This document shows, piece after piece, positions 1-64,000 of a DNA stretch of 64,000 nt. Source of the stretch: an uncultured Eubacteriales bacterium (lineage in GTDB: Bacteria; Bacillota; Clostridia; Christensenellales; Aristaeellaceae); contig CADBKQ010000015.1 of NCBI GenBank assembly GCA_902795275.1, forward strand, positions 1 to 64,000, in the 5' to 3' direction. The position numbers and the translations under genes are program-made. Below the pieces are notes generated by a model that worked only from the letters and a program-made list of their open reading frames with translations, had not been told where the DNA came from and made no database searches. Every line of letters starts with the position of its first letter. The stretch's first letter is position 1.

Positions 1-1134
1 CAGTCCGTTGTTTCTCTTCCTGCCCATACTCTGCCTCCTGTGATCTCTCTATTTTATCACAGTCCGCAACGCTCTTTACAGAAATGTTTGAATAGGCTCT
101 TTGGTGGCCCACATGTTAATGTATTACCAATGCAAACTCTAAATCACGATCTAGTGGATGTCGTCTTATCTGGTCCTGGCCAAAAATCATTTCCATGTCT
201 TATTGATTCCTTTCTTGGTAAATCCAAGTACGAGGAAGTTCCTGGCCTATTTATGTATATTTCGGATCAATTGGTGGTAGGTCCCCAAAATGAACTTGAT
301 GCAAATACACTCGTCCCATATGATTATAGCCTTATCGACTGCAATGAATATATACGATATGATTCAACTATTTCAAATAGGACTATTAACTACATATCTT
401 CACAAGGATGCGTGTATAAATGCAAATTTTGTTATGAAACAAATTATAAAAGAAGGTATTCAAGACTTCCTTGTGACACGATTATACATGATTTAGAGTA
501 TTTCAAATATACATATAATGTGAATGGGATTAAATTCTATGATGCTGACTGGTTTATCAATTCAAAAAAATATGAGGTGTTGATTCATGCATTGACTGAT
601 CTAAATCTTGCATGGGCTGCATCTATTCATCCCAAAGACGTTTTGAGAGCAATTAATAATGGTGAGCCATTACTCCAGCAGTTATCTGAAAGTCATTGTA
701 AACGTCATTTAATGGGGATTGAATCTGGCAGTAATCGTATATTAAGAGATGTTGTAGATAAAGGTGTTACAAAAGAAGAAATGTATTTTGTTGCAGAACA
801 AATAGCAAAATATGGGATACTTGGTTCTTATACATTTATTGTCGGATTTCCCGGTGAAAGTGTATTAGAGCAAGAGGAAACCTTCGATTTTATTCGCTCA
901 TTGTGGAAACTGTGCCCAAAACCTGAAACAAGAGTTCACATATATACTCCTTACCCCGGAACGGTTTTATATGAAAAGGCACTTAGTATGGGATTTACAC
1001 CACCTAATAACCTTGCATCGTGGTCTGCCTTCGATTACTACAAGTCAAATACGCCTTGGACAGATGCTTCTATAGAACAAAGAGTAAAGGACTTCACTCT
1101 TCAGATTGATAAGAATATGGGGGATTTGCGATGA
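1..1134 (+). CDS. B12-binding-type radical SAM enzyme, 5' end outside the window
   Basis: The frame is open from base 1, and the first start-like codon (GTG at 40) has no ribosome site, so the true N-terminus lies upstream. The first visible residues (GGPH..LP, then VDVVLSGPG) resemble the end of a cobalamin-binding domain. The radical SAM CxxxCxxC cluster (CVYKCKFC) is at bases 409-432, followed by GIESGS and IVGFPGES, both usual in B12-dependent radical SAM proteins. Such enzymes methylate or rearrange unactivated carbons; the substrate cannot be read here. The stop overlaps the next ATG by four bases, so this gene is translationally coupled to the ligase-like gene. The DNA is strongly AT-rich compared with the sequence after 8.3 kb. 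The superfamily is certain; the B12 dependence is inferred from a partial domain. Confidence 0.8.
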   Translation, partial: QSVVSLPAHTLPPVISLFYHSPQRSLQKCLNRLFGGPHVNVLPMQTLNHDLVDVVLSGPGQKSFPCLIDSFLGKSKYEEVPGLFMYISDQLVVGPQNELDANTLVPYDYSLIDCNEYIRYDSTISNRTINYISSQGCVYKCKFCYETNYKRRYSRLPCDTIIHDLEYFKYTYNVNGIKFYDADWFINSKKYEVLIHALTDLNLAWAASIHPKDVLRAINNGEPLLQQLSESHCKRHLMGIESGSNRILRDVVDKGVTKEEMYFVAEQIAKYGILGSYTFIVGFPGESVLEQEETFDFIRSLWKLCPKPETRVHIYTPYPGTVLYEKALSMGFTPPNNLASWSAFDYYKSNTPWTDASIEQRVKDFTLQIDKNMGDLR

Positions 1135-2009
1135 ACGAATTGTATAAGAAAAAATTAGATTTAGTTAAAGAGCTAAAGGTCTATTTTTCGCAGATCGGAT
1201 CAACAGAAGTGTTTACACCTATCATACGAAAAACATGCAGTGAATCAATGAAAAGAATACAGACAGAATATGGATCATATTTGAGAAATTGTCAAGAAAT
1301 GCAACTTCGATTAATGATGGAATACTATGGTGATGTGTTTGAAATTGGTTCGAGCTTTCGTCCAGAGGAGTGTGAGGATACTATACATGGGCGTGAGTTT
1401 ACTTTGCTCGAGGCTTTATTTCAATCAAAAGACATCGAGTTTCTGAAGAATATTCTGAAAGTTATACTACAGGCTAAAAATCTTAATAAAGACATTTGTG
1501 AAATATCGGTATATGAGCAAATTAAAAGAGCTATTGGCATTGACTTAAAAGTTGATGGCATAAGCAAATTAATTGAATACTTAAAACATTTATATCCTGA
1601 TTATGTATTTGTACAACCTTTTCAATTAGTGAATCAATATATTCATGACCATATCGAACCATTAAGTAGGGGAAAGTGTGTGTTTTTTACACAATATCCA
1701 GCGTGTACGTTGTCGCTTGCAAGATATGAAAATGGAACAACTGAACTCGTAAGAAGATACGAATGTTTTGTTGATGGGATCGAAATATCTAACGGTTATG
1801 AGTACTCGACGGATGTGGATGAATTTGTATTTAGAAATAAACTGGTGAATATGTATACGCCAGAAGAAGAATATTTAGAGAATAAGCTAAGAGAAAAAGC
1901 AATTCCAACCGATGTATCAGTGATTGGTATAGGAATAGAGAGGCTATGTATGATTTTGTATGGAGTAAAGGATATTCAACCACTGTTACATGAAAATGAA
2001 GTTTTTTAA
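1131..2009 (+). CDS. class II aminoacyl-tRNA synthetase-like ligase (EpmA/GenX/LysRS-core type)
   Basis: This 292-residue protein is a bare class II synthetase core. Motif 2 is seen as FEIGSSFRPEE (about residues 71-81) with HGREFTLLEA after it, and motif 3 as GIGIERLCMILYG near residue 270. The segments FTQYPAC.LSLAR and VDGIEISNGYEYSTD line up with EpmA/LysRS elements (PASQASLA, GIELANGFHELTD). No N-terminal OB anticodon domain is present. EpmA activates beta-lysine and loads it on elongation factor P; other stand-alone cores make amide bonds from aminoacyl-adenylates. An adenylate-forming amino-acid ligase is therefore likely, with amino acid and acceptor unknown. It starts at the ATGA overlap with the radical SAM gene, behind a GGGGG ribosome site. 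Confidence 0.75.
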   Translation: MNELYKKKLDLVKELKVYFSQIGSTEVFTPIIRKTCSESMKRIQTEYGSYLRNCQEMQLRLMMEYYGDVFEIGSSFRPEECEDTIHGREFTLLEALFQSKDIEFLKNILKVILQAKNLNKDICEISVYEQIKRAIGIDLKVDGISKLIEYLKHLYPDYVFVQPFQLVNQYIHDHIEPLSRGKCVFFTQYPACTLSLARYENGTTELVRRYECFVDGIEISNGYEYSTDVDEFVFRNKLVNMYTPEEEYLENKLREKAIPTDVSVIGIGIERLCMILYGVKDIQPLLHENEVF

Positions 2010-2014
2010 GACTT

Positions 2015-2044
2015 TTGAAAAAGGCTAAAAATATGTGATATAAT
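2015..2044 (+). promoter_or_regulatory. sigma-A type promoter for the S51 peptidase gene
   Basis: TTGAAA (2015-2020), an 18-bp spacer and a perfect TATAAT (2039-2044). A GGAGGT ribosome site and the ATG at 2061 follow closely, so the leader is very short. The promoter suggests that the peptidase is a separate transcription unit from the radical SAM/ligase pair. Confidence 0.65.
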
Positions 2045-2060
2045 AAATGGAGGTAATACT

Positions 2061-2609
2061 ATGAAAATGCTGTTGACATCTACTGGTTTAAAAAGCAAGG
2101 AATTCCAGGATGAGTTCCTGAAGAATGTGAAGAAGGACATTGGGAGCGTAAAAGTCATTTTCGTTCCTACGGCAGCAAATGATGACGAGGCTAAAGCACT
2201 GCTTCCTTCATGCATGGCTGACTTGACCAATCTCGGCGTATTAGAAACCAATATCCTAATATACGATTTGGACTACGAATTATCCTACGAAGTAGGTTGT
2301 AATTATGACGCGATCTATTTCTGTGGCGGTAGTACTAAATACTTGTTAGAACGGATTAATGCAATAGGTTTTTCTGATACTTTAAAGAGACTTCTGGATA
2401 ATGGTATGTTCTTCGTGGGGGTGAGTGCTGGAAGTAAAATATGTGGCGATAATTATAGTGGTAATTTAGGATACTTGCATAGGAACATTGAATTACACTG
2501 TTCGAGCGGAAGTCCATTTGGGAAGGTCACAGATAATGATACTATTCTATTGACAAATACTCAAGCATTATCAATACATGATAATGAATGGAATATAATA
2601 GGAAATTGA
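2061..2609 (+). CDS. peptidase family S51 (PepE/cyanophycinase-like) protein
   Basis: The 182-residue protein has the S51 signature: FCGGSTKYLLERI, then GVSAGS with the nucleophile serine near residue 122. Family members include alpha-aspartyl dipeptidase PepE and cyanophycinase; they are cytoplasmic hydrolases of Asp-linked peptides. The start is the ATG 6 bases after GGAGGT. It is somewhat shorter than the usual 200-230 residues, so a C-terminal piece may be missing. Because it sits beside an amino-acid ligase homologue, it could cleave or trim a peptide or amide made by this cassette, but that is inference. Confidence 0.8.
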   Translation: MKMLLTSTGLKSKEFQDEFLKNVKKDIGSVKVIFVPTAANDDEAKALLPSCMADLTNLGVLETNILIYDLDYELSYEVGCNYDAIYFCGGSTKYLLERINAIGFSDTLKRLLDNGMFFVGVSAGSKICGDNYSGNLGYLHRNIELHCSSGSPFGKVTDNDTILLTNTQALSIHDNEWNIIGN

Positions 2610-2634
2610 AGTTAAAGAAATTGTACAGATAAGA

Positions 2635-2721
2635 CTGTTACGTGATTGCACAAATAGATTGAAATTGCCAACTAAGAATGCTTTGGTTACTTGATTTGTG
2701 CATTTATAATAATAGTAACAG
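2635..2721. other. nested inverted repeats in the leader of the kinase gene
   Basis: Three inverted repeats lie inside one another: CTGTTAC (2635-2641) with GTAACAG (2715-2721), TGCACAAAT (2647-2655) with ATTTGTGCA (2694-2702), and an inner CCAA/TTGG pair. A TATAAT (2705-2710) sits in the right arm. The structure could be an operator region, a terminator for the S51 gene or a leader RNA; a clean T-run is missing. Confidence 0.5.
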
Positions 2722-2788
2722 CCTCTATTATTTTGTTACTCACAAAACAATAAATTGAAGCGCTTTGCTTTTATCAGAGGTGAATAGT

Positions 2789-3688
2789 ATGAGCACTGGA
2801 TACAGCATTGAACCAAAGTACCAGAAGCGAATTGCTGAATTATGTAATAACGTAAACTGGAATTATAATGACATATTTCTTATTAAAGAACCGATTGGAG
2901 GAACAAATACTACTTTTTTTGTCTCATATCATGATGAATTATTTGTTTTACGCATTGCTACTGACACTATTGATTTGTTGCAAATTGATAGAAATGCAGA
3001 AGCTGAAGTCATGAGAATAGCTTCAAATGATGGAATTGGATTAAAGCTATATTATTTTGATGAGAATAATGGCGATATGATAACATATTATGAAGATGGT
3101 CATGTTCCTACAATGGATGAATTAAAAAAACAAAGCAACATAGACAAACTTATTGAACAGTTTAAAAAGCTGCATGGTCATCATGTTGCACATTTTTTTA
3201 TGCCGACAGTAGATATTGAAAAACGTATCAATAGAATATCCTTAGATAAACAGTTAAATAAGAGGAAAAACTATACCATAGCGTTGTCGCTATTTCGTTC
3301 AATTCAATGCAAATTCAATTCTTTTGATCAACGGTTTGTTGGACTTTGTCATAATGATGCGAGTAATTATAACATGCTGTTGGGAGAGGAGATAAAATTA
3401 CTTGATTTTGAGTTCGCGGGAATGGGAAATATCTTTTACGATTTAGCCTGTGTCTGTGGATTATGGGGTATTGATGACCAAATAATGTTTTTACAGAAAT
3501 ACTTTGGATGCGTAGATAGAAACTACCTACATATTATAAAAGACTACACAATTCTTGAATTGATCTGGAATGGAACGTGGGCATATATAAAATATACTGA
3601 TAACAATTTAATTGATATTGATTATTTAGGGTGGGCGGATGAGCAATTCGGACTTGCGATAGATTTGTTGCATCATAATTCGGTTTGA
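2789..3688 (+). CDS. LicA/choline kinase-like phosphotransferase
   Basis: This 299-residue protein belongs to the APH/choline kinase fold. The catalytic loop HNDASNYN (HxDxxxxN) lies around residue 195 and is followed by the metal-binding LLDFEFAGMG and the YDLAC helix typical of LicA and choline/ethanolamine kinases. An N-terminal GGTNTTF loop takes the place of the nucleotide-binding loop. I chose the ATG at 2789, preceded by AGAGGTG at 7 bases, over an in-frame TTG at 2765 without ribosome site. Such enzymes phosphorylate choline, ethanolamine, sugars or aminoglycosides; the substrate is not readable. It is the first gene of a kinase-unknown-SDR row and AT-rich like its neighbours. Confidence 0.75.
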   Translation: MSTGYSIEPKYQKRIAELCNNVNWNYNDIFLIKEPIGGTNTTFFVSYHDELFVLRIATDTIDLLQIDRNAEAEVMRIASNDGIGLKLYYFDENNGDMITYYEDGHVPTMDELKKQSNIDKLIEQFKKLHGHHVAHFFMPTVDIEKRINRISLDKQLNKRKNYTIALSLFRSIQCKFNSFDQRFVGLCHNDASNYNMLLGEEIKLLDFEFAGMGNIFYDLACVCGLWGIDDQIMFLQKYFGCVDRNYLHIIKDYTILELIWNGTWAYIKYTDNNLIDIDYLGWADEQFGLAIDLLHHNSV

Positions 3689-3763
3689 GCTTTCTTAGAA
3701 CTATTGTTAAGTCAAAATCAAATAACTCAGAATTTTGATAAAAATGAAGATTGGAGTGGCATC

Positions 3764-4138
3764 ATGTATAGAGGTATCATAATTGAAGAAAGTGTAGATT
3801 CTGAAATCCTCAGTATGTTAAAACAGTTTACTGAAAGCGAATATGTACATATGTTGCAACATAATGATAAAGTTACGATTTTGCGTGTCTCAATCAGTGA
3901 ACCTAATTTGTTACAATTAATGCCTAAATTTCTATATGCAATAAACCAAGATTGTTTCTACTTTCACTTTACTGATGGAGAAATAATGTGGGTTGTGTTC
4001 AAAGGCTGCATTATGAGGATTAATAAAGGTAACTGTGAAGAAATATCGAGATGTAGAAAAGTAGGTGAACTATACAGTATTAGCGCTGAATTGATGAAGT
4101 TTGAAGAAATGTTTGAGAGGGATCACCCAAATGATTAA
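3764..4138 (+). CDS. unknown 124-residue protein
   Basis: I do not recognise this family. The start chosen is the ATG at 3764, just after GGAGTGG; an in-frame upstream TTG at 3704 lacks a ribosome site. The protein is soluble and mixed alpha/beta, with an aromatic patch (DCFYFHFTDGEIMWVVF) in the middle and no signal peptide, membrane helix or metal-binding cluster. Its end overlaps the SDR gene by 8 bases, so it is probably co-translated with it and part of the same cassette. Codon use and base composition match the other island genes. Confidence 0.6.
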   Translation: MYRGIIIEESVDSEILSMLKQFTESEYVHMLQHNDKVTILRVSISEPNLLQLMPKFLYAINQDCFYFHFTDGEIMWVVFKGCIMRINKGNCEEISRCRKVGELYSISAELMKFEEMFERDHPND

Positions 4139-4829
4139 GAACTATATAATATTTGGAGGCTCTGGCGATTTAGGAAAGAGTTTAACCACAGAATTGTTAC
4201 TTGGTAATGCTAATGTGTGGGCCTCATACAAAAATAACCCTATAGATCTAAAAGGAAGCCCTTTTTATTTCGATGCGGAAAAAGGATTGTCAACGACTAC
4301 ATTGGAATTATTTACAAAATTGCATATCGATGGGCTAGTTTTTTTAATTGGTAAAAAATCAGGCAAAAAACTTGTTAGAGAAACAAGTCTGAAAGAGTGG
4401 GAAAATTTGCTTGACATTAATGCGTTAAGTTTTCTCAAAATCTATAACCAGTTGTACGAAGCACTAAGAGAGAGTCGCACCAAAATTGTTGTTATCAGTT
4501 CCAGCGCCCCATATGAAAACAAAAGACTAAATGGAGCCTATTCAGGGTCAAAAGCCTTATTGGAAAGCATATGTTTGACAATAGCAAAGGAAGAAGAAGA
4601 AAATGGAATAAGAATTAACATAATTGCCCCATCGCTAATAGATACTAAACTTGCAAGAGAAATCGTGAAATTAAAAGGATATCAGAATTTTGAGCAATAT
4701 GTCGCTGAATGCTTGAATGGCAGAATATTGAAAACAAAAGATGTAGTAAAAATAATATGCGAATTATTATTAGATGATAATGCTTGTAATACTACTGGCA
4801 AAATAATTAGATTGGGAGATTATTATTGA
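4131..4829 (+). CDS. SDR-family NAD(P)-dependent oxidoreductase
   Basis: The 232-residue protein carries the classical SDR elements: the dinucleotide loop GGSGDLGKS near the N-terminus, a VISSS segment with the catalytic serine, and the YSGSK catalytic Tyr/Lys pair, followed by INIIAPSLIDT. It probably oxidises or reduces a hydroxyl or keto group with NAD(P)H in the cytoplasm. The ATG at 4131 overlaps the stop of the unknown gene and has GAGAGGG upstream; an earlier ATG at 4101 lies inside that gene. It is the last gene of the AT-rich cassette. The substrate is unknown. Confidence 0.85.
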   Translation: MIKNYIIFGGSGDLGKSLTTELLLGNANVWASYKNNPIDLKGSPFYFDAEKGLSTTTLELFTKLHIDGLVFLIGKKSGKKLVRETSLKEWENLLDINALSFLKIYNQLYEALRESRTKIVVISSSAPYENKRLNGAYSGSKALLESICLTIAKEEEENGIRINIIAPSLIDTKLAREIVKLKGYQNFEQYVAECLNGRILKTKDVVKIICELLLDDNACNTTGKIIRLGDYY

Positions 4830-5180
4830 GATTTGTGTAAGCGCATCATAAACGCATGGTAGGTTTGCAAATGAAAATGCTTGCAACGTAATGAAGCAAG
4901 CATCGAAACAAAGAGGAAGCAAGATCAGAGCCAGTGGTCAATCATCGTGGGAGAAGCAGGGTAGCATGCTCGTAGGAATCCCAATTCAGTTTTTGACCAC
5001 AGAGAGGGTAGAACAACAGGTGCTCACGCTCAATGCATACTGAACAGCGTGGACAGACAGCATAAGTGGTAAAGGTACCAGGATAGAAGGGTTCACGCCT
5101 GAAATGGTCAACCTTCAATCCAAGTCTGTAAAACTAGCGCTCAAGATCTAGTCTTCTATTCGGGCAGTATCTATTCGGCC
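4830..5180. other. intergenic stretch between the cassette and the IS, with decayed ORFs
   Basis: No intact gene is visible here. It holds a hairpin without T-run at 4877-4903 (ATGCTTGC/GCAAGCAT), an 8-bp inverted pair GTGGTCAA/TTGACCAC about 50 bases apart near 4934-5001, and two decayed zinc-ribbon reading frames on the minus strand, which are listed separately. Confidence 0.5.
4942..5118 (-). pseudogene. small zinc-ribbon ORF, probably decayed
   Basis: A 58-residue minus-strand frame starting from a TTG reads FYPGTF...CPRC, CIERE, YPLCGQKLNW and ends in LLLPR. This resembles the small zinc-ribbon proteins I remember from Clostridial mobile elements, where the second knuckle would be CPxCGQ. 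Here the third cysteine is a tyrosine (TAC for TGC), so zinc binding is probably lost. No good ribosome site precedes it. I call it a remnant of the mobile element that also carries the recombinase. Confidence 0.45.
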
Positions 5181-5184
5181 GGTA
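5134..5184 (-). pseudogene. C-terminal ORF fragment cut off at the IS end
   Basis: In the same frame as the zinc-ribbon ORF and directly upstream of it, a 16-codon tail (ending CPNRRLDLER) runs out of the IS end and stops at a TAG. It looks like the end of a gene whose body was lost at the insertion. Confidence 0.25.
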
Positions 5185-6528
5185 CTGTCAAGTATTATGC
5201 GCAAATTTGTCAGCAGGCTCTGGAACTGAAGCCGGTTAAGCAGTAACGGAAGCGTCATCCAGAAGCGCTTCCAGGTGCTTCATGCTCATGTATTTCTTGT
5301 TGCCCCACTGGGTTCCGGCCACATGCCGCAGCCGGGCGCAGACCAGCATCAGGGCGGAATTGCCGTCGGGGAAGGTGCCGACCACTCTTGTTCGCCTTCG
5401 GATCTCCCGATTCAGGCGTTCAAGGACGTTGTTGGTGCGGATCTTCGTCCAGTGCTCGGAAGGGAAATCGCAGTAGGTCAGCGTTTCCTCGATGCCGTCC
5501 TCAATCTTTTTCGCGGCTTCCTTCAGCTTCATGGCTTTGAGTTCTTCCGCGACGATCCGGGCCTTTTCCCGGGCTGCTTTCTTGTTCTCCTGGGCGTGGA
5601 TCGCTTTGAGCATCTGAGCCACCGTCTTCATCTTGGACTTGGGAACGACGCTGAACACGTTGCGGTAGAAGTGGACGATGCAGCGCTGGTATTTCGCTTC
5701 GGGAAACACTTCGCCAACCGCTTCCAGCATGCCCAGGCACTTGTCGCCGACGATGAGCTTCACTCCGTCCAGGCCGCGGCTTTTCAGCCATTTGAAGAAG
5801 TTGACCCAACTGGCCTTGTCTTCTTTCATCCCTTCTGCCGCGCCCAGCACTTCCCGGTAGCCGTCCTCATTCACCGCGATGGCTACCAGCACCGAAACGT
5901 TCTCATATTCACCGCCCCAGTTCCGGCGAAGATAGATGCCATCCACATAGACGTAAGGGTATTTGCCGCCCTTCAAAGGCCGGTTGCGCCAGTCCTCAAT
6001 GTGGACGTAGGCCTTCTTGTTCAGCTCGCTGATCGTGGCAGGGGATACTTTCGTTCCCCACAGCGCTTCCGTGATGTCCTCCACCCGGCGTACCGATACG
6101 CCCGCCAGGTACATTTCCATCAGCGCTTCCTCCACGCTGCTCTCCCGTCGCCGGTACCGCTCAATGATGGCAGTCTCAAAGGAGATTCCCTTCAGCCTGG
6201 GTACATGCAGCGTCACGTTTCCGGAGGTGGTGGTCAGATTCCGGTCGTAGTGTCCGCTCCGGTAGCCCTGCCGGGCCTCGTTCCGCTCGTATCGAGCCGC
6301 CTGCGTCAGCTGCTCTGCCTCCTGCTCCAGCAGCTCGTTCAGCGTTTCCTCTACGCTCCCCCGCACCAGTTCCTTCAATTGCCCCTTGATTACTTCCTCG
6401 TTCAGTGTTACAATTTTCTCGGACATAGTCAGCGCTCCTTTCGAATGTTTAGTCTCGCAACTTCATTCTACCAGAGTCTGCTGACTATGTCTCTTTTTAT
6501 TTTTGGAATTTGCGCATTTTATTGTACC
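5181..6528. mobile_element. IS256-family insertion sequence
   Basis: One transposase gene is flanked by imperfect inverted repeats. ATGCGCAAATT at 5197-5207 recurs inverted at 6507-6517, an inner GTCAGCAGGCTCTGG (5209-5223) recurs with one mismatch at 6471-6485, and GGTAC/GTACC (5181, 6524) may mark the tips. The right end has about 20 extra bases between the two motifs. I could not find a convincing 8-9 bp target duplication, so the exact borders are uncertain. Confidence 0.75.
5236..6426 (-). CDS. IS256-family (Mutator type) DDE transposase
   Basis: The full-length 396-residue transposase shows the three catalytic acidic regions: YVDGIYLR, IVGDKCLGM and NVLERLNREIRRR, plus CIVHFYRN, diagnostic for the family. 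It begins at the ATG at 6426 with AAGGAGCG upstream on the minus strand and looks intact, so the element could still move. Its GC content is near that of the chromosomal backbone and well above the AT-rich cassette, so it probably came separately. The insertion splits zinc-ribbon remnants (left) from the XRE regulator gene (right). Confidence 0.95.
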   Translation of the reverse strand: MSEKIVTLNEEVIKGQLKELVRGSVEETLNELLEQEAEQLTQAARYERNEARQGYRSGHYDRNLTTTSGNVTLHVPRLKGISFETAIIERYRRRESSVEEALMEMYLAGVSVRRVEDITEALWGTKVSPATISELNKKAYVHIEDWRNRPLKGGKYPYVYVDGIYLRRNWGGEYENVSVLVAIAVNEDGYREVLGAAEGMKEDKASWVNFFKWLKSRGLDGVKLIVGDKCLGMLEAVGEVFPEAKYQRCIVHFYRNVFSVVPKSKMKTVAQMLKAIHAQENKKAAREKARIVAEELKAMKLKEAAKKIEDGIEETLTYCDFPSEHWTKIRTNNVLERLNREIRRRTRVVGTFPDGNSALMLVCARLRHVAGTQWGNKKYMSMKHLEALLDDASVTA

Positions 6529-7025
6529 TTATCGCCTTTAGGCGGGGAGAACTGGACGCGCACGAACAGCGTGAGCGTTATGATAATGCGCTTGCCGTCA
6601 AACGTCAGCTGGCCTCGCTTCGTTATAACCTGGATGGAATGCATCTTGAGTTTCTGGACAAATGCTTGATTGAGAATGAGGCATTTGAGCGGACGGCGGT
6701 TGAGGCGGAACTAAAACGCGAGGTCTTTCTGGTGTGGCGCAATGTTTGTTTTCCCGATGGGGCGCTGGGTGAACGAATGATTGATAATTTGGTTTTGGGG
6801 GTCAGGCTCAAGGATTTGCGGGTTCAGAAGGGCTTAGGCGTTGGTCGGGTTTCTGACCTGGTTGGTGTTGACAAGAAAACGCTTTATTCATACGAAAGCG
6901 GTAAATGTCAAGTTAAGCTGGAGATTATGTATAAGTTGTCCAAGCTTTATGGTGTGCGGATTGACGATTTGTTGTCGGAAAAAGGGGTTATTTATGTCGG
7001 AGATAGCTCGCGTTATGGAATCTAA
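6510..7025 (+). CDS. XRE-type HTH regulator, probably 5'-truncated by the IS
   Basis: The C-terminal half (about residues 98-160) is a helix-turn-helix of the Cro/CI type: LGVRLKDLRVQKGLGVGRVSDLVGVDKKTLYSYE and a LSKLYGV second half. The N-terminal 90 residues are helical with no known domain. The only in-frame start at the left end is a TTG inside the right inverted repeat of the IS, so the original start was probably removed; internal starts are possible. It overlaps the recombinase gene by 32 bases and probably controls it. Confidence 0.65.
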   Translation: MRILLYLIAFRRGELDAHEQRERYDNALAVKRQLASLRYNLDGMHLEFLDKCLIENEAFERTAVEAELKREVFLVWRNVCFPDGALGERMIDNLVLGVRLKDLRVQKGLGVGRVSDLVGVDKKTLYSYESGKCQVKLEIMYKLSKLYGVRIDDLLSEKGVIYVGDSSRYGI

Positions 7026-8007
7026 TCACCATAGGCGCGAGATTAGGGAGGTTTTTCCAGAGTCATATTTGGAGAAATTGAGGGAAATCAGCGGGGTGTA
7101 TTATACAGATAATGATGAAGATAGTGTCTGGCCGCGACGTAGGCGAGTTGCGGCTTATGCGAGAGTCTCTACAGAACAAGAAGAGCAAGCGGGGAGTTTT
7201 CTTGCGCAAGTTGCTTTTTATACTAACTTTATTACCAAGAGGCCAGATTGGCAGCTTGTTAAAGTCTATGCCGACAAAGGATTGTCTGGCACGTCGTATA
7301 AACACCGGCCTGGGTTTGCGGAAATGATCGCAGACGCAAGGGCTGGCAAGATTGATCTAATTTTGACGAAGTCAATTTCTCGGTTTGCGAGGAATACAGT
7401 AGACTCGCTTAGTATTACGCGAGAGCTTAAAGATTTGGGCGTAGAAATAAAATTTGAGAAAGAGAATATCAGCTCCTTTGACCCTAAAGCAGAGATGATT
7501 TTTACAATTCTTTCGTCGTTTGCGCAAGAGGAAAGCCGTTCGATATCTGAGAATGTTAGGTGGGCAAATAAGCGCAGAATGGAAGCTGGAAAATCCCGTT
7601 TTTCTTACAAAAACTTCTTAGGCTACGAGCGTGACGAGGATGGCGAGCCTAGGATTGTCGAAGAAGAGGCTAGGGTTGTACGTAAAATATACCAGTTATT
7701 TTTGGATGGCGAGTCGTATGCAGCAATCGCCAAACGATTAACCGATGAGGGGGTGTTGTCTCCTTCCCGTCGGTTAGTTTGGTCGCCGGGGAGCATAAGG
7801 AAGATTTTGACTAATGAGAAATATAAAGGTGATGAGATGCTGGGTAAAACCTATGTGGCAGATTATTTGACCAAGCAAGTTAAGGTTAATCACGGGGAGC
7901 GCGAACGGGCATATATTAGAGATGCGCACGATGCAATCATTTCTCCTGAAGTCTTTGACCGTGTACAGAAAGAAATTGAGAAACGAAAGCGAAGGAAAAA
8001 GCAATGA
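6994..8007 (+). CDS. short serine recombinase (resolvase/recombinase domains)
   Basis: The 337-residue protein has the N-terminal resolvase domain with catalytic serine in YARVSTEQEEQ, the ISRFARNT arginines and the recombinase domain (VWSPGSIRKILTNEKYKGD). Large serine integrases usually run 450-550 residues with a zinc ribbon and coiled coil; here the chain stops after the recombinase domain in a basic tail, so it may be a short type or truncated. The ATG at 6994 follows AAAGGGG at 8 bases and overlaps the XRE gene. A terminator follows. It probably moved the island that ends near the tRNA gene. Confidence 0.85.
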   Translation: MSEIARVMESNHHRREIREVFPESYLEKLREISGVYYTDNDEDSVWPRRRRVAAYARVSTEQEEQAGSFLAQVAFYTNFITKRPDWQLVKVYADKGLSGTSYKHRPGFAEMIADARAGKIDLILTKSISRFARNTVDSLSITRELKDLGVEIKFEKENISSFDPKAEMIFTILSSFAQEESRSISENVRWANKRRMEAGKSRFSYKNFLGYERDEDGEPRIVEEEARVVRKIYQLFLDGESYAAIAKRLTDEGVLSPSRRLVWSPGSIRKILTNEKYKGDEMLGKTYVADYLTKQVKVNHGERERAYIRDAHDAIISPEVFDRVQKEIEKRKRRKKQ

Positions 8008-8018
8008 CGGGGTGGTTG

Positions 8019-8068
8019 TGACACACGGCGACACGCTTGTCTGTATTTCTGCGAGTGTGTCATTTTTA
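8019..8068 (+). terminator. Rho-independent terminator after the recombinase
   Basis: TGACACAC (8019-8026) pairs with GTGTGTCA (8055-8062) and is followed by five Ts. The loop is long (28 bases) and may hold further pairing. Confidence 0.6.
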
Positions 8069-8130
8069 TGAGCTTATCGAGTAGTAGAAAGATTGGACGG
8101 CGTGTTTATTTATGGTAATTTTATTCCAAA

Positions 8131-8162
8131 AACCTCAAAGGCCCCTGATAACAGGGGTCTTT
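8131..8162 (-). terminator. terminator of tRNA-Leu
   Basis: Read on the minus strand, CCCCTG-TTAT-CAGGGG sits in an A-flanked stem and ends in a T-rich tail (TTTGAGGTTTTT), about 40 bases beyond the tRNA 3' end. Confidence 0.75.
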
Positions 8163-8198
8163 GTAGGTGTTGAAACGTATCTTTATTTCAACAAAGTC

Positions 8199-8283
8199 TG
8201 GTGCGGTCGACGGGACTTGAACCCGTACTCGGTTAAGAACACGCCCCTCAAACGTGCGCGTATGCCAATTCCGCCACGACCGC
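8199..8283 (-). tRNA. tRNA-Leu (anticodon GAG)
   Basis: The 85-base minus-strand gene has a 7-bp acceptor stem GCGGTCG/CGACCGC, an A discriminator and an encoded CCA. The anticodon loop TTGAGGG, closed by CACGT/GCGTG, gives GAG. A long variable arm typical of leucine tRNAs and a GGGTTCAAGTCCC T-arm are present. It marks the right flank of the putative island. Confidence 0.95.
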
Positions 8284-8309
8284 ATAATTGCTGAGGAACA
8301 GCAAGAGAT

Positions 8310-8337
8310 ATTATAACAGATTTTTCTCATTTGTCAA
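8310..8337 (-). promoter_or_regulatory. promoter of tRNA-Leu
   Basis: On the minus strand there is a consensus TTGACA (8337-8332), a 16-bp spacer and TATAAT (8315-8310) with an extended TG, placed about 27 bases before the tRNA. Confidence 0.8.
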
Positions 8338-8371
8338 CGGGGAATTCTTGTTTTTTCCCCGGCAGGCGCAT

Positions 8372-8418
8372 GATTTCCTTGCGATTTCCTTGCGGAGGCA
8401 GGAAAAGTATGGTATAAT
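8372..8418 (+). promoter_or_regulatory. promoter of the ECF transporter operon with tandem 11-bp repeats
   Basis: TTGCGG (8390-8395), a 17-bp spacer and TATAAT (8413-8418). The 11-mer GATTTCCTTGC is repeated head to tail at 8372-8382 and 8383-8393, and the second copy runs into the -35 box. This could be an operator for a repressor. Confidence 0.6.
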
Positions 8419-8467
8419 CTGCCCTGTGTCCAACAGACGCGGATTCTATGCAGAATGGGGAAATTGG

Positions 8468-9304
8468 ATGGCAGAACCGATTATCGCGGTGGATCACGTA
8501 TCCTTCGCTTACGAAGACGGCGGGCCGATGGCGGTGCGGGACGTGTCGCTGACCATTGAGCGCGGCTCCTTCCATGCCGTGCTGGGGCAGAACGGATCCG
8601 GCAAATCCACGCTGGCGAAGCTGATCAACGGATTATATATACCAACGGAAGGCCATGTGACGGTCTGCGGCATGGACACCCAGGACGATAACAACACCTG
8701 GGAGATCCGCCGCCGGGCCGGGATGGTGTTCCAGAACCCGGACAACCAGCTGGTGGCGACCATCGTGCGGGAGGACGTGGCGTTCGGCCTGGAAAACATC
8801 GGCGTCCCCACCGCCGAAATGCCCGCGCGGATCGAAAAGGCGCTCAAGGACGTGGGCATGCTGAAATACGCCGACCGGGCGCCGCACCTGTTGTCCGGCG
8901 GGCAGAAGCAGCGGGTCGCTATCGCGGGCGTGCTGGCCATGGCCCCCGAAGCCATCATCTTTGACGAATCCACCGCCATGCTCGACCCTCAGGGGCGGCG
9001 GGAAGTGATGCAGGCGGTGAAGCGGCTGAACAAGGAGCAGGGCATTACCGTGCTGTGGATTACCCATTTTATGGAAGAAGCGGTGGAATGCGACCGGGCC
9101 CACGTGATGTACAAAGGCCAAATCGTGCTGTCCGGCACGCCGAAAGAAATCTTTTCCGACGTGTCCCGCATCCGCCCCTACCGCTTGGACGCGCCGCCCA
9201 TGGCGCGGCTGGCGGAACAGCTGCGGGCCGAGGGCATGCCGCTGAAAGAAGGCATCCTGACCGTGGACGAAATGGCGGAGGAGGTGGCGCGGCTGTGCAA
9301 GTGA
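8468..9304 (+). CDS. ecfA1: energy-coupling factor transporter ATPase EcfA1
   Basis: The 278-residue ABC ATPase has Walker A GQNGSGKST, signature LSGGQKQR and Walker B AIIFDES, with the EcfA-type segment MVFQNPDNQLVATIVREDVAFG. With EcfA2 and EcfT it forms the ATP-driven module shared by vitamin or metal S-components encoded elsewhere. I chose the ATG at 8468, which has TGGGGAAA upstream; the longer open frame back to 8288 runs over the promoter and the tRNA promoter. It overlaps ecfA2 by four bases (GTGA). Confidence 0.95.
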   Translation: MAEPIIAVDHVSFAYEDGGPMAVRDVSLTIERGSFHAVLGQNGSGKSTLAKLINGLYIPTEGHVTVCGMDTQDDNNTWEIRRRAGMVFQNPDNQLVATIVREDVAFGLENIGVPTAEMPARIEKALKDVGMLKYADRAPHLLSGGQKQRVAIAGVLAMAPEAIIFDESTAMLDPQGRREVMQAVKRLNKEQGITVLWITHFMEEAVECDRAHVMYKGQIVLSGTPKEIFSDVSRIRPYRLDAPPMARLAEQLRAEGMPLKEGILTVDEMAEEVARLCK

Positions 9305-10161
9305 CGATGGAGCATGTGACCCACACCTACCAGCCCGGCAGCCCCTTCCAGGCCACTGCCATCCAGGACGTGAGCATGGAGATCCGGGAGGGCGAATTCC
9401 TGGCCCTCATCGGCCACACCGGGTCGGGCAAATCCACCCTGGCCCAGCACATCAACGGATTGCTCAAGCCCACCTCCGGCAAAGTGCTGCTGGACGGGAA
9501 GGACATCCACGAAAAGGGCTTTGACAAAAAGGAAGTCAGAAAAACCATCGGCCTGGTGTTTCAATACCCGGAGCATCAGCTGTTTGAAGAGACGGTTGCC
9601 AAAGACGTGGGCTTCGGGCCGAAAAACCTGGGGCTCTCCGAAGATGAAATCAAAGAGCGGGTGATCGAAGCCCTGCAAAAGGTGGGTTTGGGGGAACCTG
9701 AACTCATGGAAAAGTCTCCCTTCGAGCTGTCCGGCGGCCAGATGCGGCGCGTCGCCATGGCGGGCGTACTGGCCATGCGGCCCAGGATTTTGGTGCTGGA
9801 CGAGCCCGCCGCGGGCCTGGACCCCCAAAGCCGGGAAGACATGCTGCAATTGATTTCCGGCCTGCACAAGCAGGGAACCACCGTGGTCATGATCTCCCAC
9901 TCCATGGACGACGTGGCCCGCTTCGCCACCCGCGCGGTGGTGATGGAGCACGGCGCCATCGCCATGGAAGGCACGCCCCAGGAAATCTTCCGCCACGCGG
10001 AACGGCTGGAAGGCATGGGGCTGGATGTGCCCTCCGTGTGCAAGCTGGGCATGAAGCTGCGGGCCATGGGCCTTCCCTGCCCCGAGGACGTTTTCCGGGA
10101 GGAGCAGGCGCTGCCCGCCCTGCTGGCCCTGTGGAAGGAGGGGAAACGCCATGGCGCTTGA
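9301..10161 (+). CDS. ecfA2: energy-coupling factor transporter ATPase EcfA2
   Basis: The 286-residue ABC ATPase has Walker A GHTGSGKST, signature LSGGQMRR and Walker B ILVLDEP; the QYPEHQLFEETVAKDVGFGP stretch is typical of EcfA2. Translation probably begins at the GTG at 9301 inside the ecfA1 stop, or at the ATG two codons later; both are served by coupling from ecfA1. It dimerises with EcfA1 on the cytoplasmic face of EcfT. It overlaps ecfT by 11 bases. Confidence 0.95.
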   Translation: MTMEHVTHTYQPGSPFQATAIQDVSMEIREGEFLALIGHTGSGKSTLAQHINGLLKPTSGKVLLDGKDIHEKGFDKKEVRKTIGLVFQYPEHQLFEETVAKDVGFGPKNLGLSEDEIKERVIEALQKVGLGEPELMEKSPFELSGGQMRRVAMAGVLAMRPRILVLDEPAAGLDPQSREDMLQLISGLHKQGTTVVMISHSMDDVARFATRAVVMEHGAIAMEGTPQEIFRHAERLEGMGLDVPSVCKLGMKLRAMGLPCPEDVFREEQALPALLALWKEGKRHGA

Positions 10162-10957
10162 CAACATCACCCTGGGCCAGTACTACCCCGCCGACAGCGT
10201 GGTGCACCGGATGGACCCGCGGGTCAAAATCATTCTGCTCATCGCCGTGATCGTGGCGGTGTTCCTGGCGGGCAATCTGCTGGCCTTCGTGCCGGTGATC
10301 GCGTTTTTGATCGTTGTCACAAAGCTCTCCAAGGTGCCGGTCAAAATGATGCTCAAGGGCTTAAAGCCCCTGCGGCTCATCCTGATTCTCACCTTCGTGC
10401 TGAACCTGTTTTTCCTGCAAGGGGAAACGGTGCTCCTCGACCTGGGCTTTGCGCAGATCAAGCAGGAATCGCTGGTTTTGGCGGTGCATTATTCCCTGCG
10501 CCTGATTCTGCTGGTACTGTTTTCCAGTCTCCTGACCCTGACCACCCCGCCCATCACCCTGACCGACGGCCTGGAACGGCTGCTCTCGCCCCTGCGGGTG
10601 ATTCACTTCCCCGCCCATGAGATGGCGATGATGATGTCCATTGCCCTGCGGTTCATCCCCACTTTGATGGAAGAGGCCGACAAGATCATGAAGGCCCAGA
10701 CCGCCCGGGGCGCGGACTTTGAATCCGGCAATCTGATTGCCCGGGCCAAGGCCATGGTGCCGCTGCTGGTGCCGCTGTTCGTGAGCGCTTTCCGCCGGGC
10801 CGGAGACTTGGCTATGGCCATGGAAGCCCGCTGCTATCACGGCGGCGAGGGCCGCACGCGCCTGCGGGTGCTGAAATGCGAAAAGCGGGATTTTATCGCC
10901 TGTGTCCTCGTGGCGCTGCTCATTGCCATCGTGATTCTGCTTGGGAAAATTTATTGA
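10151..10957 (+). CDS. ecfT: energy-coupling factor transporter transmembrane protein EcfT
   Basis: The 268-residue membrane protein has about five hydrophobic segments and the two Ala-Arg-Gly coupling motifs used by EcfT to contact the ATPases: AQTARGADF and MEARCYHGG. A GGAGGGG ribosome site lies inside the end of ecfA2. No S-component gene is next to it, so this is a group II (shared) ECF module. A strong terminator follows directly, closing the three-gene operon. Confidence 0.95.
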   Translation: MALDNITLGQYYPADSVVHRMDPRVKIILLIAVIVAVFLAGNLLAFVPVIAFLIVVTKLSKVPVKMMLKGLKPLRLILILTFVLNLFFLQGETVLLDLGFAQIKQESLVLAVHYSLRLILLVLFSSLLTLTTPPITLTDGLERLLSPLRVIHFPAHEMAMMMSIALRFIPTLMEEADKIMKAQTARGADFESGNLIARAKAMVPLLVPLFVSAFRRAGDLAMAMEARCYHGGEGRTRLRVLKCEKRDFIACVLVALLIAIVILLGKIY

Positions 10958-10969
10958 AATAAAACTCTT

Positions 10970-11004
10970 CGCTCCCGCCTGCTACGGCCGGGAGCGTTTG
11001 TTTT
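10970..11004 (+). terminator. terminator of the ECF operon
   Basis: CGCTCCCG (10970-10977) pairs with CGGGAGCG (10989-10996), followed by TTTGTTTT. Confidence 0.85.
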
Positions 11005-11045
11005 CAGCGGATCATCTTTCTCTGGAGCAGAGCACAAAAAGTTCT

Positions 11046-11125
11046 TTTCAGCAACATGCAACGCTGAAATGAATTGTTAAATGCGGCGGAAAAATGTTGA
11101 CAAGCAACATTTTCCATGGTATACT
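11046..11125 (+). promoter_or_regulatory. promoter of the HTH-Ugd operon with two palindromic operator candidates
   Basis: The promoter is TTGACA (11097-11102), a 17-bp spacer and TATACT (11120-11125). A palindrome AATGTTG-N5-CAACATT (11093-11111) covers the -35 box. A second palindrome, TTTCAGC-N10-GCTGAAA (11046-11069), lies upstream and contains another GCAACAT. These are good candidate sites for the HTH domain encoded by the next gene. Confidence 0.7.
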
Positions 11126-11193
11126 CATTTTATAATCACAGTATCCAAAAAGCGCCATTCCCAGCGCGAAAATACACAAGAAAGAATGATTCG

Positions 11194-12696
11194 ATGAAAA
11201 AACTATCCTTGGCATTGCTGGCGGATCGGGTGGCCGCCCAGAGAAAAGCAAAGAAGATGACCCAGGCCCAGGTGGCCGAAGCCGCGGGAATCAACCGTTC
11301 CGTGTTCTCCCGGCTGGAAGCGGGGAATTACATGCCCTCCGCCGACCAATTGATGGCGCTGTCCGAAGTGCTGGACTTTGACCCTGTTCAGCTTTTTGTG
11401 TCTGCGGAGGAACGGAAGAAGACGCTGGATCGTTCCTATAAAATCGCCGTCGCGGGCACCGGCTACGTGGGCCTTTCGCTGGCTGTGCTGCTGGCCCAGC
11501 ATAACGAAGTGACCGCCGTTGACATCGTACCGGAAAAGGTGGAGAAGCTGAACCGCTTCGTCTCTCCGATTCAGGACGATTACATCGAAAAATACCTGGA
11601 GGAAGCCCAGGCCGGCAAGCGCAGCCTGCATCTGAAAGCCACCACCGACGCCGTTTCCGCGTACGCGGATGCTGATTTCGTGGTGGTGGCCGCGCCCACG
11701 AACTATGACCCCAAGCGGAACTTTTTTGACTGCTCCGCGGTGGAGAGCGTCATCCGCCTGGTGCTGGACGCCACAAGAAGCCGAGCGGAAAAGCCAGCCA
11801 TCGTGATCAAATCCACCATCCCCGTGGGCTATACCGCCCACATCCGGGAAGCGCTGCAGGCGGACAACATCCTGTTCAGCCCCGAATTCCTGCGGGAATC
11901 CAAGGCACTATATGACAACCTGTACCCCAGCCGCATCATCGTGGGCTGCGACGAAGGAACCCGGCCCCAGGCGGAATGCTTTGCCGCCCTGCTCCGGCAA
12001 GGCGCGGTCAAGCCGGAAATCGAAACCCTGTTCATGGGCTGCACCGAGGCGGAAGCGACAAAGCTGTTCGTGAACACCTACCTGGCCCTGCGCGTTTCCT
12101 ATTTCAACGAGCTGGATACCTACGCCGAGATCAAGGGCCTCAAGACCGCGCCGATCATCAAGGGCGTCTGCCTCGACCCCCGCGTGGGCGACTATTACAA
12201 CAATCCCTCCTTCGGCTATGGCGGCTACTGCCTGCCCAAGGATACCAAGCAGCTTTTGGCCAATTATATGGACGTGCCCCAGAACCTGATTCAGGCCATC
12301 GTGGAATCCAACCGGACCCGGAAGGATTTCATCGCCGACCGTGTGATGGAAATCGCGGGAACCTATGGCAACAGCGAAGATTATTCCCTGGCCCATGAGA
12401 AAAAGCAGAAGGAGATCGTGGTGGGCGTGTATCGGCTCACCATGAAAGCCAACAGCGACAATTTCCGCCAGTCCTCCATTCAGGGCGTGATGAAGCGCAT
12501 CAAAGCCAAGGGCGCGGCAGTGGTCATCTACGAACCGACGCTCGAGGACGGCACGACCTTCTTCGGCTCCCTGGTGGTGAACGATCTGAAAAAATTCAAG
12601 AAAATGTGCGGCTGCATCATCGCCAACCGGTACGACAGCGTGCTGGACGACGTGCAGGAAAAGGTGTACACCCGTGACATCTTCAGGAGGGATTGA
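11194..12696 (+). CDS. ugd: XRE HTH domain fused to UDP-glucose 6-dehydrogenase
   Basis: Residues 1-75 are a Cro/CI-type helix-turn-helix ([21 protein letters not shown]). From about residue 82 the chain is a complete UDP-glucose dehydrogenase: Rossmann loop [10 protein letters not shown], substrate region [19 protein letters not shown], and the catalytic cysteine in [12 protein letters not shown], closely like E. coli Ugd. The enzyme oxidises UDP-glucose twice to UDP-glucuronate with NAD. The fusion suggests an enzyme that also binds its own promoter, where palindromes overlap the -35 box. The ATG at 11194 with AAGAAAGAA upstream keeps the HTH intact. It is the first gene of a three-gene operon. 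Confidence 0.9.
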
Positions 12697-13871
12697 TGGC
12701 TATGCATTGTGAGGATAAGTTTTTTGAAAACTACAGCCGCGAACCGGAGGGCGTCTCTTTTTCTCCCTACCGCATCTGTCCCATCGGCGCGCACAGCGAC
12801 CATAACCTGGGCAAGATCACCGGCTTCGCCATTGACAAGGGCATCCACACCGCTTTCGGCACCAAGCATAACGGCGTGATCGAAATGACTTCGCTCCAGT
12901 TTCCCAAGCGCGCCCAATGGCACATCCGGGAAATCGGCGAAAAGACCGGCGACTGGGCGGACTATCTGCGGGGCGCTACCTGGGCCCTGGCCAAGGAACA
13001 CACGCTGAACGCGGGCCTGTGCGGCGTGATCGAAGGCAGCCTGCCCATCGGGGGCCTGAGCAGCTCCGCCGCGGTGATTCTGGCTTTCCTGAACGCGCTG
13101 TGCCAGGTGAATCACATTCATCTGTCCGCGCAGGAATTGATCCATATCGCCTACGACGCCGAAAAGAACTACGTGGGCGTGAACGTGGGCACGCTGGATC
13201 AGAGCTGCGAGGTGCTGAGCAAAAAGAACCACCTGCTGTATCTCGACTGCAAGGATAACAGCTATGAGCTGATTCCCACCCATCCCGGCATGAAGCCTTA
13301 CAAGATCGCCATTTTCTTCTCCGGACTGGAGCATTCCCTCGCCGGCAGCAAATACAACATGCGCGTGGATGAGCTGCGGGCGGGAGTGTACGCGCTCCAG
13401 GCCTTCTCAGGGGCGAAATACGGAAAGTTCAACGAAGCCATGGCCCGGAACGTGCCCTGGGAAATCTACCAGCAATACAAAGCAAAGCTGCCCGAAACCT
13501 GGGCCCGCCGGTGCGAGCATTGGTACACCGAATTCCGCCGCGTGGAAGCCGGGGCGGAAGCCTGGCGCAAGGGCGACATTGAGGCATACGGCAGGCTGAG
13601 CTTTGAATCCGGTTGGAGCAGCATCCACAACTGGGAATCCGGCGCGCCGGAACAGATCAGGCTGTACGAAATCATGCGGGAGACCGACGGCATCTACGGC
13701 GGACGCTTCTCCGGCGCGGGGTTCAAGGGCTGCTGCATGGCGCTGATCGACCCGGCGTTCGAGGAGAGCGTCGTGGAAAAGGTGAGCCGGGAATACCTGC
13801 GCGCCTTCCCGCATCTGGAGGGCAAATACAGCGTGCATATGTGCGCCAGCGCGGACGGGGTGAGCCTATGA
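12696..13871 (+). CDS. GHMP sugar kinase of the galactokinase/galacturonokinase type
   Basis: The 391-residue protein has the three GHMP motifs: RICPIGAHSDHNLG (sugar binding), LPIGGLSSSAAV (phosphate loop) and GRFSGAGFKGCCMAL. The first motif, with PIGAH.DH in place of the galactokinase GEHTDY, resembles plant galacturonokinase as I remember it, so a uronic acid or a related sugar is the likely substrate, giving the 1-phosphate. It starts at an ATG one base into the ugd stop (TGATG) behind AGGAGGG. It overlaps the nucleotidyltransferase gene by four bases, so the three proteins are made together. Confidence 0.8.
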   Translation: MAMHCEDKFFENYSREPEGVSFSPYRICPIGAHSDHNLGKITGFAIDKGIHTAFGTKHNGVIEMTSLQFPKRAQWHIREIGEKTGDWADYLRGATWALAKEHTLNAGLCGVIEGSLPIGGLSSSAAVILAFLNALCQVNHIHLSAQELIHIAYDAEKNYVGVNVGTLDQSCEVLSKKNHLLYLDCKDNSYELIPTHPGMKPYKIAIFFSGLEHSLAGSKYNMRVDELRAGVYALQAFSGAKYGKFNEAMARNVPWEIYQQYKAKLPETWARRCEHWYTEFRRVEAGAEAWRKGDIEAYGRLSFESGWSSIHNWESGAPEQIRLYEIMRETDGIYGGRFSGAGFKGCCMALIDPAFEESVVEKVSREYLRAFPHLEGKYSVHMCASADGVSL

Positions 13872-14626
13872 AATGCCTGATTTTAGCCGCTGGATACGCC
13901 ACGCGGCTGTATCCGCTGACGGAAAACTTTCCTAAGCCCCTGCTCAAGGTGGGCGGCAAAACCATCCTGGACTGGCTGCTGGAGGACATTGACACCGCGG
14001 GCATTATCGACCGGTATGTGGTGATTTCCAACCATAAATTCGCGCATCATTTTGAGGCGTGGGCGGAGAGCCACAGGCTGCCCATCACCGTGGCGGACGA
14101 CGGCACCAGCACCAATGAAACGCGCTTGGGCGCGGTGTGCGATATCCAGTTCGCCCTGGACGCCCTGGCCCTGGACGACGACCTGCTGGTGATTGCCGGG
14201 GATAACCTGCTGAATTTCAGCCTCACCCATTTCATCCGCTACGCGCAGGAAAAGAAAACCTCCTGCGTGATGCGCTATTATGAGGCGGATGAAAAACGCC
14301 TGCAAAAAAGCGGCGTCGCGGAGCTTGGGGAAGGAGATGTACTGCTCTCCCTGGAGGAAAAGCCCGCGCATCCCAAATCCCATTGGTGTACCCCGCCCTT
14401 CTACTTCTACAAAAAAGCTGACGCCGCGCGGATCAAAGAAGCCATTGCAGACGGCTGCGGAACCGACGCGCCGGGCAGCCTGGTCGCCTGGATGTGCCGT
14501 CATACCACCGTGCACAGCATGGAAATGCCGGGCGGCCGGTATGACATCGGGAATCTGGAAAGCTACGAAAAAGCCCGGAAATCGTATCATGGAATCATCC
14601 GGTCAGAAGCCGGTCCCTCCGTCTGA
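13868..14626 (+). CDS. sugar-1-phosphate nucleotidyltransferase (RmlA/GalU superfamily)
   Basis: The 252-residue protein starts with LILAAGYATRLYPLTENFPKPLL, the nucleotide-binding signature of NTP_transferase, and has IAGDNLL as the metal site. It should couple a sugar 1-phosphate to UTP or another NTP. With the kinase before it the pair would activate a free sugar (kinase, then nucleotidyltransferase), meeting the product of the Ugd fusion at a UDP-uronate. It is shorter than full GalU and lacks a hexapeptide tail. ATGA overlap with the kinase indicates coupling. Confidence 0.85.
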   Translation: MKCLILAAGYATRLYPLTENFPKPLLKVGGKTILDWLLEDIDTAGIIDRYVVISNHKFAHHFEAWAESHRLPITVADDGTSTNETRLGAVCDIQFALDALALDDDLLVIAGDNLLNFSLTHFIRYAQEKKTSCVMRYYEADEKRLQKSGVAELGEGDVLLSLEEKPAHPKSHWCTPPFYFYKKADAARIKEAIADGCGTDAPGSLVAWMCRHTTVHSMEMPGGRYDIGNLESYEKARKSYHGIIRSEAGPSV

Positions 14627-14812
14627 CGCATGAACATGGCCAGACCCAATCCGCCTGACCGAACGGCATTCGCATCCATATTGTTTCGTTCCGGTATCCC
14701 ATGGACGGTTATCCTCAAACGCCAGAGAACGGCGCGCGCCTGACCCGGAATCGGAACAATGTTGATTGATTCCCGTTAATCAAAGAAAAATCAAAGAAAA
14801 AGGAGAGAGCGT

Positions 14813-16171
14813 ATGAAACACCTGATGAAATGCCTGTGCGTTGCCCTGATTCTCATGCTGGCCGCCGCAAGCGCGATGGCCGAGGTGAACCTCAGCATGG
14901 TCTTCCAGTACATGCCGTCGATCACATCCGTGCCGGGCACAAACTGCGTGCTGGTCGAATCCAAGCAGGATAATTCCCTCGGGCTGTATACCACAGCCGG
15001 GCAGTCAATCATTCCCTTCGCTTACAAGAACGTGGACTATCTCGGGAACGGCTTTTTCAGCGCCTACGACGACAAAGACGCCGTTGACGGGAAAACGCTG
15101 TGGACAATCGACGGCCGCATGATCGGCAAGCAGGAATACGGCGGATTCAATGTGTTCAGCAAGCGCTGGGTCGCCGCGTTTGTTGTGTCTCCCGAGGCGC
15201 AGAGCGATAGGAAGCTGCAGGACATTAAAGTCGGTTCCAAGTCCTATCAGTATCAGCGCATCGACCTGTACTATGTGACAGACGAAGCGGCTTCCGTGGA
15301 ACCCGTGGCTTGCCTGGATCGTGATGCGTATGCGGACGCTTTCATCCATGGCGAATATATCGCCATCACAAACCGGGAAAAGCGGGTCTCCGTTTACGAC
15401 AGCAGCTTCCAGCCCGTTTCCGTCGAATTGAGCGCCGCCAAAAATCCCATGTACAAAATTGACAAGTACCAGCTGATCAGTCTGCTTACCAAAAGCGTCC
15501 TGGGCGACGGTTATTCGGAGGTGGCGGAAGCCAACCTGTCTGACCGGATGCTCATCCGTGCGACCCGTATCGCTTTGGACGGCACCAAGCTGACCGGTTT
15601 GATGAATCCGGACGGCTCCGTCGTATTCCCCGCTGATTTCGAGCTCGTCGACCTGACCGACAAGTACGCCGTCGTTGCCGATCTGGATAAAAATCAGGGC
15701 CTGTTCTCCCTGGAGGAAGGCCGCCTGATTGTGCCCTGCGCCTACAGCGCTGTCGTTCCCTGCGACACTGACCTGGACAAATATGTGCACAATGGCTATG
15801 TGTGCGTGGAAAAGGATGGAAAGCTGGGCTTTTACGATGTGGCCAATGACGTGCAGAGCTGCGAAACCAAATACTCCAAACGCGCGGTAACGAATATCGG
15901 GTGCAGCCTGTTCTTCACCACATTGGAAGGCGACCTGACCGTCGTGGCCGGTGATGGAGAAGTCAATACGGTGGACGCCGATACAATCCTTGCCACCCGC
16001 GGCGACGGGTATCTGCTCGAAGCGCAGAAAGGCGCTTCCTTCGGCCTGATCGACTGGCACGGCAACATCGTTGTGCCCATCAACCATTATAAGGAAATCA
16101 CAGTGACCGATGATTCCCAGGCCATGATCCGTACCAGCACTGGCTTGCAGTTGGATGCGGTGACCCGGTGA
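14813..16171 (+). CDS. secreted WG-repeat protein A
   Basis: The 452-residue chain starts with a signal peptide (cleavage likely after ASAMA) and otherwise consists of irregular WG-type repeats, for example GLYTTAGQSIIPFAY, GLFSLEEGRLIVPCAY and GLIDWHGNIVVPINHY. Such repeats probably form a beta-propeller used for binding outside the cell. The exact ligand is unknown. An AAAGGAGAGAG ribosome site lies 6-8 bases before the ATG, next to a tandem ATCAAAGAAAA repeat. The stop is followed after 14 bases by a paralogue, so the two are one unit. Confidence 0.75.
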   Translation: MKHLMKCLCVALILMLAAASAMAEVNLSMVFQYMPSITSVPGTNCVLVESKQDNSLGLYTTAGQSIIPFAYKNVDYLGNGFFSAYDDKDAVDGKTLWTIDGRMIGKQEYGGFNVFSKRWVAAFVVSPEAQSDRKLQDIKVGSKSYQYQRIDLYYVTDEAASVEPVACLDRDAYADAFIHGEYIAITNREKRVSVYDSSFQPVSVELSAAKNPMYKIDKYQLISLLTKSVLGDGYSEVAEANLSDRMLIRATRIALDGTKLTGLMNPDGSVVFPADFELVDLTDKYAVVADLDKNQGLFSLEEGRLIVPCAYSAVVPCDTDLDKYVHNGYVCVEKDGKLGFYDVANDVQSCETKYSKRAVTNIGCSLFFTTLEGDLTVVAGDGEVNTVDADTILATRGDGYLLEAQKGASFGLIDWHGNIVVPINHYKEITVTDDSQAMIRTSTGLQLDAVTR

Positions 16172-16185
16172 AGGCGGAGGCTGCC

Positions 16186-17628
16186 ATGAAGTATAAAAAG
16201 CAGATACAATTCGTATGTCTGCTTCTGCTGTGCGTGATGCTTTTCGGCATCTTCCAGCCGGCAATGGCAGACGTCAAGGCCGAGCGAATCCTCAAAAAGA
16301 TGGAATATCTGGCGCAGATTCCGGGAACCCATCTGCTGATTGCGCAGGAATCCAAGAATTTGAAATGGGGCGTGTACGATACCGACGCCAACATCGTCAT
16401 TCCGCTGGAGCATGAAAAAATCACGTATCTGGCGTATGACTGTCTATCCGTTGCCTCGCTGCCCAACTCCGAACAGCTTTTTAATACAACAGCCCGGATC
16501 AAACCGGAAGAAGTCAACAGCAACGCCCTGATGACCTTTGACGGAAACCTCCAGACCGAGTTTATATACGGCCTTTTTAAGGTGTATTCGCCCCAATGGA
16601 GCGCAGGCTGGGTGCTGGAAGAAGGCACGGCGGAGGATCACGATTATACTCCTGACAAGAAGCACTTCTACCGGATTGAACGCTGCGATATTTTCTATCA
16701 CGACCCCCATGCCGCGGCTGACGACGGGGAGCCTTCCTTCCGCCTGATTCTTTCCCTGACCCGGGATGAATTTCAAGAAGCCGCGGCCCATGGCGATTAT
16801 CTGTTCGTCCTGAATCGAAACGGCGAAGTCACCGTGTACAAAAAAGATGGCGAAACCGTGGACGAAACCTTCAAGAGTATCAAGGACAGCATGTACGCCA
16901 TCAAAAACTGGATGCTCATCAGCCGGGAAACAGGCGAAATGATCATGGACGGCTGTTCGGCGGTGAGCGAAGTACAGACAGAGGATGGATTGCTGCTGAT
17001 CGCAACGCGGATCGACTTCCAGGGAAACAAGCTGAATTCCCTCATCACCGCAAAAGGCGAAACGATCATCCCGATGTGCGACGGAAAGATTTCGTCTGTA
17101 TCCAGGGATTACGCCATCATCACCGGCAACGCCGACGGGAAAAAAGGACTCTTTTCCTGTCGGGAAAAGCGCATGATTCTTCCCTGTGAGTATGACGATA
17201 TTCCGGTGAATAAAAATGCGCTTGATCCTTTCAACTGCCACGGCTATATTTGCGTGAAGAAGGATGACCAGTTTTTCCGCTATGAAGTGGAGACGGGGCA
17301 GCTCCTGCCGATAGCGGAATTGGATGCCGAAATCAAGATTGAAAGGTATGGCGCTGCATTCTACGCCACCAAAAAAGCCGGGAAAACCACGACGACCCAG
17401 CTGATTGCCCCCGATGGCAAAGTGGTCTCCAAATACTGCTCGATGAAAAAGACCCGCGGAAGCGGCTACATCATGGTCGCCGCCTTCTCTGGCGGCAGCA
17501 CCGTGCTGGACTGGTACGGAAATAATTATCTGCCCCAGAATTATTCAAACGTCACCATCACAGATGACGACCACATCATCATCAAGACGAAGAACAGCGG
17601 TTACGACCTGTACAAGCTCCCTGAGTAA
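16186..17628 (+). CDS. secreted WG-repeat protein B (paralogue of A)
   Basis: A 480-residue paralogue of the preceding protein: signal peptide ending near QPAMA, then GVYDTDANIVIPLEH, GLFSCREKRMILPCEY and VLDWYGNNYLPQNY as repeat units in the same order and spacing. The ATG at 16186 has AAGGCGGAGG at 6 bases; an upstream in-frame GTG at 16168 would put extra charged residues before the signal peptide. Tandem duplication with clear divergence suggests two related binding specificities. A strong terminator follows. Confidence 0.75.
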   Translation: MKYKKQIQFVCLLLLCVMLFGIFQPAMADVKAERILKKMEYLAQIPGTHLLIAQESKNLKWGVYDTDANIVIPLEHEKITYLAYDCLSVASLPNSEQLFNTTARIKPEEVNSNALMTFDGNLQTEFIYGLFKVYSPQWSAGWVLEEGTAEDHDYTPDKKHFYRIERCDIFYHDPHAAADDGEPSFRLILSLTRDEFQEAAAHGDYLFVLNRNGEVTVYKKDGETVDETFKSIKDSMYAIKNWMLISRETGEMIMDGCSAVSEVQTEDGLLLIATRIDFQGNKLNSLITAKGETIIPMCDGKISSVSRDYAIITGNADGKKGLFSCREKRMILPCEYDDIPVNKNALDPFNCHGYICVKKDDQFFRYEVETGQLLPIAELDAEIKIERYGAAFYATKKAGKTTTTQLIAPDGKVVSKYCSMKKTRGSGYIMVAAFSGGSTVLDWYGNNYLPQNYSNVTITDDDHIIIKTKNSGYDLYKLPE

Positions 17629-17685
17629 AAAACCGCAAAACAGCTGATTGATTTTGCGAAAGCGCTTCAGCTGGTTCCCGTCCCT

Positions 17686-17738
17686 GCCCCCGCGCATATC
17701 AGCGTTCCTTCGCGGATGATATGCGCAGGGGCCTTTTG
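17686..17738 (+). terminator. terminator after the WG-repeat pair
   Basis: A 16-bp stem (17686-17701 with 17717-17732, one mismatch) followed by CTTTTGATTT. Confidence 0.85.
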
Positions 17739-17764
17739 ATTTACAAAAAACTGTTTCAGGTTCA

Positions 17765-17793
17765 TTGCAAAGAAGGGGCGTAAATGCTATAAT
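17765..17793 (+). promoter_or_regulatory. promoter of the EamA-DnaD-DnaC unit
   Basis: TTGCAA (17765-17770), a 17-bp spacer and TATAAT (17788-17793). Confidence 0.65.
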
Positions 17794-17878
17794 AACGAGG
17801 CAGCCGGCCCGAAGAACGGCTGGCTGTCCCGCCACAAGGGCGGGCGTCAGAACAAAGCGCAAGAGGAAACCGAACCGC

Positions 17879-18790
17879 ATGAACAATCCCTCCATCAAAA
17901 CCGAACTCCGCTGCGCGTTCCTGCTGTTTTTGACCGCCGGTATCTGGGGCTTCGCCATGGCATTTCAGCGGGAAGGCAGCCGTTATTTGCAGCCATTTAC
18001 GTTCAACGCCGCCCGTTATACGGTGGGCATTTTCGCGCTGCTGCCGCTGCTGCTGCGGGAAATAAAAACGACGGGAAAGCCCTTGACCCGGAAAGAGGCG
18101 CTCAAAGGCGCCGTTCAGGGAATCGCTCTTTTTGTGGCTTCGTTTTTACAGCAATCCGCCGTCGGCGAAGCCGGGGCGGGAAAAGCCGGATTTCTGACGG
18201 CGCTTTATGTGGTCATGGTGCCGGTACTGGGGGCGCTGATTGGCAAGCGCACCCAGATCACCACATGGCTGGCTTTGCTGCTGGCGCTGCCCGCGCTGTA
18301 TCTGCTTTGCGTTCCGGCGGGCGAACGGCTTTCCCTGGCTCCGTCGGATGCCGTTCTCGTGCTGAGCAGCGTGGTGTGGGCGGTGCAGATTTTATGCATG
18401 GATCATTTCGTCCAGACGGTGACGCCCCTGAAACTGTGTACCATGCAGTTTGTTTCCGCCGTGATGCTGAACTGGATTTTCGCTTTTGTCTTTGAGCAAC
18501 CCTCCCGGGAAAGCCTGTTGGCCGCGGCGGTTCCCATCCTCTACACCGGCGTCATGTCCACGGGCGTGGGGTATCTGTTCCAGGCGATTGGTCAGAAGGG
18601 CTGCCGCCCTGCCTTCGCGGCGCTGATCATGAGCCTGGAATCGGTGTTCTGCGTCATCGCCGGTGCCATCATGCTGGGCGAGCGCATGGACGGCCGGGGC
18701 TATACCGGCTGCTTCCTGATGCTGCTGGCGGTGCTGGTGGCCCAGGCAGGCGGGCTATTACAGATGAAAAGGAGAACAGAGCGTGTTTGA
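17879..18790 (+). CDS. EamA/DMT-family membrane transporter
   Basis: The 303-residue protein has about ten hydrophobic helices in two EamA repeats (GIWGFAMAFQRE at the start of the first; SSVVWAVQILCMDHF at the start of the second, with the conserved LESVFCVIAGAIMLGE near the end). EamA proteins export amino acids or other small metabolites; the substrate cannot be told. Start is the ATG at 17879 with AAGAGGAAA upstream; a longer frame back to 17765 overlaps the promoter. It overlaps the DnaD-like gene by 8 bases. Confidence 0.9.
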   Translation: MNNPSIKTELRCAFLLFLTAGIWGFAMAFQREGSRYLQPFTFNAARYTVGIFALLPLLLREIKTTGKPLTRKEALKGAVQGIALFVASFLQQSAVGEAGAGKAGFLTALYVVMVPVLGALIGKRTQITTWLALLLALPALYLLCVPAGERLSLAPSDAVLVLSSVVWAVQILCMDHFVQTVTPLKLCTMQFVSAVMLNWIFAFVFEQPSRESLLAAAVPILYTGVMSTGVGYLFQAIGQKGCRPAFAALIMSLESVFCVIAGAIMLGERMDGRGYTGCFLMLLAVLVAQAGGLLQMKRRTERV

Positions 18791-20255
18791 ATTTGACCGG
18801 GACGCGGCGCAGTACGGCGTAACGCCCGTGGAAAACCGATTCCTCACGGATTACCTTCCCGCCGCGAAGGGCGAATATATCAAAGTTTATCTCTGGGGCC
18901 TGTTTGTCTGCGCCCGCAAAGACCCGGATTACACATTGGAAGCCATGGCGCAGGAAATCCTTTTGACCGTACCGGAGATTGAAGCCGCCCTGCGGTATTG
19001 GGAGCGCAGGGGATTGGTGACGCGCGTCAGCGACAATCCGCCCCAGTACCGCTTCTATTCCCCCTCCCAGCGGATGAACGCTCCCGCCATGGAGGTGGAC
19101 CCGGAATACGTGAACTTTGCCGAAGCGGTCTATGCGGCATTCGGCGACAGGCGCAAGGTAAAGCCCTCGGAGATCTCCCTGGCGTGGGAATGGGTGCAGG
19201 ACTTGGGCCTGCCGCCGGAAGCAGTGCTGATGCTGCTGCATCATTGCATGGCGGAAAAGGGGCCGCAGTTCTCTTTCCAGGCCGCCGAAAAACTGGCGGT
19301 GGCCATGAAGGACGCCGGAATCGGCACACCGGAGGATGCGGAGAGCTACTTCCAGCATAAACAAGCCATCCACGACGGGGTACGGAAGGTCTTATCCTGG
19401 ATGAAAAAGCGCCGTCTGCCCACCGATGGCGAGCTGGCGCTGTACGAAAAATGGGTGGACGAGTGGCATTTTGAGCTTCAGGCCATCCTGAACGCCTGCG
19501 AGGAAATGAACAAGGGCGACCCCTCCTTCGCCTATCTGGACAAAATTCTGGAAGGAATCAGGAACAGAGGCGAGGCCCGCACCGGCAGCCAGGTCACCAA
19601 ACAGCTTTCCAGGGAGCAGAAGCAAAAAGACCTGGCTCAGGAAGTGTTTTCCCGCTTAGGCGCGCGGCTCACCGGCCCGGCGGCCGCTCTGGAATACCAG
19701 GCGCTGCTGGAGATTCAGCCCCACAGCGTGCTCCTCCTGGCGGCGGACGAATGCCGGCGGAAAAACTGGAGCCTGGAGGATATGCACAGCCTGCTGGAGC
19801 GCTGGCAGAGCAAAGGATACACCACGGAAGAATCGGTGCGGGAATACCTGGAAAAGCGGCGGGGCCTGGAAGTGCTGCTGCGGGAAGTGTTTGAAGCCTG
19901 CGGACACCGGGGCAACCCCACCGCCGCCGATCTTCTGCTTTACAATAAATGGCACAATTGGGGCTACAATCAGGAAATGATCCGCGCCGCCGCCGAGCAG
20001 GCGCGCAACGCCGAAGGCGGAAAGCTCCCCTATCTGGATAAGGTGTTGGAAACCTGGCACGCGGCGGGCATCACCGACCTGTCCCAGGTGCAGGCCCGGA
20101 AAGCGCCCGAGAAACGGAAAACCGTGTCCGCCCAGCAATATACCCAGCGGGAATACACGGAAGAAGAACTGCTGGCGGTGTCGGACGATTTGATCGAGGA
20201 AGCGAGGAAGTATCGTGGAAAATCCGGTATGGAATCAGGTGCTGGCGGCGTTTGA
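18783..20255 (+). CDS. DnaD/DnaB_2-domain replication initiation protein
   Basis: The 490-residue protein starts at a GTG. Its N-terminal winged helix (FLTDYLPAAKGEYIKVYLWGLF, LEAMAQEILLTVPEIEAAL) is typical of DnaD, and two C-terminal DnaB_2/DnaD modules follow, each ending in a YEKW/YNKW...PYLDK(I/V)LE pattern (about residues 220-260 and 380-425). DnaD and DnaB load the replicative helicase at origins in Firmicutes. It overlaps the AAA+ loader gene by 41 bases, which supports a joint role. Confidence 0.9.
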   Translation: MFEFDRDAAQYGVTPVENRFLTDYLPAAKGEYIKVYLWGLFVCARKDPDYTLEAMAQEILLTVPEIEAALRYWERRGLVTRVSDNPPQYRFYSPSQRMNAPAMEVDPEYVNFAEAVYAAFGDRRKVKPSEISLAWEWVQDLGLPPEAVLMLLHHCMAEKGPQFSFQAAEKLAVAMKDAGIGTPEDAESYFQHKQAIHDGVRKVLSWMKKRRLPTDGELALYEKWVDEWHFELQAILNACEEMNKGDPSFAYLDKILEGIRNRGEARTGSQVTKQLSREQKQKDLAQEVFSRLGARLTGPAAALEYQALLEIQPHSVLLLAADECRRKNWSLEDMHSLLERWQSKGYTTEESVREYLEKRRGLEVLLREVFEACGHRGNPTAADLLLYNKWHNWGYNQEMIRAAAEQARNAEGGKLPYLDKVLETWHAAGITDLSQVQARKAPEKRKTVSAQQYTQREYTEEELLAVSDDLIEEARKYRGKSGMESGAGGV

Positions 20256-21183
20256 AGCCCAGCGCGAGCGCAACGAGCAGGAAAACGAACGGCGTCGGCG
20301 GGAGATCGCCGAAAAGTATCCCGACCTGGACGCGGTGGTCAAAAGCCGCCATGAGATGGTGCTGGGGGCGGTGCGCGGCGCGTTCTCCGAAGGGAAGCTG
20401 CAAAGTGCGGAAGCAGTCATGGCGGAATACAATCAAAAAATCGCCGCATTGCTGCAAGCGAAGGGGTATCCCGTCGATTATCTGGCGCCCGTCTGCAACT
20501 GCCCACTGTGCGGCGACACGGGTTTCATCTATGAGAACTCCGTGCGGAAGCAGTGCGAATGCCTGAAAAAAGCCTATCAGCAAGCACTGGCCCAGGCGGA
20601 CGGGAACGAGCGGGAGAACCAGACCTTTGCGGCGTTTGACCCGATGCGCTTCCCGGATGCTCCGCTGCCCGGGACAGACGTGACCCAGCGGGAATACATG
20701 AACGTTGTCCGGGATAAATGCCGCCGGTTTGCAGCCAATGCGGGCAGCGGCCCTATCAAAACCCTGCTGCTTCACGGCGGCAGCGGTTTGGGGAAAACCT
20801 TCCTGCTCAACTGCGTGGGGCATGAAGCCCAGGCAAGAGGCGTTGGCACGGTGAGCACAACGGCCTACGACCTGCTGATGGATTTGAAGAACGCATACTT
20901 TTCCCGGAACGAGGAGGCCGCGGAGGCGTATTTTGACGCGGAACTTCTGCTGATAGACGACCTGGGCATGGAACCGCTGATGGAGAACATCACTGTGGAA
21001 CAAATCTACAACCTGCTCAGCAGCCGGGAAAAGCGCGGCCTGTACACCGTGATTACGACGAACCTGAGCCGGGACGAATTGAAAAAGCGCTACACCGAGC
21101 GCATGACTTCCCGCCTGCTCGACCCGCGCACGGGCATGGCCATCGCGTTCCTGGGCCAGGACATCCGCCTGATGAAAGCGTAA
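20215..21183 (+). CDS. DnaI/DnaC-like AAA+ helicase loader
   Basis: The 322-residue protein has a coiled N-terminus, a cysteine cluster (CNCPLCGDTGF...QCECL), Walker A HGGSGLGKT, Walker B LLIDDLG and the sensor region TTNLSRDEL. It loads the DnaB-type helicase onto single-stranded DNA together with DnaD. It starts from a GTG at 20215 with GAGGAAG upstream, inside the dnaD-like gene. The zinc-cluster plus AAA+ layout is the standard Clostridial form. Confidence 0.92.
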   Translation: MENPVWNQVLAAFEAQRERNEQENERRRREIAEKYPDLDAVVKSRHEMVLGAVRGAFSEGKLQSAEAVMAEYNQKIAALLQAKGYPVDYLAPVCNCPLCGDTGFIYENSVRKQCECLKKAYQQALAQADGNERENQTFAAFDPMRFPDAPLPGTDVTQREYMNVVRDKCRRFAANAGSGPIKTLLLHGGSGLGKTFLLNCVGHEAQARGVGTVSTTAYDLLMDLKNAYFSRNEEAAEAYFDAELLLIDDLGMEPLMENITVEQIYNLLSSREKRGLYTVITTNLSRDELKKRYTERMTSRLLDPRTGMAIAFLGQDIRLMKA

Positions 21184-21216
21184 CGGAACAGACCGCAGAA
21201 AAACATTGCCAAACGC

Positions 21217-21245
21217 TTTACTTTAGCCGTCATTTTTTGTATAAT
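21217..21245 (+). promoter_or_regulatory. promoter of the secreted OB-fold protein gene
   Basis: TTTACT (21217-21222), a 17-bp spacer and TATAAT (21240-21245), about 40 bases before the start codon. Confidence 0.65.
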
Positions 21246-21287
21246 ACAGATGGTTCCCAAAAAACAAAATCAAAAGGAGACGGAAAC

Positions 21288-21983
21288 ATGAAAAAGATTC
21301 TTGCTCTGGTTCTTGCTCTGATGATGACTGTGTGCGCTTTCGCTGCGCTGGCGGAAGGCGTGATGACCCACGAAGAATACGTGGCTGCTGAACTGAACAG
21401 TGAAGTGACCATCGAAGCGTATGTCCAGGCGAAGCAAAGCTGGTGGGCTGACAAAGCCACAATATACCTGCAGGCGGAAGACGGAGCTTATTTTGTCTAT
21501 GAATTGGCCATCAGCCAGGAAGATTACGACAAACTGGTTCCGGGCACCAAGGTCCGTGTGACCGGCTATAAGTCCGAATGGAGCGGCGAAGTGGAAATCA
21601 CCGACGCCACCTTTGAAATCCTGGAAGCCGATCCCTTCATTGCCGAGCCCTTGGACGTGACCGCGCTACTGGGCACCGATGAATTGATCGACCATCAGAA
21701 TGAGCTTGTAACGGTGAAGGGCGTTACCGTCGTGGACTATGGCAACGGCGCCGCGTTTGCTTACAAGAATGAAGCGAACAAAACGGATGACCTGTACTTC
21801 AAGGTATCCAAGGACGACAAGGTGTATGAATTCTGCGTTGAATTCTATCTTTGCGGTCAGGATACCGATGTATACAAAGCCGTTGAAGCTCTGAATATCG
21901 GCGATGTGATCGACCTGGAAGGCTTCCTGTACTGGTATCTTGGTGCCAACATCCAGGCTACAGCCCTGAAGCTCGCTGAATAA
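21288..21983 (+). CDS. secreted OB-fold protein
   Basis: The 231-residue protein has a signal peptide (cleavage near FAALA) and two similar halves, each reading like a nucleic-acid-type OB fold: EVTIEAYVQAK...VRVTGYKSEWSGEVEITDATFEI and NELVTVKGVTVVDYG...NIGDVIDLEGFLYWY. In exported proteins such folds bind various ligands or flank nucleases; no catalytic motif is present here. The ATG at 21288 has AAAGGAGAC at 6 bases. It has its own promoter and terminator. The function is unknown. Confidence 0.7.
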   Translation: MKKILALVLALMMTVCAFAALAEGVMTHEEYVAAELNSEVTIEAYVQAKQSWWADKATIYLQAEDGAYFVYELAISQEDYDKLVPGTKVRVTGYKSEWSGEVEITDATFEILEADPFIAEPLDVTALLGTDELIDHQNELVTVKGVTVVDYGNGAAFAYKNEANKTDDLYFKVSKDDKVYEFCVEFYLCGQDTDVYKAVEALNIGDVIDLEGFLYWYLGANIQATALKLAE

Positions 21984-21994
21984 GCGAACGCAAA

Positions 21995-22047
21995 AAATCA
22001 GCCATTTCCTGCTTTTGCAAGAAGCGGAAATGGCTGTTCTTTTTTGT
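21995..22047. terminator. bidirectional terminator between convergent genes
   Basis: AGCCATTTCC (22000-22009) pairs with GGAAATGGCT (22026-22035). A T-run follows on the plus strand and an A-run precedes it, serving the minus-strand SSB-like gene. Confidence 0.85.
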
Positions 22048-22049
22048 TT

Positions 22050-22706
22050 TCATTGCAGGGCGTTTTCACGCTCCATCACGGGCTGGACGGGCAGCGGCAT
22101 GTCCTTGAGGCACGTGAGCCGGCTCAGCGATACCTCGTACGCCATGCGGTTCATGATCGTGCCGTCGGGCATCTGCTTCTGGTATTCCCGGCTCTGGAAA
22201 CGGCCCTGCACCTCCAGCTTATCCCCCACGTTCAGCCCGGCTGCGTACCGGGCGGTGCGGCCCCAGGCGATACAGGGAATATAATCGCTCTTGCCGAAGG
22301 CCCGGTTCACGGCCAGCATCAGGTCGGCGATTTCCCGGCCGAAGGGCGTGGTGCGGAAGGAGGGCGGCTTGCATATCGCGCCGACCAGCCGGATGGTGTT
22401 GGGGTTCTCACCGTCGTCCGGCGGCAGCAGCCGCTGGGCAAAAGCGGTGAGCAGCAGCCGTCCCGCCCCGCCCATCACTTTGTTGTAGGAGCGCAGCTGC
22501 CCGTGAATGGTGATGCGCACGCCGGGCGTCACCTGGCTGTTCATAAGCCGCTCCGAAATCGTGACGGGCAGCAGGTCATTCGCCCCCGAGAGCCGCGGCA
22601 CCCGGATATCCATGCGGTAAAAGTTTTCGCCGAACACCTCGTGATCCAGGACGGGCGTGTTTTCAATCACGCCGCAAAGGGTAAGCTGGTTGTTTTCCGT
22701 ATCCAT
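22050..22706 (-). CDS. SSB-like protein with two OB folds
   Basis: The 218-residue protein holds two OB-type segments. The first (about residues 7-95, LTLCGVIENTP...ISERL...RITIHGQLRSYNK) is SSB-like but divergent. The second (about 115-205, IRLVGAICKPPSFRTTPFGREIADLMLAVNR...CIAWGRTARYAAGLNVGDKLEVQGRFQSREY) matches a standard SSB core. It probably binds single-stranded DNA as a compact dimer-like unit. I chose the ATG at 22706 with GGAGGTG about 10 bases upstream; the longer frame covers the deacetylase gene. It lies 8 bases after that gene, so both share a transcript. Confidence 0.8.
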   Translation of the reverse strand: MDTENNQLTLCGVIENTPVLDHEVFGENFYRMDIRVPRLSGANDLLPVTISERLMNSQVTPGVRITIHGQLRSYNKVMGGAGRLLLTAFAQRLLPPDDGENPNTIRLVGAICKPPSFRTTPFGREIADLMLAVNRAFGKSDYIPCIAWGRTARYAAGLNVGDKLEVQGRFQSREYQKQMPDGTIMNRMAYEVSLSRLTCLKDMPLPVQPVMERENALQ

Positions 22707-22714
22707 GTCTGTTT

Positions 22715-23518
22715 TCACACCTCCGGTACTGTCGTAGCCGCGGGATGCTGTTTTCCCTGCGGGTCTATGGTTGTCTGTCCGGGCAGCAGCACCTGGGACA
22801 CCGGCCCCACGTTGAGCCCTTGCTCCCGGTATTTTTTCAGCACGGCGGGCAGCGCGTCCACGATATACTGGGAATCGTTGTGGAACAACACGATGTCGCC
22901 GCTTTTTACGTTTTTCGTGGCGCGGTCGATGAGCGGCTGCACGCCCTTGTTTTTCCAGTCCAGGGAGTCCACGCTCCACTGGATCACCTCATAGCCGTTT
23001 TCCCGCGCAGTCAGCACCACGTCGTTGTTATAATCGCCGTAGGGCGGGCGGAACAGCGTGGGGCGCTGCCCAATGAGCTTTTCCACATTCGCGCTCATGG
23101 TTTCCAGTTCCTGGGCGATCTTTTCCCGGCTGAGGGTGCTCATCTTGGGATGGGTGGTGGAATGGTTGCCGATCTCATGGCCCCGGGCAGCGATTTCCTG
23201 TACCAGTTCCGGGAAGCGCTGCGTCCAGATGTCCACCAAAAAGAACGTTGCCTTGACCCCATTTTCATCCAGAATATCCAGGATTTTTTTCGTCTTGTCC
23301 CCGCCCCAGGCCGCGTCAAAGCTGATGGCGATCCTGCCGTCGTCCCGATCCACCGAATACACCGGCAGCTCCCGTTTCCGGGCAACCACCTCCGCCGTGC
23401 GCGCGCCGGACACATAGGCCGCGCTCACCGCGCAGAGCAGGACAATCGCCAGCAGCGTGCCGGCGGCCAATCGCTTTCCTTTTTCCGCCACCGCCGCGTG
23501 TTCTGTGCGTTTCATCAT
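22715..23518 (-). CDS. pdaB: membrane-anchored polysaccharide deacetylase, PdaB-like
   Basis: The 267-residue protein has an N-terminal membrane anchor (residues 17-38) and a NodB homology domain: ISFDAAWG (motif 1), HEIGNHSTTHP (motif 2 metal ligands), RPPYGDYN (motif 3) and GDIVLFHND (motif 5). The second Asp of TFDD is an Ala, as in the PdaB group, so activity on peptidoglycan is uncertain. PdaB is needed for spore cortex stability in Bacillus. The start has AAAGGAGGCAGGA upstream; a second ATG follows directly. Confidence 0.85.
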   Translation of the reverse strand: MMKRTEHAAVAEKGKRLAAGTLLAIVLLCAVSAAYVSGARTAEVVARKRELPVYSVDRDDGRIAISFDAAWGGDKTKKILDILDENGVKATFFLVDIWTQRFPELVQEIAARGHEIGNHSTTHPKMSTLSREKIAQELETMSANVEKLIGQRPTLFRPPYGDYNNDVVLTARENGYEVIQWSVDSLDWKNKGVQPLIDRATKNVKSGDIVLFHNDSQYIVDALPAVLKKYREQGLNVGPVSQVLLPGQTTIDPQGKQHPAATTVPEV

Positions 23519-23718
23519 GGCTCCTGCCTCCTTTCCCGGCTATTCTATGCAGGCCGCCGGGACAATAGAAGCAGGCGTCACGAAACAAGCGCAGTAGTAT
23601 TATATCCGGTTTTATTCCGCCTTAGAAGCCCCTTCGATTCCCTTCGCCAAATGTTCTGCCGATTCGGGCAAAGAAGTAGAAATGCGCCAAATTTTTCCTG
23701 CCTGAAATTGAATTCTCC

Positions 23719-23747
23719 TTGCATTTTTGTACCAGTTCCATTATAAT
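23719..23747 (+). promoter_or_regulatory. promoter of ppk2
   Basis: TTGCAT (23719-23724), a 17-bp spacer and TATAAT (23742-23747). It fixes the start of the next gene downstream of about base 23755. Confidence 0.75.
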
Positions 23748-23816
23748 AGACGCAAAGGAAAAAATCGTTCCGTTTTCTTCATGAATAGAATCAAACAACA
23801 ATGGGAGGTCAGGCGG

Positions 23817-25307
23817 ATGCTGAAAGATTTTGAACGGAAGAAGCCCGAGGACAAGGAAGCCCTCAACAATGAAATCAAAGAGATCCGGGAAACGCTGGTG
23901 GGCCAGCAGCAGCTTTTGCGGGACGCCAAGCTGCCGGTCGTCGTGCTGATCGAAGGCTGGGCCGCGGCGGGCAAGGGCAGCCTGATCAAAGAGCTGATCA
24001 GCGAGATCGACCCGCGTTTTTACAGCGTGGTTTCCCCGGTGATCGTGCCGGAAACGGAGGAGCGCTATCCTTTCCTGTACCAGTACTTTAAGGCGATTCC
24101 CGAGAATGGGAAGATCACCTTCCTGGACTCCGGCTGGATGGAAGCCGCGGTGCGCAAGTACCTGCGCCATGAAATCACCAAGAACGAGTACCGACGCCGA
24201 GTGCGCCAAGTGAACGAGTTCGAGCGCCAGCTCCGGGACGGAGGCTATCTGGTGCTGAAAATCTTCCTGCACATCGAAAAGAAGGAGCAGTTCGAGCGGC
24301 TCCAGGCCCTGGTGGACAACCCGGAAACCGAGTGGCGCGTCACCGAAGAAGACCTGTGGCAGCACCGGGAATACAAGCGTTTCATGGAAGCCTACGACGA
24401 CTTTATGGATAAGACCGACGATCTTGTGCCCTGGCACATCCTGGACGGCAGCCGCCGCAAGACCGCCGTGCGGGACGCCATGAAGCTGCTGGCCCAGAAG
24501 ATTCAGTATGGCCTGGACAATGGCCGCTACGTGGGCGACCCCTTTGAGGAAGAATTCTCGCTGAAGGAAATGCCGAAGCTGGCCGATGTCGACCTGACTC
24601 CCAGCATGGACGACGAGGAATACAAGAAGGAACTCAAGCATCTGCAAGCCCGGCTGAGCGAGCTGCACAACATGATTTACCGGAAGAAGATTCCCGTCAT
24701 CCTGTGCTACGAGGGCTGGGACGCCGCGGGCAAGGGCGGCAATATCCGCCGGGTGGCGTACCCGCTCGACCCGCGCGGCTTCGACGTGCATCCCATTGCT
24801 TCGCCCCTGCCCCATGAACTGAACCGGCAATACCTGTGGCGCTTCTGGACGCGCCTGCCCCGCACCGGCCACATCTGCATTTTTGACCGCACCTGGTACG
24901 GCCGGGTGATGGTGGAGCGCTTGGAGGGCTTCTGCTCCGAAAAGGACTGGAAGCGGGCCTACAACGAGATCAACGAGTTTGAGCGCCAGCTCACCGACTG
25001 GGGCGCGGTGGTGCTGAAATTCTGGATTCACATCGACCAGGACACCCAGCTGGCCCGCTTCACCGAGCGCCAGAACACCCCCGAAAAGCAGTGGAAGATC
25101 ACCGACGAGGATTGGCGCAACCGGGAAAAGTGGCCTCAGTACGAGGTGGCCGTAGATGAAATGCTGCAAAAGACCAGCACCAAGAACGCGCCCTGGTACA
25201 TCATCGAATCCAACGACAAGAAATACGCCCGTATCCGCACGCTGAAAATCATCATCAAGGCCCTGGAAAAGGCGTGTGAATCCCACTTTGAACAGATCAT
25301 GGAATGA
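23817..25307 (+). CDS. two-domain polyphosphate kinase 2 (polyphosphate:AMP phosphotransferase type)
   Basis: The 496-residue protein has two PPK2 domains. The N-terminal one has Walker A EGWAAAGKGS; the C-terminal one has EGWDAAGKGG and the FDRTWYGRV motif needed for catalysis, which is degenerate (LDSGWMEAA) in the first. Two-domain PPK2 proteins of this length phosphorylate AMP (or ADP) with polyphosphate. I chose the ATG at 23817 with GGGAGG at 8 bases; ATGs further upstream lack a ribosome site or precede the transcript start. Its own promoter and terminator make it a single-gene unit. Confidence 0.92.
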   Translation: MLKDFERKKPEDKEALNNEIKEIRETLVGQQQLLRDAKLPVVVLIEGWAAAGKGSLIKELISEIDPRFYSVVSPVIVPETEERYPFLYQYFKAIPENGKITFLDSGWMEAAVRKYLRHEITKNEYRRRVRQVNEFERQLRDGGYLVLKIFLHIEKKEQFERLQALVDNPETEWRVTEEDLWQHREYKRFMEAYDDFMDKTDDLVPWHILDGSRRKTAVRDAMKLLAQKIQYGLDNGRYVGDPFEEEFSLKEMPKLADVDLTPSMDDEEYKKELKHLQARLSELHNMIYRKKIPVILCYEGWDAAGKGGNIRRVAYPLDPRGFDVHPIASPLPHELNRQYLWRFWTRLPRTGHICIFDRTWYGRVMVERLEGFCSEKDWKRAYNEINEFERQLTDWGAVVLKFWIHIDQDTQLARFTERQNTPEKQWKITDEDWRNREKWPQYEVAVDEMLQKTSTKNAPWYIIESNDKKYARIRTLKIIIKALEKACESHFEQIME

Positions 25308-25320
25308 TCGGCAATACAGC

Positions 25321-25358
25321 AAAAACGTCCCGGCGCAGCGTGCTCCGGGACGTTTTTT
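25321..25358 (+). terminator. terminator of ppk2
   Basis: ACGTCCCGG (25325-25333) pairs with CCGGGACGT (25345-25353), flanked by A5 and T6 runs. Confidence 0.9.
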
Positions 25359-25437
25359 CGTGCCGTTTGCTGAACGTTCAAGGCGTCAGCCCCCCGCAAA
25401 AGCCCCGGAATTAGCCTTCTGCCGCGGACAAAAAGTG

Positions 25438-25466
25438 TTGTCAATGAACGGAAAGAATGGTATAAT
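25438..25466 (+). promoter_or_regulatory. promoter of the murein recycling operon
   Basis: TTGTCA (25438-25443), a 17-bp spacer and TATAAT (25461-25466). Confidence 0.75.
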
Positions 25467-25515
25467 CATTCAGAAAACCCGCACTTTCTATTCCATTCAA
25501 AGGAGTGACGGCACC

Positions 25516-26427
25516 GTGGCGGTTGATCTGAAAAAATTGGACACTGAACGGCGCAATCCGCTTACCGCGAGCATTGACACCCTATCCACACAGGACATGG
25601 TGAAGCTGATCAACGCCGAAGACCGCAAGTGCGCCGAGGCAGTGGAACGGGTGCTGCCTCAGGTGGCGGAAAGCATTGACTGCATATATGAGAAAGTCCA
25701 CGCGGGCGGACGGCTGTTCTACGTCGGGGCCGGCACCAGCGGCCGCCTGGGCGTGCTGGACGCGGCGGAATGCCCGCCCACCTACGGGGTGGATCCCGGC
25801 CTGGTGGTGGGCTTAATCGCCGGCGGGCCGCCCGCCTTCCTCAAGGCCGTGGAAGGGGCGGAGGACAGCGCGGAGCTGGGCAGGAACGACCTGATCGCAA
25901 ACCAATTCAGCCAGAAGGACGCGCTGGTGGGCATCGCCGCCAGCGGGCGCACGCCCTATGTGATCGGGGCCATGGACTACGCCCGGTCGCTGGGCGCGCC
26001 GGTCATCGCCCTCACCTGCTGCCACGACAGCGAAATGTCCCGGCACGCGGATATTACCATCGATCCCGTTCCCGGCCCGGAGGTGATCACGGGCTCCTCC
26101 CGCATGAAAAGCGGCACCTGCCAGAAGCTGGTGCTGAACATGCTGTCCACCTGCGTGATGATCAAAATGGGCAAAGTATACGGCAACCTGATGGTGGACG
26201 TGCAGGCCACCAACCAGAAGCTGGTGCGCCGGGCGATTTCCATCGTCTGCGCCGCCACCGGCGAAAGCGAAGAAAAGGCCACCGCCGCCCTCGACCAGTG
26301 CGGCTTTTCCTGCAAAACCGCCATCGTGATGCTGTTGCTGAACCTGGACGCGGAAGCCGCTAAAGCGGCGCTGGACAAAGCGGACGGACGCATCGCCCAG
26401 GCGCTTCGGAACGAAAAAGGAGCGTAA
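25516..26427 (+). CDS. murQ: N-acetylmuramic acid 6-phosphate etherase MurQ
   Basis: The 303-residue SIS-domain protein has YVGAGTSGRLGVLDAAECPPTYG, VEGAEDS and GSSRMKSGT, the core MurQ signatures, with active-site glutamates in AAECPP and GAED. It cleaves the lactyl ether of MurNAc-6-phosphate to GlcNAc-6-phosphate in the cytoplasm. Translation starts at a GTG (25516), 10 bases after AAAGGAG; the ATG at 25444 lies before the transcript start. First gene of six that read in one direction with small gaps. Confidence 0.95.
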   Translation: MAVDLKKLDTERRNPLTASIDTLSTQDMVKLINAEDRKCAEAVERVLPQVAESIDCIYEKVHAGGRLFYVGAGTSGRLGVLDAAECPPTYGVDPGLVVGLIAGGPPAFLKAVEGAEDSAELGRNDLIANQFSQKDALVGIAASGRTPYVIGAMDYARSLGAPVIALTCCHDSEMSRHADITIDPVPGPEVITGSSRMKSGTCQKLVLNMLSTCVMIKMGKVYGNLMVDVQATNQKLVRRAISIVCAATGESEEKATAALDQCGFSCKTAIVMLLLNLDAEAAKAALDKADGRIAQALRNEKGA

Positions 26428-26430
26428 GCA

Positions 26431-27345
26431 ATGTACTATTGCGGCTGGGACGGCGGCGGCAGCACCACCAAGGCGCTGGCGCTGGACGCCCTGGGAAACA
26501 AAATTGGGGACGCCGTGTTCGGCCCGCTGAACCCCAACGGGGCCAGCCTGGAAACTGTAGAGAAGACGGTGCAAAACGCCGTGCAGTGGATGGCGGGGCT
26601 GCCCGGCGGGATCGCCGGGTGTCGGGGGCTGGTGGCAGGCATGGCGGGCGTCAGCAACCGTCAGGCCGCGCAAACGGTGGAGGAAGCCGTGCGTTCCAGC
26701 GGATACAGCGGGCCGTTCCGCCTGCTGGGAGATCAGGAAATCGCCCTGGCCGGGGCGATTCAGGGCCATGGCGCGATTCTGATCGCCGGAACAGGCGCGG
26801 TCTGCTTCGGACGCGACGCCGAAGGAAACACCTTTCGTACCGGCGGCTACGGCTACCTGATCGACGACGGCGGCAGCGGCTACGCCCTGGGCCGGGATAT
26901 GCTGGCCGCCGTCGTGCGGGCTTTCGACGGGCGCGGGCCGGCCACCTGCCTGACGGCGTTGGTGTATCAGGCGCTGGATGTCCAGGATGTTTCCGGCCTG
27001 ATCACATGGCTGTATTCCGCAAATACCGGAAAGAAAGAAATCGCCGCCCTGGCCCCGCTGCTGCTGCGGGCGCTGGAGCAGAACGACGAAGCGGCGCGGA
27101 CGATTGCGGACAAAGCCGCGGATGACTTAGTGGAGCTGGCCGTCGCATCCTGGCGGAAAACCGGCATGAGCGACGGCGAACTGGCATTGTTCGGCAGCAT
27201 CTTCCAGTATTATCCCTGTATCCGCCAGCGCCTGACCGAGCGGCTGCATGAGACGCTTCTCCGCGTCAGCGTGATCGAGCCGCGGCATCCCGCCGCCCAG
27301 GGCGCGGCGATCCTGGCCATGGAAACGTTCCAAGGCTGTGAGTGA
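26431..27345 (+). CDS. BadF/BcrA-type kinase, MurNAc/GlcNAc kinase-like
   Basis: The 304-residue ASKHA kinase starts with CGWDGGGSTTKALALD (phosphate loop 1), has AGTGAVCFG (phosphate 2) and GGYGYLIDDGGSGYALG (adenosine region), as in MurK and N-acetylglucosamine kinases of Clostridia. It should phosphorylate MurNAc and/or GlcNAc recovered from cell-wall turnover, giving the MurQ substrate. It lies 3 bases after murQ, so the two steps are coupled. It ends cleanly before the epimerase gene. Confidence 0.85.
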   Translation: MYYCGWDGGGSTTKALALDALGNKIGDAVFGPLNPNGASLETVEKTVQNAVQWMAGLPGGIAGCRGLVAGMAGVSNRQAAQTVEEAVRSSGYSGPFRLLGDQEIALAGAIQGHGAILIAGTGAVCFGRDAEGNTFRTGGYGYLIDDGGSGYALGRDMLAAVVRAFDGRGPATCLTALVYQALDVQDVSGLITWLYSANTGKKEIAALAPLLLRALEQNDEAARTIADKAADDLVELAVASWRKTGMSDGELALFGSIFQYYPCIRQRLTERLHETLLRVSVIEPRHPAAQGAAILAMETFQGCE

Positions 27346-27399
27346 GCGCAATCCATGCGCGCTTGCGGCTTTCCGGCAAACAATCACACGGAGGTCTTT

Positions 27400-28500
27400 A
27401 TGAAAATCGTATCCATCGAATGGGGCCGGGTGTCCATCCCGCTCAGAACGCCCTTCAAGACCGCGCTGCGCACCGTCGCCAGCGTGGAGGACATCATTGT
27501 GAAACTGACCGCCGATACCGGCGACGTGGGCTTTGGCGAAGCGCCGCCCACCGGCGTCATTACCGGCGACACGGCGGAGGCCATCTGCGGGGCCATTGAA
27601 CACCACATCGCCCCCGCGATTCTGAATCAGGAGATCGACGACTTTGAGGGCGTCACCGGCAAGGTGCAGGCTGCTTTGGTACACAACACCAGCGCGAAAG
27701 CCGCCGTGGACATGGCTCTGTGGGATCTGTACGGCAAGAAGCTGAACGCGCCGGTCTTCCGGCTGCTGGGCGGCGGGAAAACCCACATCGTCACCGACAT
27801 CACCGTCAGCGTGAACCCGCCGGAGGTCATGGCCCGGGACGCGGAAACCGCCATCCAGCGGGGATTTGACTGCATCAAGGTGAAGGTGGGCGTGAACCCG
27901 GCTTTGGACGTTGCCCGCCTCGCCGCCATCCGCGCCGCCGTACCCAAGGAAACCGTGCTGCGCATCGACGCCAACCAGGCCTGGACGCCCAAGGAGGCCG
28001 TGCGCATCCTGAACGGCATGCAGGATAAGGGCCTGGACATCGAGCTGGTGGAGCAGCCCGTAAAGGCCCACGACCTGGAAGGGCTGAAATACGTCACCGA
28101 GCGCAGTTTTGTGCCGGTACTGGCGGACGAATCCGTGTTCAGCCCCATGGACGCCATGAAGATTCTGCAAATGGGCGCGGCCGACCTGGTGAACATCAAG
28201 CTGATGAAGTGCGGCGGCATCACGAACGCCCTCAAAATCACCACGCTCGCCGAGCTGTACGGGGCCCAGTGCATGATCGGCTGCATGCTGGAAGGGCCGG
28301 TGGCTGTCAACGCCGCCGCGCATCTGGCCTGCGCCAAGGGCGTGATCACCAAATTCGACCTGGACGGCCCCATGCTCTGCGCCGCCAATCCCGTCCACAG
28401 CGGCAGCCGCTTCGAGGGCAAGGATATTTTCATGAGCGAAGAACCCGGCCTGGGGGTTACGGGGGTGGACGGCGTTGTGCCGCTGGGACAAGTAAAATAA
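27400..28500 (+). CDS. ykfB: dipeptide epimerase (L-Ala-D/L-Glu epimerase type, enolase superfamily)
   Basis: The 366-residue protein is a muconate-lactonizing subgroup member: KVKVG with the two catalytic lysines (KxK), then RIDANQAW (Asp), VEQPV (Glu) and LADES (Asp) as metal ligands, and NIKLMKCGG with the second-face lysine. YkfB-type epimerases convert L-Ala-D-Glu from murein peptides to L-Ala-L-Glu for degradation. The operon with murQ and its kinase supports that substrate. The ATG at 27400 follows ACGGAGG at 6 bases; the frame extends upstream without ribosome site. Confidence 0.88.
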   Translation: MKIVSIEWGRVSIPLRTPFKTALRTVASVEDIIVKLTADTGDVGFGEAPPTGVITGDTAEAICGAIEHHIAPAILNQEIDDFEGVTGKVQAALVHNTSAKAAVDMALWDLYGKKLNAPVFRLLGGGKTHIVTDITVSVNPPEVMARDAETAIQRGFDCIKVKVGVNPALDVARLAAIRAAVPKETVLRIDANQAWTPKEAVRILNGMQDKGLDIELVEQPVKAHDLEGLKYVTERSFVPVLADESVFSPMDAMKILQMGAADLVNIKLMKCGGITNALKITTLAELYGAQCMIGCMLEGPVAVNAAAHLACAKGVITKFDLDGPMLCAANPVHSGSRFEGKDIFMSEEPGLGVTGVDGVVPLGQVK

Positions 28501-28525
28501 AAACACGCAGGAAGGGAGTCAGAAT

Positions 28526-29884
28526 ATGCCTGACCGTTATCTTGAATCCCTGGTCTGCCCTTTGCCGAAGGACATTGCGGCCTTGAAGGGCGCGGGGGAA
28601 TTTGACTTAGCTTTGCAATTGATTGAACGCAGGCTGAAGGAGCCGCTGCCGGAGATGCTCAAAAACCGGCTGGAAACAGAGCGGTTTTTGCTGCCGAAGC
28701 TGGCGGGCAGCTATACCCTGTCCCATGAAGACCTGCTGGCGGAAATGCAGAAGCGGGTGCCGGATTTCACCGCCGGAGAACTGGACGAACTGCTGCTGAA
28801 CGGCAAGCTGGATTTCATCTATGTGAACGGCCAGCGGCGGTATTTCAACCGCTTGCCCGGCTCCCTGCTTAAAGCCATCCCGTCCTTGAAAAAGCGCGCC
28901 CTGCCCGACAGCGGCGCACAGACCGACCTGGACGGCATCATCCGCCGCATGAAGCAGCGGGACGTGGTGTTCCGCTACCGCCTACGGGCAGACATGAAGA
29001 TCGACGATGACGAGCCCGGCGCGGTGTACCGCATCCATATGCCCCTGGCTTCCCGCTCCATGCAGCAGGAACCGGCAGCGGATGTTACTTGCAGTGTACC
29101 TTTCCGGGCCGACGCTGAGGACGCGCTCCAGCGCACTGCCTATATCGAAACAACAGAAAAGGAAATCCGGCTGGAATATACCGTCGTGCAGCGGCCCAAA
29201 TACGTTGACCCGCTGGACGAATCCATTCACCGCATCATCTATCCCGACGCCCGGCCCGTGTGTCCCGAGGATTTCATCGAGCAGCCGCCGCACCTGTCCT
29301 TCACGCCGTATCTGAAAGCCCTGGCGAAGGAACTGCGCGGCGAGGAAACCGACCCGGTGAAAACCGCCTGGCGGTTCTACGACTATATCACCAGCCGGGT
29401 GATCTATTCCTTCATGCCCTCCTACCGCCTCATGGAAAGCGGCGCGGAATACACCGCCGTGAACCGGCGCGGGGACTGCGGCATGCTGGCGCTTTTGTTC
29501 ATCGCCCTGTGCCGCATCAGCGGCATTCCCGCCCGCTGGCAGAGCGGCCTGGAAGCCGGGCCATGCGAAGTGGGCCATCACGACTGGGCGGAATTCTATT
29601 CCGAGCGCCTGGGCTGGCTGCCCGTGGACTGCTCCTTCGGCGGCAGCGCGTACCGCGCCGGCAACGAGGAACGGCGGCGCTTCTACTTCGGCAACCTCGA
29701 CCCCTACCGCATGGTGGCGAACCGGGCCTACTACGCGCCTTTCTCCCCGGCCAAAAAATATCCCCGCTCCGATCCCTACGACAGCCAGGGCGGCGAGGCC
29801 GAGACAGCCACCCACGGCCTGCTCGATGACGAATTTGATTCGGAATACACCCTGCTCTGGCATGAAATCACGGACGCTGAATAA
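28526..29884 (+). CDS. cytoplasmic transglutaminase-like (papain fold) protein
   Basis: The 452-residue protein has a C-terminal transglutaminase-like core with Cys in RRGDCGMLALLF, His in GHHDWAEFY and Asp in LPVDCSFGG, an intact triad. The N-terminal 170 residues are helical and unknown. There is no signal peptide, so it works inside the cell. Papain-fold proteins of this type can hydrolyse peptides; in this operon a role in breaking murein peptides is likely but unproven. Ribosome site GAAGGGAG lies 8 bases upstream. Confidence 0.75.
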   Translation: MPDRYLESLVCPLPKDIAALKGAGEFDLALQLIERRLKEPLPEMLKNRLETERFLLPKLAGSYTLSHEDLLAEMQKRVPDFTAGELDELLLNGKLDFIYVNGQRRYFNRLPGSLLKAIPSLKKRALPDSGAQTDLDGIIRRMKQRDVVFRYRLRADMKIDDDEPGAVYRIHMPLASRSMQQEPAADVTCSVPFRADAEDALQRTAYIETTEKEIRLEYTVVQRPKYVDPLDESIHRIIYPDARPVCPEDFIEQPPHLSFTPYLKALAKELRGEETDPVKTAWRFYDYITSRVIYSFMPSYRLMESGAEYTAVNRRGDCGMLALLFIALCRISGIPARWQSGLEAGPCEVGHHDWAEFYSERLGWLPVDCSFGGSAYRAGNEERRRFYFGNLDPYRMVANRAYYAPFSPAKKYPRSDPYDSQGGEAETATHGLLDDEFDSEYTLLWHEITDAE

Positions 29885-29908
29885 CGCAGCGCCGCGAAGG
29901 AAGAGGAA

Positions 29909-31483
29909 ATGACACCTGCGATGGAAAATGCGGACATCATCATCCGCGGCGGAACGATCATTGACGGCACGGGGCGGCCCGGATACCGCGGCGACATTGC
30001 CGTGAAGGACGGAATCATTGCCGCACTGGGCGATTTACAGCGTCTACGCGGGCGGCGGGAATTCAGCGCGGAGGGCCTCGCCGTTGCGCCGGGCTTCATC
30101 GACGCCCACGCCCATTCGGACACCATGTTCGTGCGGGACGACAGCGGCGCGTCCAAGCTGTACCAGGGCATCACCACCGAAATATCGGGCAACTGCGGCG
30201 ACAGCCCTTTTCCCATGCGGAAGGGAGACAGTGACCCCTGGATGTTTCCCTCCTTCGAGGAATTCCTGGACGCCTTTTCCCGCCGGGGCTGCCGCATGGC
30301 GGTGAACCAGGCCATGCTGACGGGCCACGGCACCCTGCGGGACGCCGTGATCGGGGAAGCGAACCGCGCGGCCACTCCCGCCGAAATGGAAGAAATGAAG
30401 CGCCTGCTGCGCCGCGATATGGAAGCGGGAACCCTGGGGCTTTCGCTGGGTCTGGAATACGCGCCGGGCTGTTTCGCCAATCAGGCGGAATTAAATGAGC
30501 TGGGAAAAACGGTGCGGGAGATGGAAGGCATCGTCACCTGCCACATGCGCAGCGAAGGGCTGCAAATCGACAGCGCCATCCAGGAACTGGCGGAAATTGG
30601 CCGGGCTTCCGGCGCGCACGTCCACGCTTCGCATTTAAAACTGGACAACTACACCGTGCATGGCCGCGCCCCGCAGGTCTGGGAAGCCATCGAGCAAGCG
30701 AATCGGGAAGGGATTCGCTTCACGGCGGACACCTATCCCTACACCGCTTCCTCCACCACCCTCAGCATCCGCTGCCCCCGGTGGAGCATGGACGGCGGGC
30801 GGGAAGGGCTGCTGCGCTGCCTGCGCGGACCCCGGCGGCAGGAGATCGTCGAGGGCATCCGCCGCCATTACTTTAACGCCGAACGGGCGGAAACCTGCCT
30901 GTTCAGCGACGACCGGGGCACATGGCCGGAGATCGTGGGCAAGACCCTGCGGCAGGTGGCGGAAGACATGCTGCACACCACGGACTACGCCGAAGCCGCC
31001 GCGGAGGTGCTGCTGCGGACGGAGGCGAAAGCCTGGTGCGTGTTCTTCGTGATGAGCGAGCAGGACATGCTGTATTTCCTGTCCCGGGACATCTGCATCG
31101 GCTCGGATGGGTACGCGCTGCCCGGCGAAGCGGCCCAAATGCATTACAACCCGCATCCGCGTTCCTACGGCGCGGTGGCGGAGTTTTTCCGGCTGGCCCG
31201 GGAAAAGCGAATTTGCGGCGTCGAAGAAGCGGTGCGCCGGGTGACGGGCAAGCCCGCCGACATCTTCGGCCTTACCGACCGGGGACGGCTGGAAGCCGGC
31301 TTGGCGGCGGACATCACCGTGTTCGACCCCGCCGCGTTCGCGCCGCGGGCCACATATTTGCAGCCCGTGCAATTGGCCCGGGGCGTGCGGCTCGTGATCG
31401 TGAACGGCACCGTCGCTCTGCGGGACGGCAGGCAGACGGAGGAACGCGCCGGGAAGCTTTTACGGAAGGAACTGAAACGATGA
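29909..31483 (+). CDS. N-acyl-D-amino-acid deacylase (D-aminoacylase, amidohydrolase family)
   Basis: The 524-residue protein has the amidohydrolase opening IIIRGGTIIDGTG, the metal-binding HAHSD in GFIDAHAHSD, a catalytic lid with SGNCGDSPFP and the metal-coordinating HASHLK. D-aminoacylases of this subgroup remove acyl groups from D-amino acids or hydrolyse D-Glu/D-Ala-linked dipeptides. In a murein recycling operon it probably acts on peptides with a D-amino acid. The ATG at 29909 follows AGGAAGAGG closely; an ATG at 29921 is an alternative. Confidence 0.88.
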   Translation: MTPAMENADIIIRGGTIIDGTGRPGYRGDIAVKDGIIAALGDLQRLRGRREFSAEGLAVAPGFIDAHAHSDTMFVRDDSGASKLYQGITTEISGNCGDSPFPMRKGDSDPWMFPSFEEFLDAFSRRGCRMAVNQAMLTGHGTLRDAVIGEANRAATPAEMEEMKRLLRRDMEAGTLGLSLGLEYAPGCFANQAELNELGKTVREMEGIVTCHMRSEGLQIDSAIQELAEIGRASGAHVHASHLKLDNYTVHGRAPQVWEAIEQANREGIRFTADTYPYTASSTTLSIRCPRWSMDGGREGLLRCLRGPRRQEIVEGIRRHYFNAERAETCLFSDDRGTWPEIVGKTLRQVAEDMLHTTDYAEAAAEVLLRTEAKAWCVFFVMSEQDMLYFLSRDICIGSDGYALPGEAAQMHYNPHPRSYGAVAEFFRLAREKRICGVEEAVRRVTGKPADIFGLTDRGRLEAGLAADITVFDPAAFAPRATYLQPVQLARGVRLVIVNGTVALRDGRQTEERAGKLLRKELKR

Positions 31484-32895
31484 GTTTAGCGTATCGCCCG
31501 CTGACCGCGCAGGATGACGCGGCGATTGCGGCGCTTATTCGCGGCAATCTGAAAGCGAACCGGCTGGACATCCCCGGCACCGCCTATTACGACGAAGCCC
31601 TTGACTGCCTGAGCCAATACTATTCCGCCGCGCCCCGCCGGGCGTATGACGTGCTTTTGGAGGACGGCGCGGTGATCGGCGGCGTCGGCCTGGCGGCGTT
31701 CGACGCCTTCCCGGACTGCTGCGAGATGCAAAAGCTCTATCTGGCCGACAGAGCAAAAGGCAGGGGCTTCGGCTATGCGCTGGTCATGCGCATCGAAAAC
31801 AGGGCCAGGGAAATGGGCTTCAAGCGGATCTATCTTGAAACCCACACCAACCTGCAAGCAGCCATCCGGCTGTATGAACGCTGCGGCTATCAGGAAATCG
31901 CCCGGCCTGACTGCGTGGTGCACGGCACCATGAACAAGTTTTACCTGAAAGAGCTGACGCCGTGCTCCGGGCCGGTGGCCATTCCGCTGGAACGGGAATC
32001 CGCCCTCATTCAGGCCGCGCCCGCCTATGACGCGGCAGCAGCGAAGGCTTTCATTCCCGTCATGCAAAAAATCCGGGAGCTGGTTGACAGCCTCCCGGAG
32101 GACGATACCCTGACCTGCTTTGGAAAAGCCGTTCCGTCGCCGGCGGCATTCAAACATCTGAACGAGGAAATCCAGCGCATCGTTGATGATCATCACAAGG
32201 TCTCCCTGATCATGGCCGACCTGAAAACTCAATCCGGCGTGGCGTTCCACTCCACCGAACGCATGTGCACCCAGAGCACCGTCAAAGCGATCTACGCCGG
32301 CGCGGCGCTGGACGCGCGGCCCGAAGCGTTCCTGGAAAACGGCCAGTATTTCCGCGACGCCATCGTGCTGTCCGACAACGACGCCTATGAAAACCTGCGC
32401 AAAATCTACGGCACGGCGCCGCTGCTGAAATGGTGCCGGGAAGCGGGCGTGGACGACGATTTCACAGCCATGCCCTACCCGCGCAACAAAACCGCCCGGG
32501 ACATGTTCAAGCTGTGGACGCGGCTGTACTGCTTCCTGAACGGCGGGTCGGACATTCATCACGCGGGCAGGTACTTCGCGGACTCCGCCGAATCCGCCAC
32601 CAAAGAATGGCTGGCTGGGCGGCTTCCCGTGCAGACCAAAGCGGGGTGGGAATGCGGCATCGACGAAGACACGGAGGTGTTTTCCCTGGACATGATTCCC
32701 GCCCGCTTCGTGGATGGCGACCCGATGAACGACGAAGTCGCCACCAACGACACCGGCATCGTGTACGCGGAGAGAGGGCCTTATCTCTTCGTGATGTACT
32801 CAGATTATCCCCATCCCTTCGGCGTCCCCAACCGGCTGTACGGCCTGGCGGAAGCGCTTTACGAAACGCAAAAGAGCTTTTCTGCCGTCGAATAA
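31480..32895 (+). CDS. GNAT acetyltransferase fused to a penicillin-recognising serine hydrolase
   Basis: Residues 1-150 are a GNAT domain (CCEMQKLYLADRAKGRGFGYALVMRIE, LETHTNLQAAIRLYERCGY). From about residue 185 the chain is a class A beta-lactamase/PBP fold: STVK (SxxK near residue 264), SDN (near 296) and KAG in place of KTG (near 386). No signal peptide is present, so the hydrolase acts in the cytoplasm, unlike standard beta-lactamases. Combined with the operon, it may hydrolyse and acetylate murein-peptide fragments. The start overlaps the deacylase stop (ATGA). Confidence 0.8.
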   Translation: MSLAYRPLTAQDDAAIAALIRGNLKANRLDIPGTAYYDEALDCLSQYYSAAPRRAYDVLLEDGAVIGGVGLAAFDAFPDCCEMQKLYLADRAKGRGFGYALVMRIENRAREMGFKRIYLETHTNLQAAIRLYERCGYQEIARPDCVVHGTMNKFYLKELTPCSGPVAIPLERESALIQAAPAYDAAAAKAFIPVMQKIRELVDSLPEDDTLTCFGKAVPSPAAFKHLNEEIQRIVDDHHKVSLIMADLKTQSGVAFHSTERMCTQSTVKAIYAGAALDARPEAFLENGQYFRDAIVLSDNDAYENLRKIYGTAPLLKWCREAGVDDDFTAMPYPRNKTARDMFKLWTRLYCFLNGGSDIHHAGRYFADSAESATKEWLAGRLPVQTKAGWECGIDEDTEVFSLDMIPARFVDGDPMNDEVATNDTGIVYAERGPYLFVMYSDYPHPFGVPNRLYGLAEALYETQKSFSAVE

Positions 32896-32916
32896 TCCGG
32901 CTCTGCGTCTTTTTTA

Positions 32917-33747
32917 TCAGCGTCCGGTCAGATTTTCAAGGCTTGGCAGTTCGTGAATATCATAGGTTTCATAATAGATTTCAAAAGCCGTTTCCACATC
33001 TCCTGAAAGCTCGATCAACGCGCCGGCCTGGAACATGGCGCTCAGCGTGCCGCTGGGAGCATGCCAGGAGGCATTGCTGACGACGGTCATCGGGCTGCCC
33101 CGGAGAATGGCTTCCGCGCCGAACAGCAGCGTACCCGTCGCGATGTGATAATCGCTGGAGATGATCGCAATCTGCTGTACCTGCGGATGCTGTTCTTCCA
33201 GCAGGTCAAAGGTGTAAATGGCGTTCTGCGCCGTGGTCAGGGAGCGGTTTTCCACAACGATTCTGGAGGAATCAACCCCGTTCGCTTCCAGCCATTCGGC
33301 CATTCTTCCCGCCTCTGTGGCGTTGGTATCGTCGGCCGCCGTGCCTCCGCCCGTGCAGACGATCACGGCCTTTGGATATTTTTCCGAAGCCGTCTGCAGC
33401 GTTTTCAGGCGTTCGACCAGTTCATCCCGCATGGTTCCGTCCGGATTCAGCTGGAATCCGAGAGCGACCAGGCACAGGGTATCATCCTCGGGCAAGCCAT
33501 CTGGAAGCGCTGCGTTCACCGTGACAGGCGTTTCCCAGAGAGCCATGATGCGCGACCACTGATCAGCCAGGCCGGGATCCACCGCGGCCAGTTCAGCCAT
33601 GGCCGCCGTGTCTCTCGTTCCGTAAGCCGCATATCCAACCACCATTCGCTCAATCAGCGCCTGGGAAGCGGCTTTGCCCTCCGCGAAAGCGGTGGCAGCG
33701 GTGAACAGCATTGCGGCGCACAGAATCAGGCTCATCATCCGTTTCAT
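32917..33747 (-). CDS. secreted YdcF/DUF218-like protein
   Basis: The 276-residue protein has a signal peptide (cleavage near ATAFA), then a DUF218 fold: LGFQLNPDG, AVIVCTGGGT, EAGRMAEWLEANGV..RIVVENRSLTTAQNAIYTFDLL and IISSDYHIATG. YdcF-type proteins are linked to envelope processes, but their reaction is not known. I used the ATG at 33747 with AAGGAGGATC at 4 bases; the frame open upstream adds 21 residues before the signal peptide. It lies convergent to the recycling operon. Confidence 0.75.
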   Translation of the reverse strand: MKRMMSLILCAAMLFTAATAFAEGKAASQALIERMVVGYAAYGTRDTAAMAELAAVDPGLADQWSRIMALWETPVTVNAALPDGLPEDDTLCLVALGFQLNPDGTMRDELVERLKTLQTASEKYPKAVIVCTGGGTAADDTNATEAGRMAEWLEANGVDSSRIVVENRSLTTAQNAIYTFDLLEEQHPQVQQIAIISSDYHIATGTLLFGAEAILRGSPMTVVSNASWHAPSGTLSAMFQAGALIELSGDVETAFEIYYETYDIHELPSLENLTGR

Positions 33748-33835
33748 TTGATCCTCCTTCGTTTTTCGATACCATCCAACCTGTCTTGAAGGGTTTAACG
33801 TTTTCCGCATTCTGATGAGGAATGGGACGGCCCGA

Positions 33836-34246
33836 TTATGACAGGTTTTTTTTGATTGTCAGCATGTTTTTTCCGTTCTGCCACCGATAAGTTACGCTGT
33901 CCATGCTCTTTTTGACCATGTAGATGCCCAGGCCGCCGATCTGCCTCTCGTCCACGGAAAGCGTCACATCCGGGTCCGGCTTCGCCAGGGGATCGAACGG
34001 AGCGCCGGAATCAATGAAGGTAATGGAAACGGCAGGCGGGTTTTCCTCCGTTTCAATTTGCAGGGTGGCGGGGCCGGACTTCGGCGCGTAGGCGTAGTGG
34101 GCAATGTTGACAAAGATTTCTTCCACGGCAACGTCGATCTGCATCTGAACCTTCATGCTGCAGCCAAGCGCTTCCAGGCGTTCATCCACAAAAGCCAGTA
34201 CCTGGTTCAGGTTGTCCACTTTCGCTTCCAGGGTCAGTTCATGCAT
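33836..34246 (-). CDS. RsbW/SpoIIAB-like serine kinase (anti-sigma type HATPase)
   Basis: The 136-residue protein is a complete HATPase_c anti-sigma fold: the N box AVEEIFVNIAHYAY, the G1 box FIDSGAPFDPL and the G2 box GGLGIYMVKK are all intact, so ATP binding is likely. RsbW-like kinases phosphorylate STAS-domain antagonists or bind sigma factors. It overlaps the upstream phosphatase gene by 8 bases. No STAS or sigma gene is next to it, so its partners lie elsewhere, or the degenerate copy on the MATE protein is involved. Confidence 0.88.
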   Translation of the reverse strand: MHELTLEAKVDNLNQVLAFVDERLEALGCSMKVQMQIDVAVEEIFVNIAHYAYAPKSGPATLQIETEENPPAVSITFIDSGAPFDPLAKPDPDVTLSVDERQIGGLGIYMVKKSMDSVTYRWQNGKNMLTIKKNLS

Positions 34247-35855
34247 CGCGTTTTTCCCCCCTTCCGTTATAATGGAAGCTCAGCATGGTGATGTCGTCAA
34301 ACTGGGGAGCGTCGCCCACAAAGGCGTCGATGTCCCGCCGCACTTCCTTCAAAAGCTCGTCGGGCGCCGCGCTGGGATCGCGGTTCAGGGCGGCCAGCAT
34401 GCGGTCGGTGCCGAACAGCTCGTTGTGCGCGTTCGTGGCTTCCGGCACGCCGTCGGTGTACACGAACAGGCTGTCGCCGGGGTACAGCTCGAAGGGATGC
34501 TCCCGGAAGCGGATGCCGTTCAGGGTGGCGACAGCGGGGGAGTGGCGGTACAGCACCACCTCGTATTGACCGCCCGCCCGCCGGATCACGGGATGCTCAT
34601 GGCCCGCGTTGGCGGCCAGGCCCCGGCCGGTGGAGATTTCGATGATTGCCAGCCAGACGGTAACGAACAGCTCCGCCTCGTTGCCCTCGCACAATTGCTC
34701 GTTGACGTTCTTCAGAATCTCCGCCGGGCTGTCGCCCATCTGCGCCCGGTTCTTGATGAGCGTCTTGGCGATGACCATGAACAGCGCGGCGGGCACGCCT
34801 TTGCCGCTCACGTCTGCCATCACCAGGCAGATATGATTCTCGTCCACCAGGAAGAAATCGTAGAAATCGCCGCCCACTTCCTTGGCCGGGTCCATGGTGG
34901 CGTAGAGGTCAAACTCATGCCGATCCGGGAAGGGCGGGAAAATGCGGGGCAGCATGTCCGCCTGAATCTGGGTGGCCACGTTCAGTTCCGCGCCGATGCG
35001 TTCCTTCTCCGCCGTGATGGTCTGGATATTATCAATATATTTGATAATATCGCCTTCCATCAGGCTGATGGACTCCGCCAGCTCCTGAATCTCGTCCCGG
35101 GTGCGGATGTCCGCCAGGGACGTGGTGGTGGCCGTTTCGTTCTGCGCGAACTCCGTCACGTTGCTGCGGATGTGCATCAGCGGTTTGATGAAATTCCTGC
35201 GCATGTAGAACCAGTACGCGATGCAGAAAACCGCCAGGGTGCCCAGGGAAATCAGGATCATCCGCAGAATGTAGCCCCGCAGGGTGGTCATGATCAGCTC
35301 CATCCACACGTCCACCAGCAGCACCGCCACGATTTTGCCCTGGCTGTCGATCACGGGCAGCATGCTGGAGGTGAGGAAGCCGTATTTCTTGGAGTGGCGA
35401 ACCATATAGTTGTCGGGCTTTTTGCCCTCCGTATAGGCCGCCCACGCTTCGTCGAAATAAGCGGAGAGGGGATCGACGCTCCCGATAGCCATGCCGGAGG
35501 AGTCGTAAATATACCGCATGGTGTGATCCTCGGAAAAGGTCACGATGTAAATATACGCCGCGCCGGACGCCTCCTCCACGCCCTTTAAGTATTCCGCCAT
35601 CGCCGGGTAATCCTCGTCCTCGGTCCAGGTCTGGGCGTAATGGCCGATCTTATCGTGGTCGATGTGCTTCAAAATGATGTTGGCGATCACATAGCCGTTG
35701 TCGTTATAGAGCTTGCGGATCGTATCGCTGTACTGGACATAGCCGCTGAACGTGGAGACGGCGCAGATCAGCACCGTCAGCAGCACGACGCTCAGCAGCA
35801 TCTTTTTGCTGACGCCGAACCGGATGCGCTTGGGTTTCACCTGGTTATCCGCCAT
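34239..35855 (-). CDS. membrane-bound SpoIIE/RsbU-type PP2C phosphatase with sensor and HAMP
   Basis: The 538-residue protein has a first membrane helix (about residues 18-40), an extracytoplasmic Cache-like sensor (QYSDTIRKLYND to DVWMELIMTT), a second helix near 205-228, a HAMP region (FIKPLMHIRSNVTEF), a coiled stretch and a C-terminal SpoIIE phosphatase: DPAKEVGGDFYDFF, MADVSGKGVPAALFM and QFDDITML carry the metal-binding Asp residues. It would dephosphorylate STAS proteins phosphorylated by the RsbW-like kinase encoded downstream. The ATG at 35855 has AAGGAGATG upstream. It overlaps the GNAT gene by 11 bases. Confidence 0.92.
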   Translation of the reverse strand: MADNQVKPKRIRFGVSKKMLLSVVLLTVLICAVSTFSGYVQYSDTIRKLYNDNGYVIANIILKHIDHDKIGHYAQTWTEDEDYPAMAEYLKGVEEASGAAYIYIVTFSEDHTMRYIYDSSGMAIGSVDPLSAYFDEAWAAYTEGKKPDNYMVRHSKKYGFLTSSMLPVIDSQGKIVAVLLVDVWMELIMTTLRGYILRMILISLGTLAVFCIAYWFYMRRNFIKPLMHIRSNVTEFAQNETATTTSLADIRTRDEIQELAESISLMEGDIIKYIDNIQTITAEKERIGAELNVATQIQADMLPRIFPPFPDRHEFDLYATMDPAKEVGGDFYDFFLVDENHICLVMADVSGKGVPAALFMVIAKTLIKNRAQMGDSPAEILKNVNEQLCEGNEAELFVTVWLAIIEISTGRGLAANAGHEHPVIRRAGGQYEVVLYRHSPAVATLNGIRFREHPFELYPGDSLFVYTDGVPEATNAHNELFGTDRMLAALNRDPSAAPDELLKEVRRDIDAFVGDAPQFDDITMLSFHYNGRGEKRDA

Positions 35856-36444
35856 GTTTCTCATCTCCTTCTTCACTGAATTCCCGGATATACAATACCG
35901 CGTCGCAGATGCAGGCATCCTGCCTGCAATACGGGCAGTATCCCTTCGTCCCCGCCCAGGGACTGTGAAGCGTCAGAACCGGGACAAAGCCCGTTTTCAT
36001 CAGGACGTGCCGAATCGGAATCTCCTGACCGAAAGGACGCAGGGCTGCGGCTACGATCATGCTCGCGCCCCTGCTTTTGAGCACCGGCTGCAAATTCGCC
36101 ATAAAGGAGGAAAACAGGCCCAGCTTCCGGTAGGCCGGGTCTGTGCTGGTGGTTTTGTAGACCCCGACGCGCTCATTGCCCGCGTACTTTTGCAGCGCTT
36201 CCGGCTTCTCCTGCACATGGAGAACGTGCAGCGCTTCGTCCAGCGTGGAAAGGAACGCATAGAAGTAAGACACGACTATGCCGTCCCGATCCGCGTCGAC
36301 TACCACATAGAGCAGGTCGTCTTCCCCGCGGATCATCCTTTCCAAATCCTCGATGGAATAGAAATCCCGGGAGATGTTCGCATCAATCAGGCGCTTGATC
36401 TGCGCAAGATCGCGGGGCTGTGCAAGCCTTGTTTCCAGCTTCAT
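35845..36444 (-). CDS. GNAT-like acetyltransferase with a cysteine-rich tail
   Basis: The 199-residue protein has GNAT features: KLETRLAQPRDLAQIKRLIDANI at the start and STDPAYRKLGLFSSFMANLQPVLKSRG near acetyl-CoA motif A, although the R/QxxGxG/A loop is weak. After residue 165 it carries CPYCRQDACIC, four cysteines that could bind a metal. It sits between the MATE-HATPase gene (no gap) and the phosphatase gene (11-base overlap), so it belongs to the signalling operon. The substrate is unknown. Confidence 0.7.
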   Translation of the reverse strand: MKLETRLAQPRDLAQIKRLIDANISRDFYSIEDLERMIRGEDDLLYVVVDADRDGIVVSYFYAFLSTLDEALHVLHVQEKPEALQKYAGNERVGVYKTTSTDPAYRKLGLFSSFMANLQPVLKSRGASMIVAAALRPFGQEIPIRHVLMKTGFVPVLTLHSPWAGTKGYCPYCRQDACICDAVLYIREFSEEGDEKHGG

Positions 36445-38229
36445 TCATTCATCTCCTCTCAGGATGATTTGCAGGGTGTTGACCCCAAAGGCGCTCTGGT
36501 AGTTGACCATCTCCACGATCTTTTTGATCATCCGGACGCCCATATACATATCGTCCTCCACGTCCCCCGTCCCCGGCGAAAAGCTGAACGGATTAAAGGG
36601 GATGCCGCTGTAGCGGATGCGGATGCCGCTGATGCCGCTGACCGAAAAGGCGCGCAGGTCAAAGCTGAGATCGGAAACGCCCTTTTCCGCGTTGACCTGG
36701 CGGATCAGGGTCATCACTTCCTCCATGCTCATTTCCAGCCGCATGGTTTCCTTAACGCTCATGCCGTTCATGGCGCAGAATTCGCTGATGCGTTCGCTGG
36801 CGCTGACGATCTCATCCACGTCCGCGCTGACAGAGAAATTCAGCACTTTTCCGCTTTTCTCGTTGACGAGATCGGTCATCAGGTAACGGGAATCCTGGGG
36901 ATGCCGCCGATGGTGCAGCCCCGTGGCGATCCACCAGAGAAGCGCCGTCGCCAGTTCTGCAAACAGCAGGAACGAGAACACGGAAAAATGCACGGCGATG
37001 GCCAGGCGCAGGCAGAGATACGTCATGACGATGACCCGCAGCAGGATCAGCGCGTTGGCCCAGATATTCAGGCCAGCCATGTTATAGTAGGTGGTCAGGA
37101 TCGTCAGAAGCAGGGCGGGGAAGACGGAAAGGGCCATCCACAGCAGCGGAAGCAGGATGCTTCCCGTCAGGCCGTACATCGCCGGGACCACCCCGGACAG
37201 CGCCATGCACAGCAGCAGAAAGACGACCCCGGCAATGCAGCCGGTTTTCCATTCCTCCCGGAGCAGCAGGCGGCAGCTTCCGTTGTCCTTTTCCCCGCTG
37301 AACACCCCCAGCATCGCGCCGCCTGCGGCGGGCACGCCCAGGGTGACGCACTCTCCAAAGCCCCAAATGCCATTGAGCGCGGTGAACACCGCCACCAGCC
37401 CCGCGCCGCCGCAGCCCATCAGCAGGGCGTTCACGATCAGCAGCCGGACGGTGGCGCAGAGGTTATTGAAGGCCGAGGGGAACCCCGCCGCGGCGATGGT
37501 CAGCCAGTCCCTCCGGCTGCGCGCCATTTCCGGCTTCCAGCTGTAAGGGCTGTCCTTGGAGAACAGGCGGAACAATCCGTACAGGCAGGCCAGCGCCGTG
37601 GCGATCACGCTGGCGAGCCCCGCGCCGAACACGCCCATGTTCCAGACATACACAAACAGCACGTCCAGCGCGATGTTGATCACGGTCATGCCCGTCATCA
37701 TCACGGCCACATCGGTGTTTTTCCCGTCCAGGCGCAGATACCAGAACGGAATATAAATCACGATCTTGGGCAGCGCCCCGATCACCGTGATGACCACATA
37801 CTGCATCACATACTCGCGGGTCGCTTCATCGGCGCAGAGGAAAGACACCAGCGGCCCGCGAAAGGCCAGAGCCAGCAGGGTAATGACTACGGAGGCCAGC
37901 ACTGAGGCGTTCAGGCCGGTGCGGAAAAAGGCGTCGCGCCTCTTCGTGTCGTCAATGCCCATGGCCCGGGCGGCGGGAATCTCCGTGCCCGCGGCCAGGA
38001 AGGAGCCCACCACGCACAGCGCCAGATACACCGGCAGGCTCAGGTTGATGGCTGCCAGCGCTTCGGAACCGATGCGCGTGCCCACCAGAATGCCGTCCAC
38101 GAATACATTGATGTTGACGCTCAGGATGGCAAGCATCCCCGTGATCACCGCTTTGCGGTAGGTAGCCCGAATAAAGGCGGCATTTTGCGCCAGGCTCGCT
38201 TCCCTTGGGTTTTCGTGTTTTATGTCCAT
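36445..38229 (-). CDS. MATE-family transporter fused to a degenerate RsbW-like HATPase domain
   Basis: Residues 1-450 are a MATE transporter with about twelve helices in two halves (FVDGILVGTRIGSEALAAINL, AAAGFPSAFNNLC, GECVTLGVPAAGGAMLG). Residues 455-594 are an HATPase_c domain that aligns with the separate RsbW-like protein of this operon: MEEVMTLIRQV for the N box, YSGIPFNPF for G1 and MGVRMIKK for G2. The N-box Asn is Leu and the G1 Asp is Tyr, so ATP binding is probably lost. The tail could sense or bind the partner-switching proteins. First gene of a four-gene operon. Confidence 0.85.
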   Translation of the reverse strand: MDIKHENPREASLAQNAAFIRATYRKAVITGMLAILSVNINVFVDGILVGTRIGSEALAAINLSLPVYLALCVVGSFLAAGTEIPAARAMGIDDTKRRDAFFRTGLNASVLASVVITLLALAFRGPLVSFLCADEATREYVMQYVVITVIGALPKIVIYIPFWYLRLDGKNTDVAVMMTGMTVINIALDVLFVYVWNMGVFGAGLASVIATALACLYGLFRLFSKDSPYSWKPEMARSRRDWLTIAAAGFPSAFNNLCATVRLLIVNALLMGCGGAGLVAVFTALNGIWGFGECVTLGVPAAGGAMLGVFSGEKDNGSCRLLLREEWKTGCIAGVVFLLLCMALSGVVPAMYGLTGSILLPLLWMALSVFPALLLTILTTYYNMAGLNIWANALILLRVIVMTYLCLRLAIAVHFSVFSFLLFAELATALLWWIATGLHHRRHPQDSRYLMTDLVNEKSGKVLNFSVSADVDEIVSASERISEFCAMNGMSVKETMRLEMSMEEVMTLIRQVNAEKGVSDLSFDLRAFSVSGISGIRIRYSGIPFNPFSFSPGTGDVEDDMYMGVRMIKKIVEMVNYQSAFGVNTLQIILRGDE

Positions 38230-38332
38230 TGAATGTTGTAACGTCTTTCAATTATTTGCGGTGAACGCGGCGGAAAATGCGCGCTTGCTGGGACGGATCG
38301 TCAGAGGAGGAAGTAAACTTTATTCGTCCTTG

Positions 38333-39406
38333 TCAGGTCTGGATCTTCAGCATCTGTTCCAGCAGGCCGTTGTCCTCGAACACCATAAAGCTGCGGACGT
38401 TCATCCGCACCTTTTGACCTTCCCGCAGTGCCTTGTATTCATACCCATTGGCAATCACGCGCATCAGGGTGTCGCCCACGCGGACGCGGCAATCGTCCAC
38501 GTCGCCCAGGTAGTACTGGGCTTCCAGCGTGCCTTCCAATACGCCGTCGGGAGCAAAGTAAATGCTTTCGGGCCGGATGGCGACCTCCACCTTCCCGGTG
38601 CGCGGGCCGTCGTAGGCAATGCTCTGCCCGCCCATCGCGGGAAACGCGATGCGGCCATTGGCTGCTTCGCCCTTGAAGAAATCCACCTTGCCCAGGAAGT
38701 CGGCCACGAACTGGTTGATCGGTTCGTTGTAGATCTGCTCCGGTGTGCCGCTCTGTTGCACCACGCCGCGGTTAATGAGGAAGATCCGGTCGCTCATGGC
38801 CATGGCCTCGGTCTGGTCGTGGGTGACGTAGACCACCGTGATGCCCAGCTTCTTCTGAATCTCCTTGATTTCAAAGCGCATGGACTCGCGAAGCTTCGCG
38901 TCCAAGTTGCTTAGCGGCTCGTCCAGCAGCAGCAGCTTGGGCGCGGCCACCAAAGCGCGGGCCAGAGCCACGCGCTGCTGCTGCCCGCCGGAAAGCTGGT
39001 TGGGCAGGCGTTTGGCGTACTGGCTCAGGTGTACGATCTCCAGCACCTTTTCCACCTGTTCTCTGATTTCCGCTTTGGGCACCCTTTGAATGGTCAGGGG
39101 ATAGGCCACGTTGTCGAACACGTTCATATGCGGCCACACGGCGTAGCTTTGGAACACCATGCCGATGGAGCGCTTTTCCGGGGGCACGAAGGTTTTCCCG
39201 CCGGACACCAGCTGGTCGTCGATGTAGACTTCGCCCGAGGTGGGCTTTTCAAAGCCCGCGATCATGCGGAGCATGGTGGTTTTGCCGCAGCCGGAGGGCC
39301 CCAGCAGGGTGACGAATTCCCCTTCCTGAAAGGTTTCGTTGAATTCCTTCAGCACCACGTTGTCGCCAAAGGCTTTTGAGACGTTTTTAATCGTAACGGT
39401 TGCCAT
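38333..39406 (-). CDS. ABC transporter ATPase, ferric iron/polyamine (FbpC/PotA) type
   Basis: The 357-residue ATPase has Walker A GPSGCGKT, Q-loop MVFQSYAVWPHM, signature LSGGQQQR, Walker B LLLLDEP and the switch His in VTHDQTEAMAM, plus a C-terminal TOBE domain (about residues 240-350, VAIRPESIYFAPDG). It energises the fused permease encoded just upstream (16-base gap). The whole set resembles FbpABC. It has AAGGGGTG before its ATG. Confidence 0.93.
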   Translation of the reverse strand: MATVTIKNVSKAFGDNVVLKEFNETFQEGEFVTLLGPSGCGKTTMLRMIAGFEKPTSGEVYIDDQLVSGGKTFVPPEKRSIGMVFQSYAVWPHMNVFDNVAYPLTIQRVPKAEIREQVEKVLEIVHLSQYAKRLPNQLSGGQQQRVALARALVAAPKLLLLDEPLSNLDAKLRESMRFEIKEIQKKLGITVVYVTHDQTEAMAMSDRIFLINRGVVQQSGTPEQIYNEPINQFVADFLGKVDFFKGEAANGRIAFPAMGGQSIAYDGPRTGKVEVAIRPESIYFAPDGVLEGTLEAQYYLGDVDDCRVRVGDTLMRVIANGYEYKALREGQKVRMNVRSFMVFEDNGLLEQMLKIQT

Positions 39407-39422
39407 CTGTCAACACCCCTTA

Positions 39423-41921
39423 TCAAATGGAGAATTCGCCCTTGGTGAGGCGGTTGAGGAGGAAGTTCAGGGCCACGACGAACAGCAGGATGCCGAAGGC
39501 CATGGCGCAGCTCATGGGCTGGCTGGTGAAGGTCCAGTATTCGTAGAGCTGGAAGCCGATGGTCTTGGTCGTACTGGAATAGAGCAGGGTGGTCATGGAC
39601 AGCTCATAGAAGCTGGGAATGAAAATCAGGAACCAGCCCGCGGCGATGCTGGGGAAGATGAGGGGGCCGGTGATGCGGAACATGGTGCGCAGCCAGCTTG
39701 CGCCCGCGATCTGGCTGCATTCCTCCAGCGACACGTGAATCTGGCTCATGGCGGACACGACCGTGCGCATGCCCATCATCAGGTACTTGATGAGGTAGGC
39801 GATGATCATGATGTAGGCGGTGTTGTAGATGTTGATGCCGAAGTTGCCCTTCATGGTCATAATCAGGCCCAGGGCGATGACCACGGAGGGGGTGCCGGAG
39901 CCCAGCGTAATCAGGAAGTCGGGAATCTTCCGGCCCTTCACCCTTGTGCGCTGCAAAAGATAGCTCATGGTGCAGGCGATGGCGATGCCCACGGTGGCGG
40001 TGACGGAGGCGAAGATCAGGGAGTTTTTCAGGCAGTTCATGGTCTCCGTGCGGCCAAACACCGTCTGCCAGTTGGTCCAGGTGAAGTTTTCCGCCTGGAA
40101 CATGCTCTTGCCCACGTCGATCTTAAACGAGGTGGTAAAGATCGTGGCGAAGGGAATGAAGATCATGATGACGGCGAAAACGCTCACGATCACCGTCAGC
40201 GGCACGCGCCACTTCCGCAAATCCACGATGGCAGGGCGCACGCTCTTGCCGGACACGGTGATGTACTGCTTCTTCGCCAGCACCACGTCGGAAATGAACA
40301 GGATGATCAAGGCCATCACCATCAGGAACACAGCCATGCCGGTGGCGTCGTTCAGCGCCTGCTGGCCCAGGGAAACATATTCCACGATGCGGGTGGTGAC
40401 GGTGTGCACCCGGCCCGGGCTGCCGATGATGGAGGGGATGCCGTAGCAGCTGGCCGCGCTGACGAACACCAGCAGCGCGCCGGCAATCAGGGAGGGCATC
40501 ATCATGGGCAGGGTGATGGTAAACAGCGTCTTGAGCGGCGAACCGCCGCTGATGCGGCTGGCTTCCTCCAGGGAGGGGTCCATCTTCTCCATGGCGCGGC
40601 TGATGGTGATGAAAGCGTAGGGATAATAAAAACTGGTGAGCACCCAGATCATGCCCGGCAGGGTGTACACGTTCAGCGGCCCCGGCGCATCGCTCAGACG
40701 GAACAGCACCCGCAGCCACTGGTTAATGGTACCCACGTTGGGGTTCAGCAGACGCAGCCAGGCCATAGCGCCCACATAGGGCGGCACCATGTAGGTGAGC
40801 ACGAACAGGGCGCGGAAGAATTTCTTGCCGTACAGGTTCGTCCTGCCCACCAGCCAGGCCAGGGGGAAGGCCAGCAGCGTGCCCAGGATCATGGTGGCGA
40901 AAGCGGCAATGAGGGTGTTGGTCAGGGCGTCCAGGTTCAGGGAGTAGGTGTACAGCCGTTCAAAGGTTTCCAGCGAGAAGCTGCCCTCCGGGAAGAACGC
41001 CTTGATGACCATGTACACCAGGGGCATCAGCTGGAACAAAAGCAGGAAGTCCACGATCAAAAGAATAATGATCCACTTCACGTCGATGATCCAGCTCTTG
41101 TCCCACATCATGAGCAGGGTCAGCAGTAGCGCGTCCAGGGCGATGATGATGCCCACCAGCACGGCGGTGCGGCTGTTGCTCACGATGAGCTGCCACAGCC
41201 AGCCGACCTCGCCCCTGGCGATCATGCGGAAAGCGTCCAGCTGCTTTACCTTGTCCCGCACGCCCTTTTTCAGCGTGTTCACGGATTCGGTGGAGGCGGC
41301 GGCCCCGTCGCTGGTGAACAGAAGCTGCATCAGTGCGGCCTGGCGCTCCTGGCCTTTCAGGTCCGCTGCTTTTTCCGCGGCGGCGGGCAGGGCGGCGCTT
41401 TCGTCGGTGACGCCGTTCAGCATCGCCGTCCGGAACGCGGCCAGGTCAGCGGCGGAAAGCGCGGCGATTTCCTTTTTTTGCGCCGTGCTCACCTTGGGGC
41501 CGTTCACCAGGTACGCGGAATAGAGCAGCTTATAGGAAAGCGCCGTCCTTTCTCCCTCCGGGACGGGGGAAAGAATGCTTTCCACTTCCGCCGCGCTGCC
41601 GGGATTCGCGCCTTCCCAGGCGGCGTCCAGCAGCGCCCTTACGGCTTCGTCCACCTGCGCGCGCTGTTCGGCGGGCAGGGCGGCAAGCTGGGGCTGCAAC
41701 TGCTTTTCCCACGCGGCGTTCACGTCCTTGCTCAGGGCATAAATCGCGCCGTAAGCCGATTCGGCGCTGAACCCCGAGGTATCGTACGCCCGCTGCCCCG
41801 ACACGCCCAGCGCGATAATCACCGCCCCCAGCGCAAACACCAGCGCCAGGGCGAGCTTCGTGATCAGCGGCGCGCGGGTCTGCCGCGGCAATTCCTTCTG
41901 CGCTGCCTTCGCGTTTTTCAT
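39423..41921 (-). CDS. fused double ABC permease (FbpB type) with an extra N-terminal domain
   Basis: The 832-residue protein contains two permease halves, each with the EAA loop (EEASRISGGSPLKTLFTITLP and EECSQIAGASWLRTMFRITGP), as in iron FbpB permeases. Unlike the usual 500-560 residue form, it has about 200 additional residues at the N-terminus: one helix (about 20-42), then a helical, Ala/Lys/Glu-rich segment (about 45-215) expected outside the cell, then another helix pair. I prefer the ATG at 41921 because AGAGGTG is 8 bases upstream, over the ATG at 41927. Confidence 0.85.
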   Translation of the reverse strand: MKNAKAAQKELPRQTRAPLITKLALALVFALGAVIIALGVSGQRAYDTSGFSAESAYGAIYALSKDVNAAWEKQLQPQLAALPAEQRAQVDEAVRALLDAAWEGANPGSAAEVESILSPVPEGERTALSYKLLYSAYLVNGPKVSTAQKKEIAALSAADLAAFRTAMLNGVTDESAALPAAAEKAADLKGQERQAALMQLLFTSDGAAASTESVNTLKKGVRDKVKQLDAFRMIARGEVGWLWQLIVSNSRTAVLVGIIIALDALLLTLLMMWDKSWIIDVKWIIILLIVDFLLLFQLMPLVYMVIKAFFPEGSFSLETFERLYTYSLNLDALTNTLIAAFATMILGTLLAFPLAWLVGRTNLYGKKFFRALFVLTYMVPPYVGAMAWLRLLNPNVGTINQWLRVLFRLSDAPGPLNVYTLPGMIWVLTSFYYPYAFITISRAMEKMDPSLEEASRISGGSPLKTLFTITLPMMMPSLIAGALLVFVSAASCYGIPSIIGSPGRVHTVTTRIVEYVSLGQQALNDATGMAVFLMVMALIILFISDVVLAKKQYITVSGKSVRPAIVDLRKWRVPLTVIVSVFAVIMIFIPFATIFTTSFKIDVGKSMFQAENFTWTNWQTVFGRTETMNCLKNSLIFASVTATVGIAIACTMSYLLQRTRVKGRKIPDFLITLGSGTPSVVIALGLIMTMKGNFGINIYNTAYIMIIAYLIKYLMMGMRTVVSAMSQIHVSLEECSQIAGASWLRTMFRITGPLIFPSIAAGWFLIFIPSFYELSMTTLLYSSTTKTIGFQLYEYWTFTSQPMSCAMAFGILLFVVALNFLLNRLTKGEFSI

Positions 41922-41966
41922 CCGCATACACCTCTTCGCGTTGAAGAATCACAAGATACCCAAACG

Positions 41967-41991
41967 GGGGAAGCCGGAAAGCGGCTTCCCC
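41967..41991 (-). promoter_or_regulatory. intercistronic hairpin between binding-protein and permease genes
   Basis: A 10-bp perfect stem GGGGAAGCCG/CGGCTTCCCC with a 5-base loop lies in the 85-base gap. There is no T-run. Such hairpins often stabilise the binding-protein mRNA and lower permease expression. Confidence 0.6.
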
Positions 41992-42012
41992 TGCAAAGCG
42001 TGATGGATTGTC

Positions 42013-43092
42013 TTACTTGGTGGTCACGATTTCGGTCCAGGCGGTGTTGATGGCTTCGCGGTTGCGGAAGGCGTTCTCCCAATCCACGCCCAGGTCTTTT
42101 TCGATCAGGCCGTCGGTGTCCACGGATTCGTAGGGGATTTCCTTCATCCCGGCGAACACGGAGTGCATGTAGCCCTGCAGGATCAGCTTCTGGGCTTCTT
42201 CGCTCAGCAGCCACTTTTCAACGGCTTCGCAGGCTTCCACGTTCACGTTCTTGCTGTGGTCTTCGGCCACGGTCATCACGGTGGAGGGAATCAGGATCAC
42301 GCCGTCTTCGGGATAGATGCACTTAAGGTTGGAAACGGGCGTGCCGGCGTCCGCGGCATCCTTCAGGGCTTTCAAAACCGATTCTTCCAGGATCATGATC
42401 GCGGCGCATTCACCGGTCCTGAGTTTTTCCAGCGCGGTGGAGCCGGACTCGATCATCACTTCGTTGGCGGCCAGGCCCTTGAGGAAGTCCTTGCCGTAGT
42501 GGTCGTCCTGGATCAGGGAGGCCACGGCGGCGTAGGTGGTGCCGCTGGTCAGGGGGTTGCCCATGGAGATGTAGCCCTTGAGGGCGGGATCGGTGGCGAA
42601 GTCCTTGAAGGTCTTGGGAATGTTCACGCCCTTGGCGTTCCATTCAGCTTCCTTCTCGGGGTTGTAGGCCAGCACCATGTTGCACACGCGCACGGGATAC
42701 CAGTAGCCTTCCTCATCGTAGGGGAAGCGGAGCAGTTCGCCGGGATTGTCGATTTCAATGGGCTGCAGGTAGCCCGCGTCTTTCAGTTCCAGGGAGAAGG
42801 CGGGCTCGGCCACCAGCATCATGTCGCAGCCCAGGGTGCCGGTTTCCATTTCGCCGTAGATCTTGGTGATCAGGGAGCTGGTGCCGCCGTAGAAGAAGAA
42901 GCTGCCGTCGTTGCCGGGCACCAGGTTCGGGAACTCGGCTTTCAGGGCTTCGTCCATCATGTCGATGACGAAGGGGTACATGGAAGAGTAGATGACCAAC
43001 TCGCCTTCCACGTCTTCGTTTACGGCCAGCGCGCCGGACACGAGGCCGAGCGTCATCATTACAGCCAGAACAAGCGCCAGGATTTTCTTCAT
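42013..43092 (-). CDS. extracellular solute-binding protein of the iron ABC transporter type
   Basis: The 359-residue protein has a signal peptide (MKKILALVLA..., cleavage near SGALA) without lipobox cysteine. The mature part begins GELVIYSSMYPF, like ferric-ion-binding proteins of the FbpA/FutA class (bacterial extracellular family 1). Aromatic and carboxylate ligands cannot be assigned. It opens the operon SBP, permease, ATPase. The ATG at 43092 has GGAGG at 9 bases; an in-frame GTG at 43098 is too close to it. Substrate could be iron or another small anion. Confidence 0.85.
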   Translation of the reverse strand: MKKILALVLAVMMTLGLVSGALAVNEDVEGELVIYSSMYPFVIDMMDEALKAEFPNLVPGNDGSFFFYGGTSSLITKIYGEMETGTLGCDMMLVAEPAFSLELKDAGYLQPIEIDNPGELLRFPYDEEGYWYPVRVCNMVLAYNPEKEAEWNAKGVNIPKTFKDFATDPALKGYISMGNPLTSGTTYAAVASLIQDDHYGKDFLKGLAANEVMIESGSTALEKLRTGECAAIMILEESVLKALKDAADAGTPVSNLKCIYPEDGVILIPSTVMTVAEDHSKNVNVEACEAVEKWLLSEEAQKLILQGYMHSVFAGMKEIPYESVDTDGLIEKDLGVDWENAFRNREAINTAWTEIVTTK

Positions 43093-43157
43093 TGTCACAT
43101 TCCTCCATTTTCTGTTTTGTTACGTTGCCGCCGGAATCCACCGGCTTTTCAGGTAAA

Positions 43158-43186
43158 ATAATAACACATTTTTACCATGATTGCAA
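43158..43186 (-). promoter_or_regulatory. promoter of the iron-type ABC transporter operon
   Basis: Read on the minus strand: TTGCAA (43186-43181), a 17-bp spacer and TATTAT (43163-43158). Confidence 0.7.
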
Positions 43187-43401
43187 GATGTATTATTCTT
43201 CATGGGCGAAGCAATGCGCCGGACGCAGGGATAACCTGAAGCACAGCAACATTTTTCAAGCGCCGCCGATCATTGCCTTTTGGAGCCGGATGCAGATCAA
43301 GGAATCCAGGCTTCTTGTTTCCTTGCGTTGTGACACAAAAATGGAACGGGACGCCGAAAATGAGGCCCCCCGGAACAAATGCCCTGCACTGAAAAACGGG
43401 T

Positions 43402-43442
43402 AAAGAAAAACCCCGAAACCCTGATTTCCCAAGGCTTCGGGG
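43402..43442 (-). terminator. terminator of tRNA-Thr
   Basis: On the minus strand CCCCGAAGCC pairs with GGTTTCGGGG (one mismatch) and is followed by TTTTTCTTT, directly after the CCA end. Confidence 0.85.
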
Positions 43443-43444
43443 AA

Positions 43445-43520
<76 letters not shown>

Positions 43521-43540
43521 AAGAACCGGTCAACAGAAAT

Positions 43541-43569
43541 ATAATAACACAGCTTTGAGAAAAAAGCAA
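43541..43569 (-). promoter_or_regulatory. promoter of tRNA-Thr
   Basis: On the minus strand: TTGCTT (43569-43564), a 17-bp spacer and TATTAT (43546-43541), 20 bases before the tRNA. Confidence 0.65.
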
Positions 43570-43699
43570 TAGGGAAAATGAAAAAAATTTGCCGGGCTGA
43601 GCGCGCCTATTTTGCGGAAAGTATCCGGCATGAGTGGAAAAACCGCCCGAACTGTGATAGAATAAGGCAAAACAGGGGATGAAAAGGAGGCGGAACAGA

Positions 43700-44695
43700 A
43701 TGAACATGCCGATTGGCAGGCTGCCGCACGGGGAAAGAAATCTGATTACCGACGTGCCGGGAGTGCGGGTGGGCCACGCCACAGTGGACGCGGGCGATTG
43801 CCATACCGGGGTGACGGTGGTGCTTCCGCCGCGGGAGAATCCTTTCACGGACAAGCTGACGGCGGCGTGCTGCGTGTTCAACGGATTTGGAAAGACCCTG
43901 GGCTTGGTGCAGGTGGAGGAGCTTGGCACGCTGGAAACGCCCATCGCGCTGACCAACACCCTGAACGTGGGCAAAGTACACGACGCGCTGGTGAGCTACA
44001 TGATCGACGTCTGCCGCCGGGACGGGATCAAATTGACTTCCGTGAACCCGGTGGTCTGCGAATGCAACGACAGCCGGATCAGCGAGATTGCCAGACGGCC
44101 GGTGGGGGAGAGGGAAGTGCTCGATGCCATTGCGTCCGCATCATCCGACTTCGCCCAGGGCGCGGTCGGCGCGGGCCGGGGCACCATCTGCTACGGCATG
44201 AAGGGCGGCATCGGCTCCTCCTCGCGGCTGATGGAATTGGACGGCAAAACCTATACCATCGGCGTGCTGGTGCAGAGCAATTACGGCGCGTCGGCGGACT
44301 TCCGCGCGGTCTGCCTGCCGGAAGGGCTGGCGGAATGCGACCAGGGCAGCATCATCCTGATTGCCGCCACCGACCTGCCCCTGTCCTCGCGGCAGCTCAG
44401 GCGCGTGCTGCGCAGGGCATCCGTGGGGATGGCGCGGCTGGGCTCCTATATCGGGCATGGCAGCGGAGAAATCGCCGTCGGCTTCACGACTGCGCCAAAA
44501 GAAAAACGCAGCGACAGTTTTCAAACGCAAACTGTGCTGCGGGAAGACCTGATGAACCTGCCCTTCCGGGCCATCGGCGAATGCGCCGAGGAAGCGATCC
44601 TGCAATCCCTCTGGCACGCCGCGCCGGACCAAGGGCTGGACGGTACGAGCATCCCATCGCTGAGGGAATTCCTGAAAGGAAGGAAGCCGGTTTAA
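43700..44695 (+). CDS. P1-family (DmpA/BapA-like) aminopeptidase
   Basis: The 331-residue protein is an autoprocessing Ntn-type hydrolase of the DmpA family: NLITDVPGVRVGHATV near the start, GAVGAGRGTICYGMKGGIGSSS, and the processing site in GHGSGEIAVGFTT, where cleavage before the Ser makes the N-terminal nucleophile. The family hydrolyses D-amino acid or beta-amino acid peptides. No signal peptide, so cytoplasmic. The ATG at 43700 has AAAGGAGGC at 10 bases; an earlier ATG at 43679 lies before it. It might act on D-amino acid peptides of cell-wall origin, but this is inference. Confidence 0.9.
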   Translation: MNMPIGRLPHGERNLITDVPGVRVGHATVDAGDCHTGVTVVLPPRENPFTDKLTAACCVFNGFGKTLGLVQVEELGTLETPIALTNTLNVGKVHDALVSYMIDVCRRDGIKLTSVNPVVCECNDSRISEIARRPVGEREVLDAIASASSDFAQGAVGAGRGTICYGMKGGIGSSSRLMELDGKTYTIGVLVQSNYGASADFRAVCLPEGLAECDQGSIILIAATDLPLSSRQLRRVLRRASVGMARLGSYIGHGSGEIAVGFTTAPKEKRSDSFQTQTVLREDLMNLPFRAIGECAEEAILQSLWHAAPDQGLDGTSIPSLREFLKGRKPV

Positions 44696-44713
44696 CCGCA
44701 TCCCTTCCGTTTT

Positions 44714-45841
44714 TTACTTTTTCCAGTAGCTCATCACTTCGCCCGGCGACATTTCCCGATGGATGCGGTTGATTTCCTTCAATTCGGCCGGGCGGCGGGG
44801 AGGATTGCAGTAGGGGCAGGGCGTGAGGGAAGCGAATTCCGCTTCATCCAATTGCCCGTAATTGAAAGCCGTCATCTGCGGCCAGTATTTCTCCTTGACG
44901 CCCCGGCAGTCGTGGGTGGTGTGGTAATTGGCGCCGCCGTTGGGGTTATAATACAGCACGGTGTGCTCCGAGGGGATTTCGATCTGGCGGCCCTGGTAGT
45001 CCTCCCAGATCACCACTTTGGTGCCGTTTTTGATGTTGTCCCAGATCCACTTCATATTGATGCCTTCTGGGTTTTTCAGCCGCTGCACCCGAATGCAGCC
45101 GTGGCTGGAACGGGTACCCAGCTTGGGCTCGGTGTTTTTATAGTTCTTGGAGCCGTCGCCGTTCTTGGTGTGAGGCACTTCATGCAGCAGATCGCCGCTG
45201 TTGAAGCGCAGGCCCATGGCGCACACCAGGTTGTCGCTCTTGAAATCACCCACCCGGGACACGATGATGAATTCGCCGGAGCGGGTTTCGTTATAGGGCT
45301 GCTTGTCGTTGTACAGGCCGGTGGACACGGCCAGGCTGCTCATCAGGTGGCCGTCGTGGAAGATGTAAAGGGTCTGGGTCAGCTTGTCGATCACGATGCC
45401 GTATTCCTGGTTGACCTTCTTGGTTTTCAGCTTATTGGTAGGCACATAACCGGTCACGAAGGCGTTCCAGTTTTTCACCTTGCTGTCGTGGAAAGAGCTG
45501 GAATAGGTTTCCACCTTTGTCCAGCCGTCTTTGTCTTTTTCCAGCACGTGCACCGCCTGGCTGGAGCCGGTAATCACGCCTAAGGGGTCGCTGTTTTTAT
45601 CCGGCCTGGTATACAGGATCACCTGATCCTTCTGGCCCGCGTCCACAACGGTGATGGGCGCGGTCAGCATGGCCCACACCGCTTCCTCATCGCGAATGTC
45701 CATGGGCGTGCACCAATAGCAGTTTTCGTGCCAGGGCCGGTATTGGCTGCGATAAGCGGGCGTAATCACGTCCTCCGCCCGGACGACGGGAACGGGAATC
45801 AACAAAAGCGTCAAAAAAAGAGAAAGCAGTGTTTTCCGCAT
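44714..45841 (-). CDS. secreted L,D-transpeptidase (YkuD) with SH3-like domain
   Basis: The 375-residue protein has a signal peptide (cleavage near VVRA), an SH3-like segment (about 65-140, ILYTRPDKNSDPLGVI), a YkuD catalytic domain (about 145-280) with the catalytic Cys in SSHGCIRV, and a C-terminal CPYC-containing tail with HTTHDC. It would make 3-3 peptidoglycan crosslinks or attach proteins outside the cell. It has its own promoter (45932-45960) and AAAGGAGAC before the ATG. Confidence 0.9.
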   Translation of the reverse strand: MRKTLLSLFLTLLLIPVPVVRAEDVITPAYRSQYRPWHENCYWCTPMDIRDEEAVWAMLTAPITVVDAGQKDQVILYTRPDKNSDPLGVITGSSQAVHVLEKDKDGWTKVETYSSSFHDSKVKNWNAFVTGYVPTNKLKTKKVNQEYGIVIDKLTQTLYIFHDGHLMSSLAVSTGLYNDKQPYNETRSGEFIIVSRVGDFKSDNLVCAMGLRFNSGDLLHEVPHTKNGDGSKNYKNTEPKLGTRSSHGCIRVQRLKNPEGINMKWIWDNIKNGTKVVIWEDYQGRQIEIPSEHTVLYYNPNGGANYHTTHDCRGVKEKYWPQMTAFNYGQLDEAEFASLTPCPYCNPPRRPAELKEINRIHREMSPGEVMSYWKK

Positions 45842-45931
45842 AAGGCGTCTCCTTTGGTAAAAGCATCATTGCAATTCTGCCCCGCGCTTGGGCGGGCGCA
45901 ACTGAGGGGGAAAGCCGCGCTTTCCGGATTA

Positions 45932-45960
45932 AGTATACCATATCTTTTGGCCATTTGCAA
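45932..45960 (-). promoter_or_regulatory. promoter of the L,D-transpeptidase gene
   Basis: On the minus strand: TTGCAA (45960-45955), a 17-bp spacer and TATACT (45937-45932). Confidence 0.75.
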
Positions 45961-46043
45961 ATCAGACACATTTTTGTTACATTTCAGCCGCCCTCCTTTT
46001 CGGGCGGAATACGCTTATAAGCGGGAGACCAACAGGGGGAAAT

Positions 46044-46084
46044 AAAAAGGGCTGATGCAGATGAAAATGCAACAGCCTTTTTCA
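46044..46084 (-). terminator. terminator of the glycosidase row
   Basis: GGCTG (46050-46054) pairs with CAGCC (46073-46077), with A-run and T-run on both sides, so it works on the minus strand and possibly both. Confidence 0.65.
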
Positions 46085-46142
46085 GTTCGATTTCAATCCC
46101 GAAAAGCGTGAACAGGCGTCATAAACATTTTTGTGTCTTTGA

Positions 46143-47708
46143 TCAAATATCCGTTGGCACGCTATTCCCTTCTTCTGTGTGCTGATCAGGACGCTGCACG
46201 GCATAGGTCATGGTTCCGGACTGCTGGACGCGCTCGCTGCCGTCTGGCAGGCGGACAGTCGCTTCGCAGTTGGCGGGCACGGTGACGGTGAAGACGGTTT
46301 CCCCGTCCTTCTTTTCCCAGCCGCTTTCGATGGTTCCGTAAATGCTGTCGTAGCTTGCTTTGGCAAAGTCCAGGTGTCCGCCGGGCCGGGGCGCGACCAC
46401 GAAGCGGTTCTCCCATTCCACTTGGATGCCGCAGCAGGTGTCAAACAGCCATTTGCAGACAGCGCCCTTGGAATAGTGGTTCAGGCTGGCAATGCCCGCA
46501 TCGCCTTTTGGCCCCTCCCAGGCTTCCCAGATGGTCATGGCCCCGCTCTTGGGCATGGACAGCCAGCCGGGGATTTCCTCGTTTTCCAGCAGACGGTAGG
46601 CGTATTCGATGTCCATATCCGCTAAAACATAGAGGATCATCGGCGTGGACAGAAAGCCGGTGCCGAGACGCCAGCCGTAATTGTCCAGCGCCCGGATCAG
46701 CCGCTTTTTCGCAAATTCGGTTTGCTCCTCGTTCAGGAGGTTCATGTACAGCGGACGCACCAGCTTGGCCTGCCGGTCGGTGTCCAGGGTGAATTTGGGC
46801 TTTGATACCATTTCCTGATAGGCTTTCTTCGCGCCCTCCGAGTATTCTTTGAGCCGCGGGATATATTCGTTTCTCCCTAATATGTCACAGATTTCGACCA
46901 TCACGCCCAGCACCCAGGCGGTGTAGGCGGTGGATTCCTCGGGGTGCGGCTCGGCAAAGTCCGTCCAGACGAAGGCTTTCACGTCGTTGGGCTCCGCCCA
47001 TTCGCCGTAGGACTGACCCGCGTTGACGGCGTATTTCCTGTTTTCTTTGGAAATGCCCAGGGGCTTGGCGTAAATGCCGCCCCACTTGCCGCAGCGGGAG
47101 ATCATGAACGCTGCGTAGAGCAGCATATTTTCAAAGTTGTCCTTCAAAATCTGCCTGTCGCCGTATTTCTTGTAGAAACGGTACGGCATGAGAATGCCCA
47201 CGTCCGCCCAGCCCACGGAGCCGTTCATCACGTTCATGAACCAATCCTCGTTGGCGTAAGGCGCGATCTGGGGCAGCTTGCCGTTTTTCCACTGCCGGTC
47301 GAACACGTCCCGCAGATGCTTCCGGGCGAAAGCGGCGTAGTCCGCCAGATAGCTGGCCGTGCCGAAGAACACCTGGCTGTCGCCCGTCCAGCCCATGCGC
47401 TCCCGGGTGGGGCAGTCGGAAGGCGAGAGCAGGCCCATTTCAAAGAAGGCTTCGCTCCATTCGCCGGGCTCGTCGTTCTCGTCCCACAGGCGGATCTTCC
47501 AGTTCACGCGCTCCCCGCTTGCCAATTCCTGGGGATAATACGCGCACATGGAATCGCCGACCGCCTTGCCGCTGTCCCACTTTTCGGTGACGATCTGGTA
47601 GGCGGTCTGCTTCACGCCGCCTTCGCAGGTCCATTGCAGCCGCGGGTGCTGAATATCAATGCCCATGGGGTTTACCAGGTATTCCGTTTTCAGGCGGGAA
47701 GCGATCAT
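46143..47708 (-). pseudogene. alpha-L-rhamnosidase (GH78) with a large internal in-frame deletion
   Basis: The frame is open for 521 residues, but GH78 enzymes of this layout normally reach about 850-950. The N-terminal part (NPMGIDIQHPRLQW, WKIRLWDENDEPGEWS) runs to residue 90 and then jumps straight to the catalytic (alpha/alpha)6 barrel at CPTRERMGWTGD, so the N-terminal beta-sandwich domains are missing. The barrel keeps GWTGD, TIWEAWEG and LNHYSKG regions. Activity on rhamnosides is doubtful. It starts at the ATGA overlap with the preceding GH3 gene, behind AAAGGAGGAAAA. Confidence 0.75.
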
Positions 47709-48466
47709 GGCTTTTCCTCCTTTTTTGCGTTGGCTGCTTCTGTCAGTTTCTTCGCCATACGCACCACACGGGATGCGTTGATCAAAAGCTGTTTTCTTGT
47801 GACGGCGCCTTCTTTCAGGCCGTTCAGCAGGGCTTTCAGGTCGCCGGGGCCGCCCGGCATCACCAGGTCGCCGCCCGCCGCCGCGATTCGCGCGGCGTTG
47901 GGCGCAGGATACTTTTTCTTTCCGGCGTTCAGGACGCCGATGATCCAGTCGGTCATCACAATGCCCCGGAAGCCGAACTCGCATCGCAGGATGTCTTCAA
48001 TCAGGTCGCGATGCTCGGAAGTGTGCGTGCCGTTCAGCAGGTTGTAGGAGGTCATCAGCGCGTGGGGCTGGCTCTCCTTGACGGCGATTTCAAAACCCCG
48101 CAGGTAGATTTCCCGCATGGCCCGTTCGCTGACCAGGCTGTTGCTGCCGTAGCGGTTGGTTTCCTGGTTGTTGGCAGCAAAATGCTTGATGGTGGTTCCG
48201 CAGCTGGGATGCCGCTGGTCCATCCAGCCCTTGCTGGTGACCCGGAAGCCCGCCGCCTCCAAGCCGTCCTCCGCCGTGACGAATACGCGGGAATTGACCT
48301 CGCCCGAGCCGGTGCCGCCCTTCACCGTGCGCCGCGCCCCGCTGCCGTAGAGCGCCAGATCGCAAGGCGCGTCCAGGGGAAACGCGCCGTCGGTCTTTAA
48401 CAGCACCGCGCATTCTCCGCCGAAGCGGCGCAGAAAAGCGCTGTGTTCTTTTTCATAATCGCTCAT
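47705..48466 (-). pseudogene. GH3 beta-glucosidase (inverted domain order) with a large internal deletion
   Basis: The 253-residue frame joins the start of an inverted-order GH3 enzyme (CAVLLKTDGAFPL, KGGTGSGEVNSRVFVTAEDGLE) directly to the TIM-barrel region (GTTIKHFAANNQETNR, SYNLLNGTHTSE, GIVMTDW). A normal enzyme of this layout has roughly 750-900 residues, so several hundred are absent, including most of the barrel before KHFAAN. The frame is kept across the join. Start has AGGAGAAAG upstream and overlaps the preceding gene by four bases (ATGA). Confidence 0.75.
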
Positions 48467-49028
48467 GTCGCTTTCTCCTGTTCCTTCTTACGCTTTGGCC
48501 TGTTCATGGCGGGCTTTGAGTTGCCGTAGGTGAAGCTGCCCGCGTTGTAATAGGCGGGGGCGGTGGTCAGGTCGTAGGCGTAAATATCCGTGAGGCGGCC
48601 GGAGGGGTTCACTTCGCCGGTTAGCGCCTTGCCCACGCTGTTGAAGCCAACCGCGCCGGGGCTGCCCACCCACAGGCAGGCGTCCACGCCCTCCACGAAG
48701 CCCAGCTCCATAGCGTTGGAGGAGTTAACGAGGACGATGACCTTTTCGTTCCTTTCGCCAGCGGCAGCGCGCCGTTCTCGTTCCGCAGCAGCACGATGCC
48801 CTCGCTCTCCAGCGCTTCGGCCATGCGCAGGCTCTGTTCCGTGGCGTCGGCCACGCTGAGGATCTCGGCGCTTTCAACGTTTTTCTTGCCCGTGAGTAAC
48901 GGATTCAGATTCGCACCCATGAAGGATGTGATCATGGGATTGAGCGTTGAGCACGCGATGTTCACCGCCAGCGCCGCGATCAGCAGCAGCGCGATGGCAA
49001 TGATTTTTCCTTTGTTGCCCTTCTTCAT
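48463..49028 (-). pseudogene. GH3 beta-glucosidase with membrane anchor, deleted and frameshifted
   Basis: The first part (from the ATG at 49028, AAAGGAGATC upstream) encodes an N-terminal membrane anchor (residues 7-29) and the start of an inverted GH3 chain, ending in EGIVLLRNENGALPLAKGTK. There the frame breaks, and a different frame continues with VIVLVNSSNAMELGFVEGVDACLWVG...NPSGRLTDIYAYD, which belongs several hundred residues later in the same family. The join lies near 48744-48750 in GGAACGAAAAGG. The original stop is kept. Confidence 0.75.
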
Positions 49029-49076
49029 GGTTTGATCTCCTTTCCATGCGGCAGAAAAGTAAATTTCAGCATGACC

Positions 49077-49085
49077 ATTATAACA
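49077..49085 (-). promoter_or_regulatory. extended -10 promoter of the glycosidase row
   Basis: On the minus strand TGTTATAAT (TGn plus TATAAT), about 50 bases before the ATG at 49028. I see no good -35 box. Confidence 0.5.
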
Positions 49086-49103
49086 ATTATTCCTGAAAAA
49101 GTA

Positions 49104-49140
49104 TTGCAGAAGTGTCGCGCTTTTCGTATAATATGTCGCG
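49104..49140 (+). promoter_or_regulatory. promoter of the AraC-type regulator with direct repeats
   Basis: TTGCAG (49104-49109), a 17-bp spacer and TATAAT (49127-49132). TGTCGCG occurs at 49113-49119 and 49134-49140, 21 bases apart (two helical turns) and flanking the -10 box. That is the geometry of an AraC-family half-site pair, so autoregulation is possible. Confidence 0.6.
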
Positions 49141-49155
49141 AGTGAAGATGAAAAC

Positions 49156-50342
49156 ATGGAAAACGAGGATTATTTGTATCTTTGCACCATGATCGGGAAC
49201 CTGTCCGGCGTACCGGTGCGGCTGTACGAAGAAGAAAAGCCGGTATATTTCCACAGCCTGGTAGCCTTGCCTAAAGACCCTTTCCAGCTGGTGCGGGAAA
49301 AAAGCTTTCCCTCACCGACCGTGTGGGTTTTTATGTGACGCCGCGCTTTTTCTATTACGGCATCGTGGTCAGCGGCAGCACGCGCATGATCGTGGGCCCC
49401 AGCCGGCAGACCGCCGCCTCGGATCAGGAATTGAAAGACATCGCCTTTGAGCTGGATATCCGGCAGGACGACGTGGCGGAATTCGTGTCCGGCATGAAGC
49501 AGATCATCCGTCTGCCGATGGAGAGCATGATGCAGATGATGTGCGCCGTGAATTTCATGGTGAACGGGGAAAAGCTGAACCTGAACGACATCGTGGGCGG
49601 CGGGGACAATCCCTTCGGCATGGAGGAAGCGCGGGCGGAGCAGCGCATGGCGGAAATGGAATCCACCTCGGAAACGCTGCACAATTCCCTGGCTGTGGAA
49701 CAGACGCTGATGAACATCATCCGCAAGGGGGACGTGGCCGCCCTGGAAGCCTTCGTGCAGGACGCGCCCGCCGTGTGCCCCGGCATGATGGCGCAGGAAC
49801 AATTGCGGCAGGCCAAAAACACCTTTATCGTCGCCACCGCCGAATCCTGCCGCGCCGCCATTCGGGGCGGCATGGACGTGGAGGACGCCCTCACCAGCAG
49901 CGACGCTTACATCCAGGAGTGCGAAATGCTCACGGACATGCACCGCATCACCCAGCTGCAATACGATATGGTGCTGTATTACACCCGGCAGGTGGAACGG
50001 GTGCGCCGGGGCCATTACGCCACCGACCTGGTGCGGAACGTGGCAAACTACGTGCAGCATCATCTGTCCGAAGCCATCACCACCGACCAGATCGCCGAGC
50101 ACTGCTTCCTGAGCCGCCAGCACCTGTCCCGCCGCTTCACCCAGGAGGCGGGCATTCCCCTGGCCGCTTTTGTGCGCAATGAAAAAGTGGAGGAAGCGAA
50201 ACGCCTCCTCCGCTATACGGACAAAACCGTGTCCGCCATCGGCTTGTATCTGAGCTTTTCCAGCCAGGGCCATTTTGTCCGCGTGTTCAAGGAAACCGTG
50301 GGCATGACGCCGAAAGAGTATCGGGAAAAGAAACGGGGATAA
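49156..50342 (+). pseudogene. AraC-family regulator with a -1 frameshift at an A6 run
   Basis: The C-terminal part is an intact AraC DNA-binding domain (ITTDQIAEHCFLSRQHLSRRFTQEAG and FSSQGHFVRVFKETVGMTPKEY). The start at 49156 (MENEDYLYLCTMIGNL) is in another frame and would stop at 49338. The frames meet at GGGAAAAAAGC (about 49299): shifting back one base restores EKKLSLTDRVGFYV, giving about 395 residues. This is either a one-base loss in the A-run or -1 slippage on A-AAA-AAG. It is divergent from the glycosidase row and probably regulated it. Confidence 0.75.
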
Positions 50343-50453
50343 TCAGGTTTTTTCCCGCTTTGTTTGCCCGATGAAGAGATGGAGCGCAGGCCGTCTTTGG
50401 CCCCGAAAGCGGCTGCGAGCTACGGGTTATTTCTACGGAAGGATGGAAAAAGA

Positions 50454-51482
50454 ATGATCAGGAATGTCGCCATCGTAAGCCTTTCCAGCGGGATCGTGGG
50501 AGAGCCGTTCGTTCAGTTTGAGGTGGAAATCGGCCTGCGCAGGCTGAAGGATTACGGCCTCAACGTGAAATTTATGCCGCACGCGCGCATGGGCCTGGAA
50601 TATGTGAAGGCGCACCCGGAGAAGCGGGCGGAGGATCTTTTGCGGGCGTTCCGCGATCCCGAGGTCGATATGATCCTGTGCGCCAGCGGCGGCGACGATA
50701 CCTACCGCCTGCTGCCTTACCTGTTTGACCATCATGAGCTGGCGGACGCGGTCACGGACAAGGTGTTCCTCGGCTTTTCCGATACCACCATCAATCACCT
50801 GATGCTGCACAAGGTCGGGCTGCGCACCTTCTACGGGCAGGCTTTCCTTGCGGATATTTGCGAGCTGGGCCCGGAAATGCACCCCTATACCCGGAAGTAT
50901 TTTGAAGAACTGATCACCACCGGCGGCATCCGGGAAGTCACGCCCAGCGGTGTGTGGTATGAGGAGAGGAAACAATTCACGCCCGACCAGGCGGGGAAGC
51001 CTGTGCCCAGCCACCCCAACCGGGGCTTTGAACTGCTCCAGGGCGCGCCGGTGTTTTCCGGCAAAATTCTGGGCGGCTGCATTGATTCGCTCTATGACTT
51101 TTTCGACGGAGAGCGGTATGCGGACATGCCGGTTCTGTGCGAAAAGTATCATCTGTTCCCCGACGCGGCGGACTGGAAGGGGCGCATCCTGCTGCTGGAA
51201 TCCAGCGAGGAAATGCCCGCGCCCGAAAAATACCGCAAGGCGCTGGAATACCTGAAAGGAACGGGCGTGTTTGGCGCGGTGTCCGGCGTGCTGGCCGGGA
51301 AGCCCATGAACGAAACCTACGCGGAAGAATACAAGCGGCTGCTGGTCGAAGTGATCGGCAGGCCCGATCTTCCGATTGTTTTCAACCTGAACATCGGCCA
51401 CGCCATGCCCCGCTGCATCATGCCCTTCGGCGTGGAAGCCCGGGTGGACGCCGAACAGCAGGTGATCCGGTTCGGCGAATGA
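50454..51482 (+). CDS. peptidase S66 (LD-carboxypeptidase/MccF-like)
   Basis: The 342-residue protein has the S66 layout: ASGGDDTYRLLPYL (oxyanion region) and LGFSDTTINHL with the nucleophile Ser, followed by GKILGGCIDSL and IGHAMP with the catalytic Glu/His parts. S66 enzymes cleave the L,D-bond in murein tetrapeptides or self-toxic acyl-nucleotides of the microcin C type. No signal peptide, so cytoplasmic. With the recycling operon elsewhere in the window, a murein role is likely. The ATG at 50454 follows GGAAGGATGG; the open frame back to 50364 has no better site. Confidence 0.85.
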   Translation: MIRNVAIVSLSSGIVGEPFVQFEVEIGLRRLKDYGLNVKFMPHARMGLEYVKAHPEKRAEDLLRAFRDPEVDMILCASGGDDTYRLLPYLFDHHELADAVTDKVFLGFSDTTINHLMLHKVGLRTFYGQAFLADICELGPEMHPYTRKYFEELITTGGIREVTPSGVWYEERKQFTPDQAGKPVPSHPNRGFELLQGAPVFSGKILGGCIDSLYDFFDGERYADMPVLCEKYHLFPDAADWKGRILLLESSEEMPAPEKYRKALEYLKGTGVFGAVSGVLAGKPMNETYAEEYKRLLVEVIGRPDLPIVFNLNIGHAMPRCIMPFGVEARVDAEQQVIRFGE

Positions 51483-51510
51483 CAGAAGACCAAAGGAGTG
51501 AACATCTTAC

Positions 51511-52077
51511 ATGGACAGGGAACAGTTCATGAAACGCTGTTATGAATTGGCGATCCGGGCGGGAAAGAAAGGCTTTGACACGTTCGGCGCCGTGCTCGTT
51601 CACAACGGAGAAATTTTGGAAGAAGCGGAAAACACAGCGGATTGGAGCAAAGGCATCTTCGGCCACGCGGAATTCAATTTGGTTCATCAATGCGCCAACC
51701 GCTATCCGGATGCCGTTTTGAAAGAATCCACGCTGTATACAAGCTGCGCTCCGTGTGAACGCTGCCTTTGCGCAATCGCGTCCCTGGGGGTCGAAAACGT
51801 GGTCTTCGGCGTTTCCTACGAAGCGTTTTCCCAATTGACGCCCGGCGACGCGGTTCCGGTTGACAGAGAGGGCCTGCTTCAAAAGCTCGGCATCCGGATG
51901 AAACTGACTGGCCCGGTGCTTGAGGAAGAAGGCATGCATGTCTTTGAATGGTGGGGCGGCGAATACCGGCCGCTGGAAGAATTGATTGCGGAAATGGCGG
52001 AGGTAAAAGCCAAGAACCGGAACCAAGCCGGCCTGCCGCAAGAGGAGGAGAACCATGGACCATTATCGGATCATTGA
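51511..52077 (+). CDS. nucleoside/cytidine deaminase-like protein
   Basis: The 188-residue protein has the zinc site of the CDA superfamily: HAEFNLVHQ (His and catalytic Glu) and TSCAPCERC (PCxxC). The N-terminal half reads GFDTFGAVLVHNGEILEEAENT, as in guanine or tRNA adenosine-type deaminases. It hydrolytically deaminates a base or nucleoside; which one is not clear. AAAGGAG lies 12 bases upstream. It ends just before a palindromic repeat. Confidence 0.85.
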   Translation: MDREQFMKRCYELAIRAGKKGFDTFGAVLVHNGEILEEAENTADWSKGIFGHAEFNLVHQCANRYPDAVLKESTLYTSCAPCERCLCAIASLGVENVVFGVSYEAFSQLTPGDAVPVDREGLLQKLGIRMKLTGPVLEEEGMHVFEWWGGEYRPLEELIAEMAEVKAKNRNQAGLPQEEENHGPLSDH

Positions 52078-52085
52078 CCGGGAGA

Positions 52086-52213
52086 CCCAAAGCCTTCCCC
52101 TGAGGGGAAGGTGGGCCGCGAAGCGGGTCGGATGAGGTGGCTTATGCTGTGAAAACACCTCATCAGTCAGGCTTCGCCTGACAGCTTCCTCTCAAGGGGA
52201 AGCCTTTTGGATT
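52086..52213. repeat. palindromic MITE-like repeat
   Basis: The ends are inverted copies: CCAAAGCCTTCCCCTGAG on the left and CTCAAGGGGAAGCCTTTTGG on the right. Inner hairpins are present, including GTCAGGCTTCGCCTGAC and CCTTCCCCTGAGGGGAAGG. The layout is that of a short non-autonomous palindromic element common in Clostridial genomes. No other copy is obvious in the window. Confidence 0.65.
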
Positions 52214-52279
52214 GCGTCTCCATCTCTTTGTTATCATTGGGTTATTCATGCGTATGCCATGCAGCGCTCCATTTCCCCT

Positions 52280-52308
52280 ATTTACTCCTCCGCCTTTTTA
52301 TGGTAAAA
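52280..52308 (+). promoter_or_regulatory. promoter of the butyrate kinase gene
   Basis: TTTACT (52280-52285), a 17-bp spacer and TAAAAT (52303-52308). Confidence 0.55.
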
Positions 52309-52405
52309 TGCGAAACGGTACACAGGGCAAGGATTTCCACGCGGAGAAGCGGCCATTCGCCATTGCGGCCCGGCTGAAAACACGAAAAGGAGAAGGAGCG
52401 GACGG

Positions 52406-52462
52406 ATGAATCCCCCATGGGGCTTCCGCATCCCGGAAAAACGGTATGGAAAAAAGCTATAA
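52406..52462 (+). CDS. short leader ORF overlapping butyrate kinase
   Basis: An 18-codon frame (MNPPWGFRIPEK...) has a strong ribosome site (AAAGGAGAAGGAG) that the kinase start itself lacks. It overlaps the kinase start by 17 bases in a different frame, so it may feed ribosomes to it by coupling. Whether the peptide matters is unknown. Confidence 0.4.
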   Translation: MNPPWGFRIPEKRYGKKL

Positions 52463-53573
52463 GCTGCTGATTATCAACCCCGGTTCCACCTCTACCAAGA
52501 TCAGCCTCTTCGTCAACGAAAAAGAGCTGTATGAAAGAAGCCAGTTCCACGACGCGCCGGTACTGCTGCAATATCCCCATGTCAACGGCCAGGTGCCTTT
52601 TCGGTATCAGGTCATTTTGGATATGCTGAAAAAGGAAGGGACTGACCCTTCCGAAATTGACGTGTTTGTCGGCCGCGGCGGCAGCGCCTGCACGCAGCCC
52701 AGCGGCGTGACGGTGATCGACCAGAAGCTGTATGACGACACCGAAGCTGCGGTGGGCGGCAGCGAGCACGCCGCGAAGCTGGGCGTGATGCTGGCCTGGA
52801 AATTTGCCCTTGCCTATCATAAGCCCGCCTACACGCTGAACCCCACCAACGTGGACGAATACTGCGATTACGCGCGGCTGACCGGCATCCGCGGCCTGTA
52901 CCGCACCCCGCACTCCCACGTGCTGAATCCCAAAGCGGTGGCGGAGGCCCACGCCGAAGCCATGGGCAGGCGGTACGAGGACTGCAATTTCATCGTCGGC
53001 CACATTGACGGCGGCGTAACCGTCAGCGCGCATGACCATGGCCGCATGATCGACGGCACCATGGGCGCCGACGGCGACGGCCCCTTCGCCCCCACCCGGA
53101 TCGGCAGCGTGCCGGTGCTGGAGCTGCTGGACTACCTGGAATCCCATGGCGACATCCAGCAAACCGTCGACGATGTGCGGCGGATGTGCTCACGCTCCGG
53201 CGGGTTCGTCAGCCTGTTCGGCACGTCCAATTCCGACACCGTTCACGCGCTGGTGGAGCAGGGGGACAAGAAAGCGGCGCTGGTCTGGAATACCATGATC
53301 TACCAGATCTGCAAGAGCATTGGCGCCATGAGCGCCGTGCTGTGCGGTAAAGTGGATGCCATTTTGCTGACCGGCGGGCTGATGCGCTTTGACGACATCA
53401 CCGCGGGCATCCGGGAACGCTGCGGCTGGATCGCTCCCATCCATGTGTATCCGGGCGAAATGGAGCAGGAGGCGATGGCTTTCCCGGTGCTCAAGGTCCT
53501 GCGGGGCCAGGCGCAGGCGAAGACCTACAGCGGAAAAAACGTGTGGCAGGGCTTTGAGGGCGTGACGTTCTGA
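52446..53573 (+). CDS. buk: butyrate kinase (acetokinase family)
   Basis: The 375-residue ASKHA kinase begins LLIINPGSTSTKISLF (adenylate and phosphate loop), has FVGRGGSACTQPSG, VGHIDGGVTVSAHDHGR and LTGGLMRF. These are Buk features, distinct from AckA (which has NAGSSS). It transfers phosphate between butyryl-phosphate and ADP, the last step of butyrate formation, or serves branched-chain acyl phosphates. No phosphotransbutyrylase gene is adjacent. The ATG at 52446 has no good ribosome site of its own. Confidence 0.93.
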   Translation: MEKSYKLLIINPGSTSTKISLFVNEKELYERSQFHDAPVLLQYPHVNGQVPFRYQVILDMLKKEGTDPSEIDVFVGRGGSACTQPSGVTVIDQKLYDDTEAAVGGSEHAAKLGVMLAWKFALAYHKPAYTLNPTNVDEYCDYARLTGIRGLYRTPHSHVLNPKAVAEAHAEAMGRRYEDCNFIVGHIDGGVTVSAHDHGRMIDGTMGADGDGPFAPTRIGSVPVLELLDYLESHGDIQQTVDDVRRMCSRSGGFVSLFGTSNSDTVHALVEQGDKKAALVWNTMIYQICKSIGAMSAVLCGKVDAILLTGGLMRFDDITAGIRERCGWIAPIHVYPGEMEQEAMAFPVLKVLRGQAQAKTYSGKNVWQGFEGVTF

Positions 53574-53582
53574 GCCGACGCT

Positions 53583-54017
53583 TCACCGCTTTGGACGTTT
53601 CTGCCGCCTCTCGTCCCTCGCCAGCGACCACTTTGTCAGCAGGAACAAAAACAGGAAAAGACCGCCGATGACCGCCCCGGCCCCGCCGATGCCCACCAGC
53701 GTTCTGTTTGGATGCGTCACCATGCCGGAAAACCATCGGCTGATCGGGATCTCATCCCCGACCTGTGGCAGCTGATGCGGGTTGGTGCTGGAAAAGAGGA
53801 CGATGGCCGTCTGCCCGTCGCCGTAACTGACCTCCAGCTTTTCCCGATACACCGCGCTTGTATGGCCCCGCGCCATTTTTCTGGAAGGCGTGTACGTGTT
53901 TTCCACCACGGACAGCACCGTGGCGGGGCAGGAAGGCTGGGCATAGCTGAAAAGAACGATCAACAGGCCGACGGCAACAAGGGCGATGGGTACACCCCAA
54001 ATGATTTTTTTGATCAT
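53583..54017 (-). CDS. small DUF3592-like membrane protein
   Basis: The 144-residue protein has a helix at the N-terminus (about 5-25), an extracytoplasmic middle (CPATVLSVVENTY...REKLEVSYGDGQ...NPHQLPQVGDEI), and a second helix near 108-130, followed by a basic tail. This resembles DUF3592 proteins. The function is unknown. The ribosome site AAAGGGGAAA is 5 bases upstream. It is convergent with the butyrate kinase gene. Confidence 0.65.
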   Translation of the reverse strand: MIKKIIWGVPIALVAVGLLIVLFSYAQPSCPATVLSVVENTYTPSRKMARGHTSAVYREKLEVSYGDGQTAIVLFSSTNPHQLPQVGDEIPISRWFSGMVTHPNRTLVGIGGAGAVIGGLFLFLFLLTKWSLARDERRQKRPKR

Positions 54018-54177
54018 GGTTTTCCCCTTTATCTTTCTCGCAAACTGTGCAATGCCGTTCCGTTTTTCAAAAGTATTTTACCATAAGAAGCGGCAGGCTG
54101 TCCACAGGCATTTTGCCCTCTGCGCTTTGTATCCGGCCATCGCAGAGAAAACCGGCAAAATTATCTGAAAAAAAGGC

Positions 54178-54206
54178 TTGCCAGCGCGGAAAAACTGTGT
54201 TATAAT
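54178..54206 (+). promoter_or_regulatory. promoter of rplS
   Basis: TTGCCA (54178-54183), a 17-bp spacer and TATAAT (54201-54206), followed by an 80-base leader that contains a GCGGGCA/TTGCCGC hairpin near 54238-54258. The leader could carry a ribosomal-protein autoregulation site, but I cannot model it. Confidence 0.7.
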
Positions 54207-54293
54207 ATCCGCTGTTGTGACTAACGGGCGGTCCGCTGCGGGCACGAAAGATTGCCGCGCATGAACGTCTATGAGGGAAGGAGGACACCATTC

Positions 54294-54644
54294 ATGAGCG
54301 AAATCATCCGTTCGATCGAACAGGCACAGCTCCGTACCGATCTGCCCAGCTTCAACGTTGGCGATACGCTCCGCGTATTCGTGAAGGTTGTGGAAGGCAG
54401 CCGCGAACGTCTTCAGGCGTTTGAGGGTACTGTGATTGCCAAGCGCAACGGCTCCAGCCGGGAAACCTTCACCGTTCGCCGCGTGTCTTACGGCATCGGC
54501 GTGGAACGCACTTTCCCGCTGCATTCTCCCCGCGTTGACCATATCGAGGTCATCCGCCGCGGTAAGGTTCGCAGGGCCAAGCTGTATTATCTGCGCGATT
54601 TGCAGGGCAAGGCCGCCAAGATCAAGGAAGCCGGCCGCCGCTGA
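54294..54644 (+). CDS. rplS: 50S ribosomal protein L19
   Basis: The 116-residue protein matches L19 along its length: [54 protein letters not shown] and [24 protein letters not shown]19 sits at the 30S-50S interface. The start is the ATG at 54294 with AAGGAGG at 8 bases; an earlier in-frame ATG at 54252 has no ribosome site. It is a single-gene unit with two terminators after it. Confidence 0.98.
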
Positions 54645-54662
54645 TTCCTTTCGGAAAAAGAA

Positions 54663-54704
54663 GGGACTGCTGCAGAAGAATCAATTCTGCGGTAGCCCCT
54701 TTTT
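54663..54704 (+). terminator. terminator of rplS
   Basis: A long imperfect stem (54663-54677 with 54685-54699) followed by TTTTT. Confidence 0.8.
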
Positions 54705-54711
54705 CTGTACA

Positions 54712-54761
54712 CAAAAAAGAGCTTTCTTCCGCCTCTTCGGCGGCTGAAAGCTCCTTTTTTG
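54712..54761. terminator. second, bidirectional terminator
   Basis: AGCTTTC (54720-54726) pairs with GAAAGCT (54746-54752), with A6 before and T6 after; an inner GCC/GGC pair closes the loop. Confidence 0.75.
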
Positions 54762-54915
54762 TGTGCGTATGGGCTCCCCCAACAAATACCCGAACATTCA
54801 GCGGGCGATCAATCGAACCTTGATACAGCAACCGGCTTCATGCCTTGCCCGGAACGATCTTCCGTCCCGCGTCGCTGTTCAAGTATTCATCGGGGGAGCA
54901 ATGATATGGGAGAGA

Positions 54916-57900
54916 TTATTCGTTGTCCGCGGTCACGGCCTTGGCGGCGGTGCGGCCGGAAACGAAGATTTCCACGATGGCGTTGCCGCCCAGGCGGTTG
55001 CCGCCGTGGATACCGCCGGTGACTTCGCCCGCGGCGTAGAGGCCGGGGATGATTTCGCCGTCAGCGGTCAGCACGTGGCGGTCGGTGTCGACCATCAGGC
55101 CGCCCATGGTGTGGTGGGTGGAGGGGGCCATGAGGCGCACGATCAGCCGGGTGTTTTCCAGATCGTAGGTGTCGGGCAGGTACTTGCCGTTGTCGTCCTT
55201 CTGCACGTTGCCGATGGTGCGGGAAGCGATGGCCTTGCCCACGTCGGGATATTCGCCCTGGCCCATCACGGCCTTGTCGTAAGCCTTCACGGTTTCCAGC
55301 ACGGTGGCGGGATCAGCGGTGACGCCGGCCATTTCGGGACGGGCGAACAGTTCGGTCAGGGCTTCCACGGTGCCCTGGATATGGTAGTAGCGGCCTTCAT
55401 AGTCGCTGGCTGCGAGCTGCGCCACGGGCGGGCCGGGAATGGGCTGGGCTTCGTTATAGATTTCCAGGAATACGCCCTTGGTGCCGTTGATCTCGATGCC
55501 GTTGCGGAATTCCGCCAGGCTCAGCACGTCGCGCTCGGAACCTTCATCCACGAAGCGGTGGCCGGTGGTGGGGTTGATCCAGCAGGCGTAGTTGCCGCCG
55601 CCGAAGGCCAGGTTGCCGTTGTCCACCCAGGAGATGGGCATCAGCGCCGAAGGCCAGGTTGCCGTTGTCCACCCAGGAGATGGGCATCAGCTGGGTGAAG
55701 CCCAGGCCGGTGGTGCCGGCACCGATGGTTTCCGCGATGGTGATGCCGTCGCCCTGGAGGGAGGAGCGGTTGGTGGTCTTGGTGGCCTTGGAAAGGTATT
55801 CGGTGCTCCAGTACACGTTGGCGTCCAGCACCTTGTCGATGTTCGCGGCATAGCCGCCGGTGGCGAGGATGACGCCCTTCCTGGCGTGGGCGCTCACTTC
55901 GGTGCCGTCGTACATATGCGCGCCTACGCCGATGACGCGGCCGGTGTCGTCCAGGATGAGGCCGTCGGCAGTGGTGCGGGTCATGATCTTGTTCTGGCTG
56001 TTGGCTTCATAGATGGTCTTCATGGGCGCGGCGAAGTAGCTGCCCCAGCGGCCCATCTCGGGATTGCCGTCGCCGTCCAGGTCAACGGTGGAGCCGATGA
56101 ACTCGTTTTCACGATACCACAGCGCGCCGATCAGGGTGGGCTGGGTGTTCTCGATGAAGGTAGCGCCCTGGGCTTCCAGCCATTCCTTGAGGCCCTGGCC
56201 GCCGGTGATGAACTGCTTGACCAGGTCCACGTCGCCGTAGATCCAGGAGCTGCCGTCGGCGCTGGGACGCAGGCCGCCGTAGTAGGTCTGGAAGATGTGC
56301 AGGTTGATGGTGGAGAACAGGGTCAGCTGGCTTTCGTCCTTGCCGGCGGCCAACTGGGGCGCGGCCCAGACGAAGTATTCGCGGATCTCGGATTTGAGGG
56401 CCTGCAGCACGGGCAGGTATTCGGCGTGCACGCCGTGCTTGCTCAGCTCCAGCGCGTCGCCCGCCACGAACTCATGATCCTTGTAGTATTCCTCGTCGAA
56501 GGGTTCTTCGCTCCAGTTGAGGATCATTTTCAGTTCGTTGATGCAGCCCTGCACGGACTTGACCTTATCGTAGGTTTCGCCGTTGAAGGCATAGGTGCCG
56601 GTGGTGGCGTCGGGATCGGCGGGATCCCAGACCAGGTAAGGCATCACGCTCTGGTACTGGCCGCCGGAAACGAGGGTGTTGCCGCCCACTTCGGCGTTCT
56701 TTTCGATGACCAGCACGGTGTTGCCGTCCTGGGCGGCCTGGGCCGCGGCGGCAATGCCAGCGCCGCCGGCGCCGACCACGACCACGTCATATTCCAGGTA
56801 CATTTCATCTTTGGCGGTGTGCTCCACCTTGGCGGCCTTGAAGGCGTCCAGATCGGTGCAGCCCGCCTGCTCGGCGGCGTCGTTCACGGCGGTGCGCAGG
56901 GCGCGGGAGGAGAAGGTAGCGCCGGACACGCCGTCCACGCCGGAGCCGTTGGCTTCGAGCATTTCGGGGATCATGATGTCAAAGGCCACGTCGCCCACAT
57001 GCTCGGTTTCCACGGTGGAGACGATTTCGATCTTTTCGATCTTGTCTTCCGCGAAGGTCACCTTCACGGTGGTGGGGCCGTTGTAGCCCGCGGCGGTGGC
57101 TTCATATTCGCCAGGGGTGAAGGTCATGGCCGCGGCTTCGTCAGCGGCGGGGGCTTCGCCCTTCGCCTGGGCCAGGGCCTTGGCGACGGCTTCCTTCACG
57201 GCGGTGGAGGTGACAGTCGCGCCCACCATGCCGTCCACGGCGTCCGCGTCGGCCTTGCCGGGATAGGCTTCCGCCATGGCGGGCATGGCAGCGCCGCCCA
57301 GGGCGGGAGTTTCGTCGTTGCCCACGATTTCGATGGCGGTGATGGCCTTGTCGTCCACGGTGACAACGACCTTCACTTCGCCGCCGAAGCCCTGGGCCGC
57401 GGCTTCATAGGTGCCGGGGGTGAAGGGGCCGGCTTCCGCGGCGGGAGCGGCTGCTTCCTCAGCGGCAGGAGCTTCTTCAGCAGCGGGAGCTTCCGCAGCC
57501 TTGGCTTCGGTGGCGGCGTTGGTGCCCGCGATGGAACCGAACACCAGGAAGTCGGTCATGGCGTTGCCGCCCAGGCGGTTGCCCGCGTGGATGCCGCCGC
57601 AGACCTCACCAGCCGCGTACAGGCCGGGGATGATGTTGCCGTCGGTATTGATCACATGGGTGTCGGGGTCGATCTTCACGCCGCCCATGGTGTGGTGCAG
57701 GGAGGGAGAACGGGGCGTGGCGACGAAGGGAGCCGTGTCGATCTTTTCACCGAACAGGGGCTTGCCGAAGTCTTCGTCCACCTGGTTTTCCACGAAGGTG
57801 TTGTAGCGGTCGATGGTTTCAATAAAGGCATCCGCTGGAATGCCCAGCTTGTTGGCCAGTTCTTCCAGCGTGTCGGCGGATACCACGTTGCCCGCCGCTT

Positions 57901-59392
57901 CCATGGAAGCGATGCGGTCGGGGTTGTTGGCGATCTTGGCGTCGCAGATGATGTAGAAGATGCCGTCGGTCTGGTCCAGGGCGGCCTTGGAAAGCACGTC
58001 GCGCTCAGCGTATTCGTTCACGTAGCGCTTGCCTTCCTTGTTCACGAACACCTGGGTTTCAGCGCTGCCCCAGATGCCGGAGAACAGGGAGCCGTCCACG
58101 GGATGGGAGGAGGGCATCAGCTGGGAGAATCCCATGCCCACCAGATCCGCGCCGATTTCCTTGGCCATGTTGATGCCGTCGCCGGTGATGCCCGCCGCGT
58201 TGGTGGAGGGCATGGTGGGGGACAGGCCGGGCCAGTAGTTGTTGTATTCCACCACCATGGGGGCGTTGGCGGAGAAGCCGCCGGTGGCCAGCACCACGCC
58301 GGAATCGGCGTGCAGGGTGACCTTCGCGCCGTCGCTGGTTTCAGCGTTCACGCCGGTCACGCGGCCGTCGTCCACGATGAAGGAGGTGCCCTTGGTGCTC
58401 AGCATGATTTCCACGCCGGCGTCCCGGGCGGCCTTTTCCAGGATGGGGATGATGTTGCCGTTGGTCAGGCTGTGGGAACGGGGCCACATCGCGCCCAGGA
58501 TGGTGTGGGTTTCATCGCCCCACTGCACGCCGATGCTCTCCGCCCAGTCCAGGGCCGCGTCCGCGCTGTGGGCGAACACGTCGATCAGCGCCAGGTCGGG
58601 AGAAATCTTGGTGCCATCCAGGCCGGTACGGGTGCCGCCCAGGTAGCAGTGCAGCATGTGCAGCTCAGGGGTATCGAACAGGTAGGTTTCCCCGCTGGCC
58701 AGGTATTCCTTGATCTGGCCCTGGACGGTGGTGAGCACCTCGCCGAAGTCGCCGAAATCTTCGGGCTTCAGGTCGAGATAGCTTTCCAGTTCCTTGCGCA
58801 GGGTGTCGCTCATCTGCTGGTTATGCTGGCGTTCGGGGTCGGCCGCGTTGAAGCCCTGGCCGGCGATGAGGGTGTTGCCGCCCAGCGCCGCGGTCTTTTC
58901 GATCAGCACGACCTTCGCGCCCGCCTGGGCCGCGCGGATGGAAGCGGTCAGGCCCGCGCCGCCGCCGCCCACGACCACCACGTCATAGGTGGCGTCGATG
59001 TCTTCGCTCTTTTCAGCGGCGGGAGCTTTCAGCTCGGAGAAAGCGGCTTCGTCCAGGCCGGCCTTCTTGATGGCGTCCAGCACAGCCATCTGGATACCGC
59101 CCTGGGTCAGGGTCGCGCCGGTCTTGATGTCAATGTTGGCGCTCTGCAGATCAACGATCAGGCCGGGGATTTTTTCCACGGCGGGGTCGCTGATGCCCGG
59201 GTCGTCGCCGTTCTTGGTGACGCGCACGTCGGTCAGCTTGCCTTCGGCGTCCACGTCCACTTCCACTTCGATGGATCCGGCGCCGTTCTTGCCGTCGCCC
59301 ACGCCGGTGAACGTACCGGCTTCAGCGGAAGCAAAGCTCATCATGGAAAACAGCATGACGAGCGCCAGAAGCAGGGAAAGATACTTCTTCAT
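54916..59392 (-). pseudogene. giant exported flavoprotein (FMN_bind/fumarate reductase tandem), frameshifted by a 46-bp duplication
   Basis: From the ATG at 59392 (AAAGGAGG upstream) the chain reads: signal peptide (SFASA), FMN-binding domain 1 (TGATLTQ near residue 90), FAD-binding fumarate-reductase-like module 1 ([38 protein letters not shown]), an Ala/Glu/Pro linker (about 630-655), FMN-binding domain 2 (VGATVTS near 726), domain 3 (SGATFSS near 822), then FAD module 2 (VVVGAGGAG onward). The (S/T)GAT motifs fit covalent flavinylation. The 46-bp duplication near 55600 breaks module 2; without one copy the gene is 1476 codons. It would be an extracellular electron-transfer reductase. Confidence 0.85.
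55600..55691. repeat. perfect 46-bp tandem duplication inside the flavoprotein gene
   Basis: Bases 55600-55645 are repeated exactly at 55646-55691. The length is 15 codons plus one base, so it shifts the frame. On the coding strand each copy encodes [15 protein letters not shown]. The frame after it is fully conserved to the stop at 54916. Confidence 0.95.
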
Positions 59393-59437
59393 GAAATTCC
59401 TCCTTTTTTTATATAACGATCTTGAGAACCATCCATT

Positions 59438-59465
59438 ATTATAACAGAAAGTGCATAGCTTGTAA
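59438..59465 (-). promoter_or_regulatory. promoter of the flavoprotein gene
   Basis: On the minus strand: TTACAA (59465-59460), a 16-bp spacer and TATAAT (59443-59438) with an extended TG. Confidence 0.65.
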
Positions 59466-59577
59466 ATATACTGTTCCTTTTGTTTTTTACAGGAGAATTT
59501 TACCAAATAAACACAGAACAGATACAGAATTATTTTCGGCAATTGCCTTGCGGATGATTTCTTTTTATGCGGAAGTA

Positions 59578-59586
59578 TGCTATAAT
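59578..59586 (+). promoter_or_regulatory. extended -10 promoter of the secreted SH3-like protein gene
   Basis: TGCTATAAT (59578-59586); no clear -35 box. The leader to the ATG at 59714 is about 120 bases. Confidence 0.5.
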
Positions 59587-59713
59587 AAATGCAGTTGCCC
59601 GGCGGCATGGTGCCGGACAAGAGGATGAAGCGGCGTTTCGTCCCCCTGAATCGCGCTGGAATGCCAGCTGAATCAAAAGGAATCAAATGACGAAAAGCGA
59701 GTTGGATGATTAA

Positions 59714-60514
59714 ATGAAGAAACTGCTGACGATGCTGTGCGCCCTTGTCCTGCTGGCGCTTTCCTGCTTCCCGGTGCTGGCGGACGCTCCTTCCATCGCG
59801 GTGGAGGACGGCGGCCTGACGGTGAAATACAGCAATCCGAACGCCCAGGGCGGCTACACCTATGTGCTGCTGGACGAGACGGAGCGCATCGCGCTGGTGG
59901 AAATCAACGCGGGGGAGACCTGGACGCCCGACTGGACGGAAGAAGGCCGTTTCAAAGTGCTGGCCTATTATCAGGATGCCGAGGGCAACACGCGGAGCGA
60001 AGGATCGGATTTCACGGAGATCCGGTTCCCGGTGAAAATTGAACCCTTGTCTCTGGACGATTTTCTGGACGATACCAGCGCCGCCCTGCCCTCTACCTAT
60101 ATGAATCCCGTTGAATACGGCGTGCCCACGCCTGTGCCCGTTCCCACGCAGGCGCCTGTCATAAGGAACGCGGCTCAGCCCGGAACACCCCTGTACACGC
60201 TGGCGCCTTTGCAGCCGGTGGCCACCGCCGTGCCTGCACCCGTTGCCACACAGCCTGTTTCTTACCCTGGCACCAAATCCTGCTTTGAGCATAAGGACAT
60301 CCGCATCCGCATTTCGGATAATGACGCCCATGCTGCCAGCGTCGGCCGCTCCGGGCCCGGCACTGAAATGCCCCAGGTGGCCACGCTGAATATCGGTGAA
60401 ATCTTCCAGGTGCTGGATTGCCGCATCGTGGAAAAGGGCAACGTGCATTGGTTCATGGTCAACAAAAACGGCGTGTACTGCTGGGTCGCCTCCGGGCGGT
60501 GCGAACGGTATTGA
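59714..60514 (+). CDS. secreted protein with Pro-rich linker and SH3-like end
   Basis: The 266-residue protein has a signal peptide (cleavage near PVLAD), a beta-rich N-terminal domain (GGYTYVLLDETERIALVEINAGETW), a linker rich in Pro, Thr, Val and Ala (about 132-188, PTPVPVPTQAP), and a C-terminal SH3-like segment (VATLNIGEIFQVLDCRIVEKGNVHWFMV..GVYCWVASGRC) with two cysteines that may pair. Such proteins bind the cell wall. Binding target is unknown. The ribosome site is weak (GGATGA). Confidence 0.65.
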   Translation: MKKLLTMLCALVLLALSCFPVLADAPSIAVEDGGLTVKYSNPNAQGGYTYVLLDETERIALVEINAGETWTPDWTEEGRFKVLAYYQDAEGNTRSEGSDFTEIRFPVKIEPLSLDDFLDDTSAALPSTYMNPVEYGVPTPVPVPTQAPVIRNAAQPGTPLYTLAPLQPVATAVPAPVATQPVSYPGTKSCFEHKDIRIRISDNDAHAASVGRSGPGTEMPQVATLNIGEIFQVLDCRIVEKGNVHWFMVNKNGVYCWVASGRCERY

Positions 60515-60539
60515 TCTGACGGGCTGACCAGCCGTATGG

Positions 60540-60582
60540 AAAATGAGCGTTCCGCCCATCCGGGGGAAACGCTCATTTTTCT
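60540..60582 (+). terminator. terminator of the SH3-like protein gene
   Basis: AATGAGCGTT pairs with AACGCTCATT around a GC-rich loop, followed by TTTT. Confidence 0.85.
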
Positions 60583-60635
60583 GTGAAACGTGTTTTTTGC
60601 TTCGATGAAATCAGGAGATACAGAGGAGGACAGCC

Positions 60636-61673
60636 ATGCGCGCCATCATTGTGACCGGCCTGGTTTCCGTGATCTGCTGGGGCGTGTTCCTGCTTTTCCT
60701 CAGCAGGGACAGGAGCAGATACCGCAATTGCTATCTGCTGTTTATCGCGCTGGTCTCGGTCATTCCGTTTCTCCTGAGTTTAGCCGGTTCGTACAGGCGG
60801 AACTCGGCTGCGGTCATGGTCAACCTCTTTCTGGCGGGCATTTTGATCGTGCCGTTTTTCCTGATTCATAACGGCATCGTCATGATCCGGAAAGAGGGAA
60901 GGCATCTGTCCCAGCTGCTGTCCCTTGCCCTGGGAATCGCCATCCTGCTCGGAGAAGCGGCGTCTGCCGTGACCATCGCCGGTTTTTACCGGGCCGACCA
61001 GTTTCCGACAATCGAAGATTTTTATCATTCGGCCCATTATGTGATCGGCGCCATCATCAGCGTGACCGTGATCTACGGCTCCGCGGCGTTCCTGATTTTT
61101 CTGCTGTACACGCTGTTCCTGCAATTGATTCCCCGAAAGAAGGATTTTGATTTCGTCATCATTCACGGGGCTGGGTTGCTGAAGGGGGAAAAAGTGTCCA
61201 AGCTGCTGTCGGACCGCCTGGACAAAGCCATCGAGGTGTACCGCAAGGACCCGACCCCGCCCAAGCTGATTCCTTCCGGCGGGCAGGGCGCGGACGAGAA
61301 GTTCTCCGAAGCGGAGGCCATGAAGAATTACCTGACGGCCCACGGCATTCCGGAAGCGGACATTTTGATGGAAGACGCCTCCACCACGACCCTGGAAAAC
61401 CTGCAATACTCCAAGCGGATCCTGGACGGCATGGAGGGCAGAAAATACACGGCGCTCGTGACCAGCAACTACCATGTTTACCGCGCACTCCGGTATTGCC
61501 GGAAAATCGGCCTCCAATGCACTGGCATCGGCAGCCATGTGGCACTCTATTACTGGCCCAGCGCGTTGATTCGGGAGTTCATCGCCATCCACGTGGAAAA
61601 AAAGCACGCCGTGCTGTTTGTCGCCGGGTGGCTCCTTTGCATCGCGGCCTTGTTTATTCCGCTGATGCATTAG
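60636..61673 (+). CDS. YdcF/ElyC-type membrane protein (DUF218)
   Basis: The 345-residue protein has five or so N-terminal membrane helices (residues 1-170), then a DUF218 domain: DFVIIHGAGLLKGEKVSKLLSDRLDKA, SGGQGADEKFSEAEAMKNYL, ILMEDASTTTLENLQYSK and ALVTSNYHVYRALRY, and a last helix near 322-342. The layout with N-terminal helices and DUF218 matches SanA/ElyC/YdcF proteins of envelope biology; no reaction is established. GAGGAGGAC precedes the ATG. Confidence 0.85.
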   Translation: MRAIIVTGLVSVICWGVFLLFLSRDRSRYRNCYLLFIALVSVIPFLLSLAGSYRRNSAAVMVNLFLAGILIVPFFLIHNGIVMIRKEGRHLSQLLSLALGIAILLGEAASAVTIAGFYRADQFPTIEDFYHSAHYVIGAIISVTVIYGSAAFLIFLLYTLFLQLIPRKKDFDFVIIHGAGLLKGEKVSKLLSDRLDKAIEVYRKDPTPPKLIPSGGQGADEKFSEAEAMKNYLTAHGIPEADILMEDASTTTLENLQYSKRILDGMEGRKYTALVTSNYHVYRALRYCRKIGLQCTGIGSHVALYYWPSALIREFIAIHVEKKHAVLFVAGWLLCIAALFIPLMH

Positions 61674-61730
61674 ATTTTTCGTCTGATACTTTTCTAAATT
61701 TCTACAGTTTTATTGCGAAGGGTAACGGAG

Positions 61731-62226
61731 CAGGGGCCTGTGCGGCCCCTGAACCCCGCACCAGGGCGGTGAGTATCCGCGACCTCAATCGGCGCAAGTC
61801 CGCTTCATGCGGACATTGCTTGTTTCGGTCGATCTCAGCCCGGACAAAATACCCGCCACAGGCGGTTGTCCGGGCTTCGTCCCTGGACCCGCATTTGCGG
61901 TTGTTGCTTGCATTGCTGACCGAGCTTAGTTCCCGCTATTGCGTGGAGGAACGCGGAAGTCAGGCTTGGTGCCGTTGTGCTTCTGGCCCGGCGGCGAAGC
62001 CGCCAGCCCGGATGCTTCGCATCCGAGGAAAGCCTGGGAATAATCCCCAGGGAAAAGCGAGCTTTTCCCCTGGGATTTTCCCGGCTTTCTTGGGCCAGAA
62101 GCCCTCTATCTTTCGTAAACCCCAGCGCAGCAGGCGAAGATTGTCGATTTCTTCCAACGGCGTTATATCGCCAGTTGCGGGTCCAGGGGGATCATCCCCC
62201 TGGTGGGGTCTGGGGTGAAACCCCAG
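61731..62226. repeat. array of perfect hairpins, possible structured RNA or repeat cluster
   Basis: In order: CAGGGGC/GCCCCTG (61731-61751); GTCCGC/GCGGAC inside GCAA/TTGC (61794-61819); GCCCGGACAA/TTGTCCGGGC with an inner CCGCC/GGCGG (61838-61875); a 120-base multibranch unit (61981-62100) with outer stem TTCTGGCCC/GGGCCAGAA and three inner hairpins; CCAGGGGG/CCCCCTGG (62183-62203); and CTGGGG/CCCCAG (62210-62226). Confidence 0.7.
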
Positions 62227-62288
62227 CGTTGCCATCTTGTTTGATTTGTACCCTTAATTCTTTAGAAGAAGAACAGTATGAGCATTTG

Positions 62289-62325
62289 AAAAGGGACGCC
62301 GTTTTTCCGGCGTCCCATATTTTTT
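62289..62325 (-). terminator. terminator of the sugar ABC transporter operon
   Basis: GGGACGCCG (62293-62301) pairs with CGGCGTCCC (62308-62316). On the minus strand CTTTTC follows; on the plus strand a T6 run follows, so it may act both ways. Confidence 0.8.
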
Positions 62326-62343
62326 GAATGGATGCTGCTTGGG

Positions 62344-63411
62344 TCAGGAAGTCGTTCTGGCTTTCTTTTTGCGGCTGGAGAGCACGACGCTTTGCAGCAG
62401 GATGAACAGGCCCAGCATAGCGCCGTTGGCCATTTCCTGCCACCAGGATTCGTTCAGGGGGCTCAGGGCGATGATCTTCTGGATGGTAGCCAGGATCATG
62501 GTGCCGAAGAAGGTGCCGATCACGTTGCCGACGCCGCCGGTCAGCAGGGTGCCGCCGATGATGGAAGCGGCGATGGCGTCCATCTCGCTGCGCATGGCCA
62601 CGCTGGCGTTGCCGGCCGGCTTATGCATCAGGAACACAAAGCCCGCCAGACCGCTGAGCAAGCCGCTGATCACGTAGCTGATAAAGCGGGTGCGCTTCAC
62701 GTTGATGCCCAGCATCAGGGCGCTTTGCTGGTTGCCGCCCAAAGCATAGATGTGGCGGCCCAGCTTCGCGTTGCGCAGCATGAAATAAACCAGCACCACG
62801 ATGAGCAGCGCCACGACGGCCCCGATTTCCAGCTTGGCGGGAATCAGATTGCCGTTCTTGGCGGTGTAGCCCAGCCAGGGAATGGCGAGGCGGTTTTTCA
62901 CCAGCGCCAGGAAGCCTTCGTGCGTCACCTTCACGGGATTGACGGACAGCATCGTGGTCAGGCCCCTGGACAGGAACATGCCCGCCAGGGTGACGATGAA
63001 GGGCTGAATCTCCAGATAGCTGATCAGGAAGCCTTGCAGCACGCCGAAGGCCAGGCCGATGCCCAGCGCCAGCAGAAGGGTGAGCAGGATGCCGAGCGGC
63101 CCGTTCTGAATGCCGGAATTGTTCAGGAACAGGGCGCAGGCCATAACGGTCAGGCCGATCACGCCGCCCACGCTGATGTTGATGCCGCCGCCGATCATGA
63201 CGATGGTGAGCGAGCAGGAAATGATGATCAGCGCCGCGTTGTCGTTCAGCAGGTCAAAGAACTGCTGGGTGCGCAGGAAGCCGCCGCCCATAAAGATCAT
63301 GGCCGCGGCATACATGACCGCGAAAATGCCGATGGTGATGGTCATCAGCAGCTGGGAATCCGTCAGGGGTTCACGGCGTCTTTTACTCACGGAAGCTTTT
63401 TTCATCGACAT
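62344..63411 (-). CDS. sugar ABC transporter permease, RbsC/YjfF type
   Basis: The 355-residue membrane protein has about nine helices and the branched-chain/ribose-type permease signature: GGGINISVGGVIGL, VLQGFLISYLEIQPFIVTLAGMFLSRGL and ALGGNQQSALMLGINVKR. This fits permease subunits for ribose, galactofuranose or similar sugars; the second of a YtfT-YjfF pair is likely. It lies one base after the upstream permease stop, with AAAGGGGGTG before the ATG. Which sugar it carries cannot be read. Confidence 0.9.
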   Translation of the reverse strand: MSMKKASVSKRRREPLTDSQLLMTITIGIFAVMYAAAMIFMGGGFLRTQQFFDLLNDNAALIIISCSLTIVMIGGGINISVGGVIGLTVMACALFLNNSGIQNGPLGILLTLLLALGIGLAFGVLQGFLISYLEIQPFIVTLAGMFLSRGLTTMLSVNPVKVTHEGFLALVKNRLAIPWLGYTAKNGNLIPAKLEIGAVVALLIVVLVYFMLRNAKLGRHIYALGGNQQSALMLGINVKRTRFISYVISGLLSGLAGFVFLMHKPAGNASVAMRSEMDAIAASIIGGTLLTGGVGNVIGTFFGTMILATIQKIIALSPLNESWWQEMANGAMLGLFILLQSVVLSSRKKKARTTS

Positions 63412-63412
63412 C

Positions 63413-64000
63413 TCAATTCACCCCCTTTGCGGAAGCCGGTTTCAAACCGCCGGAGCGAATGCGGTGCCACAGGGCGGTCAGCTTTTGTTTCACCACGGGA
63501 GAACCCGCCATCACGATAATGATGATCACGATGGCCTTGTACGCCTTGATATTCACGGGGTCCACGCGCATGGCCAGCAGGGTGGTGGTGAGCATCTGGA
63601 TGATGTAAGCGCCCAGGATGCTGCCGCTGATCTTGAACCGTCCGCCGCCCAGGTTGTTGCCGCCGATGGCGACGGCCAGGATGGCGTCCATTTCAATGTC
63701 GATCAGCAGGGTCTTGTGGCTCACCTGGCCCATGCGGCAGGTGCCGATGATGCCCGCTACCGCCACGCAGATGCCCAGGATCACGAAGGACAGCATCTTG
63801 ATGCCGACGGGGTTGATGCCGTTTAGCCGGGCCGCGCCCTGGTTGACGCCCACGGATTCGGTGTAAAGCCGCAGGGTGGTCAGCCGGAAGATGAGGGTCA
63901 ATATCAGGCCCACCAGCACCACGCCGAAGATGGGCGTGGGAATCGGTATGCCGGGAATCGTCATGCCCATGGAATTGATGATCGGGCTGTCGATCTGCGG
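63413..64000 (-). CDS. sugar ABC transporter permease, RbsC/YtfT type, 5' end outside the window
   Basis: The frame is open to the right edge, so this is the C-terminal part (195 residues seen). It has GIPIPTPIFGVVLVGLI, GVNQGAARLNGINPVGIKM (the ribose-type loop), MDAILAVAIGGNNLGGGRF and a final helix before a basic tail. It pairs with the next permease; the ATPase and the binding protein should lie upstream of the window edge. Confidence 0.88.
   Translation of the reverse strand, partial: PQIDSPIINSMGMTIPGIPIPTPIFGVVLVGLILTLIFRLTTLRLYTESVGVNQGAARLNGINPVGIKMLSFVILGICVAVAGIIGTCRMGQVSHKTLLIDIEMDAILAVAIGGNNLGGGRFKISGSILGAYIIQMLTTTLLAMRVDPVNIKAYKAIVIIIIVMAGSPVVKQKLTALWHRIRSGGLKPASAKGVN

Follow-up and report, generated by a model that had tools for sequence, protein, structure and literature searches.

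We identified a gene in which a GNAT N-acetyltransferase is joined in frame to a class-A-like serine hydrolase, at the end of a muropeptide-salvage operon in the window, the 64,000-nucleotide stretch of clostridial DNA analysed here. The best-supported reading is that the hydrolase works in the cytoplasm, in the salvage of D-amino acids or muropeptides, and to this we assign a probability of about one half. The fusion is real and under purifying selection, and it is a recent, lineage-specific join of two soluble enzymes that normally exist apart.

The fusion gene (31480..32895, + strand) encodes a protein of 471 aa, and its start overlaps the stop of an upstream amidohydrolase gene in the sequence ATGA. 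The GNAT domain spans residues 1-158 (31480..31953, +) and contains an acetyl-CoA loop, KGRGFG, at residues 93-98, as well as a match to Pfam Acetyltransf_1 at residues 36-137 (64.8 bits, E = 1.1e-17). The serine hydrolase domain, residues 159-471 (31954..32892, +), is homologous over its full length to free-standing proteins of ~307-333 aa and matches Pfam Beta-lactamase2 (PF13354) at residues 291-440 (31.7 bits, cut-off 22; E = 1.2e-7). An earlier note on this DNA had described an SxxK serine hydrolase fused to a GNAT domain with which the protein begins, and the Pfam domains and a second genome confirm this arrangement. That genome (G973, L032), independent of the window's, carries the same fusion as an unbroken 472-aa frame with 94.8% DNA identity, which rules out a frameshift or assembly artefact as the origin of the gene. 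AlphaFold models built from shallow alignments had a mean pLDDT of 35.7 for the whole protein (4 sequences) and 36.6 for the hydrolase half (3 sequences). Two other Beta-lactamase2 matches occur in the window's own genome (L002, L003), where the frame read gives no recognisable protein. Searches found no relevant literature on GNAT/beta-lactamase fusions or on cytoplasmic penicillin-fold recycling enzymes.

Conservation of the SxxK, SxN and K[TSA]G motifs among homologues indicates that the hydrolase half is probably a penicillin-recognising serine hydrolase. Alignment and a motif scan place STVK at residues 266-269 (32275..32286, +), with Ser266 as the predicted nucleophile together with Lys269; SDN at residues 298-300 (32371..32379, +), its Ser and Asn invariant in homologues; and KAG at residues 387-389 (32638..32646, +), in the position of KTG and within an invariant KAGWE (residues 387-391). 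S-T-[VI]-K, S-x-N and KAGWE hold without exception across the nine aligned hydrolase sequences, in which further blocks are also invariant. When the composition was shuffled and permissive spacing allowed, the three motifs appeared in order in 20 of 20,000 trials (0.1%). The proposal that STVK, SDN and KAG mark a penicillin-recognising fold is thus borne out at the sequence level, and loss of SxxK in homologues, named beforehand as grounds for rejecting it, is seen in none of the nine; the serine itself, earlier placed in the region of residue 264, is residue 266.

The hydrolase shares with class A beta-lactamases the order of SxxK, SxN and K[AT]G and significant profile matches. The family profile matched solved class A enzymes weakly (best E = 1.6e-4), and a profile-profile comparison with class A beta-lactamases (TEM, B. 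licheniformis) aligned across SxxK-SDN with a probability of 93.7 and E = 1.8e-7. The plasmid search confirmed the first of the two reference sequences as a TEM enzyme, and we take the second to be that of B. licheniformis. In contrast to class A enzymes, the hydrolase half has no export signal, has KAG rather than KTG, and spans 32 residues from SxxK to SDN versus about 60, with a 28-residue gap in the alignment. Its omega loop, GVD..YPRxKTARDM, is shorter and has no conserved Glu; read against TEM, Glu166 and the ExxLN loop are absent. The hydrolase half does not qualify as a member of class A, as omega-loop Glu, motif spacing and export signal all differ. It is by motif a likely penicillin-fold acyl-enzyme, and with ~28 residues missing and no Glu166 loop it represents a narrow, compact family.

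We detected no signal sequence in the fusion protein or in seven free hydrolase homologues, using a simple hydropathy test, rather than a signal-peptide program, with exported proteins from the same genomes and from the window as controls. Maximum 12-residue hydropathy within the first 60 residues was 0.99 for the fusion and 0.3-1.4 for the free homologues, versus 2.9-3.1 for the exported controls. These low N-terminal values agree with the earlier suggestion that the protein is not exported, and we found no evidence of export.

The fusion gene closes a run of genes that includes murQ. MurQ, N-acetylmuramic acid 6-phosphate etherase (25516..26427, +; start from a codon-usage gene call), scores 420 bits against TIGR00274 (cut-off 302), and is followed by a BadF/NagK-type amino-sugar kinase identified by profile matches (26431..27345, +) and by an enolase-superfamily, L-Ala-D/L-Glu epimerase-like protein (27400..28500, +) with 255 bits to NF041118. 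Together, murQ, the amino-sugar kinase and the Ala-Glu epimerase-like gene characterize a muropeptide-salvage operon, the epimerase falling below its NCBIfam cut-off of 500. Next come a 452-aa transglutaminase-core protein without a signal peptide (28526..29884, +; Pfam match, no NCBIfam match), a D-aminoacylase-like amidohydrolase resembling N-acyl-D-amino-acid deacylases (DAA; 29909..31483, +), and the fusion gene. Because the pair formed by DAA and the fusion stands behind murQ, kinase, epimerase-like and transglutaminase-like genes, muropeptide salvage is the best context for it. The transglutaminase-core gene is conserved beside the epimerase-like gene in two relatives (G164, G115) and its product is possibly a cytoplasmic salvage peptidase. 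A polysaccharide deacetylase gene (22715-23518, -) lies upstream of the operon on the opposite strand.

DAA is a conserved neighbour of the hydrolase. The free hydrolase gene lies directly 3' of DAA at three loci (L035, L036, L037), as in both fusion genomes, and DAA is present in 6/6 hydrolase-bearing genomes versus 27/199 overall (Fisher p = 3.7e-6). Counted by genus, which is the only correction made for relatedness, the association has p = 0.004. The hydrolase gene also occurs alone, apart from DAA and murQ (G155, G056, G125, L033), and its link to the murQ operon is therefore a peculiarity of the fusion lineage.

In four relatives (L083-L086), a cluster of murQ, kinase, epimerase and, in some, transglutaminase genes is accompanied by NamZ-like and ABC-transporter genes and by S12 beta-lactamase-fold hydrolases. 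Two of these (G164, G115) include the transglutaminase and a signal-less S12 hydrolase gene; similar clusters in G125 and G056 are without the transglutaminase. The S12 proteins (L083:7626-8726, L084:7622-8722, L085:7385-8482, L086:7578-8690) have no evident signal, that of L083 having been tested for family and signal and the other three judged by their similar start and place. Signal-less hydrolases of this kind therefore recur in the salvage cluster. The S12 gene is missing from the window's murQ cluster, and a 47% relative is found on another contig of the genome. The murQ cluster and the DAA-hydrolase pair lie on different contigs in relatives; in the window genome the two are joined, with GNAT sequence occupying the place at which the free hydrolase would begin. 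The gene for NamZ, an exo-beta-N-acetylmuramidase, at L083:238-1383 also has no evident signal sequence. Within the murQ clusters of G164 and G115 is another GNAT of 175 aa (L083:7104-7631, L084:7100-7627), which belongs to a different subfamily (20% identity).

AmiE (YbbE) of Bacillus subtilis, which we take to be a member of the serine beta-lactamase family, resembles the fusion in being a hydrolase of a murQ salvage cluster; unlike the fusion, it acts outside the cell and has no GNAT. Its closer parallels may be the S12 proteins of the relatives' clusters rather than the hydrolase domain of the fusion. The B. subtilis murQ cluster carries this enzyme as a MurNAc-L-Ala amidase (PMC5061867).

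The fusion was found in 2 of the 29 genomes of the genus, those of the window and G973. A search of 200 genomes of the family recovered the hydrolase half alone (residues ~158-471) in 6 genomes and close matches to the GNAT half alone (E below 1e-50) in 10, and the close GNAT relatives co-occur with the free hydrolase in none of the six hydrolase genomes (0/6). One of these (G056) has a remote GNAT match (40%, 1.4e-13). The window genome contains no free copy of the GNAT at 1e-10. Among 396 genomes of the order and 398 of the phylum, searched at 1e-8, the one match to the hydrolase was the window genome itself; in these roughly 790 sampled genomes the hydrolase family did not appear beyond this GTDB family. 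In a plasmid search the best 20 matches were all GNAT, and among the matches listed none was a fusion spanning 80% of the query. Between the two fusion genes, synonymous divergence is 0.18-0.33 and dN/dS is 0.14 for the GNAT, 0.17 for the junction and 0.09 for the hydrolase core; both halves are therefore maintained.

The GNAT half belongs to its superfamily by the Pfam match (1.1e-17) and by the loop KGRGFG (R/K-G-x-G-x-G), whose glycines are invariant; eleven aligned GNAT sequences have the loop and long invariant blocks in common. It is related to YjgM/OatA-type N-acetyltransferases, with 43% identity to E. coli YjgM over 145 aa, a similar domain length and the same acetyl-CoA loop. YjgM/OatA is free-standing, whereas the GNAT half here is fused to a hydrolase. 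The Salmonella enzyme OatA, previously named YjgM, converts O-acetylserine by N-acetylation into N,O-diacetylserine (PMC6277577). Genes for free relatives of the GNAT half lie in scattered, unrelated surroundings with no cell-wall genes nearby, and they show no association with DAA (p = 0.40). Given the lack of cell-wall context and of co-occurrence with the hydrolase, and the kinship with YjgM/OatA, small amino acids are a likelier substrate than murein peptides, although the fusion keeps the latter possible. GlmA of Clostridium acetobutylicum, a glucosamine/glucosaminide N-acetyltransferase and presumably also a GNAT member, is comparable as an acetyltransferase connected with cell-wall salvage in Gram-positive bacteria; unlike the fusion it is free-standing.

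With respect to catalysis, the bond cut, the substrate of the GNAT half and cooperation between the halves, we infer the following. Ser266, activated by Lys269, would attack an amide or peptide bond beside a D-residue, either in fragments of cell wall that the cell has imported or in a D-amino-acid peptide derived from them. An acyl-enzyme would form and then be hydrolysed, in a compact sub-family that lacks the class A deacylation glutamate. The D-amino acid released in this way, N-acylated or N-blocked, may be the substrate of DAA in the next step, while the sugar would go to MurQ and the kinase and the Ala-Glu dipeptide to the epimerase-like enzyme. By analogy with YjgM/OatA, the GNAT half may N-acetylate either a small amino acid in free form or the amine of a dipeptide. 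We consider it improbable, though worth stating, that the whole forms a two-step salvage enzyme, in which this cytoplasmic compact penicillin-fold family processes imported muropeptides and the fused GNAT acetylates the released product; our searches found no description of such a hydrolase-acetyltransferase in cell-wall salvage. Studies of penicillin-fold enzymes normally concern those that act outside the membrane. If a conserved family of this fold does serve D-amino-acid and cell-wall salvage in the cytoplasm, it would extend the chemistry known for the fold, and the fusion would hint directly at reactions that are linked when these Clostridia recycle cell walls or feed on them.

The bifunctional muropeptide enzyme proposed in the earlier note gains from the location in a salvage operon; the part that fares poorly is a murein-peptide substrate shared by both halves. 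In its full form, the GNAT would acetylate a muropeptide amine, on the peptide or on a de-N-acetylated sugar, and the hydrolase would trim the same molecule. Selection for the in-frame fusion in two species fits this proposal, as does the nearby polysaccharide deacetylase, and a clostridial glucosamine/glucosaminide N-acetyltransferase has been described (Reith and Mayer 2011, cited in PMC4974736). The GNAT between kinase and S12 hydrolase in the G164 and G115 clusters would be a further parallel, but its different subfamily weakens it. Since, moreover, the free GNAT relatives keep away from cell-wall genes and from the hydrolase, and the nearest characterised relative acts on O-acetylserine, we regard this enzyme as unlikely.

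Alternatively, the fusion may be an accident in which both halves keep their old, unrelated jobs and joint expression is incidental. Its restriction to two close species of the 29 in the genus, the separate distributions of the halves, and the presence of GNAT sequence at the point where the hydrolase gene used to start, with the DAA overlap kept, all suit this explanation. Purifying selection on both halves and the junction speaks against it only weakly, being compatible with an accident as well, and we hold this explanation to be possible but doubtful. GNATs and beta-lactamase folds are both common in resistance, and acetylation and hydrolysis might together detoxify a peptide-like or beta-lactam-like antimicrobial acting in the cytoplasm. 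However, the hydrolase lacks Glu166 and the ExxLN loop, on which class A turnover depends, matches to NCBIfam models of resistance type fall far short of their cut-offs, and the operon is catabolic, all of which makes detoxification very improbable. The reading of the hydrolase as a cytoplasmic salvage enzyme remains the one we prefer.

Elsewhere in the window, a gene of LD-carboxypeptidase family S66 (50454-51482, +) follows an AraC-type regulator. As this enzyme is already encoded, the hydrolase is not a simple replacement for LD-carboxypeptidase (LdcA), and we rejected that candidate role. An L,D-transpeptidase with an SH3 domain (44714-45802, -) adjoins a peptidase S58 family gene (43700-44695, +). 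A SpoIIE-type phosphatase gene and then a small gene recognised by eye as anti-sigma-factor-kinase-like occupy 33836-35918 (-).

Follow-up and report, generated by a model that had tools for sequence, protein, structure and literature searches.

The operon at 33836–38229 on the reverse strand of the window (the whole 64,000-nucleotide stretch of an uncultured Eubacteriales genome that was analyzed) raises the question of what a degenerate copy of the RsbW kinase does at the end of a membrane transporter. Sigma-factor control is the main setting in which partner switching has been described. Numerous Clostridia of the gut and rumen have transporters that end in a seemingly dead RsbW copy, encoded beside a live kinase and its phosphatase.

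Gene content of the operon

The operon consists of four open reading frames with joins of 0–11 nt, in the order, with overlaps or zero gap, that the first-pass annotation had described. The first gene (36445–38229, on the reverse strand like the other three) encodes a predicted MATE exporter of 594 aa with a C-terminal pseudo-RsbW tail. Both MatE domains (Pfam, 2.5e-15) and a predicted MATE fold were found in this protein; the full-length predicted model had a mean pLDDT of 85.6, with 3wbn as its top PDB match (TM-score 0.84 by target length). A GNAT-like gene (35845–36444; 199 aa) follows at 0 nt and overlaps by 11 nt the gene for a membrane SpoIIE/PP2C phosphatase (34239–35855; 538 aa, counted from the most likely ATG, the longest open reading frame starting at 35918; SpoIIE 2.8e-46 by Pfam). 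This in turn overlaps by 8 nt the gene for a canonical RsbW-type kinase (33836–34246; 136 aa; HATPase_c_2 6.6e-23 by Pfam), with intact motifs (N-box EEIFVNIA, G1 FIDSG, G2 GGLG). The RsbW kinase and SpoIIE/PP2C phosphatase of a partner-switching kit are thus both present by Pfam. No STAS gene lies in the window operon; six STAS sites were found on other contigs of the source genome.

The SpoIIE and RsbW labels given earlier to these genes stood. The GNAT label is weak, as the window protein had no acetyltransferase match in Pfam; its positional counterpart in Anaerotruncus colihominis passed the Acetyltransf_1 cut-off narrowly (21.4 vs. 20.7 bits), and many relatives (e.g., L204 and L205, the latter from Petralouisia muris) have a GH3-type enzyme there. 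Cache and HAMP had also been assigned to the phosphatase. Cache was found sub-threshold only (Pfam E 0.15), and HAMP had no Pfam call in the window protein and was below cut-off in one relative's protein (E 0.00098). We take the N-terminal region of this phosphatase as a putative sensor. The operon of a paralogue on contig C27 includes a GGDEF-like gene.

The tail has a predicted RsbW-like fold and has lost its ATP-binding residues

The tail (36460–36846, reverse strand) covers residues 462–590 approximately. Its predicted model (pLDDT 89.6 for the tail alone) has the order β1 (462–468), α1 (471–487), α2 (492–515) and β2 (522–530) in the N-terminal half, and β3 (533–540), α3 (556–571), β4 (572–580) and β5 (583–590) in the C-terminal half. 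Structural comparison matched it to SpoIIAB (1th8, Z 14.5) and RsbW (6m37, Z 14.2), with histidine kinases at 8.1 or below. The first-pass annotation had aligned the tail with the kinase of the operon, and profile comparison agreed (hhalign of tails against operon kinases, E 1.1e-12). Pfam matched the window tail to HATPase_c_2 below cut-off only (E = 0.023), and the tails of relatives exceeded it (1.8e-9 in A. colihominis, 1.3e-13 in the paralogue on contig C4). Because relatives pass the HATPase_c_2 cut-off and the model matches SpoIIAB and RsbW, the RsbW-like assignment is firm; structure prediction gave the very fold whose absence would have spoken against the annotation.

The two substitutions noted from the sequence were confirmed as Leu508 (36706–36708), replacing the N-box Asn at the position of RsbW Asn53, and Tyr540 (36610–36612), replacing the G1-box Asp. 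Both residues serve in ATP-Mg binding, and both are replaced in the window tail and in 76 relatives, so we do not class the tail as a kinase. The equivalent of RsbW Glu49 is retained as Glu504 (36718–36720), and Arg497 (36739–36741) stands at the position of RsbW Asp42.

The fusion is widespread and its tail is conserved

Pattern searches based on the MATE part of the protein returned 77 loci from named genomes, among them A. colihominis DSM 17241. L219 was left out of these because its frame is broken; the N-box Asn and G1 Asp were both absent from the 76 tails with an unbroken frame and from the window tail. In a script check the matched fusion corresponded to the dead-tail reading frame at 75 loci; L219 has none, and L180 missed the overlap rule, its match range extending further upstream than the reading frame. 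Contig ends truncate two loci, L178 and L225. For L190 and L204 (893 aa) the alignment may be shifted, as an Asn lies one place past the N-box position.

Among 60 relatives' genomes, at least 21 had a match spanning both MATE part and tail, as did at least 28 of 391 genomes of the class and at least 8 of 299 genomes of the phylum, the source genome being counted in each case. With the fusion recurring at all three levels, it is neither a lone artefact, an outcome that the annotation had left to a database survey, nor a sequencing error.

Mean pairwise identity among 71 non-redundant members was 0.452 for the tail and 0.432 for the MATE part, indicating that the dead tail is under constraint, since its identity is no lower than that of the transporter. 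The tails also keep invariant residues unrelated to ATP binding. Every one of the 73 rows in a single clade had the dead state (SH-aLRT 96, in a quick tree that gave long-branch warnings; four rows that were too short and 14 near-duplicates were left out). Given this clade-wide state, and a tail conserved as much as the MATE part, we rejected recent decay. Taken together, these results support a real, conserved, degenerate RsbW/SpoIIAB domain inside a partner-switching operon.

Gene neighborhood of the dead tails

Neighboring genes were searched on the same strand from –3 to +6 kb at the 49 loci with enough contig, window included. SpoIIE was found in this span at 48 of the 49, RsbW at 37 and STAS (filter of <200 aa) at 30. 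The remaining 19, among them the window, had no STAS gene in the span, and the idea that STAS always belongs to the operon was rejected. RsbW was missing from the span at 12 loci, and STAS was missing from the same 12. All 50 operon kinases scoring above 100 bits, that of the window included, had intact N-box, G1 and G2 motifs, under a filter that favors canonical kinases. Sigma-like reading frames (four seed sequences, E 1e-5) were found in the span at only three of the 49 loci (L223, L226, and L229), directly upstream of the STAS gene at L223; L069 has a sigma-like reading frame on the opposite strand, upstream of its STAS gene by about 1 kb. With sigma-like genes at these three loci and the GGDEF-like gene in the C27 operon, other outputs are possible. 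On contigs C3 and C26 of the source genome, PSK proteins of about 180–200 aa adjoin STAS and were weighed as candidates for additional RsbW domains; just 45–50 of their columns align, with a probability of 73–78 to tails and 1.1 to kinases.

Tail decay was associated with SpoIIE adjacency by Fisher's test (p = 6e-13 within 2 kb, 2e-6 in the wide span), the stronger association coming mostly from one large clade. A tree-aware independent-pairs test found no evidence that the two are evolutionarily coupled (median p = 1, few informative pairs). Intact tails also occur in such operons: L144, L145, and L147 have SpoIIE and RsbW, and L126 and L130 have SpoIIE together with a STAS::APH::RsbW protein. 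With the independent pairs null and these five counter-examples, the proposal that tail decay follows SpoIIE acquisition was not upheld.

Residues at the STAS contact

In the RsbV-RsbW crystal structure, as far as we draw on that report, RsbW Glu49 contacts the phosphorylatable Ser56 of RsbV, and RsbW Asp42 contacts RsbV Arg84 and Arg87 (PMC7340262). The equivalent of Glu49 was kept in all 71 non-redundant dead tails. Of 44 operon STAS proteins aligned, one is gapped at most positions, and the other 43 all keep the phosphorylatable Ser. The Asp42 position was Arg or Lys in 52/71 dead tails, 1/50 kinases and 2/42 intact tails; on the STAS side, the Arg87 position was Glu or Asp in the same proportion as the Ser was kept (43/44, the other one gapped there). 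This last contact is not specific, since STAS proteins from elsewhere (e.g., on C3, C26, and C12) can likewise have an acidic residue at position 87. The Arg84 position was mostly Thr or Val in the STAS proteins compared. The equivalents of RsbW Lys44 and Tyr118 were not conserved in the tails, and Arg23 falls outside the alignment used for contact residues.

The first-pass annotation had proposed that the tail binds either the kinase substrate or the kinase itself. The retained and charge-swapped STAS-contact residues favor the former option, at the level of sequence.

Dead tails on ABC ATPases

A homologous dead tail was also found on amino-acid-type ABC ATPases, in 14 reading frames at 13 loci (hhalign of ABC tails against MATE tails, E 1e-15). 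The G1 Asp was absent from all 14 and the N-box Asn from 13. The source genome has two more ABC ATPase reading frames with a dead tail, and in some cases ABC and MATE dead tails share an operon or neighborhood. As ABC ATPases also carry the homologous domain, a receiver or output domain fits better than the decoy that the annotation had suggested, which was not supported as such.

Possible roles of the tail

With about an even chance of being right, our best explanation is that the operon is a partner-switching module with a transporter as its output and the dead RsbW tail as a STAS receiver. The membrane SpoIIE phosphatase, as signal input, and the RsbW kinase would control the phosphorylation of a STAS protein, which for the window operon would be made elsewhere in the genome (candidates lie on C3 and C26) and which in many relatives would be the one encoded beside the transporter gene. 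The tail of the MATE exporter would receive the unphosphorylated STAS protein; because the Glu that meets the serine is kept and the ATP-binding residues are lost, it could bind STAS without phosphorylating it. Such binding would gate, in one direction or the other, the export of a small molecule, perhaps modified by the neighboring GNAT or GH3 enzyme; tailed transporter genes adjoin acyl- and peptide-modifying genes. Through the dead tails on ABC ATPases, a single STAS protein would be able to act on several transporters together. The tie between transport and signalling that the annotation had drawn is probably real, with STAS binding, its phosphorylation dependence, gating and cargo as the inferred part.

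The tail might instead pair with the operon RsbW kinase as a heterodimer that holds or silences the kinase at the membrane, the state of the transporter setting the amount of free kinase. We consider this unlikely. RsbW dimerises via α1 and β1 in the part of the structural report used here (PMC7340262), and the predicted model of the tail keeps that topology. RsbW3 of Mycobacterium smegmatis, for which the available account gives no detected kinase activity, binds and antagonises RsbW1, through a heterodimer by its authors' assumption (PMC7693655), and at 37 of the 49 loci a live kinase does stand beside the dead tail. Against this, the tail is kept at the 12 loci where RsbW is missing from the span, the invariant substrate-contact Glu would be unneeded for kinase binding alone, and the residues conserved in β1 and α1 of the tails (F465, S466, F484, and C485) are unlike those of the kinases.

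Information could also flow in reverse, with the transporter as a sensor (transceptor) that changes conformation with its substrate and, via the tail, frees or sequesters STAS, thereby acting on a different target of STAS. A tail that only binds would suit such receptor-like use, the genome holds other STAS proteins and other tailed transporters, and the GGDEF-like gene of the C27 operon and the sigma-like genes near L223, L226, and L229 are possible targets. However, the module already has a phosphatase in the membrane whose N-terminal region could take up signals, and the four seeds placed sigma-like genes at only 3 of 49 loci. We regard this reading as quite improbable. That the tail is a structural relic, serving for dimerisation or stability and playing no part in signalling, its neighborhood inherited by descent, accords with the loss of the ATP-binding residues and the null independent-pairs test. 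We find this very doubtful: the tail is conserved like the transporter and keeps invariant non-ATP residues, ABC ATPases bear a homologous dead domain in some of these neighborhoods, and SpoIIE is in the span at 48 of 49 loci.

Returning to the tail as STAS receiver, a broader and more tentative version, which we place a little short of even, is that ATP-dead RsbW is a portable STAS receiver on Clostridia MATE exporters and amino-acid-type ABC ATPases. A single STAS protein, itself set by a kinase and a sensor phosphatase, would then directly coordinate export with uptake and need no transcriptional step. If true, Clostridia of the gut and rumen would have a non-transcriptional link from sensing a signal to both export and uptake: bacteria may switch transport by a protein swap long known from sigma-factor control.

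Comparison with known systems

Searches of open-licence PubMed Central papers, which covered the MATE fusion, returned no title or abstract describing a transporter fused to RsbW. The proposed module shares its kinase, STAS, and PP2C phosphatase families with the partner switching of sigma factors (SpoIIAB/SpoIIAA/SpoIIE and RsbW/RsbV/RsbU), and the tail shares the predicted fold of SpoIIAB and RsbW. Unlike in those systems, the transporter carries an additional RsbW domain that lacks the ATP-binding residues, only 3/49 loci have sigma-like genes nearby, and a GNAT- or GH3-type gene lies between. Among ABC transporters, C-terminal regulatory domains are familiar from MalK, with EIIA-Glc, and from MetN; as there, the C-terminal domain of the ATPase would take regulatory input, but here that domain is a dead RsbW.

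For the STAS outputs SypA, RbaV, and HmpV, a review, in the part relied on here, gives unknown or uncertain targets (PMC8256260). In the present case, the dead kinase copy fused to the candidate target predicts which partner binds, through which surface, and that binding depends on phosphorylation, so that the question is open to direct test. In Pseudomonas aeruginosa, the unphosphorylated STAS protein SiaC is reported to bind and activate the cyclase SiaD directly (PMC8457831). The proposed module resembles SiaABCD, as outlined there: under the control of a phosphatase and a kinase, the unphosphorylated STAS protein switches on an effector other than a sigma factor (PMC8457831). The kinase, SiaB, has an RsbW-like fold and matched the tail at Z 10.4. 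SiaD is a diguanylate cyclase and is bound via its stalk, whereas here the effector would be a transporter bound via a dead RsbW domain. RsbW3 of M. smegmatis is likewise an RsbW homologue without detected kinase activity that acts as a binding partner, but it binds an anti-sigma factor, RsbW1, and is presented in the available text as a 194-aa protein with no transporter fusion (PMC7693655). SulP/SLC26 transporters, from what the review sections at hand describe, also place one half of a STAS/RsbW pair on the cytoplasmic side of a transporter (PMC8256260). In those proteins the transporter carries the STAS half, whereas the transporters described here carry the RsbW half and belong to unrelated families.

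Operon and tail in the window

The operon consists of four packed genes on the minus strand, running from 38229 down to 33836, with the order and tight spacing that the first-pass annotation had described. The first gene encodes a MATE protein of 594 aa that ends in an RsbW/SpoIIAB-like domain (the tail), followed at 0 nt by a 199-aa GNAT-like protein, then by a 538-aa membrane SpoIIE phosphatase whose start is most likely at 35855 and which overlaps the GNAT-like gene by 11 nt, and lastly, down to 33836, by a 136-aa RsbW kinase that overlaps SpoIIE by 8 nt. This separate kinase keeps all motifs. An ABC ATPase with a TOBE domain (38333-39406, minus strand) ends 103 nt upstream of the MATE start and was not counted in the operon. 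No gene for STAS, the presumed substrate of RsbW, lies within the operon; the genome has six STAS sites, all on other contigs. Elsewhere in the window, GC content is low at the left end (1-8000), at 0.34 over the first 4 kb and 0.47 over the following 4 kb versus 0.56-0.63 otherwise, and this part is perhaps foreign DNA. By eye, a 471-aa ORF (31480-32895, plus strand) appears to join an acetyltransferase-like N-terminal part to a serine-hydrolase-like C-terminal part.

The window tail matched Pfam HATPase_c_2 weakly (E = 0.023); homologous tails from Anaerotruncus colihominis (1.8e-9) and from a paralogue on contig C4 of the same genome (1.3e-13) passed the cut-off. Predicted models had a mean pLDDT of 85.6 for the entire protein and 89.6 for the tail alone. 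Structure prediction, proposed earlier as a check on the HATPase fold, gave a model closest to SpoIIAB (Z 14.5) and RsbW (Z 14.2), with histidine kinases at Z 8.1 or below among the 50 matches listed. Leu508 replaces the N-box Asn and Tyr540 the G1 Asp, as had been read at first pass. The tail is an RsbW domain that should not have canonical kinase activity. Tails without both residues are here called dead, and those keeping both intact.

Distribution of the fusion

Of 60 relatives, at least 21 carry a fusion of MATE with such a tail, as do at least 28 out of 391 genomes from the class and at least 8 out of 299 from the phylum (own genome included each time), and a scan of named genomes using MATE-part patterns yielded 77 loci; the fusion is thus a family and not a lone artefact. 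Judging from titles, these loci come mostly from gut or rumen MAGs, with isolates including A. colihominis DSM 17241, Petralouisia muris, Lachnospiraceae bacterium 3-1 and Clostridium sp. Marseille-P3244. The reading frame of L219 is broken, and contig ends truncate L178 and L225. Both residues were replaced in all 76 unbroken tails and the window tail, with a script check tying the dead-tail ORF to the matched fusion in 75 loci; the N-box position is Leu in 50, Val in 10, Ile in 9, Met in 4, Ser in 2 and Thr in 2, and the G1 position Tyr in 61, Cys in 10, Asn in 5 and Thr in 1. The Glu, Asn, Asp and glycines were kept in 50/50 operon kinases scoring above 100 bits. The window's genome has two paralogues, intact on C4 and degenerate on C27; the latter's operon (L018, 7714-16998) also encodes an acyltransferase-like protein, a GGDEF-like protein and a further SpoIIE, with NRPS genes convergent to it. 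Farther along C27 (L030) lie a MATE gene without a tail and a gene for STAS.

Gene neighborhood of dead-tail fusions

Forty-nine loci had flanks of 3 kb or more on the upstream side and 6 kb or more on the downstream side, and were examined from -3 to +6 kb. Within this span SpoIIE was present on the same strand in 48/49, RsbW in 37, STAS in 30 and all three in 30; the 12 loci lacking RsbW all lacked STAS too (Fisher p = 5e-7, ignoring kinship). The close relative L069, which covers a contig region also listed as L166, shows the complete order STAS, MATE-tail, GNAT-like, SpoIIE, RsbW; a sigma-like gene lies upstream there. The slot between MATE and SpoIIE held a protein under 500 aa (GNAT-sized) in 27/64 loci and one of 500 aa or more (GH3-sized) in 37/64. 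Both large proteins scanned by Pfam were GH3 (2.6e-61, 5.6e-62), and among the small ones scanned that of A. colihominis alone passed an acetyltransferase cut-off. Seven loci (L182, L185, L187, L192, L197, L205, L236) carry an intact fusion upstream of both STAS and the dead-tail fusion. Between the two fusions L205 has a glyoxalase-family gene, and before them an NRPS gene that encodes a reductase domain; L236, whose intact fusion is split by a frame break, resembles L205 by sequence. The module does not regularly include sigma-like genes: the span contains one in 3/49 loci (L223, L226, L229). That in L223 (7192-7689, plus strand) is ECF-sigma-like and directly upstream of the operon's STAS gene.

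Evolution of tail decay

In a quick-method tree of the MATE part alone, 73 of 139 fusions formed a single clade (SH-aLRT 96) whose tails are all dead. Tail decay was associated with SpoIIE within 2 kb (Fisher p = 6e-13), but the association found no support in an independent-pairs test (median p = 1; informative pairs were too few), and we therefore make no claim that either causes the other. Dead tails beside SpoIIE also occur in other clades (L018/L068/L135; L085-L091; L159, L160, L162), and some intact tails also stand beside SpoIIE (L126-L128, L130, L144, L145, L147, L151). Mean pairwise identity among 71 dead-set members was 0.452 for the tail and 0.432 for the MATE part; as the tail is conserved as much as the transporter, the dead state is being maintained.

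STAS genes and contact residues

STAS proteins on contigs C3 and C26 of the window's genome are 59% and 57% identical, respectively, to the L069 operon STAS. Each gene is followed by one for a ~180-200 aa protein without a Pfam hit (L031, 4414-5318, and L033, 4933-5792; both minus strand). The C3 protein has an N-box-like TEEMMGMMRSI stretch, and relatives occur in L074, L075, L130, L135 and L143. STAS is also fused to an APH-like phosphotransferase and an RsbW kinase in L130 (9452-11041, plus strand; Pfam STAS, APH and HATPase_c_2) and, by sequence, in L126 (7139-8701) and L141 (12202-13809), both minus strand; these proteins of 520-535 aa lie near intact MATE fusions. STAS-APH fusions lacking RsbW are found in L203 (13440-14618) and L221 (257-1447), and a 418-aa ORF with a STAS match on contig C23 (L252, 6010-7266, minus strand), longer than STAS-only proteins, may be a further STAS-APH fusion.

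In the crystal structure of RsbV with RsbW (PMC7340262), RsbW Glu49 touches the phosphorylatable RsbV Ser56, and Asp42 touches RsbV Arg84/Arg87. An equivalent of Glu49 (Glu504 in the window) occurs in 71/71 dead tails, 42/42 intact tails and 50/50 kinases. At the Asp42 position (Arg497 in the window) a basic residue stands in 52/71 dead tails, 2/42 intact tails and 1/50 kinases. Among 44 operon STAS proteins (one gapped there), 43 have an acidic residue at the Arg87 position, and 43 retain Ser56 and Tyr53. This pattern, as expected of an ATP-less RsbW domain that binds STAS, is suggestive and not proof, because the acidic residue is also found in STAS proteins outside dead-tail operons and RsbW Lys44 and Tyr118 have no match in the tails.

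We favor a mechanism in which SpoIIE (the input) and RsbW would set the phosphorylation state of STAS, and unphosphorylated STAS would bind dead tails and gate the transporters; in the window's genome STAS would act in trans, C3 and C26 offering the candidates. The main rival is that the tail heterodimerises with the RsbW kinase, for which RsbW3 provides a precedent (PMC7693655). The reverse direction, with the transporter as sensor, is possible.

A second transporter class with dead tails

Fourteen ORFs in 13 fetched loci are ABC ATPases (four by Pfam, ABC_tran 5.6e-34 or better; the others by an LSGGQ-type motif) whose C-terminal domain shares homology with the dead tails of the MATE proteins (hhalign E 1e-15). 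The G1 Asp is missing in 14/14 and the N-box Asn in 13/14. Such a gene immediately precedes the MATE fusion in L195, L201, L202 and L206, the L202 operon reading STAS, SBP-permease-like gene, tailed ABC ATPase, tailed MATE, GH3-sized gene, SpoIIE, RsbW. A search by tail alone gave matches to the ABC-type tail (E 1e-12 or better) in 9/246 class genomes, the window's own included; among the 14 matches listed, the reading frame is 362-381 or 910-921 aa long for 13 and 147 aa long for one, and these are putative ABC fusions. The window's genome has these genes on contigs C50 (L250, 3930-5021, plus strand) and C23 (L251, 8968-10074, minus strand), with ABC signature and dead motifs recognized by eye, each preceded by an SBP-permease-like gene of 973-1008 aa. 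Given these proteins, a general receiver role of the dead RsbW tail becomes more likely, and for the MATE tail a role as stand-alone decoy less so.

Comparison with known systems

Within open-licence papers we found no account of the MATE-tail fusion. The nearest working precedent for a STAS protein acting on an effector is SiaC-SiaD (PMC8457831). Partner switching is a known kind of regulation; what is new here is the presence of putative dead-RsbW receivers on transporters.
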